Positions 1 through 64,000 of a DNA stretch of 64,000 nucleotides are shown here, in pieces. Each line of letters starts with the position of its first letter. The first letter of the stretch is position 1. Origin of the DNA: Kineococcus sp. NBC_00420. Its GTDB lineage: Bacteria; Actinomycetota; Actinomycetes; Actinomycetales; Kineococcaceae. The stretch is from NCBI RefSeq assembly GCF_036021035.1, contig NZ_CP107930.1:62001-126000 (forward strand). Reading direction: 5' to 3'. The notes beneath the pieces are model-generated. The model did not search any database. It was not told where the DNA came from and saw only the letters and a list, made by a program, of their open reading frames with translations. Both the position numbers and the translations under genes were made by a program.

Positions 1-372
1 TACGTCATCTCCAACCTCGGCGCCTTCGGTGAGCGCATGGTCAAGATCGGTATGACCCGTCGCCGGAACCCCATGGACCGTGTGAAGGAACTCGGTGACG
101 CTTCGGTGCCCTTCCGTTTCGATGTGCACGCTTTGATCGAGAGCGAGGATGCCGTCGGGCTGGAGGGAAAGCTGCACGCCGCGTTCGCCGGACAGCGAGT
201 CAACCGAATCAATCGGCACCGGGAGTTCTTCTACGCCACACCAGCCGAGGTGCGCGAAGCGCTAGCCAAGATTCGCGGGTCACACTTGCTGACGTACAAG
301 GATTTCGCGGAGGCGTTGGAGTGGCGTCAGAGCGGTGAGCACTTGACCCTGACGACCCCCCGGGCTCGATGA
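1..372 (+). CDS. GIY-YIG / T5orf172-type nuclease-like protein, 5' partial
   Basis: The reading frame is open from base 1, so the true start lies outside the window and at least 123 residues remain. The visible part has a VKIGMT motif followed by a basic helix, then E..LH..F...R.N and a terminal HREFFY block. That pattern is known from the T5orf172 domain of GIY-YIG-like nucleases, often found at the C-terminus of DUF4041 proteins. The full domain order cannot be judged because the N-terminus is missing. The first core repeat lies 60 bp after the stop. Family call is from pattern only. Confidence 0.65.
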   Translation, partial: YVISNLGAFGERMVKIGMTRRRNPMDRVKELGDASVPFRFDVHALIESEDAVGLEGKLHAAFAGQRVNRINRHREFFYATPAEVREALAKIRGSHLLTYKDFAEALEWRQSGEHLTLTTPRAR

Positions 373-431
373 GGGGGCGGTTGGCTTTGGCCTGCGCCTC
401 GCGACGTGGTGACTCAGCGCAAGCGCGACCA

Positions 432-451
432 GCGGGATGACCGTGACGTCG
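432..451 (+). repeat. Core repeat, copy 1
   Basis: Exact match to the core GCGGGATGACCGTGANGTCG (N = C). It is the first copy of the array and lies 20 bp before the stop codon of the minus-strand lipoprotein gene. Confidence 0.85.
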
Positions 452-471
452 CCAAGTGCCTGTCGTCCTGT

Positions 472-1110
472 TCAGGGGGCAAGGGTCGCGGTCACGGTGG
501 CCTCTCCAGAGCGCTCGATCGGAGGAGGGGCGGTCGTGGAGTTGGTGGCCTGTCGGGGGTAGCGGGTCCAGGTGATGTCGCGGGTCCACGTGTACGTCCC
601 GGCCTCAGCGGCGGTGACGTTGACCCACCATCCGTCGAAGCCGGCCTCTTGGCCGCCGCCGAGGTCCTTCGCGCACCAGCTGGTGCGCTCGACGAGGCGC
701 AGAGCGCACTCGCCACTTTCTGAAGTCACGCGGTCCCCGGTGCAGGGGGTGCGGGGCAGCGTCGCGCTGACGGGGGTACCGGACGGCTGGTCGGGCTGAG
801 TCAGTACGAGGTTGAGCATCGTGTAGCCAGCGCAGCGCCACACCCGCGGCGCGGCGGGGTCGTCTCCGGAGTGGTACGGGTAGGGCACGGAGGCGATGGC
901 TTGCACCGTGGGCACCGCCTCCGGTGAGGCGGTGCTGTCCGGGGTGAGGGTGGCGCTGACTTGCCAGGGGGCCCAGGACGCCGGAGTGGTGGCGGTCTGG
1001 CTGTCGCAGGTGGCTGGCGGGGTTGTGGGGGTGTCGCTGCATCCGCTAGACGTCAGCAGTAGTGCCAGCACCGCCAGCAGCGGTGGCGTGACGTCGTGCA
1101 CCCGTCTCAT
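472..1110 (-). CDS. Putative lipoprotein, unknown function
   Basis: The chosen start (ATG at 1108-1110) gives an MRRVHDV basic n-region, a hydrophobic stretch and the lipobox LLTSSGC, so the product is probably a lipid-anchored extracytoplasmic protein of about 212 residues. The open frame extends 23 codons further upstream, but only this start places a signal peptide at the N-terminus. Mature part is Thr/Pro rich at first and then has several Cys residues (CAGY, CTGD, CAL, WCAKD) that could form disulfides. I do not recognise the family. It occupies one unit between two core-repeat sites. Confidence 0.75.
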   Translation of the reverse strand: MRRVHDVTPPLLAVLALLLTSSGCSDTPTTPPATCDSQTATTPASWAPWQVSATLTPDSTASPEAVPTVQAIASVPYPYHSGDDPAAPRVWRCAGYTMLNLVLTQPDQPSGTPVSATLPRTPCTGDRVTSESGECALRLVERTSWCAKDLGGGQEAGFDGWWVNVTAAEAGTYTWTRDITWTRYPRQATNSTTAPPPIERSGEATVTATLAP

Positions 1111-1238
1111 GTGCGGTGTGACGTGGCGTCTGCATGCGCCGTTCCCAGTCGTCCTCGAGGAGTGGGCCAGGTGGTGCACGGCCGCTCGATGACCACCCGC
1201 AATTCGTCATGTGCGGGCGGTCGATGACGTGCTGGTCA

Positions 1239-1341
1239 GCGGGATGACCGTGCGCTCCGCGCGCACCGCGGGATGACCGTGCGCTGCGCGCACCGCGGGA
1301 TGACCGTGCGCTGCGCACACCGCGGGATGACCGTGAGGTCG
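1239..1341 (+). repeat. Four tandem core repeats, copies 2-5
   Basis: Four copies of GCGGGATGACCG start at 1239, 1268, 1295 and 1322, with period 27-29 bp. The first three are joined by GC-rich spacers containing CGCGCACC, and the last ends with the standard GTGAGGTCG. This is the densest run of cores in the window. Confidence 0.85.
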
Positions 1342-1381
1342 CCCGGTCGGCTCATCGTCGTTAGATGGCGCTGGCATTCGC

Positions 1382-1699
1382 GTGAGAGTCCAGGATCATG
1401 ACGGTGTGATCTGGATGCTGTGGCTGGTGCCGGCGGCTTTCTTCTCGGCCCTCTCCGCCTGGATGCACGCTCGCCCTGCTCCAGAGCGAGCCTCGTGGGA
1501 AAGGGACCCACGTCAGCACGGCTGGCCCAGAGTCTTCGACGTTGCGGCTCTGGCCTTCATCACGATGGCCGGCGTCGCATCGGCTGATTCGACGCTGCCC
1601 TTCTGGGCTCGGCTGGCGATCATCTTGGTGGTCGCGGTCGTGCCGTACCAGGTGGTCACCGCTGTGGTGAGGCGTAGCGGTGGCAGGTCGGTCAGCTAG
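1382..1699 (+). CDS. Small integral membrane protein, unknown
   Basis: A 105-residue ORF starting about 40 bp after the last tandem core. Three hydrophobic segments are visible: residues about 8-25, about 50-66 and about 73-92. They are separated by a charged loop and followed by a basic tail. No family was recognised. It converges with the next gene on the opposite strand, and the two stop codons overlap by 4 bp, so these two genes share one inter-repeat unit. Confidence 0.6.
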   Translation: MRVQDHDGVIWMLWLVPAAFFSALSAWMHARPAPERASWERDPRQHGWPRVFDVAALAFITMAGVASADSTLPFWARLAIILVVAVVPYQVVTAVVRRSGGRSVS

Positions 1700-2070
1700 G
1701 CATCCGCGCCGATCTTGATTCGGGGTGCCACCACCAGCGTCAGGCCCAGCAGTCCATAGCCGATTGCGCCGCCAGCGAGGGCGTCGCGGTCCCAGGTGGC
1801 AGCCGTGGTGGTGACGAAGCTGCCATCACGCAGGAACCAGTCGCAGCGCACCCCCATGGGGAACCACTCCCAGTGCTGACGGACGTCGACGCCGCGCTCG
1901 AGAATCCGCTGTTCAAGGGGGACGCGCGGGCTGACGCCCTTGTAGATGCAGAAGTCGCTCTCGATGCCGAAGAGGTCGGCCTGAAAGAACAGCAACGGCA
2001 GCGCCAAGGGGGCAGTGAGGATCATGAACCCACCGATCAGGCGGCGGATGAGGGTCGAGCCGGCGGGCAC
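1696..2070 (-). CDS. Small membrane protein, unknown
   Basis: A 124-residue ORF with an N-terminal hydrophobic segment (residues about 14-32) and a second one near the C-terminus (about 98-115), with an extracytoplasmic-looking middle containing two Cys (FCIYKG and RCDWF). Topology suggests a two-helix protein with a central loop outside. Family not recognised. It shares its unit with the convergent membrane protein gene downstream. Confidence 0.6.
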   Translation of the reverse strand: MPAGSTLIRRLIGGFMILTAPLALPLLFFQADLFGIESDFCIYKGVSPRVPLEQRILERGVDVRQHWEWFPMGVRCDWFLRDGSFVTTTAATWDRDALAGGAIGYGLLGLTLVVAPRIKIGADA

Positions 2071-2218
2071 GTGCAGCTCCTGGGCGGTGAGAGGGGTGCA
2101 GCGGCTCGAACTGTCGAGGTACTTTCAGCATCGGCGCGTGCCGAGCTCAGCCCGATTCGTTGATCAACTTCTCCACAGGACCACCACCCGCAGGAGCCCA
2201 CAACGACCCCGTGACCAC

Positions 2219-2289
2219 TCGGACATCGCCATGAGCGGCCGTCGCCGACCCCACGCGACCGCGCACAACGCGGGATGACCGTGACACTG
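2219..2289 (+). repeat. Full-length array element, copy 6
   Basis: Shows both halves of the element: a left arm GGACATCGCCATGAGCGGCC at 2221, a variable spacer, then GCGCACAACGCGGGATGACC in the right half. The left CATCGCC segment can pair with the right GGCGGGATG-type segment. The gene that follows is on the minus strand and ends 30 bp downstream. Confidence 0.8.
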
Positions 2290-2318
2290 CTTCGCCCTCC
2301 GGCTGCCGGGAGCAGACG

Positions 2319-2987
2319 TTAGGCCCGCACGTCGACGCTGCGCTGGGGCGCAGTCCACGGGGAGCGCCCACCCCAGCAGCGGGTGCGGACCTCCTCCAGG
2401 GAGTTGGGCATGGCGGCGAACATCTTCGCCGCATCCACCAAGGCGTCCTGGCGCCCGGCACGGTCGACGGAGCTGTCGCAGTTGACGTTGACACCCTTGA
2501 GCAAGACCGGCTTGGAGCCGTCGCCACGGTCGATCTCCACGGCGTACTGCACGATGCGACGGCCGTTGAAGTTGATGGTCCAGACGGACTGTCCGTCGGG
2601 GGGCAGAGCGCCGGTGACCTTGCCGCCGGCCTTCACGATGGCGCTGAAGTCGGGGATGCCGTCCTGGTCGAAGGTGACCCCGGCCAAGGCCGGGCTGGGC
2701 AGAGTCCCGGCAGTGGCGTTGCTGCCGGAGACGGACCAGAGTGCGGCGGTGGACGTCTGGCCCTTGAGGAAGGCGGTGAAGGCGCCCCGGGCGCTGGAGG
2801 AAGTGATCCCGGCGGTGTGGGCGACCTGGGCAGCGACCTGGGCGGGGTCTGTGGCCGGCGTAGCCGAGGCAGAGCTCCCCGACGTCTGAACCGCGGGCTC
2901 ACCACCAGCAGCGGTACTGCTGATGGGGGCAGACCAGGTCCTTGCCGAGGCGGAGGCGGGGAAGCTACTCACGGGGATGCCGGTCAT
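2319..2987 (-). CDS. Hypothetical protein, Ser/Ala-rich N-terminus
   Basis: A 222-residue ORF with a good ribosome-binding site (AAGGGG just upstream of the ATG). The first 60 residues are low complexity (Ser, Ala, Thr, Pro); the rest is a folded-looking domain with a DFSAIVKAGGKV segment, a GGKVTGALPPDGQ turn and two Cys. It resembles the extracytoplasmic part of actinobacterial lipoproteins, but no signal peptide or lipobox is present, so the export signal may have been lost. Function unknown. Confidence 0.55.
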   Translation of the reverse strand: MTGIPVSSFPASASARTWSAPISSTAAGGEPAVQTSGSSASATPATDPAQVAAQVAHTAGITSSSARGAFTAFLKGQTSTAALWSVSGSNATAGTLPSPALAGVTFDQDGIPDFSAIVKAGGKVTGALPPDGQSVWTINFNGRRIVQYAVEIDRGDGSKPVLLKGVNVNCDSSVDRAGRQDALVDAAKMFAAMPNSLEEVRTRCWGGRSPWTAPQRSVDVRA

Positions 2988-3085
2988 GCCCCTTCATCGA
3001 CCGGACCGGGTCTGCGCCTGAGCGGTAGCTGAGCGCATCGACCGCTCCACGGCCCGCCGGCAGATCGCTAGATGAGTGAAGTCGG

Positions 3086-4045
3086 TCAGGTACCCGACGC
3101 CATGTAGGCGGCGAGGATGTAGTTGGGGTGGCGATCCAGGGTGGTGCGGGCCCGGTCGTAGCGCATCGTGGTGCGGGGGTCGGCGTGGCGCGCGGCGATC
3201 TGCACGTCTCGGAGGTCAACACCGGCGTCGAGCATGGTGGTGACATAGGTGTGGCGCAGCATGTGCGGATGCATCCGCGGCAACCGGATGCGGGCGTCCG
3301 CGGCGAGGTGCTTGAGACGTCTGGTCGCGGAGTGGCGGTCCAGGCGCCCGCCGCGGGTGTTCAACATCAGCGCACCCGTCGTGCGGTTGCCGATGGCGCG
3401 ATCCACCGCCCGTCCCACCGCCGGAGCCAAGGGGACGAGGACGACTTTGTGGCCCTTACCCACCACCCGCAGGACGCGGTGGCCGTGCTCCTCCCCGAGG
3501 TCGGCGATGTCCAGGGCGCAGGCTTCGAAGATGCGCAGGCCCAGCAACCCGAGCAGGCACACCAGGGCGAAGTCGCAGGGGTTGGTCGAGTCTCGAGAGG
3601 TGGAGAGCATCGCTTCCAGCTGCAGGTGCGACAGGCCCAGGGTGGGTGACTCCGGCGGCACGTTGGGACGGCGGACGTAGTCAGCCGGTGAGTGCTCCAG
3701 CACGCTGTCGATGACGCAGGTCCGGTAGAAGCCCGCGACCACCGACATCCGCCGCGACACCGTCGAGGCGGCGAAATGCTGGGTTTCCTGCATCCAGCGG
3801 ACGTAGAGCTCGATGTGCGGTCGTCGGGCCTGCAACGGGTTGAGTCCGCGCAGTTGGCACCAGGTGAGGTAGGCGCGCAGGTCGGATTCAGCGTGGCGGC
3901 GAGTTTGGCCGCGGTAGCGGGCGAGGTAGGCGGCGATGGCCAGGCGCAGGGGGTCGGTGCGCCAGGTCCCGTCGCCGAGGGCGATAGGCAACGCAGTGGG
4001 AGCAGGGGCCGGAGTAGGGGCAGGGGTGTCGGTGGGCTGGGTCAT
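3086..4045 (-). CDS. Tyrosine recombinase (phage-integrase family)
   Basis: A 319-residue protein of usual XerC/XerD-like length. The N-terminal SAM-like DNA-binding domain covers residues about 30-125. The catalytic set is complete: R171 (GLRIFEAC), K197 (VGKGHK), H261 and R264 (HMLRH), H287 (ARHAD) and nucleophile Y296 (MRYDR). It cuts and rejoins DNA at specific sites through a 3'-phosphotyrosine intermediate. The Pro/Thr-rich first 18 residues are probably disordered. A decayed, oppositely oriented relative lies at 34537-35471. It is not an evident IntI. Whether it acts on the surrounding core repeats is unknown. Confidence 0.9.
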   Translation of the reverse strand: MTQPTDTPAPTPAPAPTALPIALGDGTWRTDPLRLAIAAYLARYRGQTRRHAESDLRAYLTWCQLRGLNPLQARRPHIELYVRWMQETQHFAASTVSRRMSVVAGFYRTCVIDSVLEHSPADYVRRPNVPPESPTLGLSHLQLEAMLSTSRDSTNPCDFALVCLLGLLGLRIFEACALDIADLGEEHGHRVLRVVGKGHKVVLVPLAPAVGRAVDRAIGNRTTGALMLNTRGGRLDRHSATRRLKHLAADARIRLPRMHPHMLRHTYVTTMLDAGVDLRDVQIAARHADPRTTMRYDRARTTLDRHPNYILAAYMASGT

Positions 4046-4134
4046 GCTCGAGCGTGCCTCTACATCCGCGGCTTGCGCGAGAAGCCATCTGTGGCGGTGA
4101 GCGCATTAGATGACCCAGGGGAGCATCGATAGAC

Positions 4135-4353
4135 GTGATCCACGATGCTGACGCGGTGCCTGCTGCGACCGTGAGTTCTCCACTGCGTCTGCAGGACCCG
4201 TCGGGAGACCCGTCAGCGAAGTTGCCGGAGGACCCGCCAGCGAAGTCGTCGGAGGACCCGCCAGCGAAGTCGCCGGAGGACCCGCCAGCGAAGTCGCCGG
4301 AGGACCCTTCAGCACGGGCGTCGGTGCGGGCGTCGGTGCGGAGGCCGCGGTGA
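4135..4353 (+). CDS. Low-complexity PEDPPAKS-repeat ORF, doubtful
   Basis: A 72-residue ORF starting at GTG, dominated by four to five copies of an eight-residue repeat (PEDPPAKS-like) encoded by a 24-bp tandem DNA repeat. Its stop overlaps the start of the next gene (GTGA), so it could be a translated leader or a disordered N-terminal extension lost by a frame change. No domain is seen. It may simply be a non-coding tandem repeat. Confidence 0.3.
   Translation: MIHDADAVPAATVSSPLRLQDPSGDPSAKLPEDPPAKSSEDPPAKSPEDPPAKSPEDPSARASVRASVRRPR
4206..4311 (+). repeat. 24-bp tandem repeat, about 4.5 copies
   Basis: Unit GAGGACCCGCCAGCGAAGTC plus four bases, repeated with few changes. The last three copies are nearly identical, which indicates recent slippage or expansion. 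Confidence 0.85.
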
Positions 4354-4880
4354 GCGTGCACGTCTTCGTCGATGAGACGAAAGCCAACGGGCTGTTGATC
4401 GCCGCAGCGAGGGTGCAGCCCCGGCAGCTGGCCCCCACCCGCACCCTGCTGCGGGGCCTGTTGCTGGCGCGGCAGGAGCGGCTGCACTTCACCAAGGAAG
4501 GCAGGGCCCGCCAAGGCCAGATCGCGGCGGCGTTGTGCGCCAGTGGCGTCGTGGTCGACGTCTACGACGCCCGCACCATCGCCGATCAGCGCTTGGCTCG
4601 TCGCCTGGTGTTGGAGCAGTTGGTGGCGGATCTGGCGGTGGCGGGGGCGCACCGATTGGTGCTGGAACAGGACGACTCCCTCATCGCCAGCGACCGTCGG
4701 ACCTTGCGGGCCGCGGTGCGGACGGCGGGAGTGGCGGATGAGCTGGTCTATGAGCACCTGCCACCGCGTAGTGAGCCGCTGTTGTGGATCGCGGATGCCG
4801 TGGCGTGGTGCTGGACCCACGGCAGTCTGTGGCAGGACCGGGTGCGTCCGATCATCGGGGAGATTCAGCGGGTGGAGTGA
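4350..4880 (+). CDS. DUF3800-like protein
   Basis: A 176-residue protein starting VHVFVDETK, which matches the FxDESG-type first strand of DUF3800 proteins (an RNase H-like fold often found in mobile and defence DNA). Further conserved-looking acidic positions are in LEQDDSL and in WIADAVAW, where the Asp and Ala-rich helix fit the end of that family. It is shorter than many DUF3800 proteins. GTG start overlaps the preceding low-complexity ORF and has no clear ribosome-binding site, so translation may be coupled. Function unproven. Confidence 0.6.
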   Translation: MSVHVFVDETKANGLLIAAARVQPRQLAPTRTLLRGLLLARQERLHFTKEGRARQGQIAAALCASGVVVDVYDARTIADQRLARRLVLEQLVADLAVAGAHRLVLEQDDSLIASDRRTLRAAVRTAGVADELVYEHLPPRSEPLLWIADAVAWCWTHGSLWQDRVRPIIGEIQRVE

Positions 4881-5069
4881 GCTCACCGCGATGTTGCGGG
4901 GCAGGGAGTCAGTGCACCGGTTTCAGTGGGGCCCGGACAGCGCGAAGCCCGGCTCGCCCACCGTCCGGAGGGCTGCCGGGCCCACTTCGCATCCCTACGG
5001 GGATGCGCACCTCTTCAGTATCGGCGCCGACCACGCTGGGCACAAGCTGCTGACGGCAGGGTCGGGACC

Positions 5070-5089
5070 GCGGGATGACCGTGATGTCC
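5070..5089 (+). repeat. Core repeat, copy 7
   Basis: GCGGGATGACCGTGATGTCC, one mismatch at the last base of the core. It separates the DUF3800-like unit from the next two genes. Confidence 0.8.
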
Positions 5090-5144
5090 CGCTGACCCGC
5101 ACAGGCCCGACGCCGCGTCCGTGCGTCCGGCGCGTAGTGGCGCA

Positions 5145-5609
5145 TCAGCGTCTTCTTTGACGGCCGTCCCCTGGAGTGGGGGCAGGCTCGGGGATGGAGC
5201 GCCAGATGTCGCGGATCGCCCAGGGATAGAGGATGCCGCCGTAAATGAGGATGCCCACCCAGCCACCGAAGAGGAAGTAGCGGAGGAAGAACAGCAGCGG
5301 TAGGCCGGCAACGATCGTGCACAAGATCCTGCCCACCGGCCCGAACGTCACCTCGCTCCTGATCAGCCGAGATCGCGGTGCGCTCCGCCGCAGCTGAACG
5401 GGCGCTGGAGGTGGGGTGGATAAGGCTTTGGCTGTCAGATCGTGCCCTGTCTGCCAGTCGAACCTGGGATCGGGACGAACCGTCAGGCGGTGGCAGCGCC
5501 AGCACCACGGTGCATCTGCCGCGCCTGATTGCTCGCAGTCGCAAAGACCTCCAGCGTCTTCGTTACTGTCCTCAAGCTGACCGTGCGTGTCGGCACCGCT
5601 CACCGTCAT
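5145..5609 (-). CDS. Membrane protein with CxC/CxxC N-terminus
   Basis: A 154-residue ORF. The first 45 residues hold LCDCEQ and WCWRCHR, a possible metal or redox site. Two hydrophobic segments (about 94-112 and 113-133) follow, separated by a short FGGW turn, then a Pro/Arg-rich tail. Family not recognised. It diverges from the lipoprotein gene downstream on the other strand. Confidence 0.55.
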   Translation of the reverse strand: MTVSGADTHGQLEDSNEDAGGLCDCEQSGAADAPWCWRCHRLTVRPDPRFDWQTGHDLTAKALSTPPPAPVQLRRSAPRSRLIRSEVTFGPVGRILCTIVAGLPLLFFLRYFLFGGWVGILIYGGILYPWAIRDIWRSIPEPAPTPGDGRQRRR

Positions 5610-5744
5610 GCTCTCGGAGCGAGAAGTCAGGATCTTGAACCTGCTCGGCTCAGAGCACGGGGAGCTTCATTGCCTGCCATGAGGGCTCAAGGTCTGGCCT
5701 GGGCGTGCCGATGGGTGGGGGGATCGCCGCACCCTGGAGGCCCC

Positions 5745-6212
5745 GTGTCCCGCAGTATCCGAGCAGGTTTGCTTCTCGCCGCTGTCCTCTGCGCGGTTGC
5801 GGGTTGTTCCAGTTCTCCCGAACCGGCCGTGACCCCAGCCGCGACCCCGGCCTCCGCCTCCGCCATGACCAGTGCACAGGCGCAGGCAGCTTTCACCCAG
5901 GCCAAGGTGCTCGGGGCGGACAGCAAGACGGGCGATGCGGCCACGATCCTGGGCCGGCACACGATCATGCTGACGACCTTCACCGCCGCGGACTGTCCCG
6001 CCCGTGGCGTCACGGTGTCCGAGCCCACCCCGGGTCACCTCGACGTCGACGTTGACGTCTCGCCCGGTAAGTGCGAGGGGACCTTGGAGCCGAGCAGTTG
6101 GAAGCTCACCAGTCAGGGCGACCTCATCGCCGAGGGCGATCCGCACCCTGTCACTGTCCACAAGAACGACGACAGCGTTGAGGTCGGCGTCGGGGGCGCG
6201 CGCGTGGGCTGA
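5745..6212 (+). CDS. Putative lipoprotein, unknown
   Basis: The GTG at 5745 was chosen because it follows a CTGGAGG ribosome-binding site and begins a signal peptide, VSRSIRAGLLLAAVLC, with lipobox AVAGC. The mature part (about 135 residues) has an Ala/Thr-rich linker and then a compact domain with two Cys (DCPARG and GKCEG). It is probably anchored to the outer face of the membrane. Family not recognised. Confidence 0.7.
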   Translation: MSRSIRAGLLLAAVLCAVAGCSSSPEPAVTPAATPASASAMTSAQAQAAFTQAKVLGADSKTGDAATILGRHTIMLTTFTAADCPARGVTVSEPTPGHLDVDVDVSPGKCEGTLEPSSWKLTSQGDLIAEGDPHPVTVHKNDDSVEVGVGGARVG

Positions 6213-6306
6213 GCCCCGTGGGCAAGGTCACGTCATGATGCTGCCAGCGCCGCATCCACGATGAACAGCACGGCCCGTGACTGTGTGCATCGACCTCACC
6301 GCGTGT

Positions 6307-6377
6307 CCCGCTCATCGTCAGAGAAGTGGAGTCGCCGCCTGCGACAGCGCGCACAACGCGGGATGACCGTGAAGCCG
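6307..6377 (+). repeat. Full-length array element, copy 8
   Basis: Left half contains CGCTCATCGTCAGAGAAG; right half is GCGCACAACGCGGGATGACC followed by GTGAAG. It is the only recognisable content of the 290-bp gap between the flanking genes. Confidence 0.8.
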
Positions 6378-6503
6378 TCTGCCCGCGTCGAGTAGACGCG
6401 GACGGTGCTCCTACTAGCTGTGTGAGCGACACGTCGCCCGATCGGAGTAGTAGAGGTGGTCCTTGCCGGTGCGATCCAGTGTGGGCCTGGCAAGGTCACG
6501 CGC

Positions 6504-6944
6504 ATGGTTGCCCCGGTACTCCTACCCGTGAACGATCTGGTGGTGAAGCGGGCCTGGTCTCGTCGTCCCCGCGTCCTGCTCGAGGGTGTGGAGCTGCCCC
6601 GAGACCGCTGGGGTAGCTACGTCCTCCTTGATGAGGACGGACGCAGCTACCAGGTGCAGGCCGGCTTCAGTTGGCGGCAGCTGAGCCCGGTGGTGGAGGT
6701 GGACGGTCACCAGAGGCCCACCTTGGCGCCGTTGCCGACCCCGGTGCGCGTGGTCCTGCTCGTCTTCATCGTCTTCGGTTTCTTCTGCGGTCTTCAAGGC
6801 GTGGTGTTGGGTGTGGGCGCGGCCCTGGTGAGTGCTGCCCTGGTGCGCCGGCCTCAGCGCGGTGCTGTTCATGTGGTCGCTGCGGTTTTGGTGCCGCTGG
6901 CTGCGGCTGTCGTGTTCGTGGGGGTGGCTGTCTGGGTGCAGTAG
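6504..6944 (+). CDS. Membrane protein, unknown
   Basis: ATG at 6504 starts a protein of about 146 residues; an upstream in-frame start at 6456 is less likely because its extra residues look non-coding. The first 75 residues form a soluble domain with the VLLDEDGRSYQVQ strand pair, and two hydrophobic segments follow (about 80-107 and 118-145 of the shortened protein). The layout suggests a small sensor or a binding domain tethered to the membrane. Family not recognised. Confidence 0.6.
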   Translation: MVAPVLLPVNDLVVKRAWSRRPRVLLEGVELPRDRWGSYVLLDEDGRSYQVQAGFSWRQLSPVVEVDGHQRPTLAPLPTPVRVVLLVFIVFGFFCGLQGVVLGVGAALVSAALVRRPQRGAVHVVAAVLVPLAAAVVFVGVAVWVQ

Positions 6945-7037
6945 TGCCTGGGTGGTGATGGGTCACGTGCGGTGGTCAGACCGCTGCCGCTGCTGAGGTA
7001 GGGGTACGGCGTCATAAGGCACGACTAGCCGCGCACC

Positions 7038-7057
7038 GCGGGATGACCGTGAAGTCG
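7038..7057 (+). repeat. Core repeat, copy 9
   Basis: GCGCACC followed by GCGGGATGACCGTGAAGTCG, an exact core. Confidence 0.85.
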
Positions 7058-7094
7058 TGCGCGGTGACGCCCGTCGATCGGCAAGACTGCTCTC

Positions 7095-7439
7095 GTGGCC
7101 CATGGATCAGCGGCGGACCCCGCCGGTCAGGACCTGGTCGACGAGGCCGGCCGTCGGTGGACGACCCACTGGGCGCGTTGGTGCGATGCCAAGTAGGTCC
7201 GTCACTTCCTCCACCGCCAGCAGGACGTCCTCGTCCGTGGCTCAGACGGTGACGAGGTGATCCGTCTGAGCGCGAAGCAGGCTCAGGCGTGGTGGCACGA
7301 GATGCAACGGTGCTTCGAGGTCCCGGGCGAGCTGGCCCCGACCTCCAGCGTTGGTGGACTTACGTGCGCAGCGCACGTGTGGCGCTGCGAGGACGGTGGC
7401 GAGCCAGCTCGCCTGCTGGTCTTCGAGACCTTCTGCTGA
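7095..7439 (+). pseudogene. Hypothetical gene interrupted by an in-frame TAG
   Basis: Reading from GTG 7095, a 33-codon frame ends at TAG 7194-7196, yet the same frame stays open for 81 more codons to 7439, and both parts look coding (DEAGRRWTTHWARW before, HRQQDVLVRG and AKQAQAWWHEMQ after). The most economical reading is one gene of about 114 residues with a single nonsense mutation. Translation of the rest from GTG 7257 is possible. Family not recognised. Confidence 0.5.
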
Positions 7440-7469
7440 CGCCTGACCGAGGAAGTGAGGTCTCGGCCA

Positions 7470-7489
7470 GCGGGATGACCGTGAAGTCG
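7470..7489 (+). repeat. Core repeat, copy 10 (left edge of MafI unit 1)
   Basis: Exact core. From about this point rightward the DNA is homologous to 11087 onward. Leftward the two sites are unrelated. Confidence 0.9.
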
Positions 7490-7506
7490 CCTGGCAGCAT
7501 TGAACT

Positions 7507-7779
7507 GTGGAGCCGGACTACTTCATGTGGGTTGCCGCCGAGCTGCGTGAGCTAGCCAGCCGACTGCGGGGCCGTCTATCAGACAGTGCGGAGAGGCTGG
7601 TGGAGGAGTACGTCAGCGTCAACGAGCTCGGCCTTGCACTCGAGTCCCTGGTCGATGCACTTGCAGAGGCAGAGCAACCCGTCTCCGCAGATGAGCGAGC
7701 AACCATGTTGGCCCTGGCGAATCCGATGGGTTTGCAGGACGAGGTCACCCGAGCCCTCGCCTTCTGTCCCTTGCCTTGA
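7507..7779 (+). CDS. MafI-family immunity-like protein, copy 1
   Basis: A 90-residue acidic, all-helical protein starting at GTG 7507, 17 bp after the core repeat. The segment VSVNELGLALESLVDAL followed by ERATMLALA matches what I know of MafI-family immunity proteins, which neutralise MafB-type polymorphic toxins. No toxin gene is adjacent, so it is an orphan. The second copy at 11123 differs at only a few residues (W8R, D27A, A48S and others), so purifying selection or recent duplication is likely. Family call is by pattern. Confidence 0.65.
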   Translation: MEPDYFMWVAAELRELASRLRGRLSDSAERLVEEYVSVNELGLALESLVDALAEAEQPVSADERATMLALANPMGLQDEVTRALAFCPLP

Positions 7780-7815
7780 GGCTTGGTGGCTTCTGAAGAC
7801 GAGACGCGTTGCCGT

Positions 7816-7860
7816 GCAGGACCGTGACATCGCGCGTATCGCGGGATGACCGTGACGTCG
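7816..7860 (+). repeat. Array element, copy 11
   Basis: Left half GGACCGTGACATCGCGCG, right half an exact core at 7841-7860. It ends the first MafI unit. Confidence 0.8.
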
Positions 7861-7882
7861 TCCGCCCATCCACCACGGGCAC

Positions 7883-8812
7883 TCAGTCGTCGGTATGGAG
7901 CCTTTTCCATGCTCGTTGAGCCATCTCATCACCTCCGGTGGCACCGGCTAGCAGGTGCACGTCAGCGCCGTCGGTGTCTCCACGATCGAGCAGCAGCATC
8001 GCGAGGTTGTGGTGGCAGAACAGGTCCCCCGACGCGATGCCGGCCCGATAGGCCTCTTCGGCTGCGACCTCGTCAATCACTTCGTCCGCCGCTACCTCAC
8101 GATCGAGCTCCTCGCCGTCCAGGTCGTCGCGATCCAGGTCGTCACCGCACAGCAGGTTGCCCAGCGGCAGCCAGCACTCGTCCTGGCCGAGCTTGGCGCC
8201 GAGCTCCAGCTGGGCTCGCGCTTCAGCACGCCGGCCCGTGGCTAGGAGCAGCGCTGCCAGCGACGCGCGGGTGTCGCCATCGACGGGTGCACCCGCGCGC
8301 AACTGCGCTTCCAAGGCAGGGTCGCGTGTTCGCTCCCACCGCCACGTGGCCAACAGCGCCGCAGCAGCCGCATTGCCATGCTCAGCCGCCTGCGTCAGCG
8401 TCGCTTCCGCTTCTTCACGCAGGCCTTGCTCGCGCAGCAGGAGTGCGAGGTTCATGAGCCCTTCAGGCTGACCGCCCAGGTCCCAGGCGGCGCGGTAGGC
8501 GTTCATCGCCGCGGCCAGGTCGCCCTCGAGCTCCAGGACGATGCCGAGGTTGAGCCACGCGTCAGTTTCTCCGGCAGCGACGGCCTTCTCGTAGGCATCG
8601 ATGGCCTCCAAGGGGCGCTCCAGCTGGCGCAGCGTGTTGCCGACGTTGAACCACATCAGCTCCTCGCCCAGCGCCACTGCTCGCTGGAAGCAGACCAGCG
8701 CGTCGGTCTGGCGGTCGGCCTCGGCCAGGTCGCATCCCACGTCGATGAGCGCATCGACGTCTGTACCGGCCAGCGCCATGCGTAGACGTTTGTCCAGCTC
8801 TTGGGTCACCAC
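7883..8812 (-). CDS. Tetratricopeptide-repeat protein
   Basis: A 309-residue soluble protein made mostly of helical repeats. Recognisable TPR-like units include ALVCFQRAVALGEELMW, AIDAYEKAVAAGETDAW and AMNAYRAAWDLGGQPEG, each with a small-residue position followed by an acidic or aromatic turn. Later SEL1/TPR-like units end with YRAGIASGDLFCHHNLAMLL. An insert rich in Asp (residues about 224-244, DDLDRDDLDGEELDREV) interrupts the repeats. It is probably a protein-protein interaction scaffold; no enzymatic domain is seen. Confidence 0.75.
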   Translation of the reverse strand: MVTQELDKRLRMALAGTDVDALIDVGCDLAEADRQTDALVCFQRAVALGEELMWFNVGNTLRQLERPLEAIDAYEKAVAAGETDAWLNLGIVLELEGDLAAAMNAYRAAWDLGGQPEGLMNLALLLREQGLREEAEATLTQAAEHGNAAAAALLATWRWERTRDPALEAQLRAGAPVDGDTRASLAALLLATGRRAEARAQLELGAKLGQDECWLPLGNLLCGDDLDRDDLDGEELDREVAADEVIDEVAAEEAYRAGIASGDLFCHHNLAMLLLDRGDTDGADVHLLAGATGGDEMAQRAWKRLHTDD

Positions 8813-8894
8813 TCGAGTGTGCCCGCCGGCTTACTTCAGTCTCGCGTGGTCATCGGCAGATGAGTGAAGTCGACAGGCGTCAGCGACACCGCCC

Positions 8895-9011
8895 GCACCG
8901 CGGGAATATGCGGGTGATCTTTGCTCTCGACTTGCACCCGGACATCGCCGTGAGAGCGAGGTCGTCAGCCGCCGGCAGCAGCGCGCACACCGCGGGATGA
9001 CCGTGAGGTCG
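8895..9011 (+). repeat. Extended array element, copy 12
   Basis: The longest form: a partial core (GCACCGCGGGA), the motif TATGCGGGTGATC at 8907, then TTGCACCCGGACATCGCC, a GAGGTCG segment, and the exact core at 8992. GCGGGTG and GCACCCG can pair. A further left-arm-like segment (GGTCATCGGCAGATGAGTG) precedes it at about 8851. Confidence 0.8.
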
Positions 9012-9035
9012 ACGAGCTCTGCGAAGCTGCTGGGC

Positions 9036-9383
9036 ATGGGTGAGGAGACGGTGGTGCTGTGGCGGCCGACAGGGCCAGAGGAACTGGCCCTGGTGGAGGA
9101 GTCCGGGTGGCAACGCTGGCCACCGCGGTTGCCCGAACAGCCGATCTTCTACCCAGTGCTCAACGAGGAGTACGCGACCAAGATCGCGAAGGACTGGAAT
9201 GTGGCGCATAGCGGCGTCGGCTACGTCACGCGCTTCCGGGTGCGCAAGGACTTTCTCGACGCTTACCCCGTTGAGCAGGCCGGCGGTCGCACGATCTTGG
9301 AGTACTGGATCCCTGCGGAGGACCTCGAAGCGTTTAACGACCACATCGTGGGCTTGATCGAGGTCGTCTCCGAGTGCCGATGA
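9036..9383 (+). CDS. ADP-ribosylation/crystallin J1-like protein
   Basis: A protein of about 115 residues from ATG 9036. The pattern W(R)PTGPEELALVEESG, PEQPIFYPVLNEEYA, AKDWN, GYVTRF and WIPAEDLEAFNDHIVG agrees with the small family usually annotated ADP-ribosylation/crystallin J1. The biochemical role of that family is not established, so the name should not be read as an enzyme activity. The gene starts 25 bp after a core repeat. An upstream in-frame ATG at 8997 lies in the repeat itself and is less likely. Confidence 0.7.
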   Translation: MGEETVVLWRPTGPEELALVEESGWQRWPPRLPEQPIFYPVLNEEYATKIAKDWNVAHSGVGYVTRFRVRKDFLDAYPVEQAGGRTILEYWIPAEDLEAFNDHIVGLIEVVSECR

Positions 9384-9423
9384 GTTGATGGTGTGTTGCG
9401 GGTGGCTGCTCCTCCACCACCTG

Positions 9424-9490
9424 ATCTCGCCATGTCCGCGACGGCGTCGGCCGCTGGCGATCACTCACATCGCGGGATGACCGTGCGTTC
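9424..9490 (+). repeat. Array element, copy 13
   Basis: Left half TCTCGCCATGTCCGCGACGG, right half CGCGGGATGACCGTGCG from 9471. Confidence 0.8.
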
Positions 9491-9571
9491 TGGCCCCCGA
9501 TCAGGTGAGAGGTGACGCTCAGGCCGGTGAGGCTCATCTAGTGTCCGAGGTTTCGATGGGAAGGGCCCCTG

Positions 9572-9793
9572 ATGCCTGCACGACTGCTGTACCTCCTGGG
9601 CGCACCACTGGCGATCGCTGGGGTCCTGGGACTCCTTCTGTCATTGGTCGTCCGGGGTCTCCCCGACGTCGGGGCACGCGTGTGGAACGGTCCGCTCGCA
9701 CTCGGTGCGGCCGTCCTGCTCGTCGCCGGTCTCCTCACGGTCGTGGCGGCCCGGCTTGCCAGCCGCTCGTCGCGCAGCTCGCTCGAGTACTGA
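9572..9793 (+). CDS. Small two-helix membrane protein
   Basis: A 73-residue ORF. Residues about 4-28 and about 39-60 are hydrophobic; the loop between them is short and the C-terminus is Ser/Arg rich. Family not recognised. It is the only ORF in its inter-repeat unit. Confidence 0.5.
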   Translation: MPARLLYLLGAPLAIAGVLGLLLSLVVRGLPDVGARVWNGPLALGAAVLLVAGLLTVVAARLASRSSRSSLEY

Positions 9794-9872
9794 CCTCCTC
9801 ACTCACGGGAGAGTCGTCGGTGTGAAGGGGGATGTGTTCAGCGCTAGGTGCGAGGACCGCGGCGCGCGACTA

Positions 9873-9885
9873 GCGGGATGACCGA
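9873..9885 (+). repeat. Degenerate core repeat, copy 14
   Basis: GCGGGATGACCGA only; the GTGANGTCG end has diverged to GCGTGG. Confidence 0.65.
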
Positions 9886-9954
9886 GCGTGGCGGCCCTCG
9901 TCTATCTGGGGCGGCAGCCATACGTAGGGCGATGCGCTACGGGAAGCTGTCGGG

Positions 9955-10386
9955 ATGCTTAGCAGGGACAGACCGCAGTCAGGCGCGCCCCGCTTCCTAC
10001 TGGGTGCGTTGTTGGCTGCAGAGCTGCTCCTCCTCGCCTTCGCCATCTGGGGGCTGGCCGAGGGGCGGGTCGTGCAGACGGTGGTTGGAGCGGTTGGCGC
10101 GTTGGTCAGCGCTGTTGTCATCGTCCGCATCACGGTGCGCAGTCGTGAGACGAGCGCCCGGGAGGTGGAGAACCATCTGCGTTTGAACCGTGCCTTGCTG
10201 CCCTACGTCTCGATCTTGAGCGTCGTCTTCGCTGGCGTGATGATCACTGCCGCCGTCGTGAGCTCGCCGTGGTGGCTTGTGGGGGTAGCGCCAGCTGTCG
10301 CGCTGCCTCTTGCTTGCGTGGCCCAGATTCGACACCTGAGGCGTCTGCACCTGTCTAGGGATCTCGAGGCGGGTACGGCGCAGTAG
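9955..10386 (+). CDS. Four-helix membrane protein, unknown
   Basis: A 143-residue ORF with two N-terminal hydrophobic segments (about 10-30 and 38-58), a charged middle (RSRETSAREVENHLRLNR) and two more hydrophobic segments (about 82-100 and 103-122), followed by a basic tail. No family recognised. Single-gene unit. Confidence 0.6.
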   Translation: MLSRDRPQSGAPRFLLGALLAAELLLLAFAIWGLAEGRVVQTVVGAVGALVSAVVIVRITVRSRETSAREVENHLRLNRALLPYVSILSVVFAGVMITAAVVSSPWWLVGVAPAVALPLACVAQIRHLRRLHLSRDLEAGTAQ

Positions 10387-10434
10387 GCGCTACTGGCGGC
10401 CAAGATGGTCTGGGTCGATTACCCGAAGCTCGGC

Positions 10435-10534
10435 GATATGCGGGTGATCGTCGTGCTCAGCTTGCATCCGGACATCGACAGATCCGGTCGGCGTCGACCC
10501 GGGCCGACCACGCACAACGCGGGATGACCGTGCG
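10435..10534 (+). repeat. Extended array element, copy 15
   Basis: Starts with GATATGCGGGTGATCG, continues with CTTGCATCCGGACATCGACA and ends with CGCACAACGCGGGATGACCG. It shows the same long form as the copy at 8895. Confidence 0.8.
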
Positions 10535-10581
10535 TTCTTCACTGGCGGGCGTGAACTGCCCGCCCCACGAGACCGCACTGG

Positions 10582-10986
10582 TCACGCGTCCTGGCAGGTC
10601 CCTACGTCGGGTACGGCGCGGGCCTGGGGGCAGTCGAGGTGCGTCCAACCCTTCTTCCCGTAGCCGTCGCGGCTGTCGACGAAGACCTCCATGCCGCTGT
10701 GGTCAGACGTCACGCGGTAGTACGTGAAGATCGGGTCGCCCTCGGTGGTGTAGTCGGTCACCTTCAGCTCGGCGCCGGCGCCGTTGGTCTGCGCCGCCAG
10801 CAGGCACGCGGTGCCGTCTCGGGGTACTTCTCCCGTCCTGTCGCGGCTGACCTCGCCGCAGGAGGTCAGGTCTTCACGGGTGAGGAAGGACCAGGGCGGC
10901 ATCTTGATGGCGGCCACGACTGCGGCTACGGCGAGGACGAGGAGGATCAGTACCCATCGGGGCGCGCGTTGAGGTGTCGGTTCCAT
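10582..10986 (-). CDS. Membrane-anchored hypothetical protein
   Basis: The ATG at 10984-10986 was chosen because it puts a single hydrophobic anchor (WVLILLVLAVAAVVAAI) near the N-terminus; the longer frame to 11070 adds a non-coding-like Ser/Arg stretch. The outside domain has four Cys (LTSCGE, TACLLA, LDCPQ, GTCQD) that could pair in disulfides, and strands such as TYYRVTSDHSGMEVFV. Family not recognised. Confidence 0.6.
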   Translation of the reverse strand: MEPTPQRAPRWVLILLVLAVAAVVAAIKMPPWSFLTREDLTSCGEVSRDRTGEVPRDGTACLLAAQTNGAGAELKVTDYTTEGDPIFTYYRVTSDHSGMEVFVDSRDGYGKKGWTHLDCPQARAVPDVGTCQDA

Positions 10987-11052
10987 CAGAGAACCTCGAC
11001 CGACGCGGCGGTGGCTGACACAGCGATGTGACGTCTCTCGACTGAGCGCGGT

Positions 11053-11105
11053 TCCTGAGCCCCTTGACACCGATCACCTGCATAAACGGGATGACCGTGA
11101 AGTCG
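11053..11105 (+). repeat. Array element, copy 16 (left edge of MafI unit 2)
   Basis: The part before the core, TCCTGAGCCCCTTGACACC onward, is almost identical (two mismatches in 48 bp) to 18094-18141 next to the recombinase pair. The part after the core matches the MafI unit at 7471. The homology partner therefore changes at the core. Confidence 0.9.
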
Positions 11106-11122
11106 CCTGGGAGTATCGAACC

Positions 11123-11395
11123 GTGGAGCCGGACTACTTCATGCGGGTCGCCGCCGAGCTGCGCGAGCTAGCCAGCCGGCTGCGGGGTCGCCTTTCAGCT
11201 AGTGAGGACAGGCTGGTGGAGGAGTACGTCAGCGTCAACGAGCTCGGCCTTGCCCTCGAGTCCCTGGTCGATGCACTTGCAGAGTCAGAGCAACCCGTCT
11301 CCACCGGTGAGCGAGCAACCATGTTGGCCCTGGCCGGTCCGATGGGTTTGGAGGACGAGGTCACCCGAGCCCTCGTCTTCTGTCCCTTGCTTTGA
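11123..11395 (+). CDS. MafI-family immunity-like protein, copy 2
   Basis: A 90-residue paralogue of the 7507 gene with identical length, same GTG start and the same 17-bp distance from its core repeat. Differences are scattered substitutions only. Proposed role is toxin neutralisation, with no cognate toxin in sight. Its unit, core to core, is a duplicate of the first MafI unit. Confidence 0.65.
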   Translation: MEPDYFMRVAAELRELASRLRGRLSASEDRLVEEYVSVNELGLALESLVDALAESEQPVSTGERATMLALAGPMGLEDEVTRALVFCPLL

Positions 11396-11440
11396 AGCCT
11401 GGTGGCTTCTAAAAGCTGAGACTCGTTGTCCTGCAGAACA

Positions 11441-11477
11441 GCGCGACCACGCGCACCGCGGGATGACCGTGAAGTCG
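11441..11477 (+). repeat. Array element, copy 17
   Basis: GCGCGACCACGCGCACC followed by an exact core at 11458-11477; right edge of the second MafI unit. Confidence 0.8.
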
Positions 11478-11525
11478 CTACGCGGTCAACAGCGTGCCTG
11501 ACGGTGCGGTGCGGTGCGGTGCTTG

Positions 11526-12323
11526 TCAGTCCGGTAGGTCAGGCTCTTCGGCACGCAGGTGCTGAGCGTTGGCGGTGATCCAGGCCGCGTCCTGGTGATA
11601 CGTGCTGACGTGGGCGTGTAGGTGCTCGTGCCCAGCGTCGGCGCGAGCTTGGGTGAAGGCGGCGAGATCGCGGATGCGATCCACGGCGACGGAGACCACC
11701 CGGGCCGGGTCGAGGTCCTGGCCGTAGGTCTTGCACACCAGGCGCAGACGCCGTGCCTTCTCCGAGAGCGTGTTGGGCAGTCCGTCGCCGGTGTCGGGGT
11801 CGGTCAGGGGCACCAGCCGGTAGGCCATGTAGGCCACGTCCCACACGCGCGGGCCCGGTGATGCGGTGTCCCAGTCGATGACCCCGCTCAGCTGCTGATC
11901 TTCGAAGACCATGTTGTAGGGGTCGAAGTCGTTGTGACAGACGACCTCAGCTGGCTCGTGGGTAGGCAGTTGCCAGCTGGCGTCTTCGGTGTTGAAGGTG
12001 GCGCTGACCTCATGCAACTGCGCCAGGAACTCCGTTGCTCGGATCAGGACCTCATCGGTCCATACCCACGGCGGTAGGGGGTAGCTGGGGACGGTGCCCG
12101 GTAGGTGGGAGGTGATGTCGCGTCCGCGTTCATCGCGTCCCAGCGGTTGCGGCGTCCAGTTCAGGCCGTGCTCGTGCAGGTGCTGCAGCAGGCGTTGAAC
12201 GGTCGCGGTCCAGGGGCCTGCTGGGCGACGCACCGTGGTCCCGACGCGGACGGCACCGCCCATGTTGCCGCCCTCCAGGGCCACCTCGAGCTGTGGTGTG
12301 GTGACTTCCTCGTCTGCGTTCAC
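11526..12323 (-). CDS. APH-type phosphotransferase (aminoglycoside phosphotransferase family)
   Basis: A 265-residue kinase-like protein. The catalytic block VVCHNDFDPYNMVFEDQQ (HxDxxxxN type) and the metal-binding GVIDWDTASPGPRVWD are both present, at residues about 129-160. The N-terminal GGAVRVGTTVRRPAG replaces a typical G-loop. The family transfers phosphate from ATP to small hydroxyl substrates such as aminoglycosides or homoserine; which substrate applies here cannot be told, and resistance should not be assumed. Single gene between two repeat sites. Confidence 0.8.
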   Translation of the reverse strand: MNADEEVTTPQLEVALEGGNMGGAVRVGTTVRRPAGPWTATVQRLLQHLHEHGLNWTPQPLGRDERGRDITSHLPGTVPSYPLPPWVWTDEVLIRATEFLAQLHEVSATFNTEDASWQLPTHEPAEVVCHNDFDPYNMVFEDQQLSGVIDWDTASPGPRVWDVAYMAYRLVPLTDPDTGDGLPNTLSEKARRLRLVCKTYGQDLDPARVVSVAVDRIRDLAAFTQARADAGHEHLHAHVSTYHQDAAWITANAQHLRAEEPDLPD

Positions 12324-12451
12324 CTCACGCAGTCTGGTCCCAGGTCGCCGTGGCCTCGCCGCCAGGTGGCGGTGCAGCCGCCCATCACGCCAGGCGGGCC
12401 GTCCATGCCCCCGGCCGTCTGCCGGGCCACGTCGTGTCGAGGTCCTACGGG

Positions 12452-12528
12452 CAGGGATGACCGTCGTACATCGGGAGGACCGCGATGTCGCAAGTCAGTC
12501 GCGACCGCCCAGATCGCGGGATGACCGG
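12452..12528 (+). repeat. Degenerate array elements, copies 18-19
   Basis: A weak core (CAGGGATGACCGTCG at 12452), then GGACCGCGATGTCGC, and a better core GCGGGATGACCGG at 12516. Confidence 0.65.
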
Positions 12529-12543
12529 CCGTTTCGGTGCGGA

Positions 12544-13287
12544 TCAGGTGGGCTTCGGGTAGCCGATCGAGACGATGTCCTCTGCAAGCTGCGCCAGCGT
12601 CCGCTGGGGATTGAGCCGTCTCACCAGTTCCTCGCTCAGTGGCCGCAGCGCGAGGACGTGAGCGGTGTCGTCACGCTCGAGTTCGGTCTCGTAGTAGTCC
12701 GCGGCGAAACTGCGGTAGGTGTCGGGGTCGGCGTCGAGTCCGCTCAGCAGCCACCCGCTGCCGTCGTCGAGGTCGGCGGGGACGCTGCTGCGCAGCTGCA
12801 CCGGGTGCCAGCGCTGTTCGTCTCCCGGGTGAGGGCCCGTCTCCTCGTCCTGTGCGAGGTGTAGCCACCAGCAGGCCAGGGTGAGCAGCGGTAGGTCCCC
12901 GTCGGTGAAGGCCACTTCAGCAGCGGTAGCGCGTAGCGGCTGAGGGACGGCGGCGAGCCAGTCGAGGTCGAAGGGTTCGCCGTAAGGGCTCATCGGGCTC
13001 TCGTGATCGAAGCCGCGCAGCCACGCCCCGTCGGGGGTGAAGGTGATCGACCAGGAGTTGCCGGAGCCGTCGTCCATCGACGCCAGCTGCTCGGTGGGGC
13101 TCCAGGAGGCGTCGAAGGAGTAGTAGCGGTCGGTGGGGTCCTCGGCCTGGATCGCGTCCAGCATTGCCAGGCCCTGGCAGTGCCGGCGCAGCTCCTGCGG
13201 GTCCGGCAGCCGGCGGGCGAGCTGGACTACGCCGGCGGGCAGCGTGGTCGTCTCGAGGGGTCGGGTGTGTCGGCGTGGCCACCTCAT
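12544..13287 (-). CDS. Hypothetical protein with FDHESPMSPY motif
   Basis: The ATG at 13285-13287 follows the repeat-derived extension and gives a 247-residue soluble protein. Notable segments are RYYSFDASWSP, the strand pair SWSITFTPDGAWLRGFDHES, and a Trp-rich helix TLACWWLHLAQDEE. I have the impression of an uncharacterised actinobacterial family that carries the same FDHESPMSPY block, often beside toxin-immunity genes, but I cannot name a Pfam entry. Its stop is 15 bp from the preceding core. Confidence 0.6.
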   Translation of the reverse strand: MRWPRRHTRPLETTTLPAGVVQLARRLPDPQELRRHCQGLAMLDAIQAEDPTDRYYSFDASWSPTEQLASMDDGSGNSWSITFTPDGAWLRGFDHESPMSPYGEPFDLDWLAAVPQPLRATAAEVAFTDGDLPLLTLACWWLHLAQDEETGPHPGDEQRWHPVQLRSSVPADLDDGSGWLLSGLDADPDTYRSFAADYYETELERDDTAHVLALRPLSEELVRRLNPQRTLAQLAEDIVSIGYPKPT

Positions 13288-13351
13288 CGCGCCAGCATGT
13301 CGCAGCTGGGCGCGGGGACCTCGCTTCGGGATTGGTTTGAACGCGCGGACG

Positions 13352-13364
13352 GCGGGATGACCGG
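13352..13364 (+). repeat. Core repeat, copy 20 (short)
   Basis: GGACGGCGGGATGACCGG; the GTGANGTCG end is missing. Confidence 0.7.
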
Positions 13365-13396
13365 ATGGGTGTGTTCGAGGAGACACTCATCAAGGT

Positions 13397-14323
13397 GTGA
13401 TGAGCCCTGCACCACGAGGTGGTGCGCGAGACGCTGATGTGGTGACGACAACCGGACTGCCCGATGGCTCTGAGAGCCCTGCGGATTCGCGCGCCGGGAG
13501 GGTCGGTGACGGCTTCGGCATCGGGGCGGCGCGGTGGTGGCGCCGGCTGGCGGGTGCGGGCGTGGTGGCAATGCTTGCCACGGCCTTCGGCGCCCTGGCC
13601 ACCGGTGAGGACGGCGTCGATCGCGACGCCGGGTTCTGGGCGCTGGTGGTGCTGGGCTGCAGCTACGCCGGGGTGCTCGTCTCCTTCCTGGTCTCCGGCG
13701 CCGCTCGGGGTGGACGGCTGGTGGTCCGTCACGCCGGCGCGGGTGCAGGGCTGGGTTTGGTGCTGGGGGTGGCGCTGACCTTGTGGGTCGGTGACGTCGT
13801 CTGGCTCTGGCTGTGGCTGCTGATCTGCCTGCCGGCGGGAGCGCTGGTGGGTGCGATCACAGCCTGGGTGGCGTTGACGCTGCCGCGGCAGGTGGTGCCG
13901 TGGGTGGCGCTGCTGGGGGTGGTGGCCACGGCTTCACTGGTCTGGTCGACGTTTCGGCCGCAGCCGCCTTACGACCTGTTCGCGGTGGATGCCACGGAGC
14001 AGGTGAGTGCCGCGGGTGGTGCGGTGGGGCTAGCCGATCGGGTCCGGGCTGCGGTGGAGCGCACCAGCGCTGGGGACGACTTTCGCGCTGACACGTTCTG
14101 GGAGGCGGTCTCGGACGAGGTGTCGGGTGATCTCGGTGGGGCGCGGCCGCACCTGCGGTTCACCGTCGATGAGGACTTGCCCGTCTCCACGGTCACCGGT
14201 GAGCGGGTGCGGGTGATGACGGTGCAAGTGCGTGGGGGCGGGGCTGCGTGCGTGATCACCGACGCTGGTGCTGTGCGGGTTGTCGACGGGGCCTGCGAGG
14301 ACCTCGACGTGGTCCGTGAGTGA
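13397..14323 (+). CDS. Membrane protein with C-terminal extracytoplasmic domain
   Basis: A 308-residue ORF. After a disordered start there are hydrophobic segments at residues about 48-66, 75-97, 109-125, 131-152 and 162-180, then an outside domain of about 125 residues with strands such as HLRFTVDEDLPVSTV and RVRVMTVQVRGGGAAC, and two Cys near the end (AACVITD, DGACEDL). Family not recognised. It may be a membrane-bound immunity or sensing protein, but nothing proves that. Confidence 0.6.
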   Translation: MMSPAPRGGARDADVVTTTGLPDGSESPADSRAGRVGDGFGIGAARWWRRLAGAGVVAMLATAFGALATGEDGVDRDAGFWALVVLGCSYAGVLVSFLVSGAARGGRLVVRHAGAGAGLGLVLGVALTLWVGDVVWLWLWLLICLPAGALVGAITAWVALTLPRQVVPWVALLGVVATASLVWSTFRPQPPYDLFAVDATEQVSAAGGAVGLADRVRAAVERTSAGDDFRADTFWEAVSDEVSGDLGGARPHLRFTVDEDLPVSTVTGERVRVMTVQVRGGGAACVITDAGAVRVVDGACEDLDVVRE

Positions 14324-14383
14324 GCGGTCGGAACCATTGCCTTCACGGTGACCTGCATGAGGTGGATGTGTCCCTGGCCGAGC

Positions 14384-14487
14384 AGATGCGAGTGATCACG
14401 TCGCCCACGGATCACCTGGTCATCGCCAAGAGCGCGACGTCGCCAGCCACCGGCGACCGCACACAACGCGGGATGACCGGTAAGTCG
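14384..14487 (+). repeat. Extended array element, copy 21
   Basis: GATGCGAGTGATCACGTCG, then CCTGGTCATCGCCAAGAGCG and CGACGTCG, then the right half ACACAACGCGGGATGACCGG followed by TAAGTCG. The stop codon of the next gene lies 7 bp beyond. Confidence 0.8.
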
Positions 14488-14493
14488 ACGGCG

Positions 14494-14904
14494 TCAGCTT
14501 CCGGGTTGCTGCCAGGGTCTGAGGTAGTGGGCATCACCGGGGGCGACAGCCAGCTCCACACGTGAGCCGTCGTTGAAGACCGCGGTCCACACCTGCGCCC
14601 AAGGGTCCAGCCAGACCAGCTCGCCCCCCTGTGGCTTGCGCGGTTCGGGGTTTTCGAGCCGACCACCGACGAGTACCGCGCCGCGCCAGCGCAGATCACC
14701 CCCGTCGCTGATGACCGCACCTGCCGCGCCACCCCACGCCTGGCTGAGTCCGTGAGGTGATGGCCCCAGGGATCGGACGCTGGCGTCGAAGACGTCGTCG
14801 CCGTAGAGGCCGCGTTGGGCGCGTCGGCGCAGTCGGGGGGTGAGTAGACCGATGGCGGTGCCGAGGATCGCCATGGCGATGACCGTCCAGATCCAGTGGG
14901 GCAT
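14494..14904 (-). CDS. Small membrane-anchored hypothetical protein
   Basis: A 136-residue ORF starting MPHWIWTVIAMAILG, a single N-terminal anchor, followed by a basic stretch and a beta-rich domain (AGAVISDGGDLRWRGAVLVG; ELVWLDPWAQVWTAVFNDG; VELAVAPGDAHYL). The topology suggests a cytoplasmic domain held at the membrane. Family not recognised. Confidence 0.6.
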   Translation of the reverse strand: MPHWIWTVIAMAILGTAIGLLTPRLRRRAQRGLYGDDVFDASVRSLGPSPHGLSQAWGGAAGAVISDGGDLRWRGAVLVGGRLENPEPRKPQGGELVWLDPWAQVWTAVFNDGSRVELAVAPGDAHYLRPWQQPGS

Positions 14905-14975
14905 GGAACTCCTGCGTGCGGCGTCGAGAGGGACTCAGCTGCCAGGTTGCCAGGTCCGCTGAAGCCCTGATCGAT

Positions 14976-15045
14976 CGTCCGGAATTCGCCAAGACTGTGA
15001 AGTCGTCGGCCCCGACAGCGCGCACAACGCGGGATGACCGTGCAC
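14976..15045 (+). repeat. Array element, copy 22
   Basis: Left half GGAATTCGCCAAGACTGTGA then AGTCGTCGG; right half GCGCACAACGCGGGATGACC then GTG. A partial second right half (CGCGCACCGCGACGTC) follows. Confidence 0.75.
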
Positions 15046-15087
15046 ACGCGCACCGCGACGTCAGGCGCAACACGCCATGCCCATGAG

Positions 15088-15471
15088 CTAGTGACTTGGG
15101 CCCCGCGGTGGCTGGCCGAAGACGATGCAGAACGGATGACCTGCCGGGTCGGTGAAGACGCGGAAGGTCGTCTCGGCAGCGGTCGGGCGGCGTTGCGCGC
15201 CGAGGGCGATCAGCTCTGCTTCTGCGCGGTCGGGATCGCTGACACGGATGTCGAGGTGCATCTGCTGCGGTCGTTCTGGATCCGGCCAGGTCGGTGGTGT
15301 CCAGTCGGCCGTGCGTTGGAAGGCGAGCTCGCGTCGGTCTGGGGTGGTACCGATGACGACCCAGTCACCGATGTCTTGGTTGATCTGCATGCCCAGGACG
15401 GCGCAGTAGAAGCTGGCAAGTGCCTGCGGGTCGGGACAATCCAGGACGGTCTTCTCCACTGAGCCGATCAT
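15088..15471 (-). CDS. VOC/glyoxalase superfamily protein
   Basis: A 127-residue protein with a paired beta-alpha-beta-beta-beta layout: DCPDPQALASFYCAVLGM at the start, LAFQR before the centre, QMHLDIRVSDPDRAEAELIALG in the second half and HPFCIVFG at the end. These fit the vicinal oxygen chelate fold as in glyoxalase-like dioxygenase or resistance proteins. Metal ligands cannot be assigned with confidence apart from the His in QMHLDI and possibly the terminal strand. Substrate unknown. Confidence 0.75.
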   Translation of the reverse strand: MIGSVEKTVLDCPDPQALASFYCAVLGMQINQDIGDWVVIGTTPDRRELAFQRTADWTPPTWPDPERPQQMHLDIRVSDPDRAEAELIALGAQRRPTAAETTFRVFTDPAGHPFCIVFGQPPRGPSH

Positions 15472-15538
15472 GGGAGGAGTCTGCTGGTGGGTCCGTTGTG
15501 GTGCGACGCTGGACGTCCCGCTGGCGTCAGCACGGAGG

Positions 15539-15618
15539 GCGGGATGACCGTGCGCTTCGCGCGCACCGCGGGATGACCGTGCGCTTCGCGCGCACCGCGA
15601 TGATATGTGGGTGATCGG
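15539..15618 (+). repeat. Two tandem cores plus TATGTGGGTGATCGG motif, copies 23-24
   Basis: Cores at 15539 and 15568 are separated by TGCGCTTCGCGCGCACC (period 29). The run then turns into GATATGTGGGTGATCGG at 15602-15618, which forms an inverted repeat with 18111-18125 on the far side of the recombinase pair (13 of 15 bases). Confidence 0.8.
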
Positions 15619-15676
15619 GGGCTAACCTCCGGTCTGAGCCTCACCGGCTCGACGTCCTCAGCGTGGAGGCACCCTC

Positions 15677-16816
15677 ATGACCGTTCTGGATCTTCGACTG
15701 ACCCAAGGACTGACGCCCTCCGGACTGCCCGCCGTGCGCCTGGGTGAGCCCTGGCTGGACGCCTACCTCGACTTCCTCACCGCCCGCTGTCGACCCAACA
15801 GCGTCCTGGCCGCCGGCTACGACCTGAAGGTCTTCTTCACCCTCATCGCCAAGACCCCGGCGGAGGTCACCGCCGCCGACGTGCTGGGTTTCATCACCGC
15901 CCAGCGAACAGGATCAGCGGAAGTGCTCGGCCCGGTGATCGCCGTCGTCGCCGACGCCGACGCTGCTGGAGGGGTCAGTGCCCGCACCGTTCGACGCCGG
16001 TTGTCCAGCATCAACGGTTTCTACACCTTCCTCCTCGCCCGCGGCGACATCACCGCCAACCCCGTCCCCCTCGGCCTGCCGACACGGCGCGAACACGACC
16101 AGCCCCGTAGCAGTCGCGGATCGAGAACCCCGCTGGTCCGCTCCCCGCGGACCCTGCCGGTCATCCTGAACCCCGACGAAGCCGACGCTCTCACCTCTGC
16201 CCTGCGCACCCACCGCGACCACGCCATGGTCGCCGCGATGCTGCTCGGGGGTTTGCGTCGCTGCGAGGTCCTGCGCCTGCGCCTGGAGGACCTGAACGTC
16301 GGGGCACGGCGGGTATTCATCGCCGAAGGCAAAGGCGGACACCAACGCCAGATCCCGATCTTTCGACGCTTCTTCACCCATCTCGGCGACTACCTCAGCC
16401 TCGAACGCCCAGCCGAAGCCGACCAGTTGGGGCACGGACACGTCTTCTGCGTTCTCAAGGGTCCCCGCCGCGGGCACCCACTGTCGGCCTCGGGACTCGA
16501 CGAGGTCCTCGACGGAGCACGGCGTCGCGCCGGCCTGGCGCACGTCACCTGCCATCAGTTGCGTCACACCTGCCTGACCCGGCTGCGCGAAGCGGGCATG
16601 GCCCTGGAAGCGATCCAGGCCCAGGCCGGTCACGCGTCCATCGAATCCACCCGCATCTACCTCCACCTCGGCGATGACTGGCTGGCGGGGCAGTATCGCC
16701 GCGCCGCCGAAGCCATCGATGCTCAAGCGTTCGCTGGCCACCGCACTGCTCCACCCACTCCCGAGGTCATCTCACCGATCACGTCAACGGTCATGGGACT
16801 GCGAGGTCGGCGATGA
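15677..16816 (+). CDS. Tyrosine recombinase, first of an overlapping pair
   Basis: A 379-residue protein. The N-terminal DNA-binding domain (about 25-135) is followed by a Ser/Arg linker and a catalytic domain with R194 (GGLRRCEV), K219 (EGKGGHQR), H293 and R296 (HQLRH), H319 (AGHAS) and Y328 (TRIYLH), so it is expected to be active. A GTGGAGG-type site precedes the ATG. Its last codons overlap the start of the second recombinase by 4 bp (ATGA), indicating coupled translation. Recombinase pairs or trios of this kind are known from Tn554-like and RIT-type elements. Confidence 0.9.
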   Translation: MTVLDLRLTQGLTPSGLPAVRLGEPWLDAYLDFLTARCRPNSVLAAGYDLKVFFTLIAKTPAEVTAADVLGFITAQRTGSAEVLGPVIAVVADADAAGGVSARTVRRRLSSINGFYTFLLARGDITANPVPLGLPTRREHDQPRSSRGSRTPLVRSPRTLPVILNPDEADALTSALRTHRDHAMVAAMLLGGLRRCEVLRLRLEDLNVGARRVFIAEGKGGHQRQIPIFRRFFTHLGDYLSLERPAEADQLGHGHVFCVLKGPRRGHPLSASGLDEVLDGARRRAGLAHVTCHQLRHTCLTRLREAGMALEAIQAQAGHASIESTRIYLHLGDDWLAGQYRRAAEAIDAQAFAGHRTAPPTPEVISPITSTVMGLRGRR

Positions 16817-18099
16817 AGCAACCCGACCGCTTCCTTAGCTGGGCCGAGATCGACTCTGAGGCAATGGGTGACGCAACAGAGCTGACCGTTCCCATGCACG
16901 CCTACCTGAGGCAGATCGCCACCACCTTGCGCTCCGGCAGTGTCCGTAACTCCGACATAGCGCTGCGCTGCTTCACCCAGTTCATGTTCCAGGAACACCC
17001 TCAGATCACCCGCTTGGCTGACGTTCGTCGCGTCCACATCGAGGACTACAAGCCCTGGCTGGCCGCCCGCACCAACCAGCGCGGGAAACCCGTCACCGCC
17101 GCCACCCGCGCCCACCGCCTGGGCAACCTACGCACCTTCTTCATCCGCATCCGCGACTGGGACTGGCCGCAGGCCCCACCCACGGTTCCCATTCTCTTCG
17201 GTGACCTGCCGCGGCAGGAGAAACCCCTGCCGAAGGCCCTGGACGATGCCGCCGCCGCGAAGTTCCTGCGCGCCGCGCAGACCCGACCGCGTCTGCTCGA
17301 GCGGGTCATCTGCGAGGTCCTGATCCGCACCGGACTGCGCGTCGGGGAGTTCACCGGTCTGCGCCGCGACGCGGTCCGCCAGATCGGTGCTGGGCACTGG
17401 CTGCACGTTCCTGTCGGCAAACTCCTCGACGATCGCTACATCCCGCTGCACCCCCAACTGGTCGAGCTCATCGCCGATTACCGTGACCGCTTCGTCGACC
17501 CTGCCCACCCGCTGCTGTTGCCGCGGGAGAACGGCATACCCATGGACCGTTACAGCGTCACCCGCTGCCTGAACAACGTCGCCACCGCCGCCGGCCTCGG
17601 CCACGTCCACCCCCATCAGATGCGCCACACCCTGGCCACTCAGGCCATCAACCGCGGCATGAGTTTGGAGGCCATCGCTGCCCTGCTGGGGCATCACTCG
17701 ATGGACATGACCCTTCGCTACGCCAAGATCGCGAATCGGACCGTCGCTGATGAGTACTTCGCCGTCACTGAGAAGGTCGAAGCGCTCTACGCCGCCCACG
17801 ACCCCGACAACCTCGACGGCGAGAACACCGCACTACCGGCCTCCGCGGCCGGCCCGGAGATGGCCCGCCTGCACCGCGAGATGCATCAGCGGATGCTGGG
17901 CAATGGCTTCTGCACACGACCTCCGGCGCTGGATTGCACCTTCGAGTCGGTCTGCGAGACCTGCACGTTCTTCCAGACCTCGATCGCCTTCCGACCGACG
18001 TTGCAGGCCCAGTACGACCACGCCGCCGAACATGATCAACAAGGGCGTCAGCAGCTCTTCGCGGGCCTCCTCAGAGGCCTCGACCAGCCCGCGTCCTGA
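16813..18099 (+). CDS. Tyrosine recombinase, second of the pair, with C-terminal Cys cluster
   Basis: A 428-residue recombinase. Catalytic residues R176 (TGLRVGEF), K203 (VGKLLDD), H268 and R271 (HQMRH), H294 (LGHHS) and Y303 (RYAKI) are all present. A C-terminal extension carries FCTRPPALDC and VCETCTFF (residues about 367-385), a likely zinc-binding cluster like that seen at the end of TnpB-type partners of Tn554-family recombinases. The stop lies inside a 48-bp segment shared with 11053-11100, and a core repeat starts 28 bp later. Confidence 0.9.
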   Translation: MKQPDRFLSWAEIDSEAMGDATELTVPMHAYLRQIATTLRSGSVRNSDIALRCFTQFMFQEHPQITRLADVRRVHIEDYKPWLAARTNQRGKPVTAATRAHRLGNLRTFFIRIRDWDWPQAPPTVPILFGDLPRQEKPLPKALDDAAAAKFLRAAQTRPRLLERVICEVLIRTGLRVGEFTGLRRDAVRQIGAGHWLHVPVGKLLDDRYIPLHPQLVELIADYRDRFVDPAHPLLLPRENGIPMDRYSVTRCLNNVATAAGLGHVHPHQMRHTLATQAINRGMSLEAIAALLGHHSMDMTLRYAKIANRTVADEYFAVTEKVEALYAAHDPDNLDGENTALPASAAGPEMARLHREMHQRMLGNGFCTRPPALDCTFESVCETCTFFQTSIAFRPTLQAQYDHAAEHDQQGRQQLFAGLLRGLDQPAS

Positions 18100-18141
18100 C
18101 CCCCTTGACACCGATCACCTGCATAAGCGGGATGACCGTGA
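18094..18141 (+). repeat. Array element, copy 25, at right end of recombinase pair
   Basis: CCCCTTGACACCGATCACCT then GCATAAGCGGGATGACCGTG. It contains the right member of the TATG..GGTGATCGG inverted repeat (18111-18125) directly against the core. Confidence 0.85.
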
Positions 18142-18275
18142 GATTGCGCCCGCAATCGCTAGCGTCTCTGGATGATCTTGACGGTCGAGCTGCGGATCGC
18201 CACAGCAGCTCCCACGACCACCTCGGCGGTGCTTCGCGCCCTCTGCACTAGCCACCGATCGCTCCCTACATGGCC

Positions 18276-18749
18276 TCACCGAATCAGGGGTAGACGCTCA
18301 TCCAGCATGCGAGGAAGCTGCCCCCACCCCACCAAGGTCTCGAACGGCATGGTCGGGTCGATCTGGTCGGGGTCGATGACCACCTCAGCCAGCTGCACCA
18401 ACGGATCGTTCGCGTCGTAGATCACGATCCGGGGCGGCCCCATGCTGGGCCGGCGAAGGAAGCGAGTCACCTCCCACGGGTGCGGCTCCCACCCTTCGAG
18501 ACTGCCCAGCGTGGGCCAGGTGCCCTGCCGGACTAGACGGCCACCGAACCTGGCGACCAGGACGGCGTCATCCGGGGTGCCCGGCAGGAATCCGTCGACT
18601 GCGGGCAGTTCGGACCTTCGCGGTCCGAAGAAGAAGCCGAGCAGGATGCCCCTGTGCTCGCGCGAGACGCGGGTGATGAGCCCGACGGCGTAGCCCCCAC
18701 TGGGCAGCGGTATTCCGAGGACGTCCCCGGGTGAGCAGGTCGTGGGCAT
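18276..18749 (-). CDS. Imm26-like immunity protein
   Basis: The ATG at 18747-18749 gives a 157-residue protein starting with SPGDVLGIPLPSGGYAVGLI, the pattern expected at the start of immunity protein 26 domains (PGDvxaiPLpdG.ya.grv). The rest has strands ending in PRIVIYDANDPLVQL. Imm26 proteins are predicted to block polymorphic toxins; here no toxin is adjacent. The 130 bp between the previous core and its stop hold no other gene. Confidence 0.6.
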   Translation of the reverse strand: MPTTCSPGDVLGIPLPSGGYAVGLITRVSREHRGILLGFFFGPRRSELPAVDGFLPGTPDDAVLVARFGGRLVRQGTWPTLGSLEGWEPHPWEVTRFLRRPSMGPPRIVIYDANDPLVQLAEVVIDPDQIDPTMPFETLVGWGQLPRMLDERLPLIR

Positions 18750-18957
18750 GTGTCTGCTCGCTTCTGGTCGGTCCCGGTGGCCGCGATGAACCCTTGTCTG
18801 CGCCATCTTGCGGCTCGACCGGATGCGGCGGCTGCTTTAGGGCGGGAAGTCCTCCACCGCCTGACACCGTCCTCGCATCGCGGAAGGCTGCTCGTATCCC
18901 ACCTGCGGCACCAGTGGATGTGCGGTGCCTGCTGGGTACTGCTCCTGATGGACCGCT

Positions 18958-19010
18958 CGGTCATCGCCATGACCGCGACGTCGACGACCTCTTGGTCAGC
19001 GGGACGACCG
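18958..19010 (+). repeat. Array element, copy 26, degenerate core
   Basis: The clearest left arm: CGGTCATCGCCATGACCG (a 6-bp stem with a 6-base loop) then CGACGTCG. The core at 18999 reads GCGGGACGACCG with one change. A further weak core (GGCGGGGATGACC) is at about 19088. These account for the 370-bp gap between the two flanking genes. Confidence 0.7.
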
Positions 19011-19121
19011 TTCGGTCGAGAGTCGATGGCTGTTTCTACCGGGTTGAGCAGGTGTTGATGTCGGCGGTCGGGGCGTCCGGCGGGCCGGCGGGGATGACCA
19101 GCGAGGCTGGCTGCAGCGAGG

Positions 19122-19619
19122 ATGGGGATCGTGAGCGGCTGGGCAACGTTGGAGGAGATCACCGCGCTGGAAGCGCTGTACACCGCAGGTGCCAGCAAGA
19201 CGCTCGCCCCGGCTCGGGCTCAGCTGGCTGGACGTTGGCGGGCGGGTGAGCGTGATCGTGAGACAGCGCTGCGCTTGGCGTTCCTGGACTGGTACTCCTG
19301 CTCCGAACCGGAGTTTCTGACGGGGCTGCCCGATGTGTCCAGCGCCCAAGCGGTGGAGGAGGGCTTCTTCCTGCCTACCTGCGAGCACCTGCTGGCGGCT
19401 CACCCGGGCGATGTCGAGGTGCTCTTCGCCCTCGGATGGATGCTCACTTCCCATCCCTGGTGCGCTGGCGGTGCGTCGACGGGCGACGTCGAGGCCCGCG
19501 GGCGTGTGTTGTGGACGGCCTACCTGACCTCCCCGATCGAGCTCGGCGATGCGGTCTTCACTGATCGCGGCACTTACGGGATCTACTTCGCTCACATCCA
19601 GGCGACTCAGCGCCAGTGA
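19122..19619 (+). CDS. Hypothetical protein, helical, unknown
   Basis: A 165-residue ORF; ATG 19122 or the nearby GTG 19131 may be the start. It is helix rich and resembles a TPR-like superhelix: ETALRLAFLDWYSCSEPEF, CEHLLAAHPGDVEVLFALGW. Conserved-looking Trp and Cys residues could stabilise the fold. Small single-gene unit; function not recognised. Confidence 0.55.
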   Translation: MGIVSGWATLEEITALEALYTAGASKTLAPARAQLAGRWRAGERDRETALRLAFLDWYSCSEPEFLTGLPDVSSAQAVEEGFFLPTCEHLLAAHPGDVEVLFALGWMLTSHPWCAGGASTGDVEARGRVLWTAYLTSPIELGDAVFTDRGTYGIYFAHIQATQRQ

Positions 19620-19729
19620 GCGTCGCCGCGGCGGCGCAGCGTGAGGTCGTGCTCCTTCAAGTACTTGAGGCCTCGTCCGCTTCTCGCCGTGCCCGAGACG
19701 TCGCCGGCCTCTGGCAACGGTCCGGAGAG

Positions 19730-19866
19730 GCGGGATGACCGTGCGCTGCGCGCACCGCGGGGATATGTGGGTGGTTCCTGCTGCTCGGCTTCCACCCGGT
19801 CATCGCCAAGACCGCGACGTCGCGGCCGCCAACGTCTCGACCGGATCGCGGGATGACCGTGACGTT
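19730..19866 (+). repeat. Extended double array element, copies 27-28
   Basis: Core at 19730, then GCGCACCGCGGGGATATGTG and GGTGGTTCC, then CACCCGGTCATCGCCAAGAC and CGCGACGTCG, and a second core at 19848. It contains every part of the element in order. Confidence 0.85.
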
Positions 19867-19893
19867 CGGAGGAGCCGGACACTCCGTCGTGTC

Positions 19894-20205
19894 CTAGCTC
19901 TGGTAGCCGTCGATCACATCGAAGTCCGGCCCCAACTCGGTGCGCAGCCGAGCGACCAAGTCCCTGCCCGCTGCCACCCACGCGGCCAGATCCGCAGGGG
20001 TGCCTCGGATGGGCCCGGGCGGGTCCTGCAGCTCGTCGTGGTGCCGTGCCCAGGCCCGCACGTCAGTCTTGAGGTTGTCAGACAGGGGCAGCTGGCCGAG
20101 CTTGACCATGCCGTTCTGACGTCCTGCGACGCGCCGCCAGAGCGGGTCGGCGCCGAAGGCGGCCTTGAAGATCAGGGTTACTGGCGCCTGCATGTCCTCT
20201 GCCAT
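19894..20205 (-). CDS. Small hypothetical protein
   Basis: A 103-residue soluble ORF with segments FGADPLWRRVAGRQN, KTDVRAWARHHDELQ and GRDLVARLRTELGPDFDV. The compact helical layout and single-gene setting are like orphan immunity proteins, but no family was recognised. Confidence 0.5.
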   Translation of the reverse strand: MAEDMQAPVTLIFKAAFGADPLWRRVAGRQNGMVKLGQLPLSDNLKTDVRAWARHHDELQDPPGPIRGTPADLAAWVAAGRDLVARLRTELGPDFDVIDGYQS

Positions 20206-20274
20206 CGCTGCACGGTATCCAGCGGGACGTGGTCGTCTGCTGGCGCTAAGACCGTTGGATGTCCCGTGCGCACC

Positions 20275-20387
20275 GCGGGATGACCGTGAGGTCGTAGGCC
20301 GCCGTGATCACATCCGGACATCGCCATGACCACGACGTCGTACGCCGTGGACGACAGCGCGCACAAGGCGGGATGACCGTGAGGTCG
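20275..20387 (+). repeat. Extended double array element, copies 29-30
   Basis: Exact core at 20275, then GTGATCACATCCGGACATCG, CCATGACCACGACGTCG, spacer, GCGCACAAGGCGGGATGACC and the final GTGAGGTCG. The left arm CATCGCC and right GGCGGGATG can pair, and ATGACCRYGACGTCG-type sequence occurs in both halves. Confidence 0.85.
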
Positions 20388-20410
20388 TTGGCTCCGGCAC
20401 AGTGGAGGCC

Positions 20411-21049
20411 ATGAGCGAGCCGGTCGGTGTCGACTTCGGGCCCGTCGACGGGGAGGCCTTGCCGCACGGTCTGCGGGTGCTGCTGGAGTCGCTGCAGCCG
20501 GGTCAGGCTCCGCTCCACGCGGCCCCGCTCCCACCTTCTCCGTTCGCCCAGCGGCAGGACCGCGAGGCGTTGCGGCAGCGCCTCGGCTTCGCGGTGCCCG
20601 GGTTGTCGGTGCTGCGGGAGGCCGGGCAGGTGGAGGTGCTGTTCAGTCTCGAACCTGAAGGCCTGGTCGCTCCGCAGGAGCTGCGTGGGGGCAGTGCTGG
20701 GGTGCTCGTGCTGTACGCCCCCGACGAGGCGGTGCTGGAGGCGGTGCTGCACGCGGAGGTGGTGGCCGGGTCGGCGTCGCAGGTGACCTCGATGCACGTG
20801 AGCTACGGCGACCCGTGGCCACCGGCGCAGCCGGCGACGCTGCGGCTGGTGACGAGTGGTGACACCACGATGGTCTCAGTGCACGGTCATCACGTGGGGG
20901 TGCAGCACCACCGGGTGGGCCAGACCCGGCTGGCGTGGCAGCAGCGCTTCGGGAGCGTGGACTGTGACGTCACGGTCTATGCGGTGTTCTCACCGGTGTC
21001 GGCGGTGCAGATGCTGGCTCGGTGCGACGTGCTGATCGGCGTCTCGTGA
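20411..21049 (+). CDS. Hypothetical protein, unknown
   Basis: A 212-residue soluble ORF from ATG 20411 (a GTG at 20402 is the alternative). It is mostly beta with segments QVEVLFSLEPEGLV, GVLVLYAPDEAVLEAVL, TLRLVTSGDTTMVSV and CDVTVYAVFSP. No motif recognised. It starts 23 bp after a core repeat. Confidence 0.6.
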   Translation: MSEPVGVDFGPVDGEALPHGLRVLLESLQPGQAPLHAAPLPPSPFAQRQDREALRQRLGFAVPGLSVLREAGQVEVLFSLEPEGLVAPQELRGGSAGVLVLYAPDEAVLEAVLHAEVVAGSASQVTSMHVSYGDPWPPAQPATLRLVTSGDTTMVSVHGHHVGVQHHRVGQTRLAWQQRFGSVDCDVTVYAVFSPVSAVQMLARCDVLIGVS

Positions 21050-21098
21050 GGCACGGCTCGGGCCGGGCTACTTCGGCCTTCGGTCGCTCCTCAACGTT

Positions 21099-21145
21099 GT
21101 GATCATCGGCAGGGTCGCGCGGACGGCGGGATGACCGTGACGTCG
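21099..21145 (+). repeat. Array element, copy 31
   Basis: TTGTGATCATCGGCAGGGTCG then GGACGGCGGGATGACCGTGA and CGTCG. Confidence 0.75.
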
Positions 21146-21234
21146 AGTTCTCGCCGTCACGGCTGCTGGCCGAAGGGCACCGTGGATTGACGACGCAGTG
21201 GACTTGCTCGTCCGGCCTCTGGCTGACTGGGTCT

Positions 21235-22170
21235 GTGATCGAGAAGACCGACCCGGTCCCTGCGCAGCTGCGTGCTCTGGGCTACCCCGACGCGCGCTGG
21301 CTGGCGGCGGGCATGGAAGCCGACGTCTACGCCCTCAACGAGCAGACCGTCGCCCGGCTGCCCCGGGAGGCAGCTGCAGCCGACACGGGGCCCGTAGAGC
21401 GAATGCTTGAGCAGCTGAATCAGTGCCGCCTGCCGTTCGCCGTCCCTGCCCCACTGGGCCGCCTCAACCTGTTCGATGGTCGCTTTCTGCTGCGTCAGCC
21501 GCGCTTGCGCGGCCGCAGTATCGGAGACTTCTACGACCCAGCCGCTGGGCGCCTGGATCCCCGCGCCGAGCAGGCGTTGGTCGAGCTGCTGAGCGCGCTG
21601 CGCACCATCCCGCACCCGCAGCCGATTGAGATGCCTGACTTGCCGCTTTTGGGCGACTCGATGGTGACCACCGCTCAGCCTTGGGCGGCAGCCTTGCAGC
21701 AGTTGCTCGACGATCGCATCCGCCGCTTTGGAGGGTTGCTGCGGGTGCACGTCGACCGCCTGGACGACCTGGTGGAGGCCTGCGGCGCTTTCCTGTCCAG
21801 CCGCCGGGACGTGGCAGTCGCGTTGCAGCACGGGGACATCTGTCCGGAGAACGTGCTGGTCGACGACGACTGCCGGCTCAGTGCGGTCCTGGACTGGGGG
21901 TTCCTGACGATGCTGGCTGATCCGGTGCTGGAGATGGCGATGACGTCGGGTTTCTTCGACATGTACGGCCCGCATGCCCTGCGTACCGACCAGCGACTGA
22001 GCGATCTGTTCGTCGAGGCGTTCAGCGTTGAGCGCGCGGACATCCTGCGGTTCAAGGCCGTCTACGCCCTCATCGGCGCTAACGCTTACAGCGGTACCGC
22101 CGACGGGCACTTCCGCTGGTGCGCCGCGGTGCTGCGGCGGCCTGACGTCCGCTTTGCTGTCCTGCTGTAG
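21235..22170 (+). CDS. APH-type phosphotransferase, second type
   Basis: About 311 residues from the GTG at 21235; an upstream TTG at 21187 is possible but adds residues unlike the family. The GMEADVYALNEQTVARLPRE start resembles the nucleotide-binding strand pair; VALQHGDICPENVLVDDD is the catalytic loop and AVLDWGFLTMLADP the metal-binding loop. These match macrolide 2'-phosphotransferase-like and other APH proteins, but the substrate is unknown. It shares little sequence with the 11526 gene, so it is not a duplicate. Confidence 0.75.
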   Translation: MIEKTDPVPAQLRALGYPDARWLAAGMEADVYALNEQTVARLPREAAAADTGPVERMLEQLNQCRLPFAVPAPLGRLNLFDGRFLLRQPRLRGRSIGDFYDPAAGRLDPRAEQALVELLSALRTIPHPQPIEMPDLPLLGDSMVTTAQPWAAALQQLLDDRIRRFGGLLRVHVDRLDDLVEACGAFLSSRRDVAVALQHGDICPENVLVDDDCRLSAVLDWGFLTMLADPVLEMAMTSGFFDMYGPHALRTDQRLSDLFVEAFSVERADILRFKAVYALIGANAYSGTADGHFRWCAAVLRRPDVRFAVLL

Positions 22171-22212
22171 ACCGCCGACTTGGTGTCAGCTGGTCGCTCT
22201 GCCATCGACAGA

Positions 22213-22263
22213 CCCGGTCGTCGCCAACCCCCGGGGCGACCGCGCACAACGCGGGATGACCGG
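22213..22263 (+). repeat. Array element, copy 32
   Basis: CCCGGTCGTCGCCAACCCC, then GCGCACAACGCGGGATGACC at 22243-22262. Confidence 0.75.
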
Positions 22264-22283
22264 ATGCGGAACACCCGCTGCGG

Positions 22284-22778
22284 GTGGTGCTGGTGAGCGA
22301 CGATCGCCTCATGGCTGTTGCTCCGCTTCACGTCCGCGCGCGGGTGCGCCACGAGCCGGACCGCTCCTACGCGGTGCTCGTCGACGGGCCTGAGGGGGAG
22401 GTGCTGGTGGGCACCACCCGCCGCACCGGGGAAGTGCTGACGATCGCGCACGAGGGGGCGGCCCGGGTGTTCGCGGTGGCGGTGGGGCAGATCGCGCGGT
22501 CCTTGGACGTGGCGTGGCCGCGGCCGCCGTACGGGCGTGATGGGCAGTGGGTGCGCATCGTCGCGGTGGAAGATCCCAGCGACGTCGAGGAGGTGGAGAT
22601 GCTGGGAGTCGCGGGGCAGGTGCACTGGTTCGGGGCGGAGTCGGCGTGGTTCGTGACAGTGCCCGGGTACGGCACGGGCATCTACCCCGGTGAGCTGCTG
22701 GACTTCGAGGCCGTGATCAGCGCGGAGGAGGAGGCAGCGCTGCGGGCGTACACGAGCGGGGGCGCTGATCCGTCCTGA
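22284..22778 (+). CDS. Hypothetical beta-rich protein
   Basis: A 164-residue ORF with internal starts at 22293 and 22311 as alternatives. Strand-like segments include SYAVLVDGPEGEVLVGTTRR and TGEVLTIAHEGAARVFAV, then QVHWFGAESAWFVTVPGYG and an acidic C-terminal helix. Family not recognised. Single-gene unit. Confidence 0.55.
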   Translation: MVLVSDDRLMAVAPLHVRARVRHEPDRSYAVLVDGPEGEVLVGTTRRTGEVLTIAHEGAARVFAVAVGQIARSLDVAWPRPPYGRDGQWVRIVAVEDPSDVEEVEMLGVAGQVHWFGAESAWFVTVPGYGTGIYPGELLDFEAVISAEEEAALRAYTSGGADPS

Positions 22779-22812
22779 TCGTGCCCGGCTGAGCGGGTGG
22801 AGCACGCGGACG

Positions 22813-22832
22813 GCGGGATGACCGTGAAGTCG
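22813..22832 (+). repeat. Core repeat, copy 33
   Basis: Exact core GCGGGATGACCGTGAAGTCG preceded by GGACG. Confidence 0.85.
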
Positions 22833-22922
22833 ATCAGGGGTGCAGGAGTCGCCTCATGCTCACCGCTTCGACGGACAACGTGCGGGGCTTAGGCAAGCTC
22901 GGAGTGGACGATCTCCGGGGAG

Positions 22923-23324
22923 TCAGCTGGGTTGTTGCCGATGCAGCCAACGGCTGAGTCGGCGGTGCCAGCGGGACTCCTGCCACGTCTCCTCAGCGGC
23001 GAGCTCTTCGGCGGCGAAGGCGCGCACGGCCACGACGTCAGCCTCGGCCAAGTCGGGACGCGTTCGCGCTAGGGCCTCGCGCAGCGCAGGGAGGTCGTAC
23101 TGCCCGGTGGGAGTGAGCTTCACCCGGAGGTCGGCGCGGGCGACGCGTTCAATGCCGACCTTGATGACCTCGCCGTCGTCGAACCAGGCGATCTCCTCGT
23201 ACTCCCCGTCGTCGACGTCAATGGCTTCCATCGAGCTAGCAGCGAAGCTGAGGTCGACGAAGACGATGGGCTCCAGGCTGTCCTCTGCATCGAAAGCGAT
23301 CACTGCTCGCGACGTCTGCTCCAC
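22923..23324 (-). CDS. Hypothetical acidic protein
   Basis: The open frame runs to 23369, but its first part (TVIPLIVR) is translated repeat, so a GTG at about 23322-23324 is preferred, giving about 133 residues. The protein is acidic (DDGEYEEIAWFDDGEV) with a basic C-terminal tail (RWHRRLSRWLHR). Family not recognised. If the longer start were used, the core repeat would be inside the coding region. Confidence 0.5.
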   Translation of the reverse strand: MEQTSRAVIAFDAEDSLEPIVFVDLSFAASSMEAIDVDDGEYEEIAWFDDGEVIKVGIERVARADLRVKLTPTGQYDLPALREALARTRPDLAEADVVAVRAFAAEELAAEETWQESRWHRRLSRWLHRQQPS

Positions 23325-23347
23325 GCCCTCATGATCGCGCACGATCA

Positions 23348-23363
23348 GCGGGATGACCGTGCG
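23348..23363 (+). repeat. Core repeat, copy 34
   Basis: GCGGGATGACCGTGCG, lying between two divergent genes. Confidence 0.8.
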
Positions 23364-23407
23364 CTCCACGCCATCTCGTCGCCACCTCGATGTGTGAACA
23401 TGCAGCG

Positions 23408-23929
23408 ATGACGAACCTCCGGCTAGCGCCCCTGGCCGGGACGGCAGACGACGTGCGCGTCGTGCAGCACATCTTGAACCAGGCCCCGGACTACGCGCTG
23501 CGGGTCACCGGCCAAGCGCCAGGACCTGATGACGCTGCTGAGATGTTCCTGGCACTGCCACCCGGGGTGGACCGAGCAGCCAAGTACGTCTACGGCCTCT
23601 TTGTTGAGGATGAGCCGGTAGGGGTCTTGGACGTGATCCGCGGTTGGCCTGATCCTGCGACGGCCCACATCGGCCTGCTGCTGCTTGAGGAAGCGCGAAC
23701 TGGTCAGGGCTTGGGCCGTGCGGCGTACCAGGGCGTCGAGGACCTCGTGCGGCAATGGAACGAGGTGCACTGCGTGCGCGCTGCGGTCGTGGCGACTAAC
23801 GATGTGGTCCTGCCTTTCTGGCGTTCCGTCGGTCTCACACCGACCGGGGAGACGAAGCCCTACCAGCGCGGCTCCATCACCTCGTACGCGATCATCCTGA
23901 CCAAGGCGTTGTACCCAGTTACACCCTGA
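23408..23929 (+). CDS. GNAT family N-acetyltransferase
   Basis: A 173-residue protein from ATG 23408. It has the usual GNAT order: an N-terminal strand LRLAPL, the VGVLDVIRGWPDPATAHIGL strand pair, then EEARTGQGLGRAAYQ (the acetyl-CoA-binding R/QxxGxG/A loop) and VVATNDVVLPFWRSVGL, the C-terminal NxxAxxFYxxxGF-like block. The product transfers an acetyl group from acetyl-CoA to an unknown amine. Single-gene unit. Confidence 0.8.
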   Translation: MTNLRLAPLAGTADDVRVVQHILNQAPDYALRVTGQAPGPDDAAEMFLALPPGVDRAAKYVYGLFVEDEPVGVLDVIRGWPDPATAHIGLLLLEEARTGQGLGRAAYQGVEDLVRQWNEVHCVRAAVVATNDVVLPFWRSVGLTPTGETKPYQRGSITSYAIILTKALYPVTP

Positions 23930-23963
23930 ACGCTCCACCGGCCTCGGCCACAGCGCGCGACCA

Positions 23964-23977
23964 GCGAGATGACCGCG
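23964..23977 (+). repeat. Degenerate core repeat, copy 35
   Basis: GCGAGATGACCGCG; two changes from the core. Confidence 0.5.
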
Positions 23978-24016
23978 CATGTGGGGTCTGGCGGCGGCGA
24001 GAAGGCTCGTGCCGAT

Positions 24017-24382
24017 CTAGTCGTCGAGGGGCCACTGCCCGGTCCGGCGGAACTCCACCACCGCTCGGTCCCACTGCGCTTCGTCACCTTCTTCGGCAGG
24101 GTGCGGCTCGTTGCCCGCGAGGAAGCCCGCCAGCCACAGCTCCGCCTCCGGCGACAAGGTGCGGATCTGATTCTTGGACACGTTGAAGCCCTGGTCAGAG
24201 TGCGGGCAGTAGGCGCCCAAACGGCCGGGGAAGGTGTGTGGGTTGCCCGTGAGGTAGTCGCGCCCTTCGCACTCGTCGTTGGTGAACCACAGCCGCACGT
24301 CAATCGGGTAGTCCGGCCCGTAGTGCAGCTTGGCCATGGCCACGATCTCAGCCTTGCTGTGCTCCTCCGACTCGCTCACCAC
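24017..24382 (-). CDS. Hypothetical protein, unknown
   Basis: About 121 residues if the GTG at 24380-24382 is used; the longer frame upstream crosses a core repeat and looks non-coding. Segments IVAMAKLHYGPDYPIDVRLW, NDECEGRDYLTGN and PEAELWLAGFLAGNEPHP suggest a compact alpha/beta protein. Family not recognised. Confidence 0.5.
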   Translation of the reverse strand: MVSESEEHSKAEIVAMAKLHYGPDYPIDVRLWFTNDECEGRDYLTGNPHTFPGRLGAYCPHSDQGFNVSKNQIRTLSPEAELWLAGFLAGNEPHPAEEGDEAQWDRAVVEFRRTGQWPLDD

Positions 24383-24504
24383 CCCAGCATGGCCTCTTCG
24401 TCGCCGCCGGCTGTCTCGGCCGGTCTCTCCGATCGAGGGCTGCGAACGCACGCACTCACCTCGTCGGGCGGGGTCGTCGCTGGCCACCCGAGACCGCGCA
24501 CTAC

Positions 24505-24524
24505 GCGGGATGACCGTGACGTTA
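24505..24524 (+). repeat. Core repeat, copy 36 (last plus-strand core)
   Basis: GCGCACTAC followed by GCGGGATGACCGTGACGTTA; last clear plus-strand copy. A left arm without a core (CGGTCATCGTCATGTCCGG) is at 25174-25192. Confidence 0.8.
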
Positions 24525-24584
24525 TCTGTCCACTGCCGCCGAGACCGCGTGCCGAGCGTGGGAACAGGGTCAGACAGACACGGG

Positions 24585-25097
24585 TCAGCTGCTGGTGGTG
24601 GCGCAGATCCCCAGATCAGACAGGGGATCTGCGAGATAGGTGACGGTAGACAGCAGGTACCCATCGGCCAGGTTGGAGTTCAGGGAGGCTTGGCTCCTTC
24701 GGCCGTAGTTGGCCTCGGCGGTCATGCGGCCGTAGCCGTCGTAAGCCGTGAGGCGCAGAGAGGTGGCCTCGGTGGAGCTGCGCGCGTCGGGTCGGCTGAG
24801 CGCGTGCGCTGCTGTGGCCCACGCGCGTCCCTGCCCAGCCTCGTGAGGGCTGGCGGCGGGGAGGCTGGCGCTGGACTTCGCTGATAGCTGCGCAAGCTCA
24901 GCGCGGATCGCCTTCAGATCCGGCAGCGCTGCTGCGTCAGGGAGGTAGCTGATGCTGGTCGTGACGTAGCAGTCAACGGGGAAGGGGCGCATTGAGGCGT
25001 GTGGTGGGGAGGGGTCTTGATGCGACTGCCCTCCGGACAGGAGCAGCAGGGGAACGGCTGCAGCCATGGCCATCGTGGTGCGTGTCGCGCTCGGCAT
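24585..25097 (-). CDS. Putative secreted protein
   Basis: A 170-residue ORF with a signal-peptide-like start (MAMAAAVPLLLLSGGQS) and no lipobox Cys, so probably exported and released. Mature segments include FPVDCYVTTSISYLPDA and SLRLTAYDGYGRMTAEANYG; two Cys are present. Family not recognised. Confidence 0.6.
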   Translation of the reverse strand: MPSATRTTMAMAAAVPLLLLSGGQSHQDPSPPHASMRPFPVDCYVTTSISYLPDAAALPDLKAIRAELAQLSAKSSASLPAASPHEAGQGRAWATAAHALSRPDARSSTEATSLRLTAYDGYGRMTAEANYGRRSQASLNSNLADGYLLSTVTYLADPLSDLGICATTSS

Positions 25098-25318
25098 GTC
25101 CGTTCATCGGCAGGCGCGTATCGGTGCTTGAGGGTGCCGTCTTGAGTGCCCAAACGGGTGGTCAAAGACCGCTCGGTCATCGTCATGTCCGGTAGATCGG
25201 GCGCCTCGTCCGCCTCACTCCCGGTCGTCCACCGGACGATGCTGCCTGCCTCGTGTAGTTCCACGGCGACATCGGGCGAACGAGCCTCGGTCGCCCCGAA
25301 ATGCCTAGGCTCGTGCGC

Positions 25319-26077
25319 ATGTGGACGGGAGCGCAGGATGTGTACGCCAGCGCCTTCGTCTCGCGACACGTCCCCTCGGGCCGGGCGGTCCTGGAGGGGC
25401 CGGGGATTCACGGCGCAGCCCTCGCCGATAGCACCTCACCCGTTCGCCTCCTGGTTACCGACGATCGGGCCCACGACGAGCTCGCCGCTCTCCTGCCGAG
25501 CATCCGGACCGGGATGATCGACCTCTTCGCGGAGGCCACCCGCTGCACCGCGCTCGTCCAGGCTCACCTCGAGTGGAGGTCGAGGGCGGCGACGGCGATG
25601 GCCTGCCGCGACCTGCGGACCGTGCCGGAGTCGACTCTGACCGGCGAGCTGATCCTCCTACCGGTGCGCCGGCTGGCCGACGACGCGGTCGACGGGGTTC
25701 CGCTGGACGACGCGGTCGCCGTCGCCCTGTCCGCGGATCCCACCTTCGAGGAACCTCACGCCGTGCTCGCCGGGTACCTGCGGTCACTGTCGCCCGCCTT
25801 CCAGCTCTTTGCCGCTGTGGACGTCGACGGCGCTGCGCACGCGACGTCAGGCGTCGGCGTCTTCGGCTCTCAGGCGACCGTCATCTTCGTCAACACCGGT
25901 CCCGGGTGGCGTTCCCGCGGGATCGGCAGGGCCATGACCGCTGCCGCTCTGAGCGCCGCCCAGGCGACGGGCGCAGAGCAGGCCTGCCTCAACGCCAGTG
26001 AAGCCGGTCTACCGATCTACCAGCGGCTGGGCTTCGAGACCGTCGCGCGCACGACACGTTCCTCGAGTCCCACCTGA
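25319..26077 (+). CDS. GNAT-domain protein
   Basis: About 252 residues from ATG 25319 (an ATG at 25301 is also in frame). The N-terminal 130 residues are a separate helical region. The C-terminal half carries a GNAT fold: TVIFVNTGPGWRSRGIGRAM (acetyl-CoA loop RxxGxG), AACLNAS-type ACLNASEAGLPIYQRLGFET at the end. The substrate cannot be inferred. Upstream there is only an isolated left arm of the array element. Confidence 0.75.
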   Translation: MWTGAQDVYASAFVSRHVPSGRAVLEGPGIHGAALADSTSPVRLLVTDDRAHDELAALLPSIRTGMIDLFAEATRCTALVQAHLEWRSRAATAMACRDLRTVPESTLTGELILLPVRRLADDAVDGVPLDDAVAVALSADPTFEEPHAVLAGYLRSLSPAFQLFAAVDVDGAAHATSGVGVFGSQATVIFVNTGPGWRSRGIGRAMTAAALSAAQATGAEQACLNASEAGLPIYQRLGFETVARTTRSSSPT

Positions 26078-26267
26078 CCGCATACGCCTGAACGGCCCCG
26101 GGGCAGTGAGCTCGCGGCGTCCAGCTCGAGGTCCAACGGCTGCACGGCTGATGGTCACACGGACGTCGGCATGAGTAGCCCTGCGTCAAGCGGCCGCCGC
26201 GAGAACAGTCTGCAGAACCCTGTGCTGAGCGGGGTCGTAGGCCACGCCGTCTTGCCAGCAACGCTAG

Positions 26268-27892
26268 CCTCGATCTTTCACGACGATCTCAGCTCGGGTA
26301 GTCGACACGAGCCGTAGATGCAGCGAAGTGCCTGCTCTGCAGTCGATCATGGTGCTTGTCGAGAGCCCATGGCCATCACGCAGAGAGGCACTTCGTGAGT
26401 GAAGACTAAACCCAGCCCCCACCGACTGACCATGACCGGAGACGGCGAGTCGCTACTGTCCTCCGCGGGCGCGTCGTTGCTGGTCGACACCGCAAGGTTC
26501 AGCGGCTTGGACCCCGCCCTGAGCCGGGAGCTCGCACCGTGGCGCAGCCCGTGGGCGATCCACGATCCCGGCAAGATCATCCTCGACCTGGCCACTGCCG
26601 TGGCCCTAGGCGGTGACTGCCTGGCCGACCTCGGCGTCGTCCGCGCCCAACCCGAACTCTTCGGCCTCGTCGCCTCCGACCCGACCGTTTCGCGACTGAT
26701 CACCAGACTCGCCCAGGACGCACCGACCGCCCTGACGGCACTGCGTCGAGCCCGGGCCGCCGCACGGGAGAAGGTCTGGTCCACCGCTTCCCCGGTCCCG
26801 CAGCAGGGGCACATCATCATCGACCTGGACGCCACCATCGTCGCGTCGCACTCCGAGAAAGAAGGCGCCACCGCAACGTGGAAACGGACGTTCGGGTTCC
26901 ACCCGCTGCTGGCGTTCGTCGACCACGGCCCCGGCGGAACCGGGGAGTACGTCGGCGGACAACTACGCATTGGCAAGGCAACCGCCAACGACGCCGCAGC
27001 CCACATCGCTGTCCTGACCGAAGCACTGCAGCAACTGCCCGAGCACGAACGCCCCCGAGTGCTGGTCCGTGGCGACGCCGGCGCCGGAGTCCAAGCGTTC
27101 GTCCGTCACCTGCACGACACCGGACTGGCGTATTCAGTTGGGCTGTACGTGCATCACCCGATCCTGGACGCCTTGCCGCAGATCCCCAAGCGGGCCTGGC
27201 GGGCCGCCATCGAACCAGACGGCTCCGCTCGTGATGGCGCCCAGGTCGCCGAACTGACCCGCTACGTCCGCCCGTCGAAGAGTCCCTGGCCACCGGGCAT
27301 GCGGATCATCGCCCGCCGGGAACGGCCGCACCCGGGAGCCCAGCTGCGCATCACCGACGCGGACGGCTGGCGCATCACCGTCTTCGCCACCAACGTCCCC
27401 GGCGGGCGAGTCGCCGACCACGAATTGACCCACCGGCTACGGGCGCGGGCCGAGGACCGGATCCGCTGCGTCAAGGACACCGGCTTGCGCAACCTGCCCC
27501 TGCAAGGGTTCGCCGCTAACGAGATCTGGCTTGAGATCGTCGCGTTGGCCAACGACCTGCTCGCCTGGACCCAGCACCTGGCTCTCACAGGCACCGCGGC
27601 CCGGGTCTGGGAACCTAAACGGCTGCGTCTAAGACTACTCACCGTCGCGGGGCGCATCGTCCGCACCGGACGGCGGACCCTGCTGCGGCTTCCGCGGTCT
27701 TGGCCCTGGGCTCGGCTGATCCTCACCGCCCACCGACAACTCGCCGACCTCAGCCCCTGACCGTCATCAACGTCCCGACAACCGGAGCTTCGGAAACCGC
27801 GACAAGACGCGGGGCTTCTCCACGCCCACGCACGAAACCCCAGGTCAGCGCCTCAATACGCCGCAGCACAACCCTACGGTGAAAGATCGAGG
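26268..27892 (+). mobile_element. IS1380-family insertion sequence
   Basis: Ends are inverted repeats CCTCGATCTTTCAC (left, 26268) and GTGAAAGATCGAGG (right, to 27892), 14 of 14 bases. Both sides are flanked by CTAG (26264-26267 and 27893-27896), a plausible 4-bp target duplication. Total length about 1,625 bp, in the normal range for the family. The right flank continues into half of the palindromic repeat described at 27893, while the left flank does not, so the two sides were probably not originally joined. Confidence 0.85.
26399..27760 (+). CDS. IS1380-family transposase
   Basis: A 453-residue DDE transposase filling the IS. HIIIDLDATIVASHSEKEGA carries the first catalytic Asp, VLVRGDAGAGVQAFVRHLHD the second, and FAANEIWLEIVALANDLLAW the C-terminal Glu region; TWKRTFGFHPLLAFVDHG is a typical family block. 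No frameshift or stop is seen, so it appears intact. Start GTG precedes MKTKPSPH. Confidence 0.9.
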   Translation: MKTKPSPHRLTMTGDGESLLSSAGASLLVDTARFSGLDPALSRELAPWRSPWAIHDPGKIILDLATAVALGGDCLADLGVVRAQPELFGLVASDPTVSRLITRLAQDAPTALTALRRARAAAREKVWSTASPVPQQGHIIIDLDATIVASHSEKEGATATWKRTFGFHPLLAFVDHGPGGTGEYVGGQLRIGKATANDAAAHIAVLTEALQQLPEHERPRVLVRGDAGAGVQAFVRHLHDTGLAYSVGLYVHHPILDALPQIPKRAWRAAIEPDGSARDGAQVAELTRYVRPSKSPWPPGMRIIARRERPHPGAQLRITDADGWRITVFATNVPGGRVADHELTHRLRARAEDRIRCVKDTGLRNLPLQGFAANEIWLEIVALANDLLAWTQHLALTGTAARVWEPKRLRLRLLTVAGRIVRTGRRTLLRLPRSWPWARLILTAHRQLADLSP

Positions 27893-27968
27893 CTAGGGCA
27901 GCGCCGTCGAGTAGTCACCGCAGGGCACAAGCAGGTGGGTCCCGCTACCTACTGCCGGTCGCTCTAAG
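27893..27968 (-). repeat. Half copy of palindromic repeat B
   Basis: These 76 bp are the exact reverse complement of 62879-62954, the left half of one of the two 143-bp palindromes at the right end of the window. It abuts the IS directly, and its outer end CTTAGAGCGACC overlaps the stop codon of the next minus-strand gene. Confidence 0.9.
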
Positions 27969-28173
27969 TCCTGCTGCGACCTGACTGGAGCCTGCGGCGA
28001 GTAGTCACGCCAGCCAGAGCGCCGAGCCCGATGCCGAAAGAGGCTATGAGGACCGGGAGGAGCCAACCGGGTACCGACGGGACGATGAGCGCCACCACGA
28101 GTCCCAGAACAGCTCCCAGAGCAGCCGCGATGGCGCCAACTATCGCGGGGAGCCAAGCTTTGATCTCGTTCAC
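27964..28173 (-). CDS. Small two-helix membrane protein
   Basis: A 69-residue ORF with hydrophobic segments at about 8-32 and 35-56 and a basic C-terminus. Its TAG stop lies in the end of repeat B. A ribosome-binding-like AAGGGTGG is upstream of the ATG. No family recognised. Confidence 0.55.
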   Translation of the reverse strand: MNEIKAWLPAIVGAIAAALGAVLGLVVALIVPSVPGWLLPVLIASFGIGLGALAGVTTRRRLQSGRSRT

Positions 28174-28202
28174 GAGACCACCCTTTCAAGACGCGGAGAC
28201 CG

Positions 28203-28262
28203 TACGGTCATCCCGCGATACGGGCGGTCGGCAACCTCGCGGTCTCGGCGAAGACCGAGCGT
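28203..28262 (-). repeat. Array element, reverse orientation, copy 37
   Basis: Read on the minus strand: CGGTCTTCGCCGAGACCGCG then AGGTTG, spacer, and GTATCGCGGGATGACCGT. Same left-arm and core order as the plus-strand copies but inverted. Confidence 0.8.
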
Positions 28263-28338
28263 CTCGAACACCACGATCAGAGCAGGACCGAGCACCCGCG
28301 TCGAGCACCCCGCCAGCGCAGACGCGGGACACTCCTCA

Positions 28339-28972
28339 GGTGCAGCTCACCTCCACCGACGGCGCCGTGTTCGAGCTCCGTCCCAGCGGCTACGAGTACC
28401 CCGACTTCACCACTGCCGGCGAACTGGACGCCAACTGGCTCATGCTGCATGGGAGGGTTCGCACCGCTGCTGGGGAGTCATTGCGTTCGAGGGGCCGGAC
28501 CTGAGCACGTGGGAGGCGAAGGAGCTGCTGGACTGGCTGCACGCCGCGGCCGAAGGACGCCTCGAGCCGACGGATGTCCCGGGCTTGTAGCTCGTGACAA
28601 GCACGCTGATGTTCACCGAGCCCAACCTGGCCTTCAGCGTCGCCGCGGTGGACGGTGAGTACACGACACTGCGCGTGCACCTGTCCCTGGAGGCGGCCGC
28701 AGGCAGACCCGGGTGGACGACGGACCCCAGGCCCGGCATCTACGAGTACAGCGTCCCGTTGCGGGTCGACCGGGCTCAGTTGCTCACGGCGGCGGAGCAG
28801 TGGTGCAGCGACCTCGCGCCGTTCCCGGCTCGTCGACGACGGGGAACCGCCGTCGTGGGGCGAAGTCCTCGGCTCTGGCTGGTACCTCGCGCTCACCCCA
28901 CTGGTCGCGCGGTCATCCCGCGATGCGGGCGGCGCACGATCATCCTGCGGTGCGTACCAAGGCAGGTCGGGT
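28339..28972 (+). pseudogene. WapI-family immunity-like gene, broken
   Basis: Three pieces of one protein can be read in different frames: LTSTDGAVFELRPSGYEYPD to NWLMLHGRV, then AFEGPDLSTWEAKELLDWLH in another frame, then, after a TAG at about 28588, MFTEPNLAFSVAAVDG and WCSDLAPFPAR. The order fits WapI-type immunity proteins. A frameshift near 28470 and the in-frame stop make it non-functional unless the sequence is wrong. Exact ends are uncertain. Confidence 0.6.
28909..28954 (-). repeat. Two minus-strand cores, copies 38-39
   Basis: GCGGTCATCCCGCG at 28909 and CGATCATCCTGCGGTGCG at 28937, the second with one change. Both are reversed relative to the 0.4-24.5 kb array. Confidence 0.75.
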
Positions 28973-29017
28973 GATCTTGTCACGCGATCTTGCGAGCAGC
29001 GTCATGGCGGATCGGTG

Positions 29018-31132
29018 CTAAACGCCCGGACTCCTCGAGGCGCACACAGTGGTGTTCCGTCCACCCTGCTTACCGCGATACAAGGCCGCATCAGCCTCAG
29101 CGATCACCTGCGCCACCTGTAGTCCTGGACTCCACTGCGCCACCCCGACGGTGCAGGTCTGCCCACGCGGGACCGCAGCACGGATGCGGTCCACGACGAT
29201 GCGTGCCTCCTGCGCGGTGCACCCGGGCAGGGCCAGCACGAACTCCTCCCCACCCCAGCGGGCCAGAGTGTCCAGGCCGCGCAGGCAGGAAGAAGCCGCG
29301 GCGGCGAACTCGCGCAGCAGCACGTCCCCGGCCAGATGGCCGTGGGCGTCGTTGTAGCGCTTGAAGTGGTCCAGATCGATCATCGCCAACGTCAACGACG
29401 TCCCACCGCGCTCAGCCCGCTGGACCTCCGCGGCCACCGCCTCATCCCAGCGGCGGCGGTTGGCCAGACCCGTCAACGGATCGTGTTCAGCAGCCTGCGC
29501 CAGCCGCGTCAACAACTCCGCACGTTCGATGGCGTGAGCGGCCTCAGCGGCCAGAGTCTGCAGCAACGGCATGATGTGCGCCGGCAGCTGCTCGCGAGAG
29601 GTACACCAGTACACCCCCAGCACCCCCACGACCTGCTCTCCGGGCAGTACGACCGGCTGCCAGATGGCCGAGGCGGTCCCCAGGGCCTGCAACAGTCGCG
29701 CTGAGGCGGCCGGGTGGGCCGGGACGTCGGCGACGAAGAGGCTGCGCCCTTCGGCCAGCGACAGACCGGGCAAGGACACCTCTCCGGCGGGGATGTGCAC
29801 GCCATCGACCGGCAACCCCACACTGGCGGTGCTGCGTAGATTCCCCTGCTCATCGGGGCGCAGCAGGTAGACCGCGTCGGCGTCGGTGAGCTCACGCACC
29901 GTCTGGCAGATGACGTCGTGAGGTCTCTCGGCTGTGGCCAGCGTCCGGGAGGCCTCGGCCAGAGCTTCGACGTGGGCGGCGTGCTGGGCCAGCTCGGCGT
30001 GGGCCGTGGCCAGCTCGGCATGAGCGCTGGCCAGGGCTTGGGCGTGAGCGCGGTCGGCGCTGACATCGCTCATGGCGACCACCGCGCCCAGCACTGTGCC
30101 GTCGAGGCGGCGCATGACCCGTCCGGAGCAGACCAGCGCACGCGGCGGACAGCCGCGCCGGGCCAGCACGATCTCCACCCCTTCCACCGCTCCCTCGCGC
30201 AGGACACGATGGACGGGGACCTGCTCGGCGCTCAGGGGCGTGATGCCGTCCGCAGCGAACAGGTCGTAGACCCCCGCGTGCTCACTGGGGTCCAAAGAGG
30301 CGTCGGGTTGCAGGCCGTGCCAGTGACGGGCGGTGCGGTTGAACGAGGTCAGGTGCCCCTGGGGGTCGACCACGACGAGGCCGACGTCGATGGTCTCCGA
30401 GATCGCCTCGCTCAACTCCCAGCGTTCCTCGGCCTCGGCCATGGCCAAGACGGTGATCTCGCGTGCCTCGGCGGCCTCAAGAGCCTGCAGCTCAGCAGCG
30501 CGGGTCTGGCGACGGCGCTCGAACAAGGCCACCAGCACGGTGGCCAGGTCCCGCAGCACAGCCATCTGCTGCGCGTTAAGTGCTCCCGGCACGGTGTCGA
30601 AGACGCACAGTGACCCCAGCGCGTGACCGGCGGGACTGATCAGGGGCGTGGAGGCGTAGAAGCGCACCTGCCCCAGGCGGCCGTCCACCCAGGGGTTGCC
30701 CGCGTAGCGAGGGTCGCGTGAGGCATCGACGACGTGCACGAGGTCGCCGTCTTCGAAGTGCAACGCACACATGGAGTCAGCCCGGGCTGAGTAGCCCCCT
30801 TCGAAGCCGACCGTGGTGAGCTGGCACTGGCGGTGTTCGTCGATGAGGTTCAACGTCGCGTGCGGGACCCCGGCCACCACCGCGGCCGCGCGGACCACCG
30901 CGGACAGTTCGTCGTCGGCGGGAGCATCGAGAAGGCGGTACTCGTGCAGAGCAGCCAACCGTGCGGGCTCCCCACCGCGTGCGGGCTGTCCACCGCGCTC
31001 AAGCTGTCCACCGCGCCCAGGCGGTTCGACGCCGGCGAGAGACGAGAAGGGCCGCGGTGAGCTCATCGGCTCCTGCCTGTCCATGAGGCAGGTATCGGCA
31101 GTCCCCATCCCCGCGTTGAGGACGATCCGCAC
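29018..31132 (-). CDS. Diguanylate cyclase with GAF-PAS-GAF sensor region
   Basis: A 704-residue protein (an internal ATG at residue 23 is another possible start). Domains in order: a GAF-like domain at about 50-205 (ATLNLIDEHRQCQL; LGSLCVFDT), a PAS at about 235-350, a second GAF at about 390-540 and a GGDEF domain at about 545-700. The active-site loop is GGEEF, preceded at the usual five-residue distance by RGLD, a canonical RxxD inhibitory site. It should make c-di-GMP with product inhibition. It is divergent from the GGDEF-EAL gene, with 145 bp between them. Confidence 0.85.
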   Translation of the reverse strand: MRIVLNAGMGTADTCLMDRQEPMSSPRPFSSLAGVEPPGRGGQLERGGQPARGGEPARLAALHEYRLLDAPADDELSAVVRAAAVVAGVPHATLNLIDEHRQCQLTTVGFEGGYSARADSMCALHFEDGDLVHVVDASRDPRYAGNPWVDGRLGQVRFYASTPLISPAGHALGSLCVFDTVPGALNAQQMAVLRDLATVLVALFERRRQTRAAELQALEAAEAREITVLAMAEAEERWELSEAISETIDVGLVVVDPQGHLTSFNRTARHWHGLQPDASLDPSEHAGVYDLFAADGITPLSAEQVPVHRVLREGAVEGVEIVLARRGCPPRALVCSGRVMRRLDGTVLGAVVAMSDVSADRAHAQALASAHAELATAHAELAQHAAHVEALAEASRTLATAERPHDVICQTVRELTDADAVYLLRPDEQGNLRSTASVGLPVDGVHIPAGEVSLPGLSLAEGRSLFVADVPAHPAASARLLQALGTASAIWQPVVLPGEQVVGVLGVYWCTSREQLPAHIMPLLQTLAAEAAHAIERAELLTRLAQAAEHDPLTGLANRRRWDEAVAAEVQRAERGGTSLTLAMIDLDHFKRYNDAHGHLAGDVLLREFAAAASSCLRGLDTLARWGGEEFVLALPGCTAQEARIVVDRIRAAVPRGQTCTVGVAQWSPGLQVAQVIAEADAALYRGKQGGRNTTVCASRSPGV

Positions 31133-31277
31133 CCCCTCCCGGAGAGCACCGCAGGGCTTGAGGAAGGCGCCAGGACACGCCCGGCTGGCTCACCGGGCTG
31201 CGAGGCGCGCTTCCCCCGTACTGGTGGGTTCTCCCTGGCGCGCTACAGCCGCGCACGACGTCAGCCGAAACCTGATC

Positions 31278-33476
31278 GTGAGCACCGCACTGCCCGCCGA
31301 GGCCCAAGTGGAGTCCTGGCGCCTTCCGGGGCGGTCGCGACTGTCAACACCGGTGTGGCGGGTCCGCCACCGCTGGGTCACCACGGTCCTCGCGATCCAC
31401 CTCCCACTGCTGCTGGCCTGGGCTCTGCTGCACCACGCCTCCACCGACACCCTGCTCACCCTGTGCGCACCGGCCGCCCTGTACCTGGCCGCCGCGATGG
31501 AAACCCTCAGCCGCGGCCGGCTCCTGCTACCCCCTGTGCTGGCCTCCTGCGCCGCTGCCGCCGGGTTGATGGCCTGCTCCTCGTTCCTGGTCGCCGTCTC
31601 CGGCGGCTACATCGAAGCCCACTTCCACTTCTTCGTGATGATCCCCGTCGTCGCCCTCTACGAAGACTGGGCCCCGTTCGCTGTCGCCGCAGGGATCGTG
31701 CTGCTCGAACACGGGGTCGTCGGCACGCTCTGGCCGCACAAGGTCTACGGCCACGCCGCGATGCACAGTGAACATCCCTGGCTCTTCGCCGCCATCCACG
31801 CCGGGTTCGTCATCGCCGCCTGCCTGGGCTCGCTGACCGCCTGGACACTCAGCGAACGCGCCCGCACCGCCCAAGCGCAGCTCCTGCAGCAGCTGCACCA
31901 CCGCACCCGCCACGACGACCTCACCGGCCTGGCCAACCGCACCGGCCTGAACGAAGCCCTCGACGCCGCCCTGGAGGCCGCCCTGGCCACCGACACCCCC
32001 GTCTCGGTCCTGGCCATGGACCTGGACCACTTCAAGGCCGTCAACGACACCCTGGGCCACTCCGCCGGCGACCACCTCCTGCGCGAAGTCGCCGCCCGAG
32101 CCACCGCGTCGTTGACCGAAGCCCTCACGAAGTCACTGACCGGGACCCTCCACGTCACCACCAGCCCTAACGCACTCACCGTGCGCCTGGGCGGGGACGA
32201 GTTCGCCGTCCTGCTCCCCGGGCTGGACGCAGACCAAGCCCTGCAGCTGGCGCAGCACCTGAGACGCAGCATCGGCCGCGCCACCACCTTGCTGGGAACC
32301 ACCGTCAGCACCTCGGTCAGCATCGGCGTCGCCACCCGCCCAGCCAGCTTCGCATCCGGCCAAGCCGTCACCGACCCGCTCACCACCGCCTCGCTCACCA
32401 CCGCGCTGCAGGCCGCCCCCACACGGCACGCTCCACAAGACCGCGCGCTGATCGCCGAGCAGTTGTTGCGCGAAGCCGACGTCGCGATGTACGTGGCGAA
32501 GACCTCCGGCAGCGGCACCAGCCTCTACGACCCCACCCATGACCAGCACACGACCGAACGACTGGCCGCCCTGAACGACTTCCAGCAGGCCCTGGACTCC
32601 GACCTCACCCTCGACCGGGTCTCGGGTGAGCCGTCACGTCAGCATCCGGACCAGGAACTCGAGCCCCGGCCCGGCGTAGAAGTCGAGCCCCGGCCCCGCG
32701 GAGGCGAGGACCGGCAGATCGTGGTCCACCTCCAGCCCAAGGTGTCGGTCAGCACCGGGCAACTCGTGGGAGTCGAGGCATTGGCCCGGTGGAACCACCC
32801 CACCCGTGGTGTCCTGCCGCCGAGCGAGTTCATCGCCATGGCCACCAGCCCCGACCTGTCCGAGGCGTTCACCACCCGCGTCCTGGAAGCAGCGCTGGCT
32901 CAATGCAGTACCTGGCTGCACGCCGGCTACGAGGTACCCGTCTCGATCAACGTCACCGCCCACTGCCTGCCCCGACTCGCGCTGCCGATGCGGCTGCTGG
33001 ACGCCCTGCAACGCCACGGCGTCCCACCCCGGCTGCTGTGCCTGGAGATCACCGAGGACATCCTGGTTGCCGACCCGGACACGACCGCCGAAGTCCTTGC
33101 CCTCTTGCGTCACGCCGGGATCCGCTGCTCCATCGACGACTTCGGCACCGGCTTCTCCTCCCTGTCCTACCTGCGCCGGCTCCCGCTGGATGAGTTGAAG
33201 ATCGACCGGTCCTTCATCCTCGGCTTGTTCCCCCACGGACCCGACGAGGAAGTCGATGACGTCGTGGTGGGCGCCGTCATCGACCTGGGCCACCGCCTCG
33301 GCGTTCACGTCGTAGCCGAAGGCGTCGAGCACCAGCATGAGCTCGACGTCCTGGCCCGGTTGGGCTGCGACAGCGTGCAGGGCTACCTGCACTCCCCACC
33401 TGTCCCCGCGTCCGCGTTCCCCCAGCACCTGCTCGAAACGACCCGGACCATGCCCTCGCAACCGTCGCTTGCTTGA
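31278..33476 (+). CDS. Membrane GGDEF-EAL protein
   Basis: The open frame starts at 30813, but the first 155 codons are antisense to the divergent gene. The GTG at 31278 is preferred and gives 732 residues. Five to six hydrophobic segments (residues about 35-195, with HFHFFVMIPVVALYEDWAPF) form a membrane sensor. Then a GGDEF domain (RLGGDEFAVLLPG, no RxxD site at the usual place) and an EAL domain with VGVEALARWNHP, ITEDILV, DDFGTGFSSLSYL, KIDRSFI and VAEGVE, all expected for active phosphodiesterase. The balance of synthesis and breakdown of c-di-GMP cannot be told. Confidence 0.85.
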   Translation: MSTALPAEAQVESWRLPGRSRLSTPVWRVRHRWVTTVLAIHLPLLLAWALLHHASTDTLLTLCAPAALYLAAAMETLSRGRLLLPPVLASCAAAAGLMACSSFLVAVSGGYIEAHFHFFVMIPVVALYEDWAPFAVAAGIVLLEHGVVGTLWPHKVYGHAAMHSEHPWLFAAIHAGFVIAACLGSLTAWTLSERARTAQAQLLQQLHHRTRHDDLTGLANRTGLNEALDAALEAALATDTPVSVLAMDLDHFKAVNDTLGHSAGDHLLREVAARATASLTEALTKSLTGTLHVTTSPNALTVRLGGDEFAVLLPGLDADQALQLAQHLRRSIGRATTLLGTTVSTSVSIGVATRPASFASGQAVTDPLTTASLTTALQAAPTRHAPQDRALIAEQLLREADVAMYVAKTSGSGTSLYDPTHDQHTTERLAALNDFQQALDSDLTLDRVSGEPSRQHPDQELEPRPGVEVEPRPRGGEDRQIVVHLQPKVSVSTGQLVGVEALARWNHPTRGVLPPSEFIAMATSPDLSEAFTTRVLEAALAQCSTWLHAGYEVPVSINVTAHCLPRLALPMRLLDALQRHGVPPRLLCLEITEDILVADPDTTAEVLALLRHAGIRCSIDDFGTGFSSLSYLRRLPLDELKIDRSFILGLFPHGPDEEVDDVVVGAVIDLGHRLGVHVVAEGVEHQHELDVLARLGCDSVQGYLHSPPVPASAFPQHLLETTRTMPSQPSLA

Positions 33477-33504
33477 GCGATCAGCAAACCCAGCCGCACA
33501 ACCG

Positions 33505-33546
33505 CACGGTCATCCCGCGGTGCGCACGCAGCGCAGGGTCATCCCC
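33505..33546 (-). repeat. Minus-strand core and partial core, copies 40-41
   Basis: CACGGTCATCCCGCGGTGCG at 33505, then GGGTCATCCCC at 33536. These are the last recognisable copies in the window. Confidence 0.8.
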
Positions 33547-33682
33547 CTGGTCGTGGTCGTTTCCTCCTCGAATCGCCCCAGGGGCCCCGCTCCCTCACTC
33601 GGCGAGTCGCACCAGACCCAGGCCCGGCCAGCGGCCGAGCGAGCACTCGGCGCGCTGGGCCGTCGGCGAAGACGATGGAGCC

Positions 33683-33907
33683 ATGCTCAGCGACCAGACC
33701 CGGCAGGCGCTTCGCGTCCTGCGCTGGCGCGGCGCTGACCACCTCGAAGACGCCGCGCGAGGTCTGCTGCGCCGCCCGCGTCCAGTTCCGACACCTCCCG
33801 CGGGGCGTCCGCGGTTGAGCGAGGCCCAGGTGGACCAGCTGATCGAGCAGACCGTCCTGGCCCTGCGACGAGTCCAGCCTCAGGGCCGGTCTCAGGTTCA
33901 GTCCTGA
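33683..33907 (+). CDS. Small hypothetical protein
   Basis: A 74-residue ORF from ATG 33683, preceded by GATGGAGCC. It is basic, with LSDQTRQALRVLRWRG and LSEAQVDQLIEQTVLALRRV helices around a Pro-rich loop. The open frame upstream is translated repeat and is not counted. No family recognised. Confidence 0.5.
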   Translation: MLSDQTRQALRVLRWRGADHLEDAARGLLRRPRPVPTPPAGRPRLSEAQVDQLIEQTVLALRRVQPQGRSQVQS

Positions 33908-34038
33908 ACGACTGGGTCCCGCTGCACGACGGTTCGACCTCACGGTGAGAGCTGAAGGACTTCATCACAGCCCTCAGCCGCCGTCCCCCGCTGCGGGAGC
34001 GGCACGTCATCGAGGAGCTGCAGTACCTGGCCAGCACG

Positions 34039-34419
34039 TTGCCCTCCCCGCGCCGCGAACCAGACCGGCGGCCGCGGGCACTGCTGCACCGGGGCCAGGA
34101 CGGGGTCCTGGAACGCGTCTGCGAATACGAGCCGGCGACCCTGCGGCCCAGTGGCGTGGCCGCAGGACAGCTCAGCGTCCTGGCCGCGCGTGCTGACGCC
34201 CGACACAGCGGGGTCGGCGGCTCGGCGGTGGATGCGCGCCTGGAGCTGCTGCGGGCGGGCGCGTCGCAGCTGCAGGCGGCCCAGGTTCTCGTGGCCGCGT
34301 TGGTTCACGAGCAGAACCAGGAGATGGCCAGAGTCCTCTCGCGCCGAGACTTCCATCCTCGCGGTCCGGTCGGCGACGACGGGTACGCCGTGTGGGTGGC
34401 GACCCTGACGACGTCATGA
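34039..34419 (+). CDS. Hypothetical protein, start uncertain
   Basis: The frame codes for up to 126 residues from TTG 34039 but stays open and coding-like back to about 33951 (ALSRRPPLRERHVIEELQY) without an ATG or GTG. A helix DARLELLRAGASQLQAAQVL is followed by VAALVHEQNQEMARVL. Either a rare start codon is used or the 5' end was lost. Family not recognised. Confidence 0.4.
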   Translation: MPSPRREPDRRPRALLHRGQDGVLERVCEYEPATLRPSGVAAGQLSVLAARADARHSGVGGSAVDARLELLRAGASQLQAAQVLVAALVHEQNQEMARVLSRRDFHPRGPVGDDGYAVWVATLTTS

Positions 34420-34536
34420 GGGCCTGACTAGACACGTCGGCGCTGATCATGATCACCATCACGGTCGACAGCCTCGTGGCAGACAGGGCGGCCGAGCATG
34501 ACTGACGGGCGCCCTGTCTTCAGCGCACGCTCGGTC

Positions 34537-35471
34537 ATGACCCAGCCCTCAGACACCGCCACCCACCTGCCCATCGCCCTCGGGGATGAGACCTGGCGCA
34601 CCGACCCCCTCCGCTTGGCCGTCGCCGCGTACCTCGCCCGCTACCGCGGGGAGACCCGCCGCCACGCCGACTCCCACCTGCGCGTCTACCTCACCTGGTG
34701 CCAGCTTGGCGGACTGAACCCGTTGCAGGCCCGCCGACCTCACATCGAGCTCTAAGTGCGATGGATGCAATAGACCCAGCACTTCGCCGCCTCCACGGTG
34801 TCGCGACGGACGTCGGTGGTGGCCGGCTTCTACCGCACCTGCGCCATCGACGAACTCCTTGAGCACTCACCAGCTGACTACGTCCGCCGCCCCAATGTGC
34901 CACCGGAGTCACCCACCCTCGGCTTGAGTCGCCTGCAGCTGGAAGCCCTGCTCGCCACATCGTGAGACTCGACCACCCCGTGGGACTTCGCCATGGTCTG
35001 CCTGCTCGGGCAGCTGGGGCTGCGCATCCTCGAGGCCTGCGTCCTGGACATCGCCGACCTCGGCGAAGAACACGGGCACCGGGTCCTACGCGTGGTGGGC
35101 AAGGGCCACAAGGTCGTCCTGGCCCCCCGGGCGCCGCGGTGGGGCGGGCGGTGGACCGCGCCATTGTCGACCGCATGACGGGTGCGTTGATGTTGAACAC
35201 CCGCGCTGGACGGCTGGATCGCCACTCCGCGACCCGCCGCCTCGAGCACCTTGCCGCCGACGCCCGCATCCGGCCACCGCGGATGCATCCGCACATGCTG
35301 CGCCACACCTACGTCACCACCATGCTCGACGCTGGCATCGACCTGCGGGACGTGCAGATTGCCGCCCGCCACGCCGACCACAGGACGACGATGCGCTACG
35401 ACCGGGCCCGCACCACCCTGGACCGTCACCCCAACCACATTCTGGCCGCGTACATGGCCTCCGGCACTTGA
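34537..35471 (+). pseudogene. Decayed tyrosine recombinase
   Basis: Clear relative of the 3086-4045 recombinase: it starts MTQPSDTATHLPIALGDETW and has RYRGETRRHADSHL. The frame is broken by TAA at about 34753 and TAG at about 34771, a TGA near 34964 (TCG TGA GAC) and a frameshift around 35130-35150. The C-terminal part with HMLRH, ARHADHRTTMRYD is still readable. It is inactive in this form, and points the opposite way to the intact copy. Confidence 0.9.
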
Positions 35472-35632
35472 CCCGACTTCACGCTTCTGGCGAATTGAGG
35501 ACGGTCGCGCTCCCACCGAAGGTCACGCCAACCGGTCCGCCCAGCTCTGCGTAACGTCCTACCTAGCCGACCCTAGAATTCACTCGACTGAGAACCGATG
35601 CGCCCACGAACACGCTCTGACACAGTGGATCA

Positions 35633-36601
35633 ATGGACGATCCACACGACCTGGATCTGGAACACCAGCGCCGCCTGCGCGCCGAACGCGTCCTGACGAT
35701 GCTCCGCGAGCTGTGGGGCGATGAACTACCCCCAGGACCCAACGCTGAAGTCGCTGTCCTCATCGACACCATTGCCCTGGACGACGATCACGGAGCCGGC
35801 GACCAACTGATCACCCAACGCGACGGCCTCACCTACGCGATGGTGGCCGAGCTCATCACCCACTACCACCCTGACACCGCAAACCCCCCCACCGCCGGCG
35901 ACCCTGACCAAGGTGGCGGTCCCCTCACCGCGGACCCACCACAGCAGCGGATCGACGCCGTCGCCGCGCCCGACACCGCCACGCCCTCCGACGTTGCCTC
36001 ACCACCAGCACCACCACCACCGCCCCTGCCACCGGAGGCATCGACGGACGTGTCCACGTTCACGCTGCCCCCGAGGCTGGAAGCCAGGTTGAGCGACCTG
36101 CACCTGCTCCACGACACCACTGCAGCCACCGCAGCGGCAGCTCCCGCAGCCCCCGCAGCCCCCGTCACAGCACGGATCGCGCGTGCAGTGGAGACGGGTT
36201 CGGTAGGGCAGCCGGACGCACTGAAGATCGTCAGGCCAGCTCAGGTCGGGATGTGGGAAATCGACCCCCAGAGCGGGGACGTCGCCTACGACGGCGTCAC
36301 CGCCCAGCTGCTGGGCATCGGTACCCAGGCCGGCAACTCCACCGTCATCCAGCACTTGAACGAGCTGATCCATCCCGGCGACCGCGACCGTGTCGATGAG
36401 GCGATCAAGTACGCGCTCAGGACGCACACGACGTACCGGGTGCGCTTCCGGGTGATCACCGCCCTGGGCCTCCCGACCTGGCTGATCAGTCAGGGACGGG
36501 TCTTGACCAAGCCCAGCGACCCCTCGCCTCGCCTGACCGGGTATCTGACCTTGGACCCTCAATCGCAGCAGCACGGCAGAGAACTCATCGACCTGCGCTG
36601 A
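35633..36601 (+). CDS. PAS-domain protein
   Basis: A 322-residue protein. The N-terminal helix (residues 1-70) is followed by a long Pro/Ala/Thr-rich linker and a C-terminal PAS domain at about 200-312: VGMWEIDPQSGDVAYDGV, LLGIGTQAG, LIHPGDRDRVDEAIKYAL and RFRVITALGLPTWLISQGRV. No output domain is present, so it probably signals by protein contact. GAF-PAS and LuxR-type genes are nearby. Confidence 0.7.
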   Translation: MDDPHDLDLEHQRRLRAERVLTMLRELWGDELPPGPNAEVAVLIDTIALDDDHGAGDQLITQRDGLTYAMVAELITHYHPDTANPPTAGDPDQGGGPLTADPPQQRIDAVAAPDTATPSDVASPPAPPPPPLPPEASTDVSTFTLPPRLEARLSDLHLLHDTTAATAAAAPAAPAAPVTARIARAVETGSVGQPDALKIVRPAQVGMWEIDPQSGDVAYDGVTAQLLGIGTQAGNSTVIQHLNELIHPGDRDRVDEAIKYALRTHTTYRVRFRVITALGLPTWLISQGRVLTKPSDPSPRLTGYLTLDPQSQQHGRELIDLR

Positions 36602-36780
36602 GACCGCACCGGCACCCGCCACGTTCAGCAGGGGCAACAGACGTCGTCGACAGTCGAAGGCCACGCAGCTCACCAACGGTGCAGCTCACCAACGGTGGCG
36701 CGCTGATGATCTCGGCCGAGCACCGGGCTGGCGGCGTCTCGTGACGGAGGTCCACGTGGCCGCGGTGTGAGCGGGGGGTC

Positions 36781-36996
36781 CTACAAGCGTCGGCCAGAGA
36801 TCACTCGGATCGCTGCTGTGGTGCTCCCGACGTTGAGTGCTCGCCTGATCTGCGCCAGCTGCACCGCAACGGCGGAAAGTTCTTCCCCCAGCAAGTCGGC
36901 GGCTTCAGCTGCGGACAGTCCGGTACCGATGATCCGCAGCAAGCGGTGATCATCGGGGGTCAAGAGTGCATCGTGAGCTGGGTCGTCCTCGTTCAC
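36781..36996 (-). CDS. Stand-alone LuxR-type HTH protein
   Basis: A 71-residue protein made only of a LuxR/GerE-like HTH: LTPDDHRLLRIIGTGLSAAE, AADLLGEELSAVAVQLAQI and RRALNVGSTTAAIRVI match the four helices. It has no receiver domain, so either it is a truncated regulator or a small DNA-binding protein. The position between sensor genes suggests a regulatory role. Confidence 0.6.
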   Translation of the reverse strand: MNEDDPAHDALLTPDDHRLLRIIGTGLSAAEAADLLGEELSAVAVQLAQIRRALNVGSTTAAIRVISGRRL

Positions 36997-37366
36997 GGAG
37001 GGACCTCTCCTCGTTGCTGATGGTGCACCGACTACCGACTTGCGTCCGATGCCAGGACCAAGGCCACTGTAGGACCCCCTGATTTTCGCGGGGTCACTTC
37101 ACAGTCACCCCGCTGACCAGGACGTCGACGACCGCCCTCACAAGCCGAAAAGCGCGAGATCGTCGAGCTGGTCTCGCGGCGAGTCCGACCCCGATCCACC
37201 GCTCTGACGCGGATGGAAGACGCGAGGCGCGAAGGCGGCCAGCGCCCCGACGCTGGGCATCCTCTGGGGCATCATGGCTAGCTGTGAGACCCCATGATCA
37301 CGATCAGTCGATCGATCCGGTGACCGACACAGCGATTGGTGCACGCACAGGAGTGGAGCACCGATC
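36997..37366. other. Intergenic region, no gene seen
   Basis: A 370-bp gap between divergent genes (LuxR-type on the minus strand, SpoIIE-type on the plus strand). It should contain both promoters, but no element can be assigned by eye. GGAG at 37351 is a plausible ribosome-binding site for the gene to the right. Confidence 0.4.
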
Positions 37367-39514
37367 GTGAGGTGGCCAGCGGCGGTGATGCTGCCGCCCG
37401 AGCCCGACGCGCTGCTCGACCGCTTCGCCTCCCTGGCCGCACGGACCCTGCGGGCACCGATGGCGGTGCTCTCCCTGCTGGACGACTCCCAGCAGGTGGT
37501 GCTCCCCGGGGCGGCCGGCATGCCGGAGCCGTGGCAGCGCGAACGCACGATGCAGTGGGCGCACTCGCTGTGCCGCTTCGTGGCCGGTGGAACAGGACTG
37601 GTCGCCGTCGATGACGTGGCTACCGATCCCCACGCTAGTGACTACGCCGAGGCCGTGGACGCTTTCGGGGTGAGGTCCTGGATCGCGGCTCCGCTGCGTT
37701 TCTCCCACGACTTCACCCACCTCTTCGACACCGACGACTCCTCGACCGGGTCAGCGTTAGCACCCCCATCCGCCTCCCTGCATTCTCCGGAGCAACTGGC
37801 GGTGCTGGACGACGTCGCGGCAGTGTTGGAGATCGAGGAGATCCACGACATCGGCGAGGCTCGCGGCGGTGGCGGCGGTGACAGCGGCAACGGCAGCGGC
37901 AGCGGCGACCCTCGCGACGATCAGCTGGCGCCCGCCTCAGCTGCGCAGGAACACCCGGTGACCACAGGCAGTGGCCGCAGTGGCGAACAGGGGATGGCGT
38001 GGGGGGTCCTGTGCGTCTTGGACACCACTGCCCGGCAGTGGACCGAGCGCGATCGCGAGTTGATCGAAGACCTCGCCGCCGCGGCAGCCGCCGAGCTGCG
38101 CTCCCGGGTGCTGACCTCTCGCGCCATCGACGCCGAACGCCGGATGGCGACCACACTGGCCACCGCCCAGGCCATCCAGACCCGCAGCCAGCTGCTGTTG
38201 AGCCTGTCCAGAGGACTGGCGCAGGCCGAAACCGTCCAGGACATCTCCACGATCCTGACCAGCCTGCTGCATGAGCAGCTGGACGTGCAGCACTTCGGTC
38301 TGCTGCTGAACGACTCCGAACACCACCGCGCCCGGTTCGTGGATATGTCCACCTTCCCCACCGGTACCGACCCGGCCTGGGCCACCTTCGACCTGCGCAC
38401 CGCCACCGCCCCCGCCGCGCGCGCCATCACCGAGGGCCGAGCCCTCTTCTGCAACGACCGTGACGCCGTGCACGCCCTGGACCCCCGGCTCGGCGAGCAA
38501 GGCGCCTGGGAGTACCCCGGCGCCGTCGTCTTCCTGCCGCTGCACGGCCAGTCCCCCCAATCCGCCAGATCCCCACGACCCCCCGGGTCCCCTGGATCCC
38601 CTCGGGGCACCCTTGGTGCGCTGGTGCTGGTGTGGGCCGCCCCCCGCGACACCGCTGACGCCGCTGACCAGGCACTGTGGCGGGCACTGGCCGACTACAC
38701 CGCCCAAACCCTGGCCCGGGTGCTGTACGCCGCCGAACGCCGCTCCAACGCCGAGACCCTGCAACGGTCGATGCTCACCGCCCTGCCCCAGCCGGACCAC
38801 CTCGAACTACGCGCGCGCTACGTCCCCGCCGCCACCAGCGAACACGTCGGCGGTGACTGGTACGACGCCGTCGTCGGCCCCGACGGGGCCACCACCCTGG
38901 TCATCGGCGACGTCACCGGACATGACATGAACGCTGCGGCCGGCATGGGACAACTCCGGGGGCTGCTGCGCGCCTTCACCTTCGACCGCCAAGAACCCCC
39001 CTCCCGGATCGTCACCCGCCTGGACCACGCCGCCGCCGGCCTGGGCGTGGACACCCTGGCCACCCTGGTCATGGCCCGCATCGAACAGAGCGATAGCGAT
39101 GCGCAGCTCGGAGACCGACACCTGCGTTGGACCAACGCTGGACATCCCCCACCGGTGCTGCTGTCGGCCGATGGATCCACCCACGTGCTCGACAGTCCTC
39201 CCGAACTGCTCGTGGGTCTGCTCACCGACGCCGAACGCAGCGACCACGTCCACCTGCTGCCGCCGGGGTCGACGCTGTTGCTGTACACCGACGGGCTGAT
39301 CGAGCACCGGGGACGTTCCATCACCGACGGCATCACCGACCTGCAACGGGTTCTGGCCGCTGGACAGGGGCGTTCACTGGAGCAGCTGCTGGAGCACCTG
39401 GTCACCGAACTGGTCGGGGACTCACCCGATGACGACTGCGCTCTGCTGGCCGTACGGGCCCACCCTGAAGACCACCCCCGCCCCAGCGAAGCCGGCCCCA
39501 ACCGCACCCTGTGA
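37367..39514 (+). CDS. GAF-GAF-SpoIIE/PP2C phosphatase
   Basis: A 715-residue protein from GTG 37367. Two GAF-like regions (about 15-245 and 280-455) are followed by a PPM-type SpoIIE phosphatase domain at about 470-700: GGDWYDAV, VIGDVTGHDMNAAAGMGQLR, RWTNAGHPPPVL, LLLYTDGLIEHRG and DDDCALLAV contain the Asp residues that bind the metal ions. A Gly/Ser-rich insert (GGGGGDSGNGSGSGD) lies in the first GAF. Such proteins dephosphorylate STAS anti-anti-sigma factors in partner-switching stress pathways. Confidence 0.85.
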   Translation: MRWPAAVMLPPEPDALLDRFASLAARTLRAPMAVLSLLDDSQQVVLPGAAGMPEPWQRERTMQWAHSLCRFVAGGTGLVAVDDVATDPHASDYAEAVDAFGVRSWIAAPLRFSHDFTHLFDTDDSSTGSALAPPSASLHSPEQLAVLDDVAAVLEIEEIHDIGEARGGGGGDSGNGSGSGDPRDDQLAPASAAQEHPVTTGSGRSGEQGMAWGVLCVLDTTARQWTERDRELIEDLAAAAAAELRSRVLTSRAIDAERRMATTLATAQAIQTRSQLLLSLSRGLAQAETVQDISTILTSLLHEQLDVQHFGLLLNDSEHHRARFVDMSTFPTGTDPAWATFDLRTATAPAARAITEGRALFCNDRDAVHALDPRLGEQGAWEYPGAVVFLPLHGQSPQSARSPRPPGSPGSPRGTLGALVLVWAAPRDTADAADQALWRALADYTAQTLARVLYAAERRSNAETLQRSMLTALPQPDHLELRARYVPAATSEHVGGDWYDAVVGPDGATTLVIGDVTGHDMNAAAGMGQLRGLLRAFTFDRQEPPSRIVTRLDHAAAGLGVDTLATLVMARIEQSDSDAQLGDRHLRWTNAGHPPPVLLSADGSTHVLDSPPELLVGLLTDAERSDHVHLLPPGSTLLLYTDGLIEHRGRSITDGITDLQRVLAAGQGRSLEQLLEHLVTELVGDSPDDDCALLAVRAHPEDHPRPSEAGPNRTL

Positions 39515-39831
39515 GGCACGACGACCTCGACGGCGACCTCGACGGCGACCTCGACGGCGACCTCGACGGCGACCTCGAGCGGTCGGCCCTTCGCGACCGC
39601 CGCACGCCACGACGGGCACCGAGGGGTCGGGGAGGCCGTCGGAGCTGCAGATCCGCTGGCTCGATCAGACGCATCAGGTGGAGCTTGTACGCCTGAGGAC
39701 GATCAGGACGTCCTCGACGTCCCCGACGTCCTCGACGTCCTCGAGACGCTGCATCCTCGGCGGCTGGTCCCGCACGACGTCGGTGTCGACGAACTCACCG
39801 CTGAGGCCGAGTCCATCTCCGCGACGGTGAG
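39515..39831. repeat. Intergenic region with short tandem repeats
   Basis: A 12-bp unit (CTCGACGGCGAC) repeated about five times at 39527-39580 and a second run of GACGTCCTCGACGTCC-like units at 39706-39745. ORFs across this part exist in several frames but lack convincing starts, and I do not call a gene. Confidence 0.6.
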
Positions 39832-40374
39832 TCAGCTGACGATCAGCGGGTCGTTGGAGACGTCACCGATGTGCACGTGGGTGCGGACCCGTTCTGCAGC
39901 CGGAGCCAGTGCACCGAGCAGCTCCTGGAGCGTGGTCATGGCGACGGTGTGCACGGTGCCGGCGACCTCCAGCAGGGGTGCGCCGTAGGCGGCGATGAGC
40001 TCGACGGTGACCTGTTCGAGTTCGTCCCGCTCACCTGTGGTGCAGGCGATCTTCTGCGCCGCCGCGCGGGGGACGGCGTCGATGCGTTGGCGCAGTTCGT
40101 TGACCACGACGTCGGCGGCGAGGAAGAAGTCACCGAGGTCGTGGCGGCCGCGGACGGGGGCCGAGGGGCGGAAGAGCGTCAGGGCGCGGGTGATGACGCT
40201 GTCCTCGATGGCCTTCCAACCGCTGTCGGTGTGCTGGCGCAACAACGCTGCAGCACGACTCACGACGTTGCCGTCGCCCTGCTTCCCGGACGAACTCGTG
40301 GTTGCGCGCTCCTGCATGCCGGCGGCGGGCGATCCTCCCGCAGGTTCCACCGGGCTGTTCTCACTCACCGCCAC
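39832..40374 (-). CDS. Asp23-like or stress-associated hypothetical protein
   Basis: A 180-residue protein with a disordered N-terminus and a domain with VSRAAALLRQHTDSGWKAIE, a paired VTRALTLFR helix and AADVVVNELRQRIDAV, then TVELIAAYGAPLLEVAGTVH. The last part resembles Asp23/Gls24-like strands only weakly. Its start overlaps the end of the sigma factor gene by 10 bp, so the two are one operon, and it may be a regulator or membrane-associated partner of that sigma factor. Confidence 0.5.
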   Translation of the reverse strand: MAVSENSPVEPAGGSPAAGMQERATTSSSGKQGDGNVVSRAAALLRQHTDSGWKAIEDSVITRALTLFRPSAPVRGRHDLGDFFLAADVVVNELRQRIDAVPRAAAQKIACTTGERDELEQVTVELIAAYGAPLLEVAGTVHTVAMTTLQELLGALAPAAERVRTHVHIGDVSNDPLIVS

Positions 40375-41057
40375 TCCTCCAAGCTACCCGCGATCGCGGT
40401 ACGGGCCCTTTGCAGCAGGCCGCGGACGGCGGTGGGACTGGCGCCGATGATCGAGGCGATCTCGGCGTAGGACAGGTCTTCGACCTCACGCAGCATCCAG
40501 ACGCTGCGTTGACGTTCGGGAAGCTGCAACAGCGCCGCGTCCAACGCGCCCAACAGCTCGTTCTCGAGAGTGTCACCTTCGGGGTCTGCGTGCGTGTTCC
40601 GCACGTGCGCGCTGACCCGGTCGAAGTCCACCGGTGCCCGAGAACCCGACTGCGGAAACGGCGGACGTCGCCGCTGGCTGATCTTCTGGGCCTCGTTGCG
40701 GCCCAGGACCAGCAACCAGGTGCGGATGGTGGAGCCGCCACGGAAGGCGGCGATGTTCTTCCACGCCGAGAACAAGGCTTCCTGGACGCAGTCCTGGGCA
40801 TCGGAGGGATCGCCCAGGAGTCGCAAGACGTAGCGGTACAGCGCAGGGCCGTGACGTCGGACCAACTGGGCGAAGGCACTTTTGTCGCCCAGAGCCGCCT
40901 GACGGACCAGCACCTCATCAGGAACCGCTGAGGTGCCACCAACGCCACCGGTGGCCTGTGCGAGGTCATCGCCTCCGTCGTGACCGACGACCCCGGCGTC
41001 GCCCGGGCCAGGCCGACCGGATGCTGAAGACGTGTGTCGGGCCTGATCGGCGTTCAC
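40365..41057 (-). CDS. ECF-type RNA polymerase sigma factor
   Basis: A 230-residue protein. Region 2 reads FAQLVRRHGPALYRYVLRLL, DAQDCVQEALFSAWKNIAAF; region 4 is ALLQLPERQRSVWMLREVED and LSYAEIASIIGASPTAVRGL with an HTH. These are standard ECF sigma-70 features. Between them is a linker with a Gly/Pro-rich stretch. It lies divergent to the Asp23/Gls24 cluster, so it is a good candidate regulator of it. Confidence 0.85.
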   Translation of the reverse strand: MNADQARHTSSASGRPGPGDAGVVGHDGGDDLAQATGGVGGTSAVPDEVLVRQAALGDKSAFAQLVRRHGPALYRYVLRLLGDPSDAQDCVQEALFSAWKNIAAFRGGSTIRTWLLVLGRNEAQKISQRRRPPFPQSGSRAPVDFDRVSAHVRNTHADPEGDTLENELLGALDAALLQLPERQRSVWMLREVEDLSYAEIASIIGASPTAVRGLLQRARTAIAGSLEEWR

Positions 41058-41419
41058 GGCGTCAACTCTGCGACCAGTGTGCAGCGCAGGCGAGTGCCCC
41101 GCTGAACTGACCCGTCACGTGGACGCACGAACCCTCATCACGAAAGAAAGCGGTGACCGGCGATCACCGGAGACGGTGAGGAGTGCAGCAGTGCTCGCCG
41201 AGGTCAGCAACTCCAGCCAGGGGAGTGTGCACTGTCGCGCGGGACCGTCGGTGGACGGATCTGTCCACCGTACCCGATCCACGCGAGAATATGTGATGTA
41301 GATCACACTCAAGGTGGCGTGCCGTTTGACCCGGTTCTGTCTCTATCCCCTTCGACAACCCAGCACGAAGCCCTCGGCCGTAGCGACTGGGCCCAACCAC
41401 TTCTCGAAGGAGCTTCCCC
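41058..41419. promoter_or_regulatory. Divergent promoter region of sigma and Asp23 clusters
   Basis: This 362-bp gap separates the sigma factor operon from the Asp23/Gls24 cluster. AAGGAG at 41407 is a ribosome-binding site for the gene at 41420. No specific promoter sequence can be named by eye. Confidence 0.45.
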
Positions 41420-41899
41420 GTGAGCGAGCAGACCAAGACCACCCCCAAGGCGATGTCCACCACCGGGTCCCAAGACCTGGCCGTGAAGAACGGCGGCGCA
41501 CTGGTCTCCAACCAGGGCACCACCTCCATCGCCGACACCGTCGTCTCCAAGATCGCCGGCCTGGCCGCCAAAGACGTCTCCGGCGTCCACGCCCTCGGTG
41601 GCGGCGCCGCCCGCGCCGTCGGCGCCCTGCGCGAGCGCATCCCCGGCGCCAGCACCAACCACTCCCAGGGCGTCTCGGTCGAGGTCGGGGAAACCCAGGC
41701 CGCCGTCGACATCAGCCTCATCGCCGAGTACGGCGTGGCCATCGCTGACCTCGCCGCCGGGGTGCGCCGCAACGTGATCGCCTCCCTCGAGCGCATGACG
41801 GGCCTGCAGGTCACCGAGGTCAACATCTCCGTCTCCGACGTGCACCTGCCCACCGACGACGCCGACGAGGACACCGAGTCCGCTCCCCGCGTCCAGTGA
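41420..41899 (+). CDS. Asp23/Gls24 family envelope-stress protein
   Basis: A 159-residue protein. GTTSIADTVVSKIAGLAAKD, VSGVHALGG, VEVGETQAAVDISLIAEYGV and VRRNVIASLERMTGLQVTEV are the characteristic blocks of Asp23/Gls24. In Gram-positive bacteria these proteins polymerise under the membrane and respond to alkaline or cell-wall stress. It has an AAGGAG ribosome-binding site and the stop overlaps the next start. Confidence 0.85.
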   Translation: MSEQTKTTPKAMSTTGSQDLAVKNGGALVSNQGTTSIADTVVSKIAGLAAKDVSGVHALGGGAARAVGALRERIPGASTNHSQGVSVEVGETQAAVDISLIAEYGVAIADLAAGVRRNVIASLERMTGLQVTEVNISVSDVHLPTDDADEDTESAPRVQ

Positions 41900-42291
41900 C
41901 CGAACCCACCAACGCCGCCGGTGCCCCCCTGGGCACCGGCACGGGGTGGACCCCGACAGAAGCACCGCTGACGGTCACCGACGTGGAGATCGTCTCCACC
42001 ACGCCGGTCCCGGTGGTGGAGACCGCCGACCAGGTCGCAGCACTGGTCCTGGCCGTCCCCGGGGTGGTCGAACTGCACCCGGGCCGCTTCGGCGAGGTGG
42101 CGACCTACCTGCCCGGGCGCCGGGTGGCCGGGGTGAAGCTGCGGGACGACGTCGTGGAGGTCCACGTCGTGGCTGCCTTCGACACTCCTCTGCGTGCTGT
42201 GGCCCAGCAGATCCATGCGGTGGTCGCCGCTGTGGTGACCGCCCCGGTGCAGGTCTTCATCGAAGACCTCACCGCCCCCCACGCCGCCTGA
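41896..42291 (+). CDS. Asp23-like protein
   Basis: A 131-residue protein overlapping the preceding gene by 4 bp (GTGA). It has an N-terminal disordered start, then VAALVLAVPGVVELHPGRFG, EVATYLPGRRVAGVKLRDDV and VEVHVVAAFDTPLRAVAQQI, the order of an Asp23/Gls24 core. It is probably an additional subunit of the same envelope-stress assembly. Confidence 0.65.
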   Translation: MTEPTNAAGAPLGTGTGWTPTEAPLTVTDVEIVSTTPVPVVETADQVAALVLAVPGVVELHPGRFGEVATYLPGRRVAGVKLRDDVVEVHVVAAFDTPLRAVAQQIHAVVAAVVTAPVQVFIEDLTAPHAA

Positions 42292-42364
42292 CCCCAGGCC
42301 CCCTCCCCCCGCCCGTGCACCTGGCCCTGCGCCAGGTGGGCCCCACCTCTCCTGGAGGACACCC

Positions 42365-42544
42365 GTGCCTACCTCGACCGTCGGCATCTTCGCCGGCCTC
42401 ATCCTCGCCCTCATCGCCCTGACGGGCGGCTTCGGCTGGTTCCTGCTCGCCCTGCTCTTCGCCGCCGTCGGCTACGTGATCGGTGCGCACCTGGAAGGCA
42501 AGCTGGACCTGTCCGCCCTCCTACCCGGCCGCAGCCGTGGCTGA
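42365..42544 (+). CDS. Small DUF2273-like membrane protein
   Basis: A 59-residue ORF starting GTG 42365, after CTGGAGGA. Two hydrophobic segments (IFAGLILALIALTGGFGW and LLALLFAAVGYVIGAH) and a short basic end match the size and look of DUF2273 proteins that are coded with Asp23 genes. The following gene overlaps its end by 8 bp. Confidence 0.7.
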   Translation: MPTSTVGIFAGLILALIALTGGFGWFLLALLFAAVGYVIGAHLEGKLDLSALLPGRSRG

Positions 42545-43058
42545 TGGCGCCACCGCGATCGACGGAGCAGCCACCAACCACAACCTGCTGACGAGCTCGA
42601 CGCCTGACAAGGGTCGTCGCGCACGCCCTGGAGCACAGGCTCTGCGGCGCTGGGACAGCCCGGCCCAAGCGGTTGCTGAACTCAGCCCCCACGAACGCAC
42701 CGAAGCCGGTACCCGCGGATCGTTGGAGGTCAAGGACAAGGCGGTCGAACGCATCGCCGCGGCCGCCGTGCTCCAGGTCCCCGGGGTGATCGCCGCCGGC
42801 GAGGCGACCGGAACGATCGCCACCGTCCTCGGACGCGCCTACCCCCGCGTCGACGTCCACGTCGCCGGGCGCCGCGCCCGCGTCCACGTCGACGTGGTCA
42901 CCGCGTGGCCCCGATCGGCGGCCGAGGTCGCCGCCGCCGTCCGCGCCCACGTCAGCGACCGGTTGCACGCCCTGGCCGACTTGGACGTCGACGCCGTCGA
43001 CGTCGCGGTCGCCAAGGTCATCCGACCCACCACCCCGGACAGGAGACGCGTCCAGTGA
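42537..43058 (+). CDS. Asp23/Gls24-like protein
   Basis: About 173 residues from GTG 42537. After a disordered region it has LEVKDKAVERIAAAAVLQVP, GVIAAGEATG, YPRVDVHVAGRRARVHVDV and AWPRSAAEVAAAVRAHVSDR, the Asp23-type alternation of helix and strands. It overlaps both neighbours, consistent with one operon. Confidence 0.65.
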   Translation: MADGATAIDGAATNHNLLTSSTPDKGRRARPGAQALRRWDSPAQAVAELSPHERTEAGTRGSLEVKDKAVERIAAAAVLQVPGVIAAGEATGTIATVLGRAYPRVDVHVAGRRARVHVDVVTAWPRSAAEVAAAVRAHVSDRLHALADLDVDAVDVAVAKVIRPTTPDRRRVQ

Positions 43059-43618
43059 CCGCTCAGACCGGCTCCACCCCGCCGGCCCCGATGCGGGCGG
43101 CGACCCAGAAGACCGGCAGCGGCCCCATCGGGATCCTCGGCCCGATCCTGGCCGTACTCTTGCTCGCCTTCGGCCTCCTGCTCCTGCATGATGCGCTCGT
43201 CGCGGCCGGCGCCCTGTCCGGGACGCTCTGGCTGAACGCAGCGGTCGACGGGGTCAAGGGTTTCGCGCCGGTGTGGTGGTTGATCCCCGCCGGGATCGTC
43301 ATGGCCCTGCTCGGGCTGTGGCTGGCCTCCGCCGCGCTGCGTCCGCGCTCGCGCAAGACCCTCCCGCTGACCTCGAGCACCGGGATCTTCCTGCACACCC
43401 GCGACATCGCCCGCCTGGCCTCCGGCGCGGCTAGGGACCTCGACGGGGTCCTGGACGTGTCCTCGGCCGCCACCCGGCGCAAGGTCACCGTCACCGTCCA
43501 CGGCACCGCCGAGGCCGGCCTGAGCGATTCGGTGACCGCCGCGGTCACCGACCGGCTGTCCGTCCTGCAGTCCCCCCCGCGGGTGGCTGTCACCGTCCAC
43601 ACCCCGAAGGAGAACTGA
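43055..43618 (+). CDS. Membrane protein with Asp23/AmaP-like end
   Basis: A 187-residue protein from GTG 43055, overlapping the previous stop. Two hydrophobic segments (about 24-46 and 66-87) are followed by a cytoplasmic domain: IFLHTRDIARLASGAARDLD, GVLDVSSAATRRKVTVTVHG. This is like DUF6286/AmaP-type anchors that hold Asp23 at the membrane. Start and stop overlap with neighbours, indicating coupling. Confidence 0.65.
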   Translation: MTAQTGSTPPAPMRAATQKTGSGPIGILGPILAVLLLAFGLLLLHDALVAAGALSGTLWLNAAVDGVKGFAPVWWLIPAGIVMALLGLWLASAALRPRSRKTLPLTSSTGIFLHTRDIARLASGAARDLDGVLDVSSAATRRKVTVTVHGTAEAGLSDSVTAAVTDRLSVLQSPPRVAVTVHTPKEN

Positions 43619-44199
43619 TGGGCCGCACCGTCCTGGGGTTCGACCGCCTCGCCGCGATCGTCGTGGGTCTGGTCATGGTCGTGGTCGGTCTGGCCGCCGC
43701 CGCCTGGGGCGCCGGGTGGTTGGTGCGGGTGTGGCCCGCCGCCCCGCAGCAGCTCACGCTGAAGACCGCCACCGACGCGTTCGCAACGGGGTGGTGGTCC
43801 TGGGCGACCGGCATCGCCGGGGCGGTCCTGGTCCTGCTGGCCCTGTGGTGGCTCCTAGCGCACCTGCCCCGTCGTGGTGTCGGTGACCTGTCCCTGAAGG
43901 GCTCGGGCCGGCAGGGACGGTTGACCGTCGACCCCGCCGCCGCCGCAGGCACCGCCGCCGACGTGCTGGCCGAGACCCCCGGAGTCCGTTCGGCCTCCAG
44001 CCGGGTCCTGCGTGATCGTGGTCAGCTCGTCGTGGACCTGTCGGCCACCATCGAACCGGACGCCGACCTGCAGACCGTGGTCGCGGCCACCGACGACGTG
44101 GCGACCGACCTGGGCCAGGTTCTCGGCCGCGACGACGCCCGGGCTCGTGTCCGCCTCTCGGTGGCCCGGCGCGGCCACAAGACCAGCCGCGTGCACTGA
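43618..44199 (+). CDS. AmaP-like membrane anchor protein
   Basis: A 193-residue protein whose start overlaps the preceding stop. Two hydrophobic segments (about 8-32 and 57-80), then a domain with TAADVLAETPGVRSASSRVL, RGQLVVDLSATIEPDADLQT and RARVRLSVARRG. In the known system AmaP binds Asp23 and places it at the membrane. Assignment is from context and pattern. Confidence 0.65.
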   Translation: MGRTVLGFDRLAAIVVGLVMVVVGLAAAAWGAGWLVRVWPAAPQQLTLKTATDAFATGWWSWATGIAGAVLVLLALWWLLAHLPRRGVGDLSLKGSGRQGRLTVDPAAAAGTAADVLAETPGVRSASSRVLRDRGQLVVDLSATIEPDADLQTVVAATDDVATDLGQVLGRDDARARVRLSVARRGHKTSRVH

Positions 44200-44260
44200 C
44201 GCACCCCAACCGACCGCTCACCCGGGTTGTTCCCGAACCCCGACCAACGAGGAGATCGAC

Positions 44261-44458
44261 ATGTGGGTCCTGCTGTCCAGTGGTCTGCGCCGGTGGGTCG
44301 TCTTCGGCCTCGCCGTTCCGTTACTCGGACGCCTGCTCGCCGGAGCGGGCCGGAGGATCGAAACCGGGAAGGGTCCGACCAAGCTCTCCCGGGGCCTGCA
44401 AAGGGCCGGCCGTCTGGTCTCGGGCCGGGCGCGCAAGGACGACCCGTCTCGAGACTGA
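44261..44458 (+). CDS. Small hypothetical protein of the stress cluster
   Basis: A 65-residue ORF from ATG 44261, preceded by GAGGAGA. The first half is a hydrophobic helix (WVVFGLAVPLLGRLLAGAG), the rest is basic. No family recognised, but position and strand agree with the operon. Confidence 0.6.
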   Translation: MWVLLSSGLRRWVVFGLAVPLLGRLLAGAGRRIETGKGPTKLSRGLQRAGRLVSGRARKDDPSRD

Positions 44459-44555
44459 ACGCCGGCGCGTCTCCCCGCGCACGCACCCCGGATCACCGCC
44501 GGGGTCATCCGACCTTCTCGACCGGATCACCGGTCGGCCTGCACCAAGGAGAACC

Positions 44556-44825
44556 ATGACCATCAGTGGCATCATCACCGCGATCATCATCGGCGCGATC
44601 ATCGGCGCCCTGGCCCGACTCGTCCTGCCGGGCAAGCAGAACATCTCGATCCTGCTGACCATCGTCGTCGGGATCGTCGCGGCCATCATCGGCACCCTGA
44701 TCGCCAACGCGCTCGGGGTCGGGGACACCCCCGGCATCGACTGGATCGAGCTGATCCTGCAGGTCGCCGTCGCCGCCGTCGGCGTCACCGTCGTCGGTAG
44801 CCTCACCGGCCGCCGCCGCAGCTGA
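44556..44825 (+). CDS. GlsB/YeaQ/YmgE family stress membrane protein
   Basis: An 89-residue protein from ATG 44556 with GGAGAA upstream. Three hydrophobic segments, with IIIGAIIGALARLVLPGKQN and LLTIVVGIVAAIIGTLIAN as family blocks, and a C-terminal TVVGSLTGRRRS. GlsB-type proteins are small transglycosylase-associated membrane proteins induced under stress; their biochemistry is not settled. Confidence 0.85.
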   Translation: MTISGIITAIIIGAIIGALARLVLPGKQNISILLTIVVGIVAAIIGTLIANALGVGDTPGIDWIELILQVAVAAVGVTVVGSLTGRRRS

Positions 44826-44937
44826 TCACACCATCTCGGCCCAGCTGAACAGGGCCGTTCACTACCCCCTCGCACCACCTCCGGGACCACCTCAACGGCA
44901 GCTGCCGCCGAGGCACACCACAGAAGAGGAACTTCTC

Positions 44938-45801
44938 ATGGCTCAGAACTTCACCCCCGACGCCCTGTTCGGCACCACCGTCTACGACAACGACGGCGAC
45001 AAGATCGGCAAGGTCGAGGAGGTCTACCTCGACAATGCCTCTGGCCAGCCGGAGTGGGTCTCGGTCAAGACCGGCCTGTTCGGTTCCAGCCTGTCCCTGA
45101 TCCCCCTGGCCCAGGCCAACATGTCCGGGGACTCGGTGAAGGTGCCGTTCGCCAAGGCCGTGGTCAAGGACGCCCCCCATCACGACCCCGACTCCCAGCT
45201 CAGCGAGGCCGACGAAGCTGACCTGTACCGCCACTACGGCATCGCCGACCCCGGCGCCTCGACCCAGAACACCGCCGTCGCGGGTGACTACGACACCAGC
45301 CGTGACCGCACCACCGGTGGCTACGACACCGACCGCACCACCACTGACTCCGGGGACGACCACACCCGCGGCGAAGGCCGCGACACCTCCGGTGACAACA
45401 CCGACGACGCCATGACCCGCTCGAAGGAGGAGCTGCGCGTGGGCACCGAGACCCGCGAGGCCGGCCGCGCCCGGCTGCGCAAGTTCATCACCACCGAGAA
45501 CGTCTCCCGCACCGTCCCGGTCTCGCACGAAGAGGTCGTCATCACCCGCGAGCCCATCACCGACGCCAACCGCGGCGACGCGATGTCCGGTGGGGACCTC
45601 ACCGAGGAGGAGCACGAGATCATCCTTACCGAGGAGCGCGCCGTGGCCGAGAAGGACGTCGTGGCCGTCGAGCGCGTCCAGCTCGGGACCGAGACCGTCG
45701 AGGGCACCGAGACCATCCAGGCCGAGCTGCGCGAGGAGCAGATCGACCTCGACACCGACGCCGGCGTCAAGACCGGCGGAACCGGCGAGCGCAACCGCTG
45801 A
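44938..45801 (+). CDS. PRC-barrel and DUF2382 (YsnF/AvaK) protein
   Basis: A 287-residue protein. Residues about 6-80 form a PRC-barrel (LFGTTVYDNDGDKIGKVEEV, WVSVKTGLFGSSLSLIPL). A hydrophilic linker rich in Asp, Thr and Gly follows, then a DUF2382 domain (about 160-275): RLRKFITTENVSRTVPVSHE, IILTEERAVAEKDVVAVERV. This fusion is common in stress-related actinobacterial genes; exact function unknown. AGAGGAA precedes the start. Confidence 0.85.
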   Translation: MAQNFTPDALFGTTVYDNDGDKIGKVEEVYLDNASGQPEWVSVKTGLFGSSLSLIPLAQANMSGDSVKVPFAKAVVKDAPHHDPDSQLSEADEADLYRHYGIADPGASTQNTAVAGDYDTSRDRTTGGYDTDRTTTDSGDDHTRGEGRDTSGDNTDDAMTRSKEELRVGTETREAGRARLRKFITTENVSRTVPVSHEEVVITREPITDANRGDAMSGGDLTEEEHEIILTEERAVAEKDVVAVERVQLGTETVEGTETIQAELREEQIDLDTDAGVKTGGTGERNR

Positions 45802-45862
45802 ACTCGTCCCCGTACTGACCCCGTACTGACCCAGTGCTGACCACGAGGCCGGGAGCCGACCG

Positions 45863-46276
45863 ATGACCGCACGCACCGGACCAAGCGGCCCCGGCCCCGA
45901 GGCGGGCGGCCCGGCCGAGGTAATTCTGCACGAGGAACGACTACTCCTGGCCACCCAGAGGGTGGTCACCGAGCGGGTGCGCATCACCAAACGCATCGTC
46001 TCGACCACCCGCACCATCGAGGTCCCGGTGCGCATCGAGCAGCTCGTCATCACCCACGAGCCCCTCGACCCCACAGACCTCGGCGCCCTGCCCTCCGGTG
46101 GTCCCGCCGAGGACGTGGTGATCCTCCTGCACGAGGAGGTCCCCGAGGTCACCCTGCGGGTGGTCGCCGTCGAGCGAGTCGTCGTGGGCAAGCGTGACGT
46201 CGCGGGGGAGCAGGTCGTCACCGTCGACCTCGTAGCAGAGACCGCAGAGGTCACCACCCTCGACGTCACCCCCTGA
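45863..46276 (+). CDS. DUF2382 (YsnF/AvaK) protein
   Basis: A 137-residue protein containing only the DUF2382 part: ILHEERLLLATQRVVTERVR, ITKRIVSTTRTIEVPVRIEQ, VVILLHEEVPEVTLRVVAVE. It has the same repeated EERxxVxxxVxxxERVRI pattern as the end of the neighbour and looks like a short paralogue. Function unknown, context is stress response. Confidence 0.8.
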   Translation: MTARTGPSGPGPEAGGPAEVILHEERLLLATQRVVTERVRITKRIVSTTRTIEVPVRIEQLVITHEPLDPTDLGALPSGGPAEDVVILLHEEVPEVTLRVVAVERVVVGKRDVAGEQVVTVDLVAETAEVTTLDVTP

Positions 46277-46304
46277 CGTCGAGACCTGTCTGGGAGGAAG
46301 CACC

Positions 46305-46550
46305 GTGCAGATCCCCAGGGACCAGATCCTGTCCCTGCTCAAGGGGCAGGGGGACGACGCCAAGGTCCAGCATCACCACCAGCGCTCTCCACCAGCGCTG
46401 AACATTGCCGCACCAGGTGGCCCCGGACGACCCTTTCGCCCGGGGCACCTGCACGTTATCCCCCACCAGAACCCCCACCCAGGAGATCGTCATGAGCACC
46501 CCCATCGGCGACGGCGCACACGCCGCCAGCGACCGCCCCCAGGTCGGTGA
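46305..46550 (+). CDS. Small ORF, perhaps a decayed gene
   Basis: An 81-residue frame from GTG 46305 after a GGAGGAAG site. The first 20 residues (MQIPRDQILSLLKGQGDDAK) look like the N-terminus of small actinobacterial proteins of the stress cluster type, but from about residue 22 the sequence turns into a His/Pro/Arg-rich stretch that looks out of frame. Either a frameshift or a short unique protein. Confidence 0.35.
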   Translation: MQIPRDQILSLLKGQGDDAKVQHHHQRSPPALNIAAPGGPGRPFRPGHLHVIPHQNPHPGDRHEHPHRRRRTRRQRPPPGR

Positions 46551-47193
46551 CAACACCCCCGAATTGATACACCACGGCGACCGCGAAGCCGGGCGCGAGC
46601 AACGCACCCCCGCGCTGGACCGCAAGAGCGTGGTCGAACGCGAGAAGGACGCCCACGGCGGCATCAAGATCGGGTCCGCGTTCTTCGGCTGGCTCACGGC
46701 CACCGGAACTGCCGTCCTGCTGACCGCGCTGCTGGCCGCGACCGGCACCGCGATCGGGGTCGCCAGCTCCTCCAGCATCGACCAGGCCGTCTCCGGAGCC
46801 CAGGACAGCGCCTCCCAGAACGCCGGCACCATCGGTCTCGCCGGCGGCATCGCGGTGCTCGTGGTCCTGCTGGTGGCCTACTTCTGCGGCGGCTACGTCG
46901 CTGGCCGCATGGCCCGCTTCAACGGCGCCAAGCAAGGCATCGCCGTCTGGGTCTGGGCGATCCTCATCGCCGTCGTCGTCGCGATCGCGGCTGCGGTGGC
47001 CGGAAGCAAGTTCGACGTCCTGAGCCAGCTCAACGCCTTCCCCCGCATCCCCATCGACTCCGGCACCCTGACCACCGCCTCGATCATCGCCCTGGTCGCC
47101 GCCGTCGTCGTCGCCCTCATCGGAGCCGTCCTGGGCGGACTGGCCGGCATGCGGTTCCACCGTCGCGTCGACCGCGCCGGCCTGGGGCGCTGA
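46492..47193 (+). CDS. Integral membrane protein, unknown
   Basis: A 233-residue protein from ATG 46492 with AGGAGA upstream. It has a hydrophilic first 60 residues, then hydrophobic segments at about 63-86, 122-142, 156-173 and 195-218 and a basic C-terminus. YVAGRMARFNGAKQGIAVWV is a loop pattern shared with other actinobacterial four-helix proteins of this kind. Function not recognised. Confidence 0.65.
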   Translation: MSTPIGDGAHAASDRPQVGDNTPELIHHGDREAGREQRTPALDRKSVVEREKDAHGGIKIGSAFFGWLTATGTAVLLTALLAATGTAIGVASSSSIDQAVSGAQDSASQNAGTIGLAGGIAVLVVLLVAYFCGGYVAGRMARFNGAKQGIAVWVWAILIAVVVAIAAAVAGSKFDVLSQLNAFPRIPIDSGTLTTASIIALVAAVVVALIGAVLGGLAGMRFHRRVDRAGLGR

Positions 47194-47237
47194 CCCGACG
47201 ACGACTCGCCCCCCCACGGCCCCACCCCGCACGGCTC

Positions 47238-47281
47238 GACCCGGGCCGGGCCGGGCCGGGCCGGGCCGGGCCGGGCCGGAA
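47238..47281 (+). repeat. GGGCC tandem repeat
   Basis: CCGGGCCGGGCCGGGCC type units, nine or so in a row between the membrane protein and the aquaporin remnant. Confidence 0.8.
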
Positions 47282-47349
47282 CATAGGAGGTTCCATGGGA
47301 CCTCTAAGCACTCCCGGGGGGTGGGGCCTCGCGCCGCCCAACCGGGCTG

Positions 47350-47900
47350 TTCGGCAGCGCGGCCGGGGAGAACCTCCTGCGCTGCGGCGTCGCCGAGCTC
47401 CTCGGGACCTTCGTCCTGGTCCTCGCCGGTGGCGCGACCGCCGTGGGCCTGGCCACCACCGATCCGCGCGTCTACGACCTGACCGCCATCGGGCTCGCCT
47501 TCGGGCTCGCCCTGACGGCCCTGGTCGCTACGTTCGGGCACATCTCCGGCTGCCACCTGAACCCCGCCATCACGCTCGGGCTGTCGGTGACGGGGAAGTT
47601 CCCCTAGCGGGCGGTCCCGGTCTACCTCATCGCTCAGCTGGTCGGTGCGGTCCTGGCCTGCCTGGACACCTGGGCCGCGTACAGCGGGGACGGACGCACC
47701 GTCATCGACTTCTCCACCACCGCTCCCGCCGCGGGGTACCCAGCGGTCGGGCGTTCTTCGTCGAGGCCCTCATCACCTTCGTCCTGGTGCTGGTGTTCAT
47801 CTCGGTGGCCACCGACGACCGGGTCCTGGGTGCGGTAGCCCCCCTCGCCGTCGGCGCCGCCCTGGCCGTGTGCATCTTCATCGCCGCCCCGGTGACCGGC
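47350..47900 (+). pseudogene. MIP/aquaporin-family gene, broken
   Basis: GVAELLGTFVLVLAGG and GHISGCHLNPAITLGLSVTG, with the first NPA motif, identify an aquaporin-family channel. The frame is broken by TAG at 47606 and shifts near 47745 (FVEALITFVLVLVFISVATD in the new frame). It stops at FIAAPVTG, just before the second NPA motif, and joins another broken gene at about 47900. No functional product is expected. Confidence 0.7.
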
Positions 47901-47904
47901 CGCC

Positions 47905-48540
47905 GAAGACGCGAGTTGGCTGGGCACCATCGGCTACTACCGCCCCAGCGGGTACAGCTACGCCTGCCGGGAGCTGGTTGACGGGGTCCGCACCGAGCGC
48001 TTCCTCGAGGGCACGATCTTGGCCCAGGTCTTGGCCCTGTACGACGTCGACCGGCGTCTGAAGCTGTCGACCCTGGACGCGATGAAGCGCATGAGATCGC
48101 GGTCCGTTCCCAGGTCGGTTTCGTTCTGGGGCTGCGCGGGAGCTACGCCCATCTGGACCCGGCCAACCCGGACGGCAAGTTCACCACCGTTGCGACCTCC
48201 AGCTCTATCTCCACGCCGGCTCCGTCCCCACGACCAGCTCCACCCCTACACTCGAATCCGCGCAGACCGAGGCAGACACGGCGAGTACGGCAGCAGGTGA
48301 CGCAGCAGCAGGTGACGCAGCACGCGAACCCAAACCCAGCCGCTACGAGCAGTGACTGGCCAAGATCACCGAAGCGCAGCAGAAGTCACGTGAACACTTC
48401 CGCCGCAAGTACGACGGGCGCCTGCCCGTCTGGGGCGCCACCGAAGTCCTCGACTTCGGCGGCCTGTCCAACCTCTACGCCGACCTGCAACACGCCGACA
48501 GCGCCCCGCGTCGCAGCCCACTTCGGCGGGGTAAACGGTC
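47905..48540 (+). pseudogene. Abi-family gene, broken
   Basis: WLGTIGYYRPSGYSY, FLEGTILAQVLALYDVDRRL, then in another frame EIAVRSQVGFVLGLRGSYAH and, after a TGA, REHFRRKYDGRLPVWGATEV follow the order of Abi_2 abortive-infection proteins. A frameshift is seen at about 48085 and more damage near 48200-48350. It is fused to the end of the aquaporin remnant. Family call by pattern. Confidence 0.6.
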
Positions 48541-48687
48541 ACGGAGGACGCAGGGGCAGTCGCTGCGATGTCCTCCGGTCGCTGCGATCCCGGTGTCGTG
48601 CCATGGTCCGAACGCGCGCCGCTCTGGTCGTGCGCCGGCGGTGGTCGATGATCACCGGGACCAGAAGACCTGGACCAGGAGGACGCG

Positions 48688-49668
48688 GTGCACACGATCG
48701 GAGTCGACGTCGGCGGGACGAACATCGAGGTGGGGCTGGTCGGTGACGATCACGAGGTCATCAGCCGCGCCAAGAAGAACACCCCCCAGGACGGTCCAGA
48801 CGCCGTCCTGGACGTCGTCGCGGACCTCGTGCGCGAACTGCTCGAGAACGTTGACGACTCCGCGGAGAAGTCTGGCGGGGACCAGACGCCGGCGGCAGTG
48901 GGTCTGGGCATTCCGGGTGTCGTGCACCAGGGACAGGCGCTGACGGTTCCCAACCTGCCGAATTGGGACGGACCCGTCGACCTCGTTTCCGGTCTGACGC
49001 AGCGGACGGGGTTCCCCGTGGCACTCGGCAACGACGCCAACGTCGGCCTCCTGGGGGAGTGGCTCGCCGGTGCGGCTCGGGGCGCCGAGAACGTCCTGGG
49101 GGTGTGGCTGGGAACCGGTGTCGGTGGCGGCCTGATCCTTCAGGGTCGCCCCTTCCACGGGGCCCGCGGCGGCGCCGGGGAGATCGGGCACATCGTCGTC
49201 CGCGAGGGCGGGGCGTTGTGCAGCTGCGGTCGACGCGGCTGTGTGGAGGCCTACGCAGGACGACGGTCCATGACCAGCGCCGTGCGGTCCATGATCGAAG
49301 CCGGACGCACGAGCGTGCTCGAAGAGCTGCGCCTCGAACACGACAAGAGCTCGATGACCTCAGGGGTCTGGCGTGACGCCCTCGAAGCCGATGACGAGCT
49401 GGCGATCGAGGTCTTCGCCACCGCGGTGGACACCGTCGGTGTCGGCATCGGCGCCGTCCTCAACGTCCTCGACGTCGACCTCGTCGTCATCGGTGGTGGC
49501 CTGGCCGAGAAGCTCGGCAGTGACCTCGCCGACCGCATCGAGACCTCCACCCGGCCCTGGGTCATGCGCCCCAGCCCCGACCTGCAGTTCCGCGTCGCCG
49601 AGCTCGGTGACGACTCCGGCGTGGTCGGCGCCGCCGCGCTGGCCCGTGCCCTCGTCATCGCCGGTTGA
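48688..49668 (+). CDS. ROK-family sugar kinase or regulator
   Basis: A 326-residue protein from GTG 48688. [20 protein letters not shown] is the ATP-binding phosphate loop, [14 protein letters not shown] contains the catalytic Asp, and [14 protein letters not shown] is the ROK zinc motif. No HTH is present at the N-terminus, so a glucokinase-type enzyme (ATP or polyphosphate dependent) is more likely than a repressor. The sugar cannot be read. Confidence 0.85.
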
Positions 49669-49718
49669 GGGGAGCGACCGTGCAGCAGGGCCCCGTCCGC
49701 CGAAACCACGGCGCGCGT

Positions 49719-49767
49719 CGAACGCACCGAACGCACCGAACGCACCGAACGCACCGAACGCACCGAC
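49719..49767 (+). repeat. 9-bp tandem repeat
   Basis: ACCGAACGC repeated about five times between the ROK gene and nhaA. Confidence 0.8.
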
Positions 49768-49798
49768 CCGGACAGCCCACCACGATCACCGACCACGC

Positions 49799-51209
49799 AT
49801 GAGCGGTAGTTCTCCCCCACCGCACCCCAACACGCCGCCCCCGGCCACGCCACCCCCGGCCGCGCCGCGCGGCGGCACAGCCCTGTTCAGCCGTGGGTCC
49901 TGGCTGGAGACCCAGCGCATCACCACGGTACTGCGCAAGGAGACCGTCGGTGGGGCCCTGCTGCTGCTGGGTACCGTGATCGCGCTGGTCTGGGCGAACT
50001 CGCCCTGGTCTGCGGCCTACGCGGGGCTGCGCGACACCGTCGTGGGACCCCACGCACTGCACCTGGACCTGTCCCTGGGGCAGTGGGCCGCCGACGGGCT
50101 GCTGGCGATCTTCTTCTTCATCGCCGGGCTGGAGCTCAAACGCGAGTTCGTCGCCGGTGACCTGCGCGAGGTCCGTCGCGCCCTGGTCCCCGTGACCGCC
50201 GCCGTCGGGGGCATGGCCGTGCCCGCGCTGCTGTACGCCCTGATCAACCTCTCCACCGGGAACGGGGCGCTGCAGGGGTGGGCGATCCCCACCGCCACCG
50301 ACATCGCCTTCGCCGTCGCGGTCCTGGCGGTGATCAGCACCCACCTGCCCACCGCACTGCGCACGTTCCTGCTGACCCTGGCCGTGGTCGATGACCTGCT
50401 GGCCATCACCATCATCGCGATCTCCTACACCAGTGGTCTCGCCCTGCTGCCCCTCCTCGGATCCCTCGCGACCATCGCCGCATTCGGGGTGCTGGTGCAG
50501 AGACGCATCCGCTCCTGGTGGCTGCTCATCCCCCTGGCGGTGCTGGCGTGGGCGCTGATGCACGCCTCCGGCATCCACGCCACCGTCGCCGGGGTCCTGC
50601 TCGGCTTCACCGTCCCCGTCATCCGCTCCCGCGCCGCCGGCGGGCCCGAGGCCGGACCGGGGATGGCCGAGCACTTCGAGCACGTCTGGCTGCCGCTGTC
50701 CGCTGGTGTCGCCGTCCCCGTGTTCGCGTTTCTTCTCCGCCGGGGTCGCCGTGGGCGGCCTCAGTGGACTGGTGACCTCGCTGCAGGACCGCGTCGCGCT
50801 GGGCATCGTGGTGGCCCTGGTGGCCGGGAAGTCGGTGGGCATCCTCGGCGCGACCGCGCTGGTGTCCCGCTTCACCCGCGCCCGCCTGGACGAGAGCCTG
50901 TCGTGGTGGGACGCACTGGGCGCCGCCCTGCTCGGTGGAATCGGCTTCACCGTGTCCCTGCTCATCGGTGAGCTCGCCTTCGGCAGTGACAGCCTGCGTG
51001 ACGAGCACGTGAAGGTCGGCGTCCTCACCGGCTCCCTGCTCGCCGCCCTCCTGGCCGCCGTCGTGCTGCGGGTGCGCAACCGCACCTACCGCCGCCTGCA
51101 GCAGGAGGAACAGCGCGACGACGACGGCGACGGCATCCCCGACGTCTACCAACACGGGCGAAACTGCAACACGGGCGAGACTGAAGGCGAGACACGTGTT
51201 CTTCGATGA
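49799..51209 (+). pseudogene. nhaA: NhaA Na+/H+ antiporter with a +1 frameshift
   Basis: The first frame codes [20 protein letters not shown]-like NhaA start, [38 protein letters not shown] and [20 protein letters not shown], with the two catalytic Asp residues in VVDDLLA. At 50725-50732 the run GCGTTTCTTCTCC shifts the frame: VPVFAFL then becomes [16 protein letters not shown] in the next frame, which continues to [16 protein letters not shown] and the end. One extra T explains it. Either a pseudogene or a base-call error. The last codons overlap the next gene. Confidence 0.85.
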
Positions 51210-51738
51210 CGTGAACGGTCTGCTGCGGGTAGTGCTGGTCGGCACCGCGGCCTACCTGTGGTTGATCCTCGTGCTGCGCTTCAGCGGCAAACGGACCCTG
51301 GCCCAGCTCAACGCCTTCGACTTCATCGTCACCGTCGCCTTGGGGTCCACCCTGGCCACGGTGCTGCTGTCGAAGACTGTCGCCCTGGCCGAAGGTGCCC
51401 TGGCTCTGGCGCTGCTGACCGTCCTGCAGCTGATCGCAGCCTGGTCCTCGACCCGCAGCCGCGCCGTGCAGCGCGCCATCACCACCAGCCCCACCCTGCT
51501 GCTGCACCAAGGACAGCCGTTGCGCCAGGCTCTGGCCGATCAACGCGTCAGCATGGACAGCCTGCACGCAGCGGTGCGCAGCAGCGGCATCGGTGGTCTG
51601 GAACTCGTGGCTGCGGTGGTGCTGGAGACCAACGGCAAGATCAGCGTCATCAGCACCAGCCAGGCAGGTTCAGGAGCCACCTTCAGCGACCTGCGGCCAG
51701 GCGCTCCCCGCACACCACCGCACGAATACCGCCCCTGA
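51196..51738 (+). CDS. YetF-like membrane protein (DUF421)
   Basis: A 180-residue protein. Three hydrophobic segments at the start are followed by a soluble domain; [20 protein letters not shown] is the DUF421 hallmark, and [20 protein letters not shown] with [20 protein letters not shown] are the expected C-terminal blocks. Related to YetF/YcaP of other bacteria; linked to germination or stress in Bacillus, unknown here. Overlaps the end of nhaA. Confidence 0.85.
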
Positions 51739-51814
51739 CGCAGGAGGCGTGCAGTGAGCAGAATGACCCCTTGTTGTCAGTGATCGCTCTCCTCCGTGGC
51801 GGACAGGGGACACC

Positions 51815-53074
51815 TCACTGCGCGGGTGGGACCGGACTGGACGCTGGCGCCACCGTCGCCCCACCACCCGCTGTCCTGCCCAGACGAGCCCCCTGGCGGC
51901 GCACTCCACGGGGATTACCGGCGATCAGCGGCAGCAGCCAGTGCGCTGAGCGGTCGGCATCGACCAGGACCGCCCGGGCCAGCAAACTCAACGGGACCGC
52001 CAGCAGTGCACCGATGGCGCCCAGCACGAACCCCCAGAAGACAACCGACAAGAACGTCAACGACGTCGACAACCCGACCGCACCACCGACGACACTGGGC
52101 TGGATCAGGCCCTGGATGATCACGTTCAGGACGGTGAAGACGATGATCACGGTCACGGCGTTGGTGGGTCCGTTGGCCAGCAGGGCCAACAGTGCGGGGG
52201 GAACGAGGCCGAGGAAGAATCCGACGTTGGCGATGTAGTTGGTCAGAAACGACCACAGTCCCCACAGCAGCGGCAACGGCACTGACAACCACGCCAACGC
52301 CGCCACGTCCAGCCCGGCGACGACGGCTCCGAACACGGTGGAGACGACGATGAAACGCCGGGTGCCGGCCGCGAAGCTCATCAACGCGGCGACGGCGTCG
52401 GGGTGCTTCCACGTCGCCTGGGCCAGCAGTTTCGGGAACAGGGCTGCGTCCAGAGCGAGGAAGAAGAGCAGGAACAGCATGAAACCGAGGGTGGAGACCC
52501 CCGAGCCGACCTCGGTCAGCGCGGTCTGGGCGATGTTGACGATGCGACCGGTGTCGATGCTGTCCAGAGCCTGGGAGACCTGCGCCTGGTCTACCCCGAC
52601 CCGCGCGAGCAGGCTCATCGCCTGACCTTCCAGCTGGGTGAAGCGGGAGGCGTAGGTGGGCAGCAGGGAGGCCAGTTCGGCGATGGCCCACGCCAGTGCT
52701 GCACCGGCCGCGAGGACCAGGGTGTAGAGCACGACGAGCAGCGCGAGCGTTCCCACCCAGCCGGGGAGTCGGCGTCGCTGCAGCCACGCCTGCAGCGGGT
52801 GGACGACGATCACCAGGACCAGAGCCAGGAACACCGGGCCCAGCGTGCTCGAGAAGGACTTCATGCCCGCGACCGCGGCGACCGTGCCTCCCAGGCCGAG
52901 CAGCACCAGGACCGACTGCGGTAGGCGTGGAGGCGCCGACCGGTCAACGCCGTGGGAACTGCTGTCGCTGGTGACGTTGCTGGTGCCGTTGCTGTTGACG
53001 TTGCTGTTGACGTTGCTGTTGATGTCGGAGGCGGTGCCTTCGGGGTGAGGAGTAGTGGGTTGGGCGGGATCCAT
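51815..53074 (-). CDS. AI-2E family transporter
   Basis: A 419-residue membrane protein. The N-terminus is rich in Asn, Ser and Thr, then hydrophobic segments at about 52-70, 72-86, 105-130 and 185-345 follow the AI-2E/PerM arrangement. FFLGLVPPALLALLANGPTN and IQPSVVGGAVGLSTSLTFLS are typical, and FWGFVLGAIGALLAVPLSLL closes the core. The transported compound is unproven; the family includes Na+/H+ antiporters and autoinducer exporters. Confidence 0.85.
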   Translation of the reverse strand: MDPAQPTTPHPEGTASDINSNVNSNVNSNGTSNVTSDSSSHGVDRSAPPRLPQSVLVLLGLGGTVAAVAGMKSFSSTLGPVFLALVLVIVVHPLQAWLQRRRLPGWVGTLALLVVLYTLVLAAGAALAWAIAELASLLPTYASRFTQLEGQAMSLLARVGVDQAQVSQALDSIDTGRIVNIAQTALTEVGSGVSTLGFMLFLLFFLALDAALFPKLLAQATWKHPDAVAALMSFAAGTRRFIVVSTVFGAVVAGLDVAALAWLSVPLPLLWGLWSFLTNYIANVGFFLGLVPPALLALLANGPTNAVTVIIVFTVLNVIIQGLIQPSVVGGAVGLSTSLTFLSVVFWGFVLGAIGALLAVPLSLLARAVLVDADRSAHWLLPLIAGNPRGVRRQGARLGRTAGGGATVAPASSPVPPAQ

Positions 53075-53445
53075 GAGGTGGCGTCACACTTCCTCTGACG
53101 GTGCAGGCAGCAGACACGTCCGCGTCAGCCTCACGGACCATAGGACCTCGCCTCAGGCGATGCACCTGAGGGAGCCGGACCGCGAAATGTCGCGAGGCCG
53201 GCACGCAACGTCTGAGCCTTGTCGTAGCCTTCGCAGCGTCAGGGGTTCGCGGTGCGGGGAAGGAGCCTGCTGAGGGCGATCAACCGGCCCCCCGTGTCGA
53301 CCCCAACGTCGGCCCCCACGTCGACCCCTCATTGATCCCTGATCGACCCTTCGTCGACCGATGAGTGCGAGACGGCGCTGCTGACAGCGCCGCTGAGGCA
53401 GCAGAGACGAGAACTCGTGAGAGCTCCTGGGCAAGAGCGGTGATC

Positions 53446-53991
53446 ATGCCGATCGGATCGGCACGTCAGCGTGGCCGCGTCTTCACGGTGTTCGGGTTGA
53501 CCATGGTGCTGTGCGTCGTCGTCGTGATCGCGTACCACCGGGCGTGGTCATCATCGCTGCTGCTGCTCCTCGGGGTTGGACCACTGCTGAAGGGGTTGCT
53601 GCTGCGCAGGGCGCGCGTGGTGGTCACCGAGGCGGGGATCACCCTGCACGTAGGCCGCTTACGCCGTGACTCGGTGAGGTGGGTCGACCTGCGCAGAGTG
53701 GAGATCGTGCGGGCGGACCCGACGAACGCAGCGGGTCGTCTCCCGCAGGCACGCAGAGCAGGTATTGGGCCCCCCGTCGACGCCTTGGACCGGAGGGGGC
53801 CGTTCCCCGGTCACCACCCCGGCGTCTGGCTGCTGGGGCTGCACCGCAGCCGTGGACAGTCGTTGACTTGTCCCGGGCTCAGCACGCAGGAGACGGTGAC
53901 ACTGGTCGAGACCATCACGGAAGCCGACACTGCACGCGTCGTGCACGTCGAGCTCGGTGGAGATGACGAGACGTTCTGCACTTCAGATTGA
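53446..53991 (+). CDS. Membrane protein with PH-like domain
   Basis: About 181 residues from ATG 53446; a GTG at 53365 is in frame but adds an unlikely Ala-rich stretch. Two hydrophobic segments, then VVVTEAGITLHVGRLRRDSV and WVDLRRVEIVRADP, which fit a bacterial PH-domain (DUF304-like) fold close to the membrane. GVWLLGLHRSRGQSLTCPGL ends the core. Function unknown. Confidence 0.55.
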   Translation: MPIGSARQRGRVFTVFGLTMVLCVVVVIAYHRAWSSSLLLLLGVGPLLKGLLLRRARVVVTEAGITLHVGRLRRDSVRWVDLRRVEIVRADPTNAAGRLPQARRAGIGPPVDALDRRGPFPGHHPGVWLLGLHRSRGQSLTCPGLSTQETVTLVETITEADTARVVHVELGGDDETFCTSD

Positions 53992-54188
53992 CACCTCTGA
54001 TTGATGCTGACGGCTCACGGCTGACGGCCTGGATCCCTGGACTTCGCACCCGACGTGGCCTCACCCGCTGACCGCCGCCGGGCAGCCGGACCTCGACAGT
54101 GCGAAGCTCGCCCCCGGCTGGAGCAACCTAGCCCGGCGCGGGAACCCCTGCTGCTCCGCACACACCAAGGAACGTCGAGGAGGCCCGT

Positions 54189-55406
54189 GTGAACGTCCTG
54201 GACAGCGCGCTGAACGCCGTCGGCGATGCGCTGCGGGTGACCGGATCGATGGCCTGGCAGATCGGCTGGGCCCTCATCCTCGGCTTCGCCCTGTCCGCGA
54301 TCGTGCAGGCCGTCGTCCGCCGCGACGCGATCACCCGCCTCCTCGGCGACGCCCGACCGAGGACCCTGCTGACGGCTTCCGGACTGGGCATCGCGTCCTC
54401 GTCGTGCTCCTACGCCGCGGCCGCCCTGGCCCGGTCCCTATTCCGCAAGGGCGCGGACTTCACCGCCGCCATCGCCTTCCAGGTCGCCTCGACCAACCTC
54501 GTCATCGAACTCGGCATCATCCTGACCCTGCTCATGGGGTGGCAGTTCGCCGCCGCGGAGTACAGCGGCGGCATCATCATGATCGTCGTCGTCGCCCTGC
54601 TCTTCCGTCTGCTCATGCGACCGAACGTGGTGGACGGCGCCCGCGAGGAAGCCGAGCAGGGCCGTGCAGGCTCCATGGAGGGCCACGCGGCGATGGACAT
54701 GAGCGCGGGCGGCGACGCGTCCTGGTGGCGGCGCCTGCTGTCCGGGCCGGGTTTCACCGCCGTGAGCCAGGTGTTCGTGATGGAGTGGGCCGCGGTTCTG
54801 CGCGACATCCTCATCGGCCTGTTCATCGCCGGCGCCCTCGACGCCTGGGTCCCGAAGACGTTCTGGCAGGCGTTCTTCCTCATCGACCATCCCGTGCTGG
54901 CGCAGTTCTGGGGCCCACTGGTCGCACCCCTGGTCGCGGTGGCCAGTTTCGTCTGTTCGGTGGGCAACGTCCCCCTGGCGGCGGTGCTGTGGAACGGGGG
55001 CATCAGCTTCGGCGGGGTCGTCAGCTTCCTCTTCGCCGACCTGATCATCCTCCCGATCGTGGTGATCTATCGGAAGTACTACGGCGGGCGGGTCGCTCTG
55101 CGCCTGGCTGGGGTGCTCTACGTCGCCAGCGTCGTCGCCGGCTACGTGGTGGAACTCGCCTTCGGCCTAACCGGTCTCGTCCCCGCGCAGCGCAACGCCG
55201 TCGTGCAGTCGGTCGACCTCTCCTGGAACTACACGACGGTCCTGGACATCGTCTTCGCTCTGCTCGCCATCGTCCTCGTGCTCCGTTTCCTGCGCACCGG
55301 GGGTCGGGAGATGCTGTCGATGATGGGCGGACAACCCGACCACGACGATGACCAGCAGCACCAGCAGCACCAGCAGCACCAGCAGAAGGGTGGAGCATCC
55401 TCGTGA
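54189..55406 (+). CDS. ArsP/DUF318-type permease
   Basis: A 405-residue membrane protein. GLGIASSSCSYAAAALARSL carries the Cys pair region, FRKGADFTAAIAFQVASTNL and EWAAVLRDILIGLFIAGALD are characteristic blocks of the permease family PF03773, members of which move organo-arsenicals or metals. The middle hydrophilic loop is His/Met rich (GHAAMDMSAGG) and the C-terminus has a His/Gln repeat (QHQQHQQ). Stop overlaps the next start by 4 bp. Confidence 0.8.
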   Translation: MNVLDSALNAVGDALRVTGSMAWQIGWALILGFALSAIVQAVVRRDAITRLLGDARPRTLLTASGLGIASSSCSYAAAALARSLFRKGADFTAAIAFQVASTNLVIELGIILTLLMGWQFAAAEYSGGIIMIVVVALLFRLLMRPNVVDGAREEAEQGRAGSMEGHAAMDMSAGGDASWWRRLLSGPGFTAVSQVFVMEWAAVLRDILIGLFIAGALDAWVPKTFWQAFFLIDHPVLAQFWGPLVAPLVAVASFVCSVGNVPLAAVLWNGGISFGGVVSFLFADLIILPIVVIYRKYYGGRVALRLAGVLYVASVVAGYVVELAFGLTGLVPAQRNAVVQSVDLSWNYTTVLDIVFALLAIVLVLRFLRTGGREMLSMMGGQPDHDDDQQHQQHQQHQQKGGASS

Positions 55407-56983
55407 GCGACGTCCTGGCGCTGGGACTCCTGGTCCTCGGCGTCATCGTGCTGACCCCCGCGGCGGATCGCTGGGGAGTTCCCCAGCCGGTACTGCTGAC
55501 CATCTACGGCCTCGCCCTCGGCCTCATCCCCCACGTACCCATCCCGCGGCTCTCCCCCGACCTGATCCTCCCCCTGGTCCTTCCTCCCCTGTTGTTCGCC
55601 GCGACCCAGAACACCTCCATCCAGCAACTGCGCGGCGCGATCCGCCCGGTCCTCGGACTGGCGGTCGGACTGACGCTGCTCACCGCCGCGCTCGTCGCCG
55701 TCGTCGCGCACGCCCTGGGACTGCCGTGGGCGATCGCAGCGGTCCTCGGGGCCGTCGTGGCGCCCCCCGACCCGGTTGCGGCCACCGCGGTCGCCGGTCG
55801 ACTCCACCTGCCCGCCCGGCTGGTGACCCTGCTCGAGGGCGAAGGGCAGTTCAACGACGCGACCGCGCTGGTCGTCTACCAGTTGTCGGTGATGGCCGTC
55901 GTCGCCGGCGGCGTGAGTGCCGGGGAGATCGGTCTGAGCCTTCTCCTCGCGGTGGTGGGTGGGCTGGGCATCGGCATCGTCGGTGGCTGGCTGACCCGCT
56001 GGGCGCTGGGCCACCTGCACGACGCCGCGACCGAGACGACCGTGACCGTCGCGGTCCCCTTCGCCGTGTACCTGCTGGCCGACCACCTCGGCGCCTCCGG
56101 CGTCCTCGCCGTCCTGGGGACGGGGCTGTTCCTGCGGGCCCGCACCGCGGGACAGGTGACCTCCGGCGGGTGGCTGCTGGGTAAGTCGGTGTGGCGCTTC
56201 GTCGACTTCCTGGTCAGCGGACTCGTCTTCGCCTTCCTCGGACTGGAACTGACCACCGTCCTGCGTTCGTCGACGGAGCTGAACGACGCGAGCACCTGGG
56301 GCCTGACGGCAGCGGTCATCGCCGTCCTGGTCCTGTTGCGCACCGCGGCGATGTTCACCGCCTCGGCCCTCGCCGGTCGACGGGCCCGCCGCCGCAACGA
56401 GGGAACCCCGGCGGGACACCGCGAAGCGGCCGTGACGGCGTGGGCCGGGATGCGTGGGGTCGTGACCGTGGCCACGGCTCTGGCGCTGCCAGCCACGATC
56501 GAGAACGGTGACGACTTCCCCTCCCGGCAGGTTGTCGTGGTCGTCGCGCTGGTCGTGGTCATCGTGACCCTCGTCCTGCAGGGGCTGACGTTGGCGCCGC
56601 TGATCCGCCGTCTCGGCGTCGCTGATGATGCCGACACCGGAACCGACGTCCGTCGACTGCACCACCTCGCCGCGGAGGCTGCCCTGCACCGACTCCGCGA
56701 AGACGACACCGACACCGACACCGACACCCCCGAGGCTGTCGTCCAGGCCGTGCTGCGCCAGTACGAGAATCGATTGGACTACCGCCGCAGCGTCACCGAT
56801 CTCGTCGAGGGTGACCTCGGCGGTGACAGCGCGGGAGACCACCTGCGCCGGCTGCTCGCCACCGCCAGCGAGGCCGAACGTGACGCGGTGCAGCGGGCCC
56901 GTCGTCAGGGCCAGGTCAGCGCGGAAGCCGCCGAAGTCGTCCTCTTCGACATCGAGTCCCGGTCGTTGCGCTATGAAACGTGA
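55403..56983 (+). CDS. CPA1-type Na+/H+ antiporter
   Basis: A 526-residue protein from GTG 55403. It has about 12 hydrophobic segments with LGAVVAPPDPVAATAVAGRL, LEGEGQFNDATALVVYQLSV (the ND motif with the ion-binding Asp) and RGVVTVATALALPATIENGD. A cytoplasmic tail of about 110 residues follows (DVRRLHHLAAEAALHRLRED). NhaP-type antiporters use the proton gradient to expel sodium. Coupled to the permease gene by overlap. Confidence 0.9.
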   Translation: MSDVLALGLLVLGVIVLTPAADRWGVPQPVLLTIYGLALGLIPHVPIPRLSPDLILPLVLPPLLFAATQNTSIQQLRGAIRPVLGLAVGLTLLTAALVAVVAHALGLPWAIAAVLGAVVAPPDPVAATAVAGRLHLPARLVTLLEGEGQFNDATALVVYQLSVMAVVAGGVSAGEIGLSLLLAVVGGLGIGIVGGWLTRWALGHLHDAATETTVTVAVPFAVYLLADHLGASGVLAVLGTGLFLRARTAGQVTSGGWLLGKSVWRFVDFLVSGLVFAFLGLELTTVLRSSTELNDASTWGLTAAVIAVLVLLRTAAMFTASALAGRRARRRNEGTPAGHREAAVTAWAGMRGVVTVATALALPATIENGDDFPSRQVVVVVALVVVIVTLVLQGLTLAPLIRRLGVADDADTGTDVRRLHHLAAEAALHRLREDDTDTDTDTPEAVVQAVLRQYENRLDYRRSVTDLVEGDLGGDSAGDHLRRLLATASEAERDAVQRARRQGQVSAEAAEVVLFDIESRSLRYET

Positions 56984-57458
56984 CCCGGGAGCCGGGTGGG
57001 GGTCTGCCGCTGACTGGTTGCGCCACCGGCCCCTTCGGGAAGTCCTCGAGCAACTCGGAGAACCCGGAGAACCCGGAGAACAGGCGGACCGCCGGCGGCG
57101 GCAACTGCTCGCCGCGGAACTGGTTGCTCGTGCGAGCTGGGGTGTCGTTCTCCTGATCGCACCTCACCGGGTGCTGGGACTCACCGCTGGGAAGCCGGTC
57201 AGCGAGGACGGTGCCGCGCTCGTCGTCGCGCGGATCCTCGGTGCCCGCCACCTGCTGCAGGCGGCGGGAGGTGCCCTGGTGCCCGGGCGGACGGAACGTC
57301 GACTGGCCGCGGCCGTCGACGGCGTCCACGCGATCGCCTGCCTCGCGCTGGCGGTGCGCGCACCGCGCTACGCCCGCGGTGCCCTGGTGGACGCCATCCT
57401 CGCCACGACCTGGTGCGTGCTGAGTCTGCGAACCGTTCGCACCCACAGTAGTTCCTGA
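56973..57458 (+). CDS. Hypothetical membrane-associated protein
   Basis: A 161-residue ORF from ATG 56973, overlapping the antiporter stop by 11 bp. The first 50 residues are soluble with a GEPGEPGEQ repeat, followed by hydrophobic helices (VVLLIAPHRVLGLTAG, ARHLLQAAGGALVPG, VHAIACLALAVRAP). It resembles small DUF4267-like proteins only loosely. No firm family. Confidence 0.55.
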   Translation: MKRDPGAGWGSAADWLRHRPLREVLEQLGEPGEPGEQADRRRRQLLAAELVARASWGVVLLIAPHRVLGLTAGKPVSEDGAALVVARILGARHLLQAAGGALVPGRTERRLAAAVDGVHAIACLALAVRAPRYARGALVDAILATTWCVLSLRTVRTHSSS

Positions 57459-57494
57459 CCTCTCACCCGACCCCTAAGCCGAAGGAGATGCCTC

Positions 57495-59375
57495 GTGGCC
57501 CGCATCGAGGACTACGGACTCATCGGAGACCTGCAGACCGCCGCCCTCGTCGGCCGCGACGGCTCCATCGACTGGTTGTGCCTACCCCGCTTCGACTCCG
57601 CCGCCTGCTTCGCGGCCCTGCTCGGCGACGAAGAGGCCGGGCGGTGGCGCATCGCCCCGGTCGGTGCCGGAAACTGCACCCGCCGCCGCTACCGCGACGA
57701 CACGCTGATCCTGGAATCGGAGTGGGAGAGCGCCGAGGGCACCGTCCGGGTCATCGACTTCATGCCCCCGCGCGGGCGCGAAGCCGACCTGGTGCGCATC
57801 GTCGAGGGCGTGAGCGGCAGTGTCGAGGTGGAGGCCGACCTGCGGCTGCGGATGGGCTACGGCAGCGTCGTTCCCTGGGTCCGTTCCCTCGACGGTGGGA
57901 TGCGCGCGGTCGCCGGCCCGGACGCGGTCCACCTGCACACCCCGGTGCACCTGCACGGCGAGGGCATGGCCACCGTCGCCCGGTTCCAGGTGGGCGCCGG
58001 GGACCGGGTCCCGTTCGTCCTGACCTACGTCCCGTCCTGGCTGGAGCACCCTGAGCCGGTCGACGCCGAACGGGCCCTGTCGTCCACCGCGGACTTCTGG
58101 CGGGACTGGATGCAGCGCTACACCTTCCAGCCCACGACACTGCAGGATGAACCGGAGACCGCCGCCCGCTGGGACGCCGCGACGCGACGCTCACTCATCC
58201 TGCTGAAAGCCCTCACCTACGCACCCACCGGCGGAATCGTCGCCGCCGCGACGACGTCTTTGCCCGAACAACTCGGCGGCTCACGCAACTGGGACTACCG
58301 CTTCACCTGGCTGCGCGATGCCACCTTCACCCTGCAGGCGCTGCTCGGAACGGGTTTCGTAGAGGAGGCGAAAGCCTGGCGGGAGTGGTTGTTGCGCGCT
58401 GTCGCCGGCGACCCCGCACAGCTGCAGATCATGTACGGCCTCGACGGCACCCGCCGGCTCCAGGAAGCAGAACTGCCCTGGCTGCCCGGCTACGAAGGCT
58501 CAGGACCTGTGCGCATCGGCAACGCCGCAGCCGATCAGTTGCAGCTCGACGTCTGGGGCGAGGTCCTCGACGGCCTGCACCTCTCACGCAGTGCCGGGAT
58601 CGCCCCCGATGAGGCGTCCTGGGACCTGCAAAGGGCACTGCTGGACCACCTCGAAGGTCACTGGCAGGACCCCGACAACGGCTTGTGGGAAGTTCGTGGC
58701 CCCCGCCGGCACTTCGTGCACTCCAAGGTGCTCGCCTGGGTCGGACTGGATCGAGCCGTCCAGGGCGTCGAACGGTTCGGGTTGCAGGGACCGGTGGATC
58801 GCTGGCGCCAAACCCGCGCGGCCATCCACGCCGAAGTCTGCGAACGCGGCTACGACCCCGACCGTGCGACGTTCACGCAGTCCTACGGTTCCACCGGCCT
58901 CGATGCCGCCACCCTTCTCATCGGTGAGGTGGGGTTCCTGCCCTGGGAGGATCAACGGGTCATCGGCACCGTCGAGGCCGTCCAGCGTGAACTGGACCGC
59001 GACGGGTTCCTGCTGCGCTACGACACCAGCGCCGACGGCGGCGACGGACTCGCCGGCGAAGAGGGCGCGTTCCTGGCCTGCACGTTCTGGCTGACCGACG
59101 CCCTGCACGGCATCGGGCGCCGCACCCAGGCCCGGGAGACGTTCGAGCGCCTCCTGCTGCTGCGCAACGACCTCGGCCTGCTGAGTGAGGAGTACGACCC
59201 GGCCACCCGGCGGCACCTGGGCAACACCCCGCAGGCCTTCAGCCTCGTCGGCCTGGTCAACGCCGCCCGCCACCTCGGCGGCAGCCACCCCGCCGACCTG
59301 AGCCGCAGTGGCCATCGGAGTGGGAGTGGCCATGGCAGGGCTGGCAGCGCTGAACGTGGCCCGACCGATCGCTGA
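57495..59375 (+). CDS. GH15 glycoside hydrolase (trehalase/glucoamylase-like)
   Basis: A 626-residue protein from GTG 57495, with AAGGAGA upstream. It starts ARIEDYGLIGDLQTAALVGR, GSIDWLCLPRFDSAACFAAL, the known start of actinobacterial GH15 enzymes. Catalytic-domain blocks include LGGSRNWDYRFTWLRDATFT, DNGLWEVRGPRRHFVHSKVL and ACTFWLTDALHGIGR; the acidic residues of DNGLWEVRG and of the last third are the usual acid/base pair. The close mycobacterial enzymes hydrolyse trehalose. Cytoplasmic, no signal peptide. Last 25 residues are Gly/Ser/Arg rich and may be disordered. Confidence 0.85.
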   Translation: MARIEDYGLIGDLQTAALVGRDGSIDWLCLPRFDSAACFAALLGDEEAGRWRIAPVGAGNCTRRRYRDDTLILESEWESAEGTVRVIDFMPPRGREADLVRIVEGVSGSVEVEADLRLRMGYGSVVPWVRSLDGGMRAVAGPDAVHLHTPVHLHGEGMATVARFQVGAGDRVPFVLTYVPSWLEHPEPVDAERALSSTADFWRDWMQRYTFQPTTLQDEPETAARWDAATRRSLILLKALTYAPTGGIVAAATTSLPEQLGGSRNWDYRFTWLRDATFTLQALLGTGFVEEAKAWREWLLRAVAGDPAQLQIMYGLDGTRRLQEAELPWLPGYEGSGPVRIGNAAADQLQLDVWGEVLDGLHLSRSAGIAPDEASWDLQRALLDHLEGHWQDPDNGLWEVRGPRRHFVHSKVLAWVGLDRAVQGVERFGLQGPVDRWRQTRAAIHAEVCERGYDPDRATFTQSYGSTGLDAATLLIGEVGFLPWEDQRVIGTVEAVQRELDRDGFLLRYDTSADGGDGLAGEEGAFLACTFWLTDALHGIGRRTQARETFERLLLLRNDLGLLSEEYDPATRRHLGNTPQAFSLVGLVNAARHLGGSHPADLSRSGHRSGSGHGRAGSAERGPTDR

Positions 59376-59485
59376 GGACCGGCTCGAGGCGCTACCCCCA
59401 CGGGAACGCCAGCAGGCTGTCGTGGGGGTACTTCCCACTCCCGAGTCAGGTGTCTTCGTTCTGGTGCGGGACAGCAGCGCTCGGG

Positions 59486-60601
59486 CTAGCTGTGGCCGGG
59501 AGACATCGTCGCAATGCCCTGATCGGGATCGTCAACCTCAGCTGAGCTGGACTGAGCTGGGCTGAAGTGGGCTGAGCTGGGGGTCAGCGTCACCTCCACC
59601 GGCGGGAGTCCGACGACGTCGTAGGTCGCGGAGGCGATACCGATACCGGCCTCGTCCAGAGCGCCGAGGACCTGACGGGTGATGGCGTCCTTGACCTCCC
59701 TGACCCCGCGGTGGTCGACCAGGAACCGCAGCGACAGTTCCAGCCAGTTGTCGGTGATGCGCCAGTACACCGCCGGCGCCAGAGCCGCGTCGGCCATGGC
59801 GTAGCGGGTGCGCATCCGCGCCAGGGACCGCTCGGCCTCGGGGTCATCGACGACAGCGTGGATGCGGGCGGCGTCCAGCAGGATGGCTTCGGCGCGGTGG
59901 CGGTCGGCGTCGTAGGAGACCGGCAGGACGATCTCCTCCCACAGGTAGGGAAAGTCGCGGGTGTAGTTGTAGACCGGCTCCTCGAAGATCACCGCGTTGG
60001 TGACGGTGACCACCCGCCCGGTGTACTGCCGCGAATGCACCCAGGTGGCCGGGTCGGCCCCGGCTACGGCGGGGGGCTGGCCCATCTCCATGATCGTGGT
60101 CTTGAGGAACCCCAGGCGCACGACGTCACCGCGCACCCCGCCGAGCACGATGCGGTCCCCGACCCCGAAGGTGTCCCCGCGCAGGATCACCGCGTAGGCA
60201 GCCAGGGAGAGGATCACCTGCTGCAGGGCGAAGGCCAGACCCGCGCTGATCAGGCCGACCCCGGTGGACACGTCGGTCTCGGGAGTGATCCAGATCGAGA
60301 CCACACCCAGGACCAGGACGACCGCGGTGATGACCTGCAGGCCCTGGCGGGCCCAGAAGCGGCGCGGGTCGGCGACCTGCCCCCCGAGCATGCGGCGCAG
60401 CACCGCTCGAGCCGCGGCCTGCAAGGCGACGACGACGATCAGCGCCAGGGTGAACAGCAGTTTCACCCCGGTGGTGGCACTGACCCCGACCAGCGTGACC
60501 CCCAGAATGCGTACCGCACCCGAGGGATCCACACCCGTCTCGGTCACGGTGCTCGCGATGCCCGAGGTGGTCGCGATGCTCAAGGTCAGCTCGGCGTTCA
60601 C
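59486..60601 (-). CDS. MscS-family mechanosensitive channel
   Basis: The GTG at 60599-60601 was chosen; the open frame beyond it is antisense or overlaps the neighbour. The 371-residue protein has two or three hydrophobic segments, then the pore-like stretch VGLISAGLAFALQQVILSLA and the beta domain FGVGDRIVLGGVRGDVVRLG, FLKTTIMEM, GRVVTVTNAVIFEEPVYNYT. This matches MscS. The last part (PPVEVTLTPSSAHFSPAQSS) is less conserved. Its start overlaps the stop of the DUF2254 gene (GTGA), so the two form an operon. Confidence 0.85.
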   Translation of the reverse strand: MNAELTLSIATTSGIASTVTETGVDPSGAVRILGVTLVGVSATTGVKLLFTLALIVVVALQAAARAVLRRMLGGQVADPRRFWARQGLQVITAVVLVLGVVSIWITPETDVSTGVGLISAGLAFALQQVILSLAAYAVILRGDTFGVGDRIVLGGVRGDVVRLGFLKTTIMEMGQPPAVAGADPATWVHSRQYTGRVVTVTNAVIFEEPVYNYTRDFPYLWEEIVLPVSYDADRHRAEAILLDAARIHAVVDDPEAERSLARMRTRYAMADAALAPAVYWRITDNWLELSLRFLVDHRGVREVKDAITRQVLGALDEAGIGIASATYDVVGLPPVEVTLTPSSAHFSPAQSSSAEVDDPDQGIATMSPGHS

Positions 60602-62127
60602 CGCGCTCGCCCGGTGCCGAACGGCGCGATGGGCCCGGTAGTGGTGGATCGCCACACCCCCTGCAGGGCCCGGCGCACTTGCTCGCCCTGGGCGTGCAGG
60701 GCAGCCGCTTCGCTCTCGTCGTGGTCCCCGTCCTGGGCCGCCGCGGCCGCGGTGGCGTCTAGACGGCTCAGCTGGTTCCCGATCGCGGTGACCGCCTCGC
60801 TCGCCTGGGGGGTGTCGGCTCGTGCGCACCAGGCCAACGCCCGCAACAACTCATACAGAGCGGCCAGAACACTGGGGTCGGCGGCTCCGTAGCGTCGGGG
60901 TTGGGCCACGGCCAGGTCGAGCAGGTCCGAGATCGAGGGCCGGGCCACCAGGACCCGCAGCCCCCGACGCTTCCCTTCGCAGCCGTCACCGCCGGCGTCG
61001 GCGACACTGTCGCCTTCGCCGTGCTTGCTGTCGTTCCCGTCGCTGTCCTCGCCGTCGTACAGGCCCTTCGGGCCCAGACGAAGGCCCACGAGTTCGCACA
61101 ACAGCGCCGAGGAATGCCCCAGCGCGTGCACCGCGGTCGTTGGGTCGTTGATCCCCGGCGACAGCGCCTTGGTCGCCACATCGGTCAACTGGCGCAGCCC
61201 GAAGGCGACGTCCTGAGCTTCGGTGCGCTCGGGTCCGATGACCACTGCATCGGCCATCGCCTCCTCCAGGTCGCTCAGCACTTCCTGCCCCACCACCGTG
61301 CCGCTACCGGCCGGCCACACCCAGGCGATGGGCGTCCCGGTCACCACCGAGGCTCCCGGGAGCGGCTCGAGGACCATGAGCACGTCCGCTCGCACCGCAG
61401 CAGCCAGCACCGCGTCCTCATCGACCCGGACCAAAAACCCCGAACGGCGGGCCAGCAGCGGCACCGCACTCCGCGGGGGGTGCAGGTCCGCGCTGGGGTC
61501 CCCGGTCAGGCCGGCTGCGACGGGACCGCGGGGGCGGGGGCCACCGAGCACCGCCTGGGCGGTGCCGCTGGCGTCCTCGTGCACGGTCCGCAGCATCGTC
61601 TCCACCCGGATCTCCCCCGCCAGGTGGGCCAAGAAGAGGATCAACGCGATGACACTGGCAATGGTGAGCACGAACGCCACCGTCACCGAGAACTGCGGCA
61701 CGAACGCGGTGCCCTCCTCATCAGCCGAGCGCACCGTCCGCTCCACCGTCAGGGCGTAGGTGAACGTCGCCAGGAAGATCCCCAGGGTGACGTGGACGAA
61801 GCGGTCACGGGTGAAGGTGCGCAGCAGCCGGGGGGAGAACTGGCTGCTGGCCAGCTGCAAGGTCACCACCGTGAGGGAGAACGTCAGCGAGGTGACGGTG
61901 ATGAGCGAGCTGCTGATGGCGTCCAGGATGGTGCGCGCAGCACCTGGGCCGCCGCTGAAGAGCAGGTCAGAGATCCAGGCGGGGACGTGGTCATCGGCGA
62001 GGCGGTCCAGGCGGGGCAGGAAGATCCCGGCCACCAGGCCGAGCACCACGCAGGCCACCGGCACTGGCCACAGCGAGGTCCTCGCAGCCGTCACTGCCGC
62101 CCGCACCCGCATCGCGCGGCCCTTCAC
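60598..62127 (-). CDS. DUF2254 family membrane protein
   Basis: A 509-residue protein. Four N-terminal hydrophobic segments with SSLITVTSLTFSLTVVTLQL, ASSQFSPRLLRTFTRDRFVH and VTLGIFLATFTYALTVERTV are the DUF2254 signature; the soluble C-terminal half has RQLTDVATKALSPGINDPTT and an Asp/Glu-rich linker. Function of DUF2254 is not known. It lies upstream of the MscS gene and is translated together with it. Confidence 0.85.
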   Translation of the reverse strand: MKGRAMRVRAAVTAARTSLWPVPVACVVLGLVAGIFLPRLDRLADDHVPAWISDLLFSGGPGAARTILDAISSSLITVTSLTFSLTVVTLQLASSQFSPRLLRTFTRDRFVHVTLGIFLATFTYALTVERTVRSADEEGTAFVPQFSVTVAFVLTIASVIALILFLAHLAGEIRVETMLRTVHEDASGTAQAVLGGPRPRGPVAAGLTGDPSADLHPPRSAVPLLARRSGFLVRVDEDAVLAAAVRADVLMVLEPLPGASVVTGTPIAWVWPAGSGTVVGQEVLSDLEEAMADAVVIGPERTEAQDVAFGLRQLTDVATKALSPGINDPTTAVHALGHSSALLCELVGLRLGPKGLYDGEDSDGNDSKHGEGDSVADAGGDGCEGKRRGLRVLVARPSISDLLDLAVAQPRRYGAADPSVLAALYELLRALAWCARADTPQASEAVTAIGNQLSRLDATAAAAAQDGDHDESEAAALHAQGEQVRRALQGVWRSTTTGPIAPFGTGRAR

Positions 62128-62319
62128 CCCCGCCCCCCGATGACGACCGAAGCTACCGAGACCACGGCAGCCCCAGGCCTGCCGGAAACCACCACACCAC
62201 CATCGACCAGCACAGATCCACCTTGTCCACTGCGAACCCCCCGGGGTGGGGACTCGGTGAACAGTGACACCGCACCACCGGCACCGCTCGATGACATCCG
62301 GATCAGGGCGCCGTCACGG

Positions 62320-62461
62320 CTTAGAGCGACCGGCAATAGGCGGAGGACGGCAGTGACGCTGGGGCGCTCCGTACGGCGAGGAGCCCACTGCGACAGCGTC
62401 GTCAAGTAGTCCATCGCAGTGCAGGCAGGCGGGCCCGCCGCCTACTGCCGGTCGCTTTAAG
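62320..62461 (+). repeat. Palindromic repeat B, left copy
   Basis: 142 bp whose ends pair: CTTAGAGCGACCGGCAATAG at the left, CTACTGCCGGTCGCTTTAAG at the right. It is the reverse complement of the copy at 62879-63021 (diverged mainly in the middle). The ORF at 62465 begins four bases after it. Confidence 0.9.
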
Positions 62462-62464
62462 CCG

Positions 62465-62878
62465 ATGGCCTCGATTGACCAAGACAGCGGTGTCGCCGAC
62501 CCTCTGCTTGAGCCATCCGGCGTGATCAGCGAGCGTCGACGCTGGCGGTGCCGGATAGTCCCCTCCATGTCCGCCCCAGCCCCTGAACGTGGATCCGCTG
62601 CCATCACCCCCGGTGCTGCCGCGGCACCGACCAACCTCGCCACGGCCGAGCAGGACTGGATGGCGCTACAGACCTGGTGGGCTGAACTGACCATGGGTCG
62701 CCGGCAGCAGCTGTTGACCTTGACCCCAGCCCAGCCCCTACCGCAGCCCGTCGTTGCTGACCTGGGCCGCCGGGGGATCCACTGCCCGCTAATCTTGGTC
62801 AGTGAAGGCACCCGCGTGGTCCGGCGGGCCGTGCCCTCCCCGGCACTGCTGGACTTCCTCGCCGCGCACGTTGGCTGA
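62465..62878 (+). CDS. Hypothetical protein between two palindromes
   Basis: A 137-residue ORF (internal ATG 62567 gives 103 residues and avoids a strange first part). The body has TAEQDWMALQTWWAELTMGR and RQQLLTLTPAQPLPQPVVAD, then GIHCPLILVSEGTRVVRRAV, ending LLDFLAAHVG. The stop lies next to the second palindrome. Family not recognised. The flanking inverted repeats suggest a mobile module. Confidence 0.55.
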   Translation: MASIDQDSGVADPLLEPSGVISERRRWRCRIVPSMSAPAPERGSAAITPGAAAAPTNLATAEQDWMALQTWWAELTMGRRQQLLTLTPAQPLPQPVVADLGRRGIHCPLILVSEGTRVVRRAVPSPALLDFLAAHVG

Positions 62879-63021
62879 CTTAGAGCGACCGGCAGTAGGT
62901 AGCGGGACCCACCTGCTTGTGCCCTGCGGTGACTACTCGACGGCGCTGCCCTAGTGGGCTCCTCGCCGTGCGGAGCGCCCCAGCGTCACCGCCGTTCTCC
63001 GCCTATTGCCGGTCGCTCTTA
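62879..63021 (-). repeat. Palindromic repeat B, right copy
   Basis: 143 bp, ends CTTAGAGCGACCGGCAGTAG and CTATTGCCGGTCGCTCTTAC. Bases 62879-62954 are identical (76/76) to the reverse complement of 27893-27968. Because of its long hairpin it could also act as a bidirectional terminator between convergent genes. Confidence 0.9.
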
Positions 63022-63056
63022 CTGCATCATCGAGGAACTGCGGTGCAGTCGGTTGG

Positions 63057-63482
63057 TCACTCGGTCGCGACGCCTACGCCCACGTCGATGGCGAAAAGGT
63101 TGTTAAGGCCGCTGACGTTGAGTAGGTAGGCAACCTGTGGGGCGGGGTTGAGGAGCCGCACCGGTTGGGGGGTGCTGCCGCGGATGAGCTGGGCGAGGAA
63201 GGCGAGACCGGTGGAGTCCATGAAGGAGACGGCGCTGATGTCGATGGTGACGTGGTGGCCGGCGGCTGTTGCCTCCTCCCGCAAGGTGTCCAGGCGCCCG
63301 CCGATGGCGGCGTCGACCTCTCCGTGCAGGGTGATGGTGGTCCGCTTTGCGGTGTGGTCGATGAGGATCTGACCACCGCCGACGGCGTCACCCCTGGCGT
63401 AGGTCTGGCTCGTCGCCTGCTCGGTGTCTAGGCCGGTGTCCGCGCTGGTGGTCGCTTCGAAGGCCGTGTCGGTCTCGTTCAT
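63057..63482 (-). CDS. STAS-domain anti-anti-sigma factor
   Basis: A 141-residue protein. A disordered acidic start of 35 residues is followed by a STAS domain: TTITLHGEVDAAIGGRLDTL, VTIDISAVSFMDSTGLAFLA with the phosphorylatable Ser in MDSTG, and QPVRLLNPAPQVAYLLNVSG. It should bind the anti-sigma kinase when dephosphorylated, and the GAF-SpoIIE protein at 37367 is a candidate phosphatase. It is next to the kinase gene upstream of it on the same strand. Confidence 0.85.
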   Translation of the reverse strand: MNETDTAFEATTSADTGLDTEQATSQTYARGDAVGGGQILIDHTAKRTTITLHGEVDAAIGGRLDTLREEATAAGHHVTIDISAVSFMDSTGLAFLAQLIRGSTPQPVRLLNPAPQVAYLLNVSGLNNLFAIDVGVGVATE

Positions 63483-63690
63483 ACCCCACCCCCTCTGCCT
63501 GTGTCCGCTATTCCCGAAGCTCCGTCAGCTCCGTCAGCTTCGTCTCGGCTTCTGTCCACGGGGTCGTGTCCAGGCCGGGGTCGAGCGTAGAACACGTGTA
63601 CGAGGAGGTGGATGGAAGGGAGTGTCGGGGGTCAGACGGCGGTATGGCGATGGCGGTACGGGGTGTAGGCGACGTAGGGGTGATGGGGCT

Positions 63691-64000
63691 CTAGGAGATC
63701 CCAGCCGGGACGAGGCGACACCACACGGTCTTGCCGGTACTGACGCCAGCGGATGCGTCGGTCGCGCCGTGCTGGTGGTGATGCTGGCCACCTGCCAGGT
63801 GGTGGGGGTGTTGGATTCCCCACTCGGCGCTGAGGTGGTCGATGAGGTGGATCCCGCGTCCTCCGAAGGCGTGGGGGTCAACTACTCGAGGGGCGGGAGG
63901 GTCTTCATCACTGCCGTCGCTAACAGAGAGGAGAACTCCTTCGGGGCCGATGCACTCGACTTCGACGGTGATGGGCGGCCCGCCGTAGCGGACGGCGTTG
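63691..64000 (-). CDS. HATPase_c anti-sigma kinase (RsbW-like), 5' partial
   Basis: The 3' part of a minus-strand gene whose start is beyond the window. The visible 102 residues begin with NAVRYGGPPITVEVEC (the N-box that binds ATP), continue with GVLLSVSDGSDEDP (G1 box type DxGxG variant, here DGSDED) and GGRGIHLIDHLSAEWG (G2 box), and end GKTVWCRLVPAGIS. This fits RsbW/SpoIIAB-like serine kinases that hold sigma factors or STAS proteins. Confidence 0.8.
   Translation of the reverse strand, partial: NAVRYGGPPITVEVECIGPEGVLLSVSDGSDEDPPAPRVVDPHAFGGRGIHLIDHLSAEWGIQHPHHLAGGQHHHQHGATDASAGVSTGKTVWCRLVPAGIS

Follow-up and report, generated by a model that had tools for sequence, protein, structure and literature searches.

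An IS1380 insertion sequence probably marks the scar of a deletion or larger rearrangement in a repeat-bounded gene array of Kineococcus

The window, the whole 64,000-nucleotide stretch analysed here (G000:C1:62,001–126,000 of the single 5,434,400-bp contig of Kineococcus sp. NBC_00420), contains an IS1380-family insertion sequence that lies between the tail of an IS110-type transposase gene and one half of a miniature inverted-repeat element, repeat B (Table 1). Its transposase scores 318.2 bits against NF033539, above the NCBIfam equivalog cut-off of 180, and is also matched by PF13701. Like ISEcp1 and ISPme1 of the same family, the element combines a family transposase with short terminal inverted repeats and, in the copies seen, a 4-bp target duplication; unlike them, it has CTAR targets, and a captured 3′ segment was not found.

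Table 1. Features on both sides of the insertion sequence and related features elsewhere in the window (window positions unless marked as genome)
Feature	Position	Strand	Remarks
Forward part of dispersed-repeat array, GCGGGATGACCG sites all +	432..24516	+	
XerC/XerD-like tyrosine recombinase gene pair, between GCGGGATGACCG sites	15677-18099		
GNAT acetyltransferase gene, left of scar	25301..26077	+	88% identical to G008 C333
3′ tail (~101 bp) of IS110-type transposase gene, cut at IS1380	26167..26267	-	left CTAG included
Left CTAG at IS1380	26264..26267	.	from sequence; CCAG here in IS110-gene relatives
IS1380-family insertion sequence, 1625 bp	26268..27892	+	14-bp perfect terminal inverted repeats CCTCGATCTTTCAC
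IS1380 transposase, 453 aa	26399..27760	+	NF033539, PF13701
Right CTAG at IS1380, central CTAG of repeat B	27893..27896	.	from sequence
Half of repeat B (136-bp miniature inverted-repeat element)	27893..27964	-	identical to 62883-62954 and genome 215,323
Outer target duplication TAA of cut repeat B	27965..27967	.	from sequence; compare TTA/TTA, TAA/TAA at intact copies
Small membrane-protein-like gene, ends approximate	27969..28180	-	stop codon is repeat B insertion point; membrane character judged by eye
First reverse sites right of IS1380 (28205, 28910, 33507)	28205..33518	-	
Second intact repeat B in window (genome 124,323)	62324..62457	-	87% identical
Intact repeat B	62883..63018	+	TTA each side; CTAG at 62951-62954

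A sequence-only reading of the locus had placed the IS inside one half of repeat B and had noted a 76-bp identity to its right. Both observations hold: the IS sits at the central CTAG of repeat B, with CTAG on each of its sides, and 27893–27968 is the reverse complement of 62879–62954, a match that BLAST extends to 78 bp (E = 2e-37). The same reading took the perfect identity with the 62879 copy, 35 kb away, as a sign of recent transposition or conversion of repeat B. A link to that copy in particular is not supported; because the copy at genome 215,323 carries an identical half and matches equally well, the 62879 copy is no special partner. The insertion of IS1380 into repeat B is supported by the half element itself, by the outer TAA, and by a paralogue of the neighboring small gene at genome 49,761–50,066, which lacks repeat B and is identical at 244 of 254 positions, with the identity stopping at the B junction.

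Repeat B has 17-bp terminal inverted repeats that match at 16 of 17 positions, a 3-bp target duplication and a central CTAG; copies other than the 136-bp one measure 137, 135 and 134 bp. A sequence search of the 5.43-Mb assembly returned eight matches: the 62883 copy, those at about 215,320 (99% identical), 245,320 (91%) and 124,323 (87%), the half at IS1380, two diverged or partial matches at 229–230 kb, and a 24-bp end at 2,112,168. Target sites read TTA/TTA at 62883, TAA/TAA at two genome copies and TTA/TAA at 62324. The central CTAG is restricted to three copies (62883, 215,323 and the half at IS1380), with CGCAGT, CGAGGT or similar in the others. At genome 229,625–229,820 lies a long variant whose center consists of GC-rich tandem repeats. 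Three of the 11 Kineococcus genomes, this one included, contain a repeat B match, and none was found in 72,556 plasmid records.

The likely parent of repeat B, judged by its ends, is an IS5-family element such as the one at G008 C103:1728-3877. This element is flanked by TAA on each side, both of its ends are the 17-bp left end of repeat B, the right end of repeat B differs from them at one of 17 positions, and its transposase scores 139.9 bits against NF033580 (cut-off 110). It is 2150 bp long and apparently carries an S66 LD-carboxypeptidase gene beside the transposase. Repeat B thus resembles other MITEs that derive from IS5-family elements in its length of 136 bp, in terminal inverted repeats common with an IS5-family element, and in a 3-bp TWA duplication. 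It differs in that no autonomous copy with the same ends was found in its own genome, where the search gave only a relic of 2238 bp, at 2,112,171, that retains a remnant of a transposase.

On the left of the IS, the tail of the IS110-type gene aligns ungapped with two of three copies in genome G007 (88 of 101 positions identical). The G007 homologue itself matches NF033542 (IS110) in two reading frames at 55.4 and 37.8 bits, against a cut-off of 140. In all four IS110 relatives inspected (three in G007, one in G011) the position of the left CTAG reads CCAG. The remainder of the gene is absent from the Kineococcus sp. NBC_00420 genome, where the sequence beyond the tail yields four matches of 26–38 bp only. 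Equally absent, as the sequence-only reading had held, is the second half of repeat B: 20 of 68 positions left of the IS agree with it, compared with a mean of 19.7 in random windows. The left and right flanks occur together in none of 10 related genomes, and the undisturbed locus was not found there.

One-ended movement as in ISEcp1 or ISPme1 might be invoked for this arrangement, with IS1380 carrying half of B and more DNA from beyond its 3′ end into the IS110 gene. Such movement is described for this family in PMC9330008, and the B half does adjoin the IS at its 3′ end. Three findings speak against it: to the right, CTAG does not recur until 34428, 6.5 kb on; of the CTAR sites as far as 34000, none is accompanied by a repeat resembling the right end (the best agrees at 8 of 15 positions); and the genome lacks the remainder of the IS110 gene. 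We regard this explanation as very improbable.

The search for IS1380 in the genome gave five matches: the window copy, its sole identical copy at 151,750, relatives at 458,919 (81%) and 303,245 (72%), and a 26-bp match. The other copies that the sequence-only reading presupposed therefore exist. Matching CTAR flanks both ends in all four copies. A wider target survey took in 45 relatives from named genomes, their ends being found by pattern; six had a pattern-matching end, with CTAG at both ends in two and CTAG or CTAA at the single end found in four, and the other 39 had no end that matched the search pattern. The copy at 151,750, with CTAA on each side, is a clean insertion in an ISAs1 gene: rejoining its flanks gives an open frame of 436 codons, both parts of which match the ISAs1 transposase. 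Rejoining the flanks of the window copy restores no frame.

An identical copy of a 1625-bp element could also allow an assembler to skip the DNA between two copies, so that the junction in the window would be an artefact, and an identical copy does exist. A swap with the 151,750 copy is excluded by the matching CTAA and the open frame of the latter, and the genome was assembled into one contig that ends in inverted repeats and has a completeness of 100. An assembly artefact is therefore unlikely, in our view.

Both neighbors of the window copy end at IS1380, and the DNA linking them is absent from the assembly. We propose, with a probability of roughly 0.6, that IS1380 marks the scar of a deletion, or of a larger rearrangement, at the IS, in which this linking DNA was lost. 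In this model, a young repeat B element would have received one IS1380 copy at its central CTAG; the DNA to the left of the IS would then have been lost along with the left half of B, so that the IS came to abut the IS110 tail. We infer that the loss proceeded by recombination between direct IS copies or by an IS-driven adjacent deletion. The likeliest course would be homologous recombination with a second, directly oriented IS1380 copy that had entered the IS110 gene, or an adjacent deletion that stopped at a CTAG of that gene, and both would leave the CTAG seen on each side of the IS. Deletions through homologous recombination between element copies, as well as adjacent deletions that begin exactly at an element end, are described in PMC9330008. 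The coincidence of the IS with a turn in site orientation and GC skew, described below, also speaks for a scar.

The CCAG of the IS110 relatives counts against this explanation: only after a nonsense mutation at that position could the IS110 copy have served as a target, and the left CTAG is thus at most a putative target copy from IS110. The lack of an undisturbed locus among the 10 related genomes and of a surviving recombinant partner also counts against it. Because of the CCAG we leave about a quarter of the probability to a different order of events, in which the IS110 tail and half of B were first joined by illegitimate recombination (...AACGC to TAGGGC...) and IS1380 inserted later at the resulting CTAG. 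A prior junction of this kind accounts for the difference between CTAG and CCAG, the C coming from IS110 and the TAG from B. Against it, a chance break inside the central CTAG of the 136-bp B would be needed, followed by the choice of that very site by the IS, in a 64-kb window where CTAG occurs 43 times.

Returning to loss of DNA at the IS as the preferred explanation, we can narrow what the event was. The sequence-only reading had suggested deletion or recombination between two IS copies, with the missing half of B to be sought beside another copy; it had recognised neither the truncated IS110 gene on the left nor the turn of the repeat array and GC skew at the IS. Loss of the other side by some deletion or rearrangement stands, whereas exchange with a surviving copy does not, since the missing half of B and the IS110 remainder lie beside none of the four IS copies and nowhere else in the assembly (for the half of B, at high identity). 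No recombinant partner of the scar survives in the assembly. An exchange between the two identical IS1380 copies was rejected because each keeps its own matching duplication and the 151,750 flanks rejoin to an open frame. An inversion that moved the missing half next to a different IS was likewise rejected, as the genome has no such half. The unpaired half at 229,625 is not the missing one, being 87% identical and part of the longer B variant with internal tandem repeats.

The scar itself is ordinary, one more IS-associated rearrangement of a kind already known. Linear Streptomyces chromosomes are known for IS-associated deletions and end rearrangements, and the window resembles these in that the break on the chromosome arm coincides exactly with an IS. 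It differs from them in its host, Kineococcus, and in that nothing in the assembly preserves the partner or indicates how much DNA was lost.

The position of the scar is of greater interest. The two ends of the contig repeat each other in inverted orientation (223 bp, 78% identical, the first 42 bases the same), and the chromosome is therefore probably linear, with the IS some 88 kb in from one end. These end repeats, at G000 C1 1-222 and 5434184-5434400, contain CGCTGGCGCG motifs and are probable telomeres. A linear chromosome has been confirmed by hybridisation in Kineococcus radiotolerans SRS30216, according to PMC2587704.

Along this arm the repeat sites turn at the IS. With one mismatch allowed, 67 sites on the plus strand and none on the minus strand lie between 39 and 88.27 kb of the genome, compared with none on the plus strand and 62 on the minus strand between 89.89 and 220 kb. 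The GC skew changes sign here too, its cumulative curve reaching a maximum at about 85 kb. The orientation switch falls between 86.5 and 90.2 kb, an interval much of which is filled by IS1380, a coincidence noticed after the fact; the turn may once have lain in the DNA lost at the scar. A second turn of both site orientation and GC skew occurs at genome 439,095–462,829, a 24-kb interval with an IS1380 relative at 458.9 kb. An inversion between the relatives at 88 and 459 kb is not supported, as they have the same orientation and are 81% identical. The reversal of the array would also be explained if the outer 88 kb came from a linear plasmid; among 10 + 6 ORFs tested from 1–45 kb, no match to a partition or replication-initiator protein was obtained. 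Just to the right of the scar, the gene at window 28322–28881 is apparently frameshifted near 28481, its G004 relative being in one frame.

The sites themselves far exceed chance, the core GCGGGATGACCG occurring 35 times in the window where 0.1 would be expected. GCGGGATGACCGTG is present in all 11 Kineococcus genomes, at 2 to 147 copies each, and its reversed control in none. Co-oriented GCGGGATGACCG sites run through genome 39–220 kb, which takes in window 432–33518, and occur at genome 402–487 kb and at 4.42–4.73 Mb of G005 C2. Since 59 of 63 exact sites between 39 and 88 kb fall outside the selected ORFs, which are divided between 23 on the plus and 23 on the minus strand, site orientation is not a mere reflection of gene direction. 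Comparison of the arrays of this genome with one another and with G005 gave 38 homologous blocks. Of their 152 ends, 52 are no more than 20 bp from a site, where 7.9 would be expected, and 33 of the 38 blocks keep site orientation; four of the five exceptions involve a diverged recombinase pair at 165–168 kb and one lies at 91 kb. A looser earlier count that included site-free stretches was weaker, with 12 of 50 block ends within 60 bp of a site against 9.9% expected.

Within the forward part of the array lies the recombinase pair (Table 1), whose members resemble XerC and XerD with scores below the cut-offs. Near-identical copies of the pair are found at 169–172 kb and 5.354 Mb, and the diverged copy is the one named above.

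The arrangement invites comparison with integrons. Like integron cassette arrays, the Kineococcus array has co-oriented short sites between ORFs, with exchangeable homologous blocks that end there and are shuffled. Unlike them, it has no integrase above the cut-off (IntI, TIGR02249, in none of the 11 genomes), its core differs from the attC core, and an attC-like fold is unsupported. The attC core is GTTRRRY. In 45 sites the consensus fold was a mere 3-pair hairpin, with a single-sequence mean z of -0.37 for the first 40, and 29 of the 45 had an upstream partner motif, where chance would give 38%. An imperfect, attC-like palindrome read in the site listing was not borne out by this alignment fold test. 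The IntegronFinder 2.0 work (PMC9024848) reports no complete integrons in Actinobacteria. Nothing on the Kineococcus repeat array was found in the literature among the matches listed.

We tentatively put forward, as a possibility that we rate as clearly less likely than not, that IS1380 marks the seam of a genus-wide cassette system on linear Kineococcus arms, at which two halves of opposite orientation meet. In such a system, GCGGGATGACCG sites would separate movable gene units, and the multi-copy, site-bounded XerC/XerD-like pair may move them, giving an integron-like arrangement without IntI or attC, within a phylum for which no complete integrons were reported. The repeat array, with its homologous blocks ending at the repeats, is a more novel lead than the scar and merits separate study. 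What gives the scar importance is its place on a linear chromosome arm, between two parts of a repeat-bounded gene array that face opposite ways. Should this array prove to be a site-specific cassette system, Kineococcus would offer a counterpart to integrons that is independent and open to test, and seams like the IS1380 scar would show how the chromosome arms are rebuilt.
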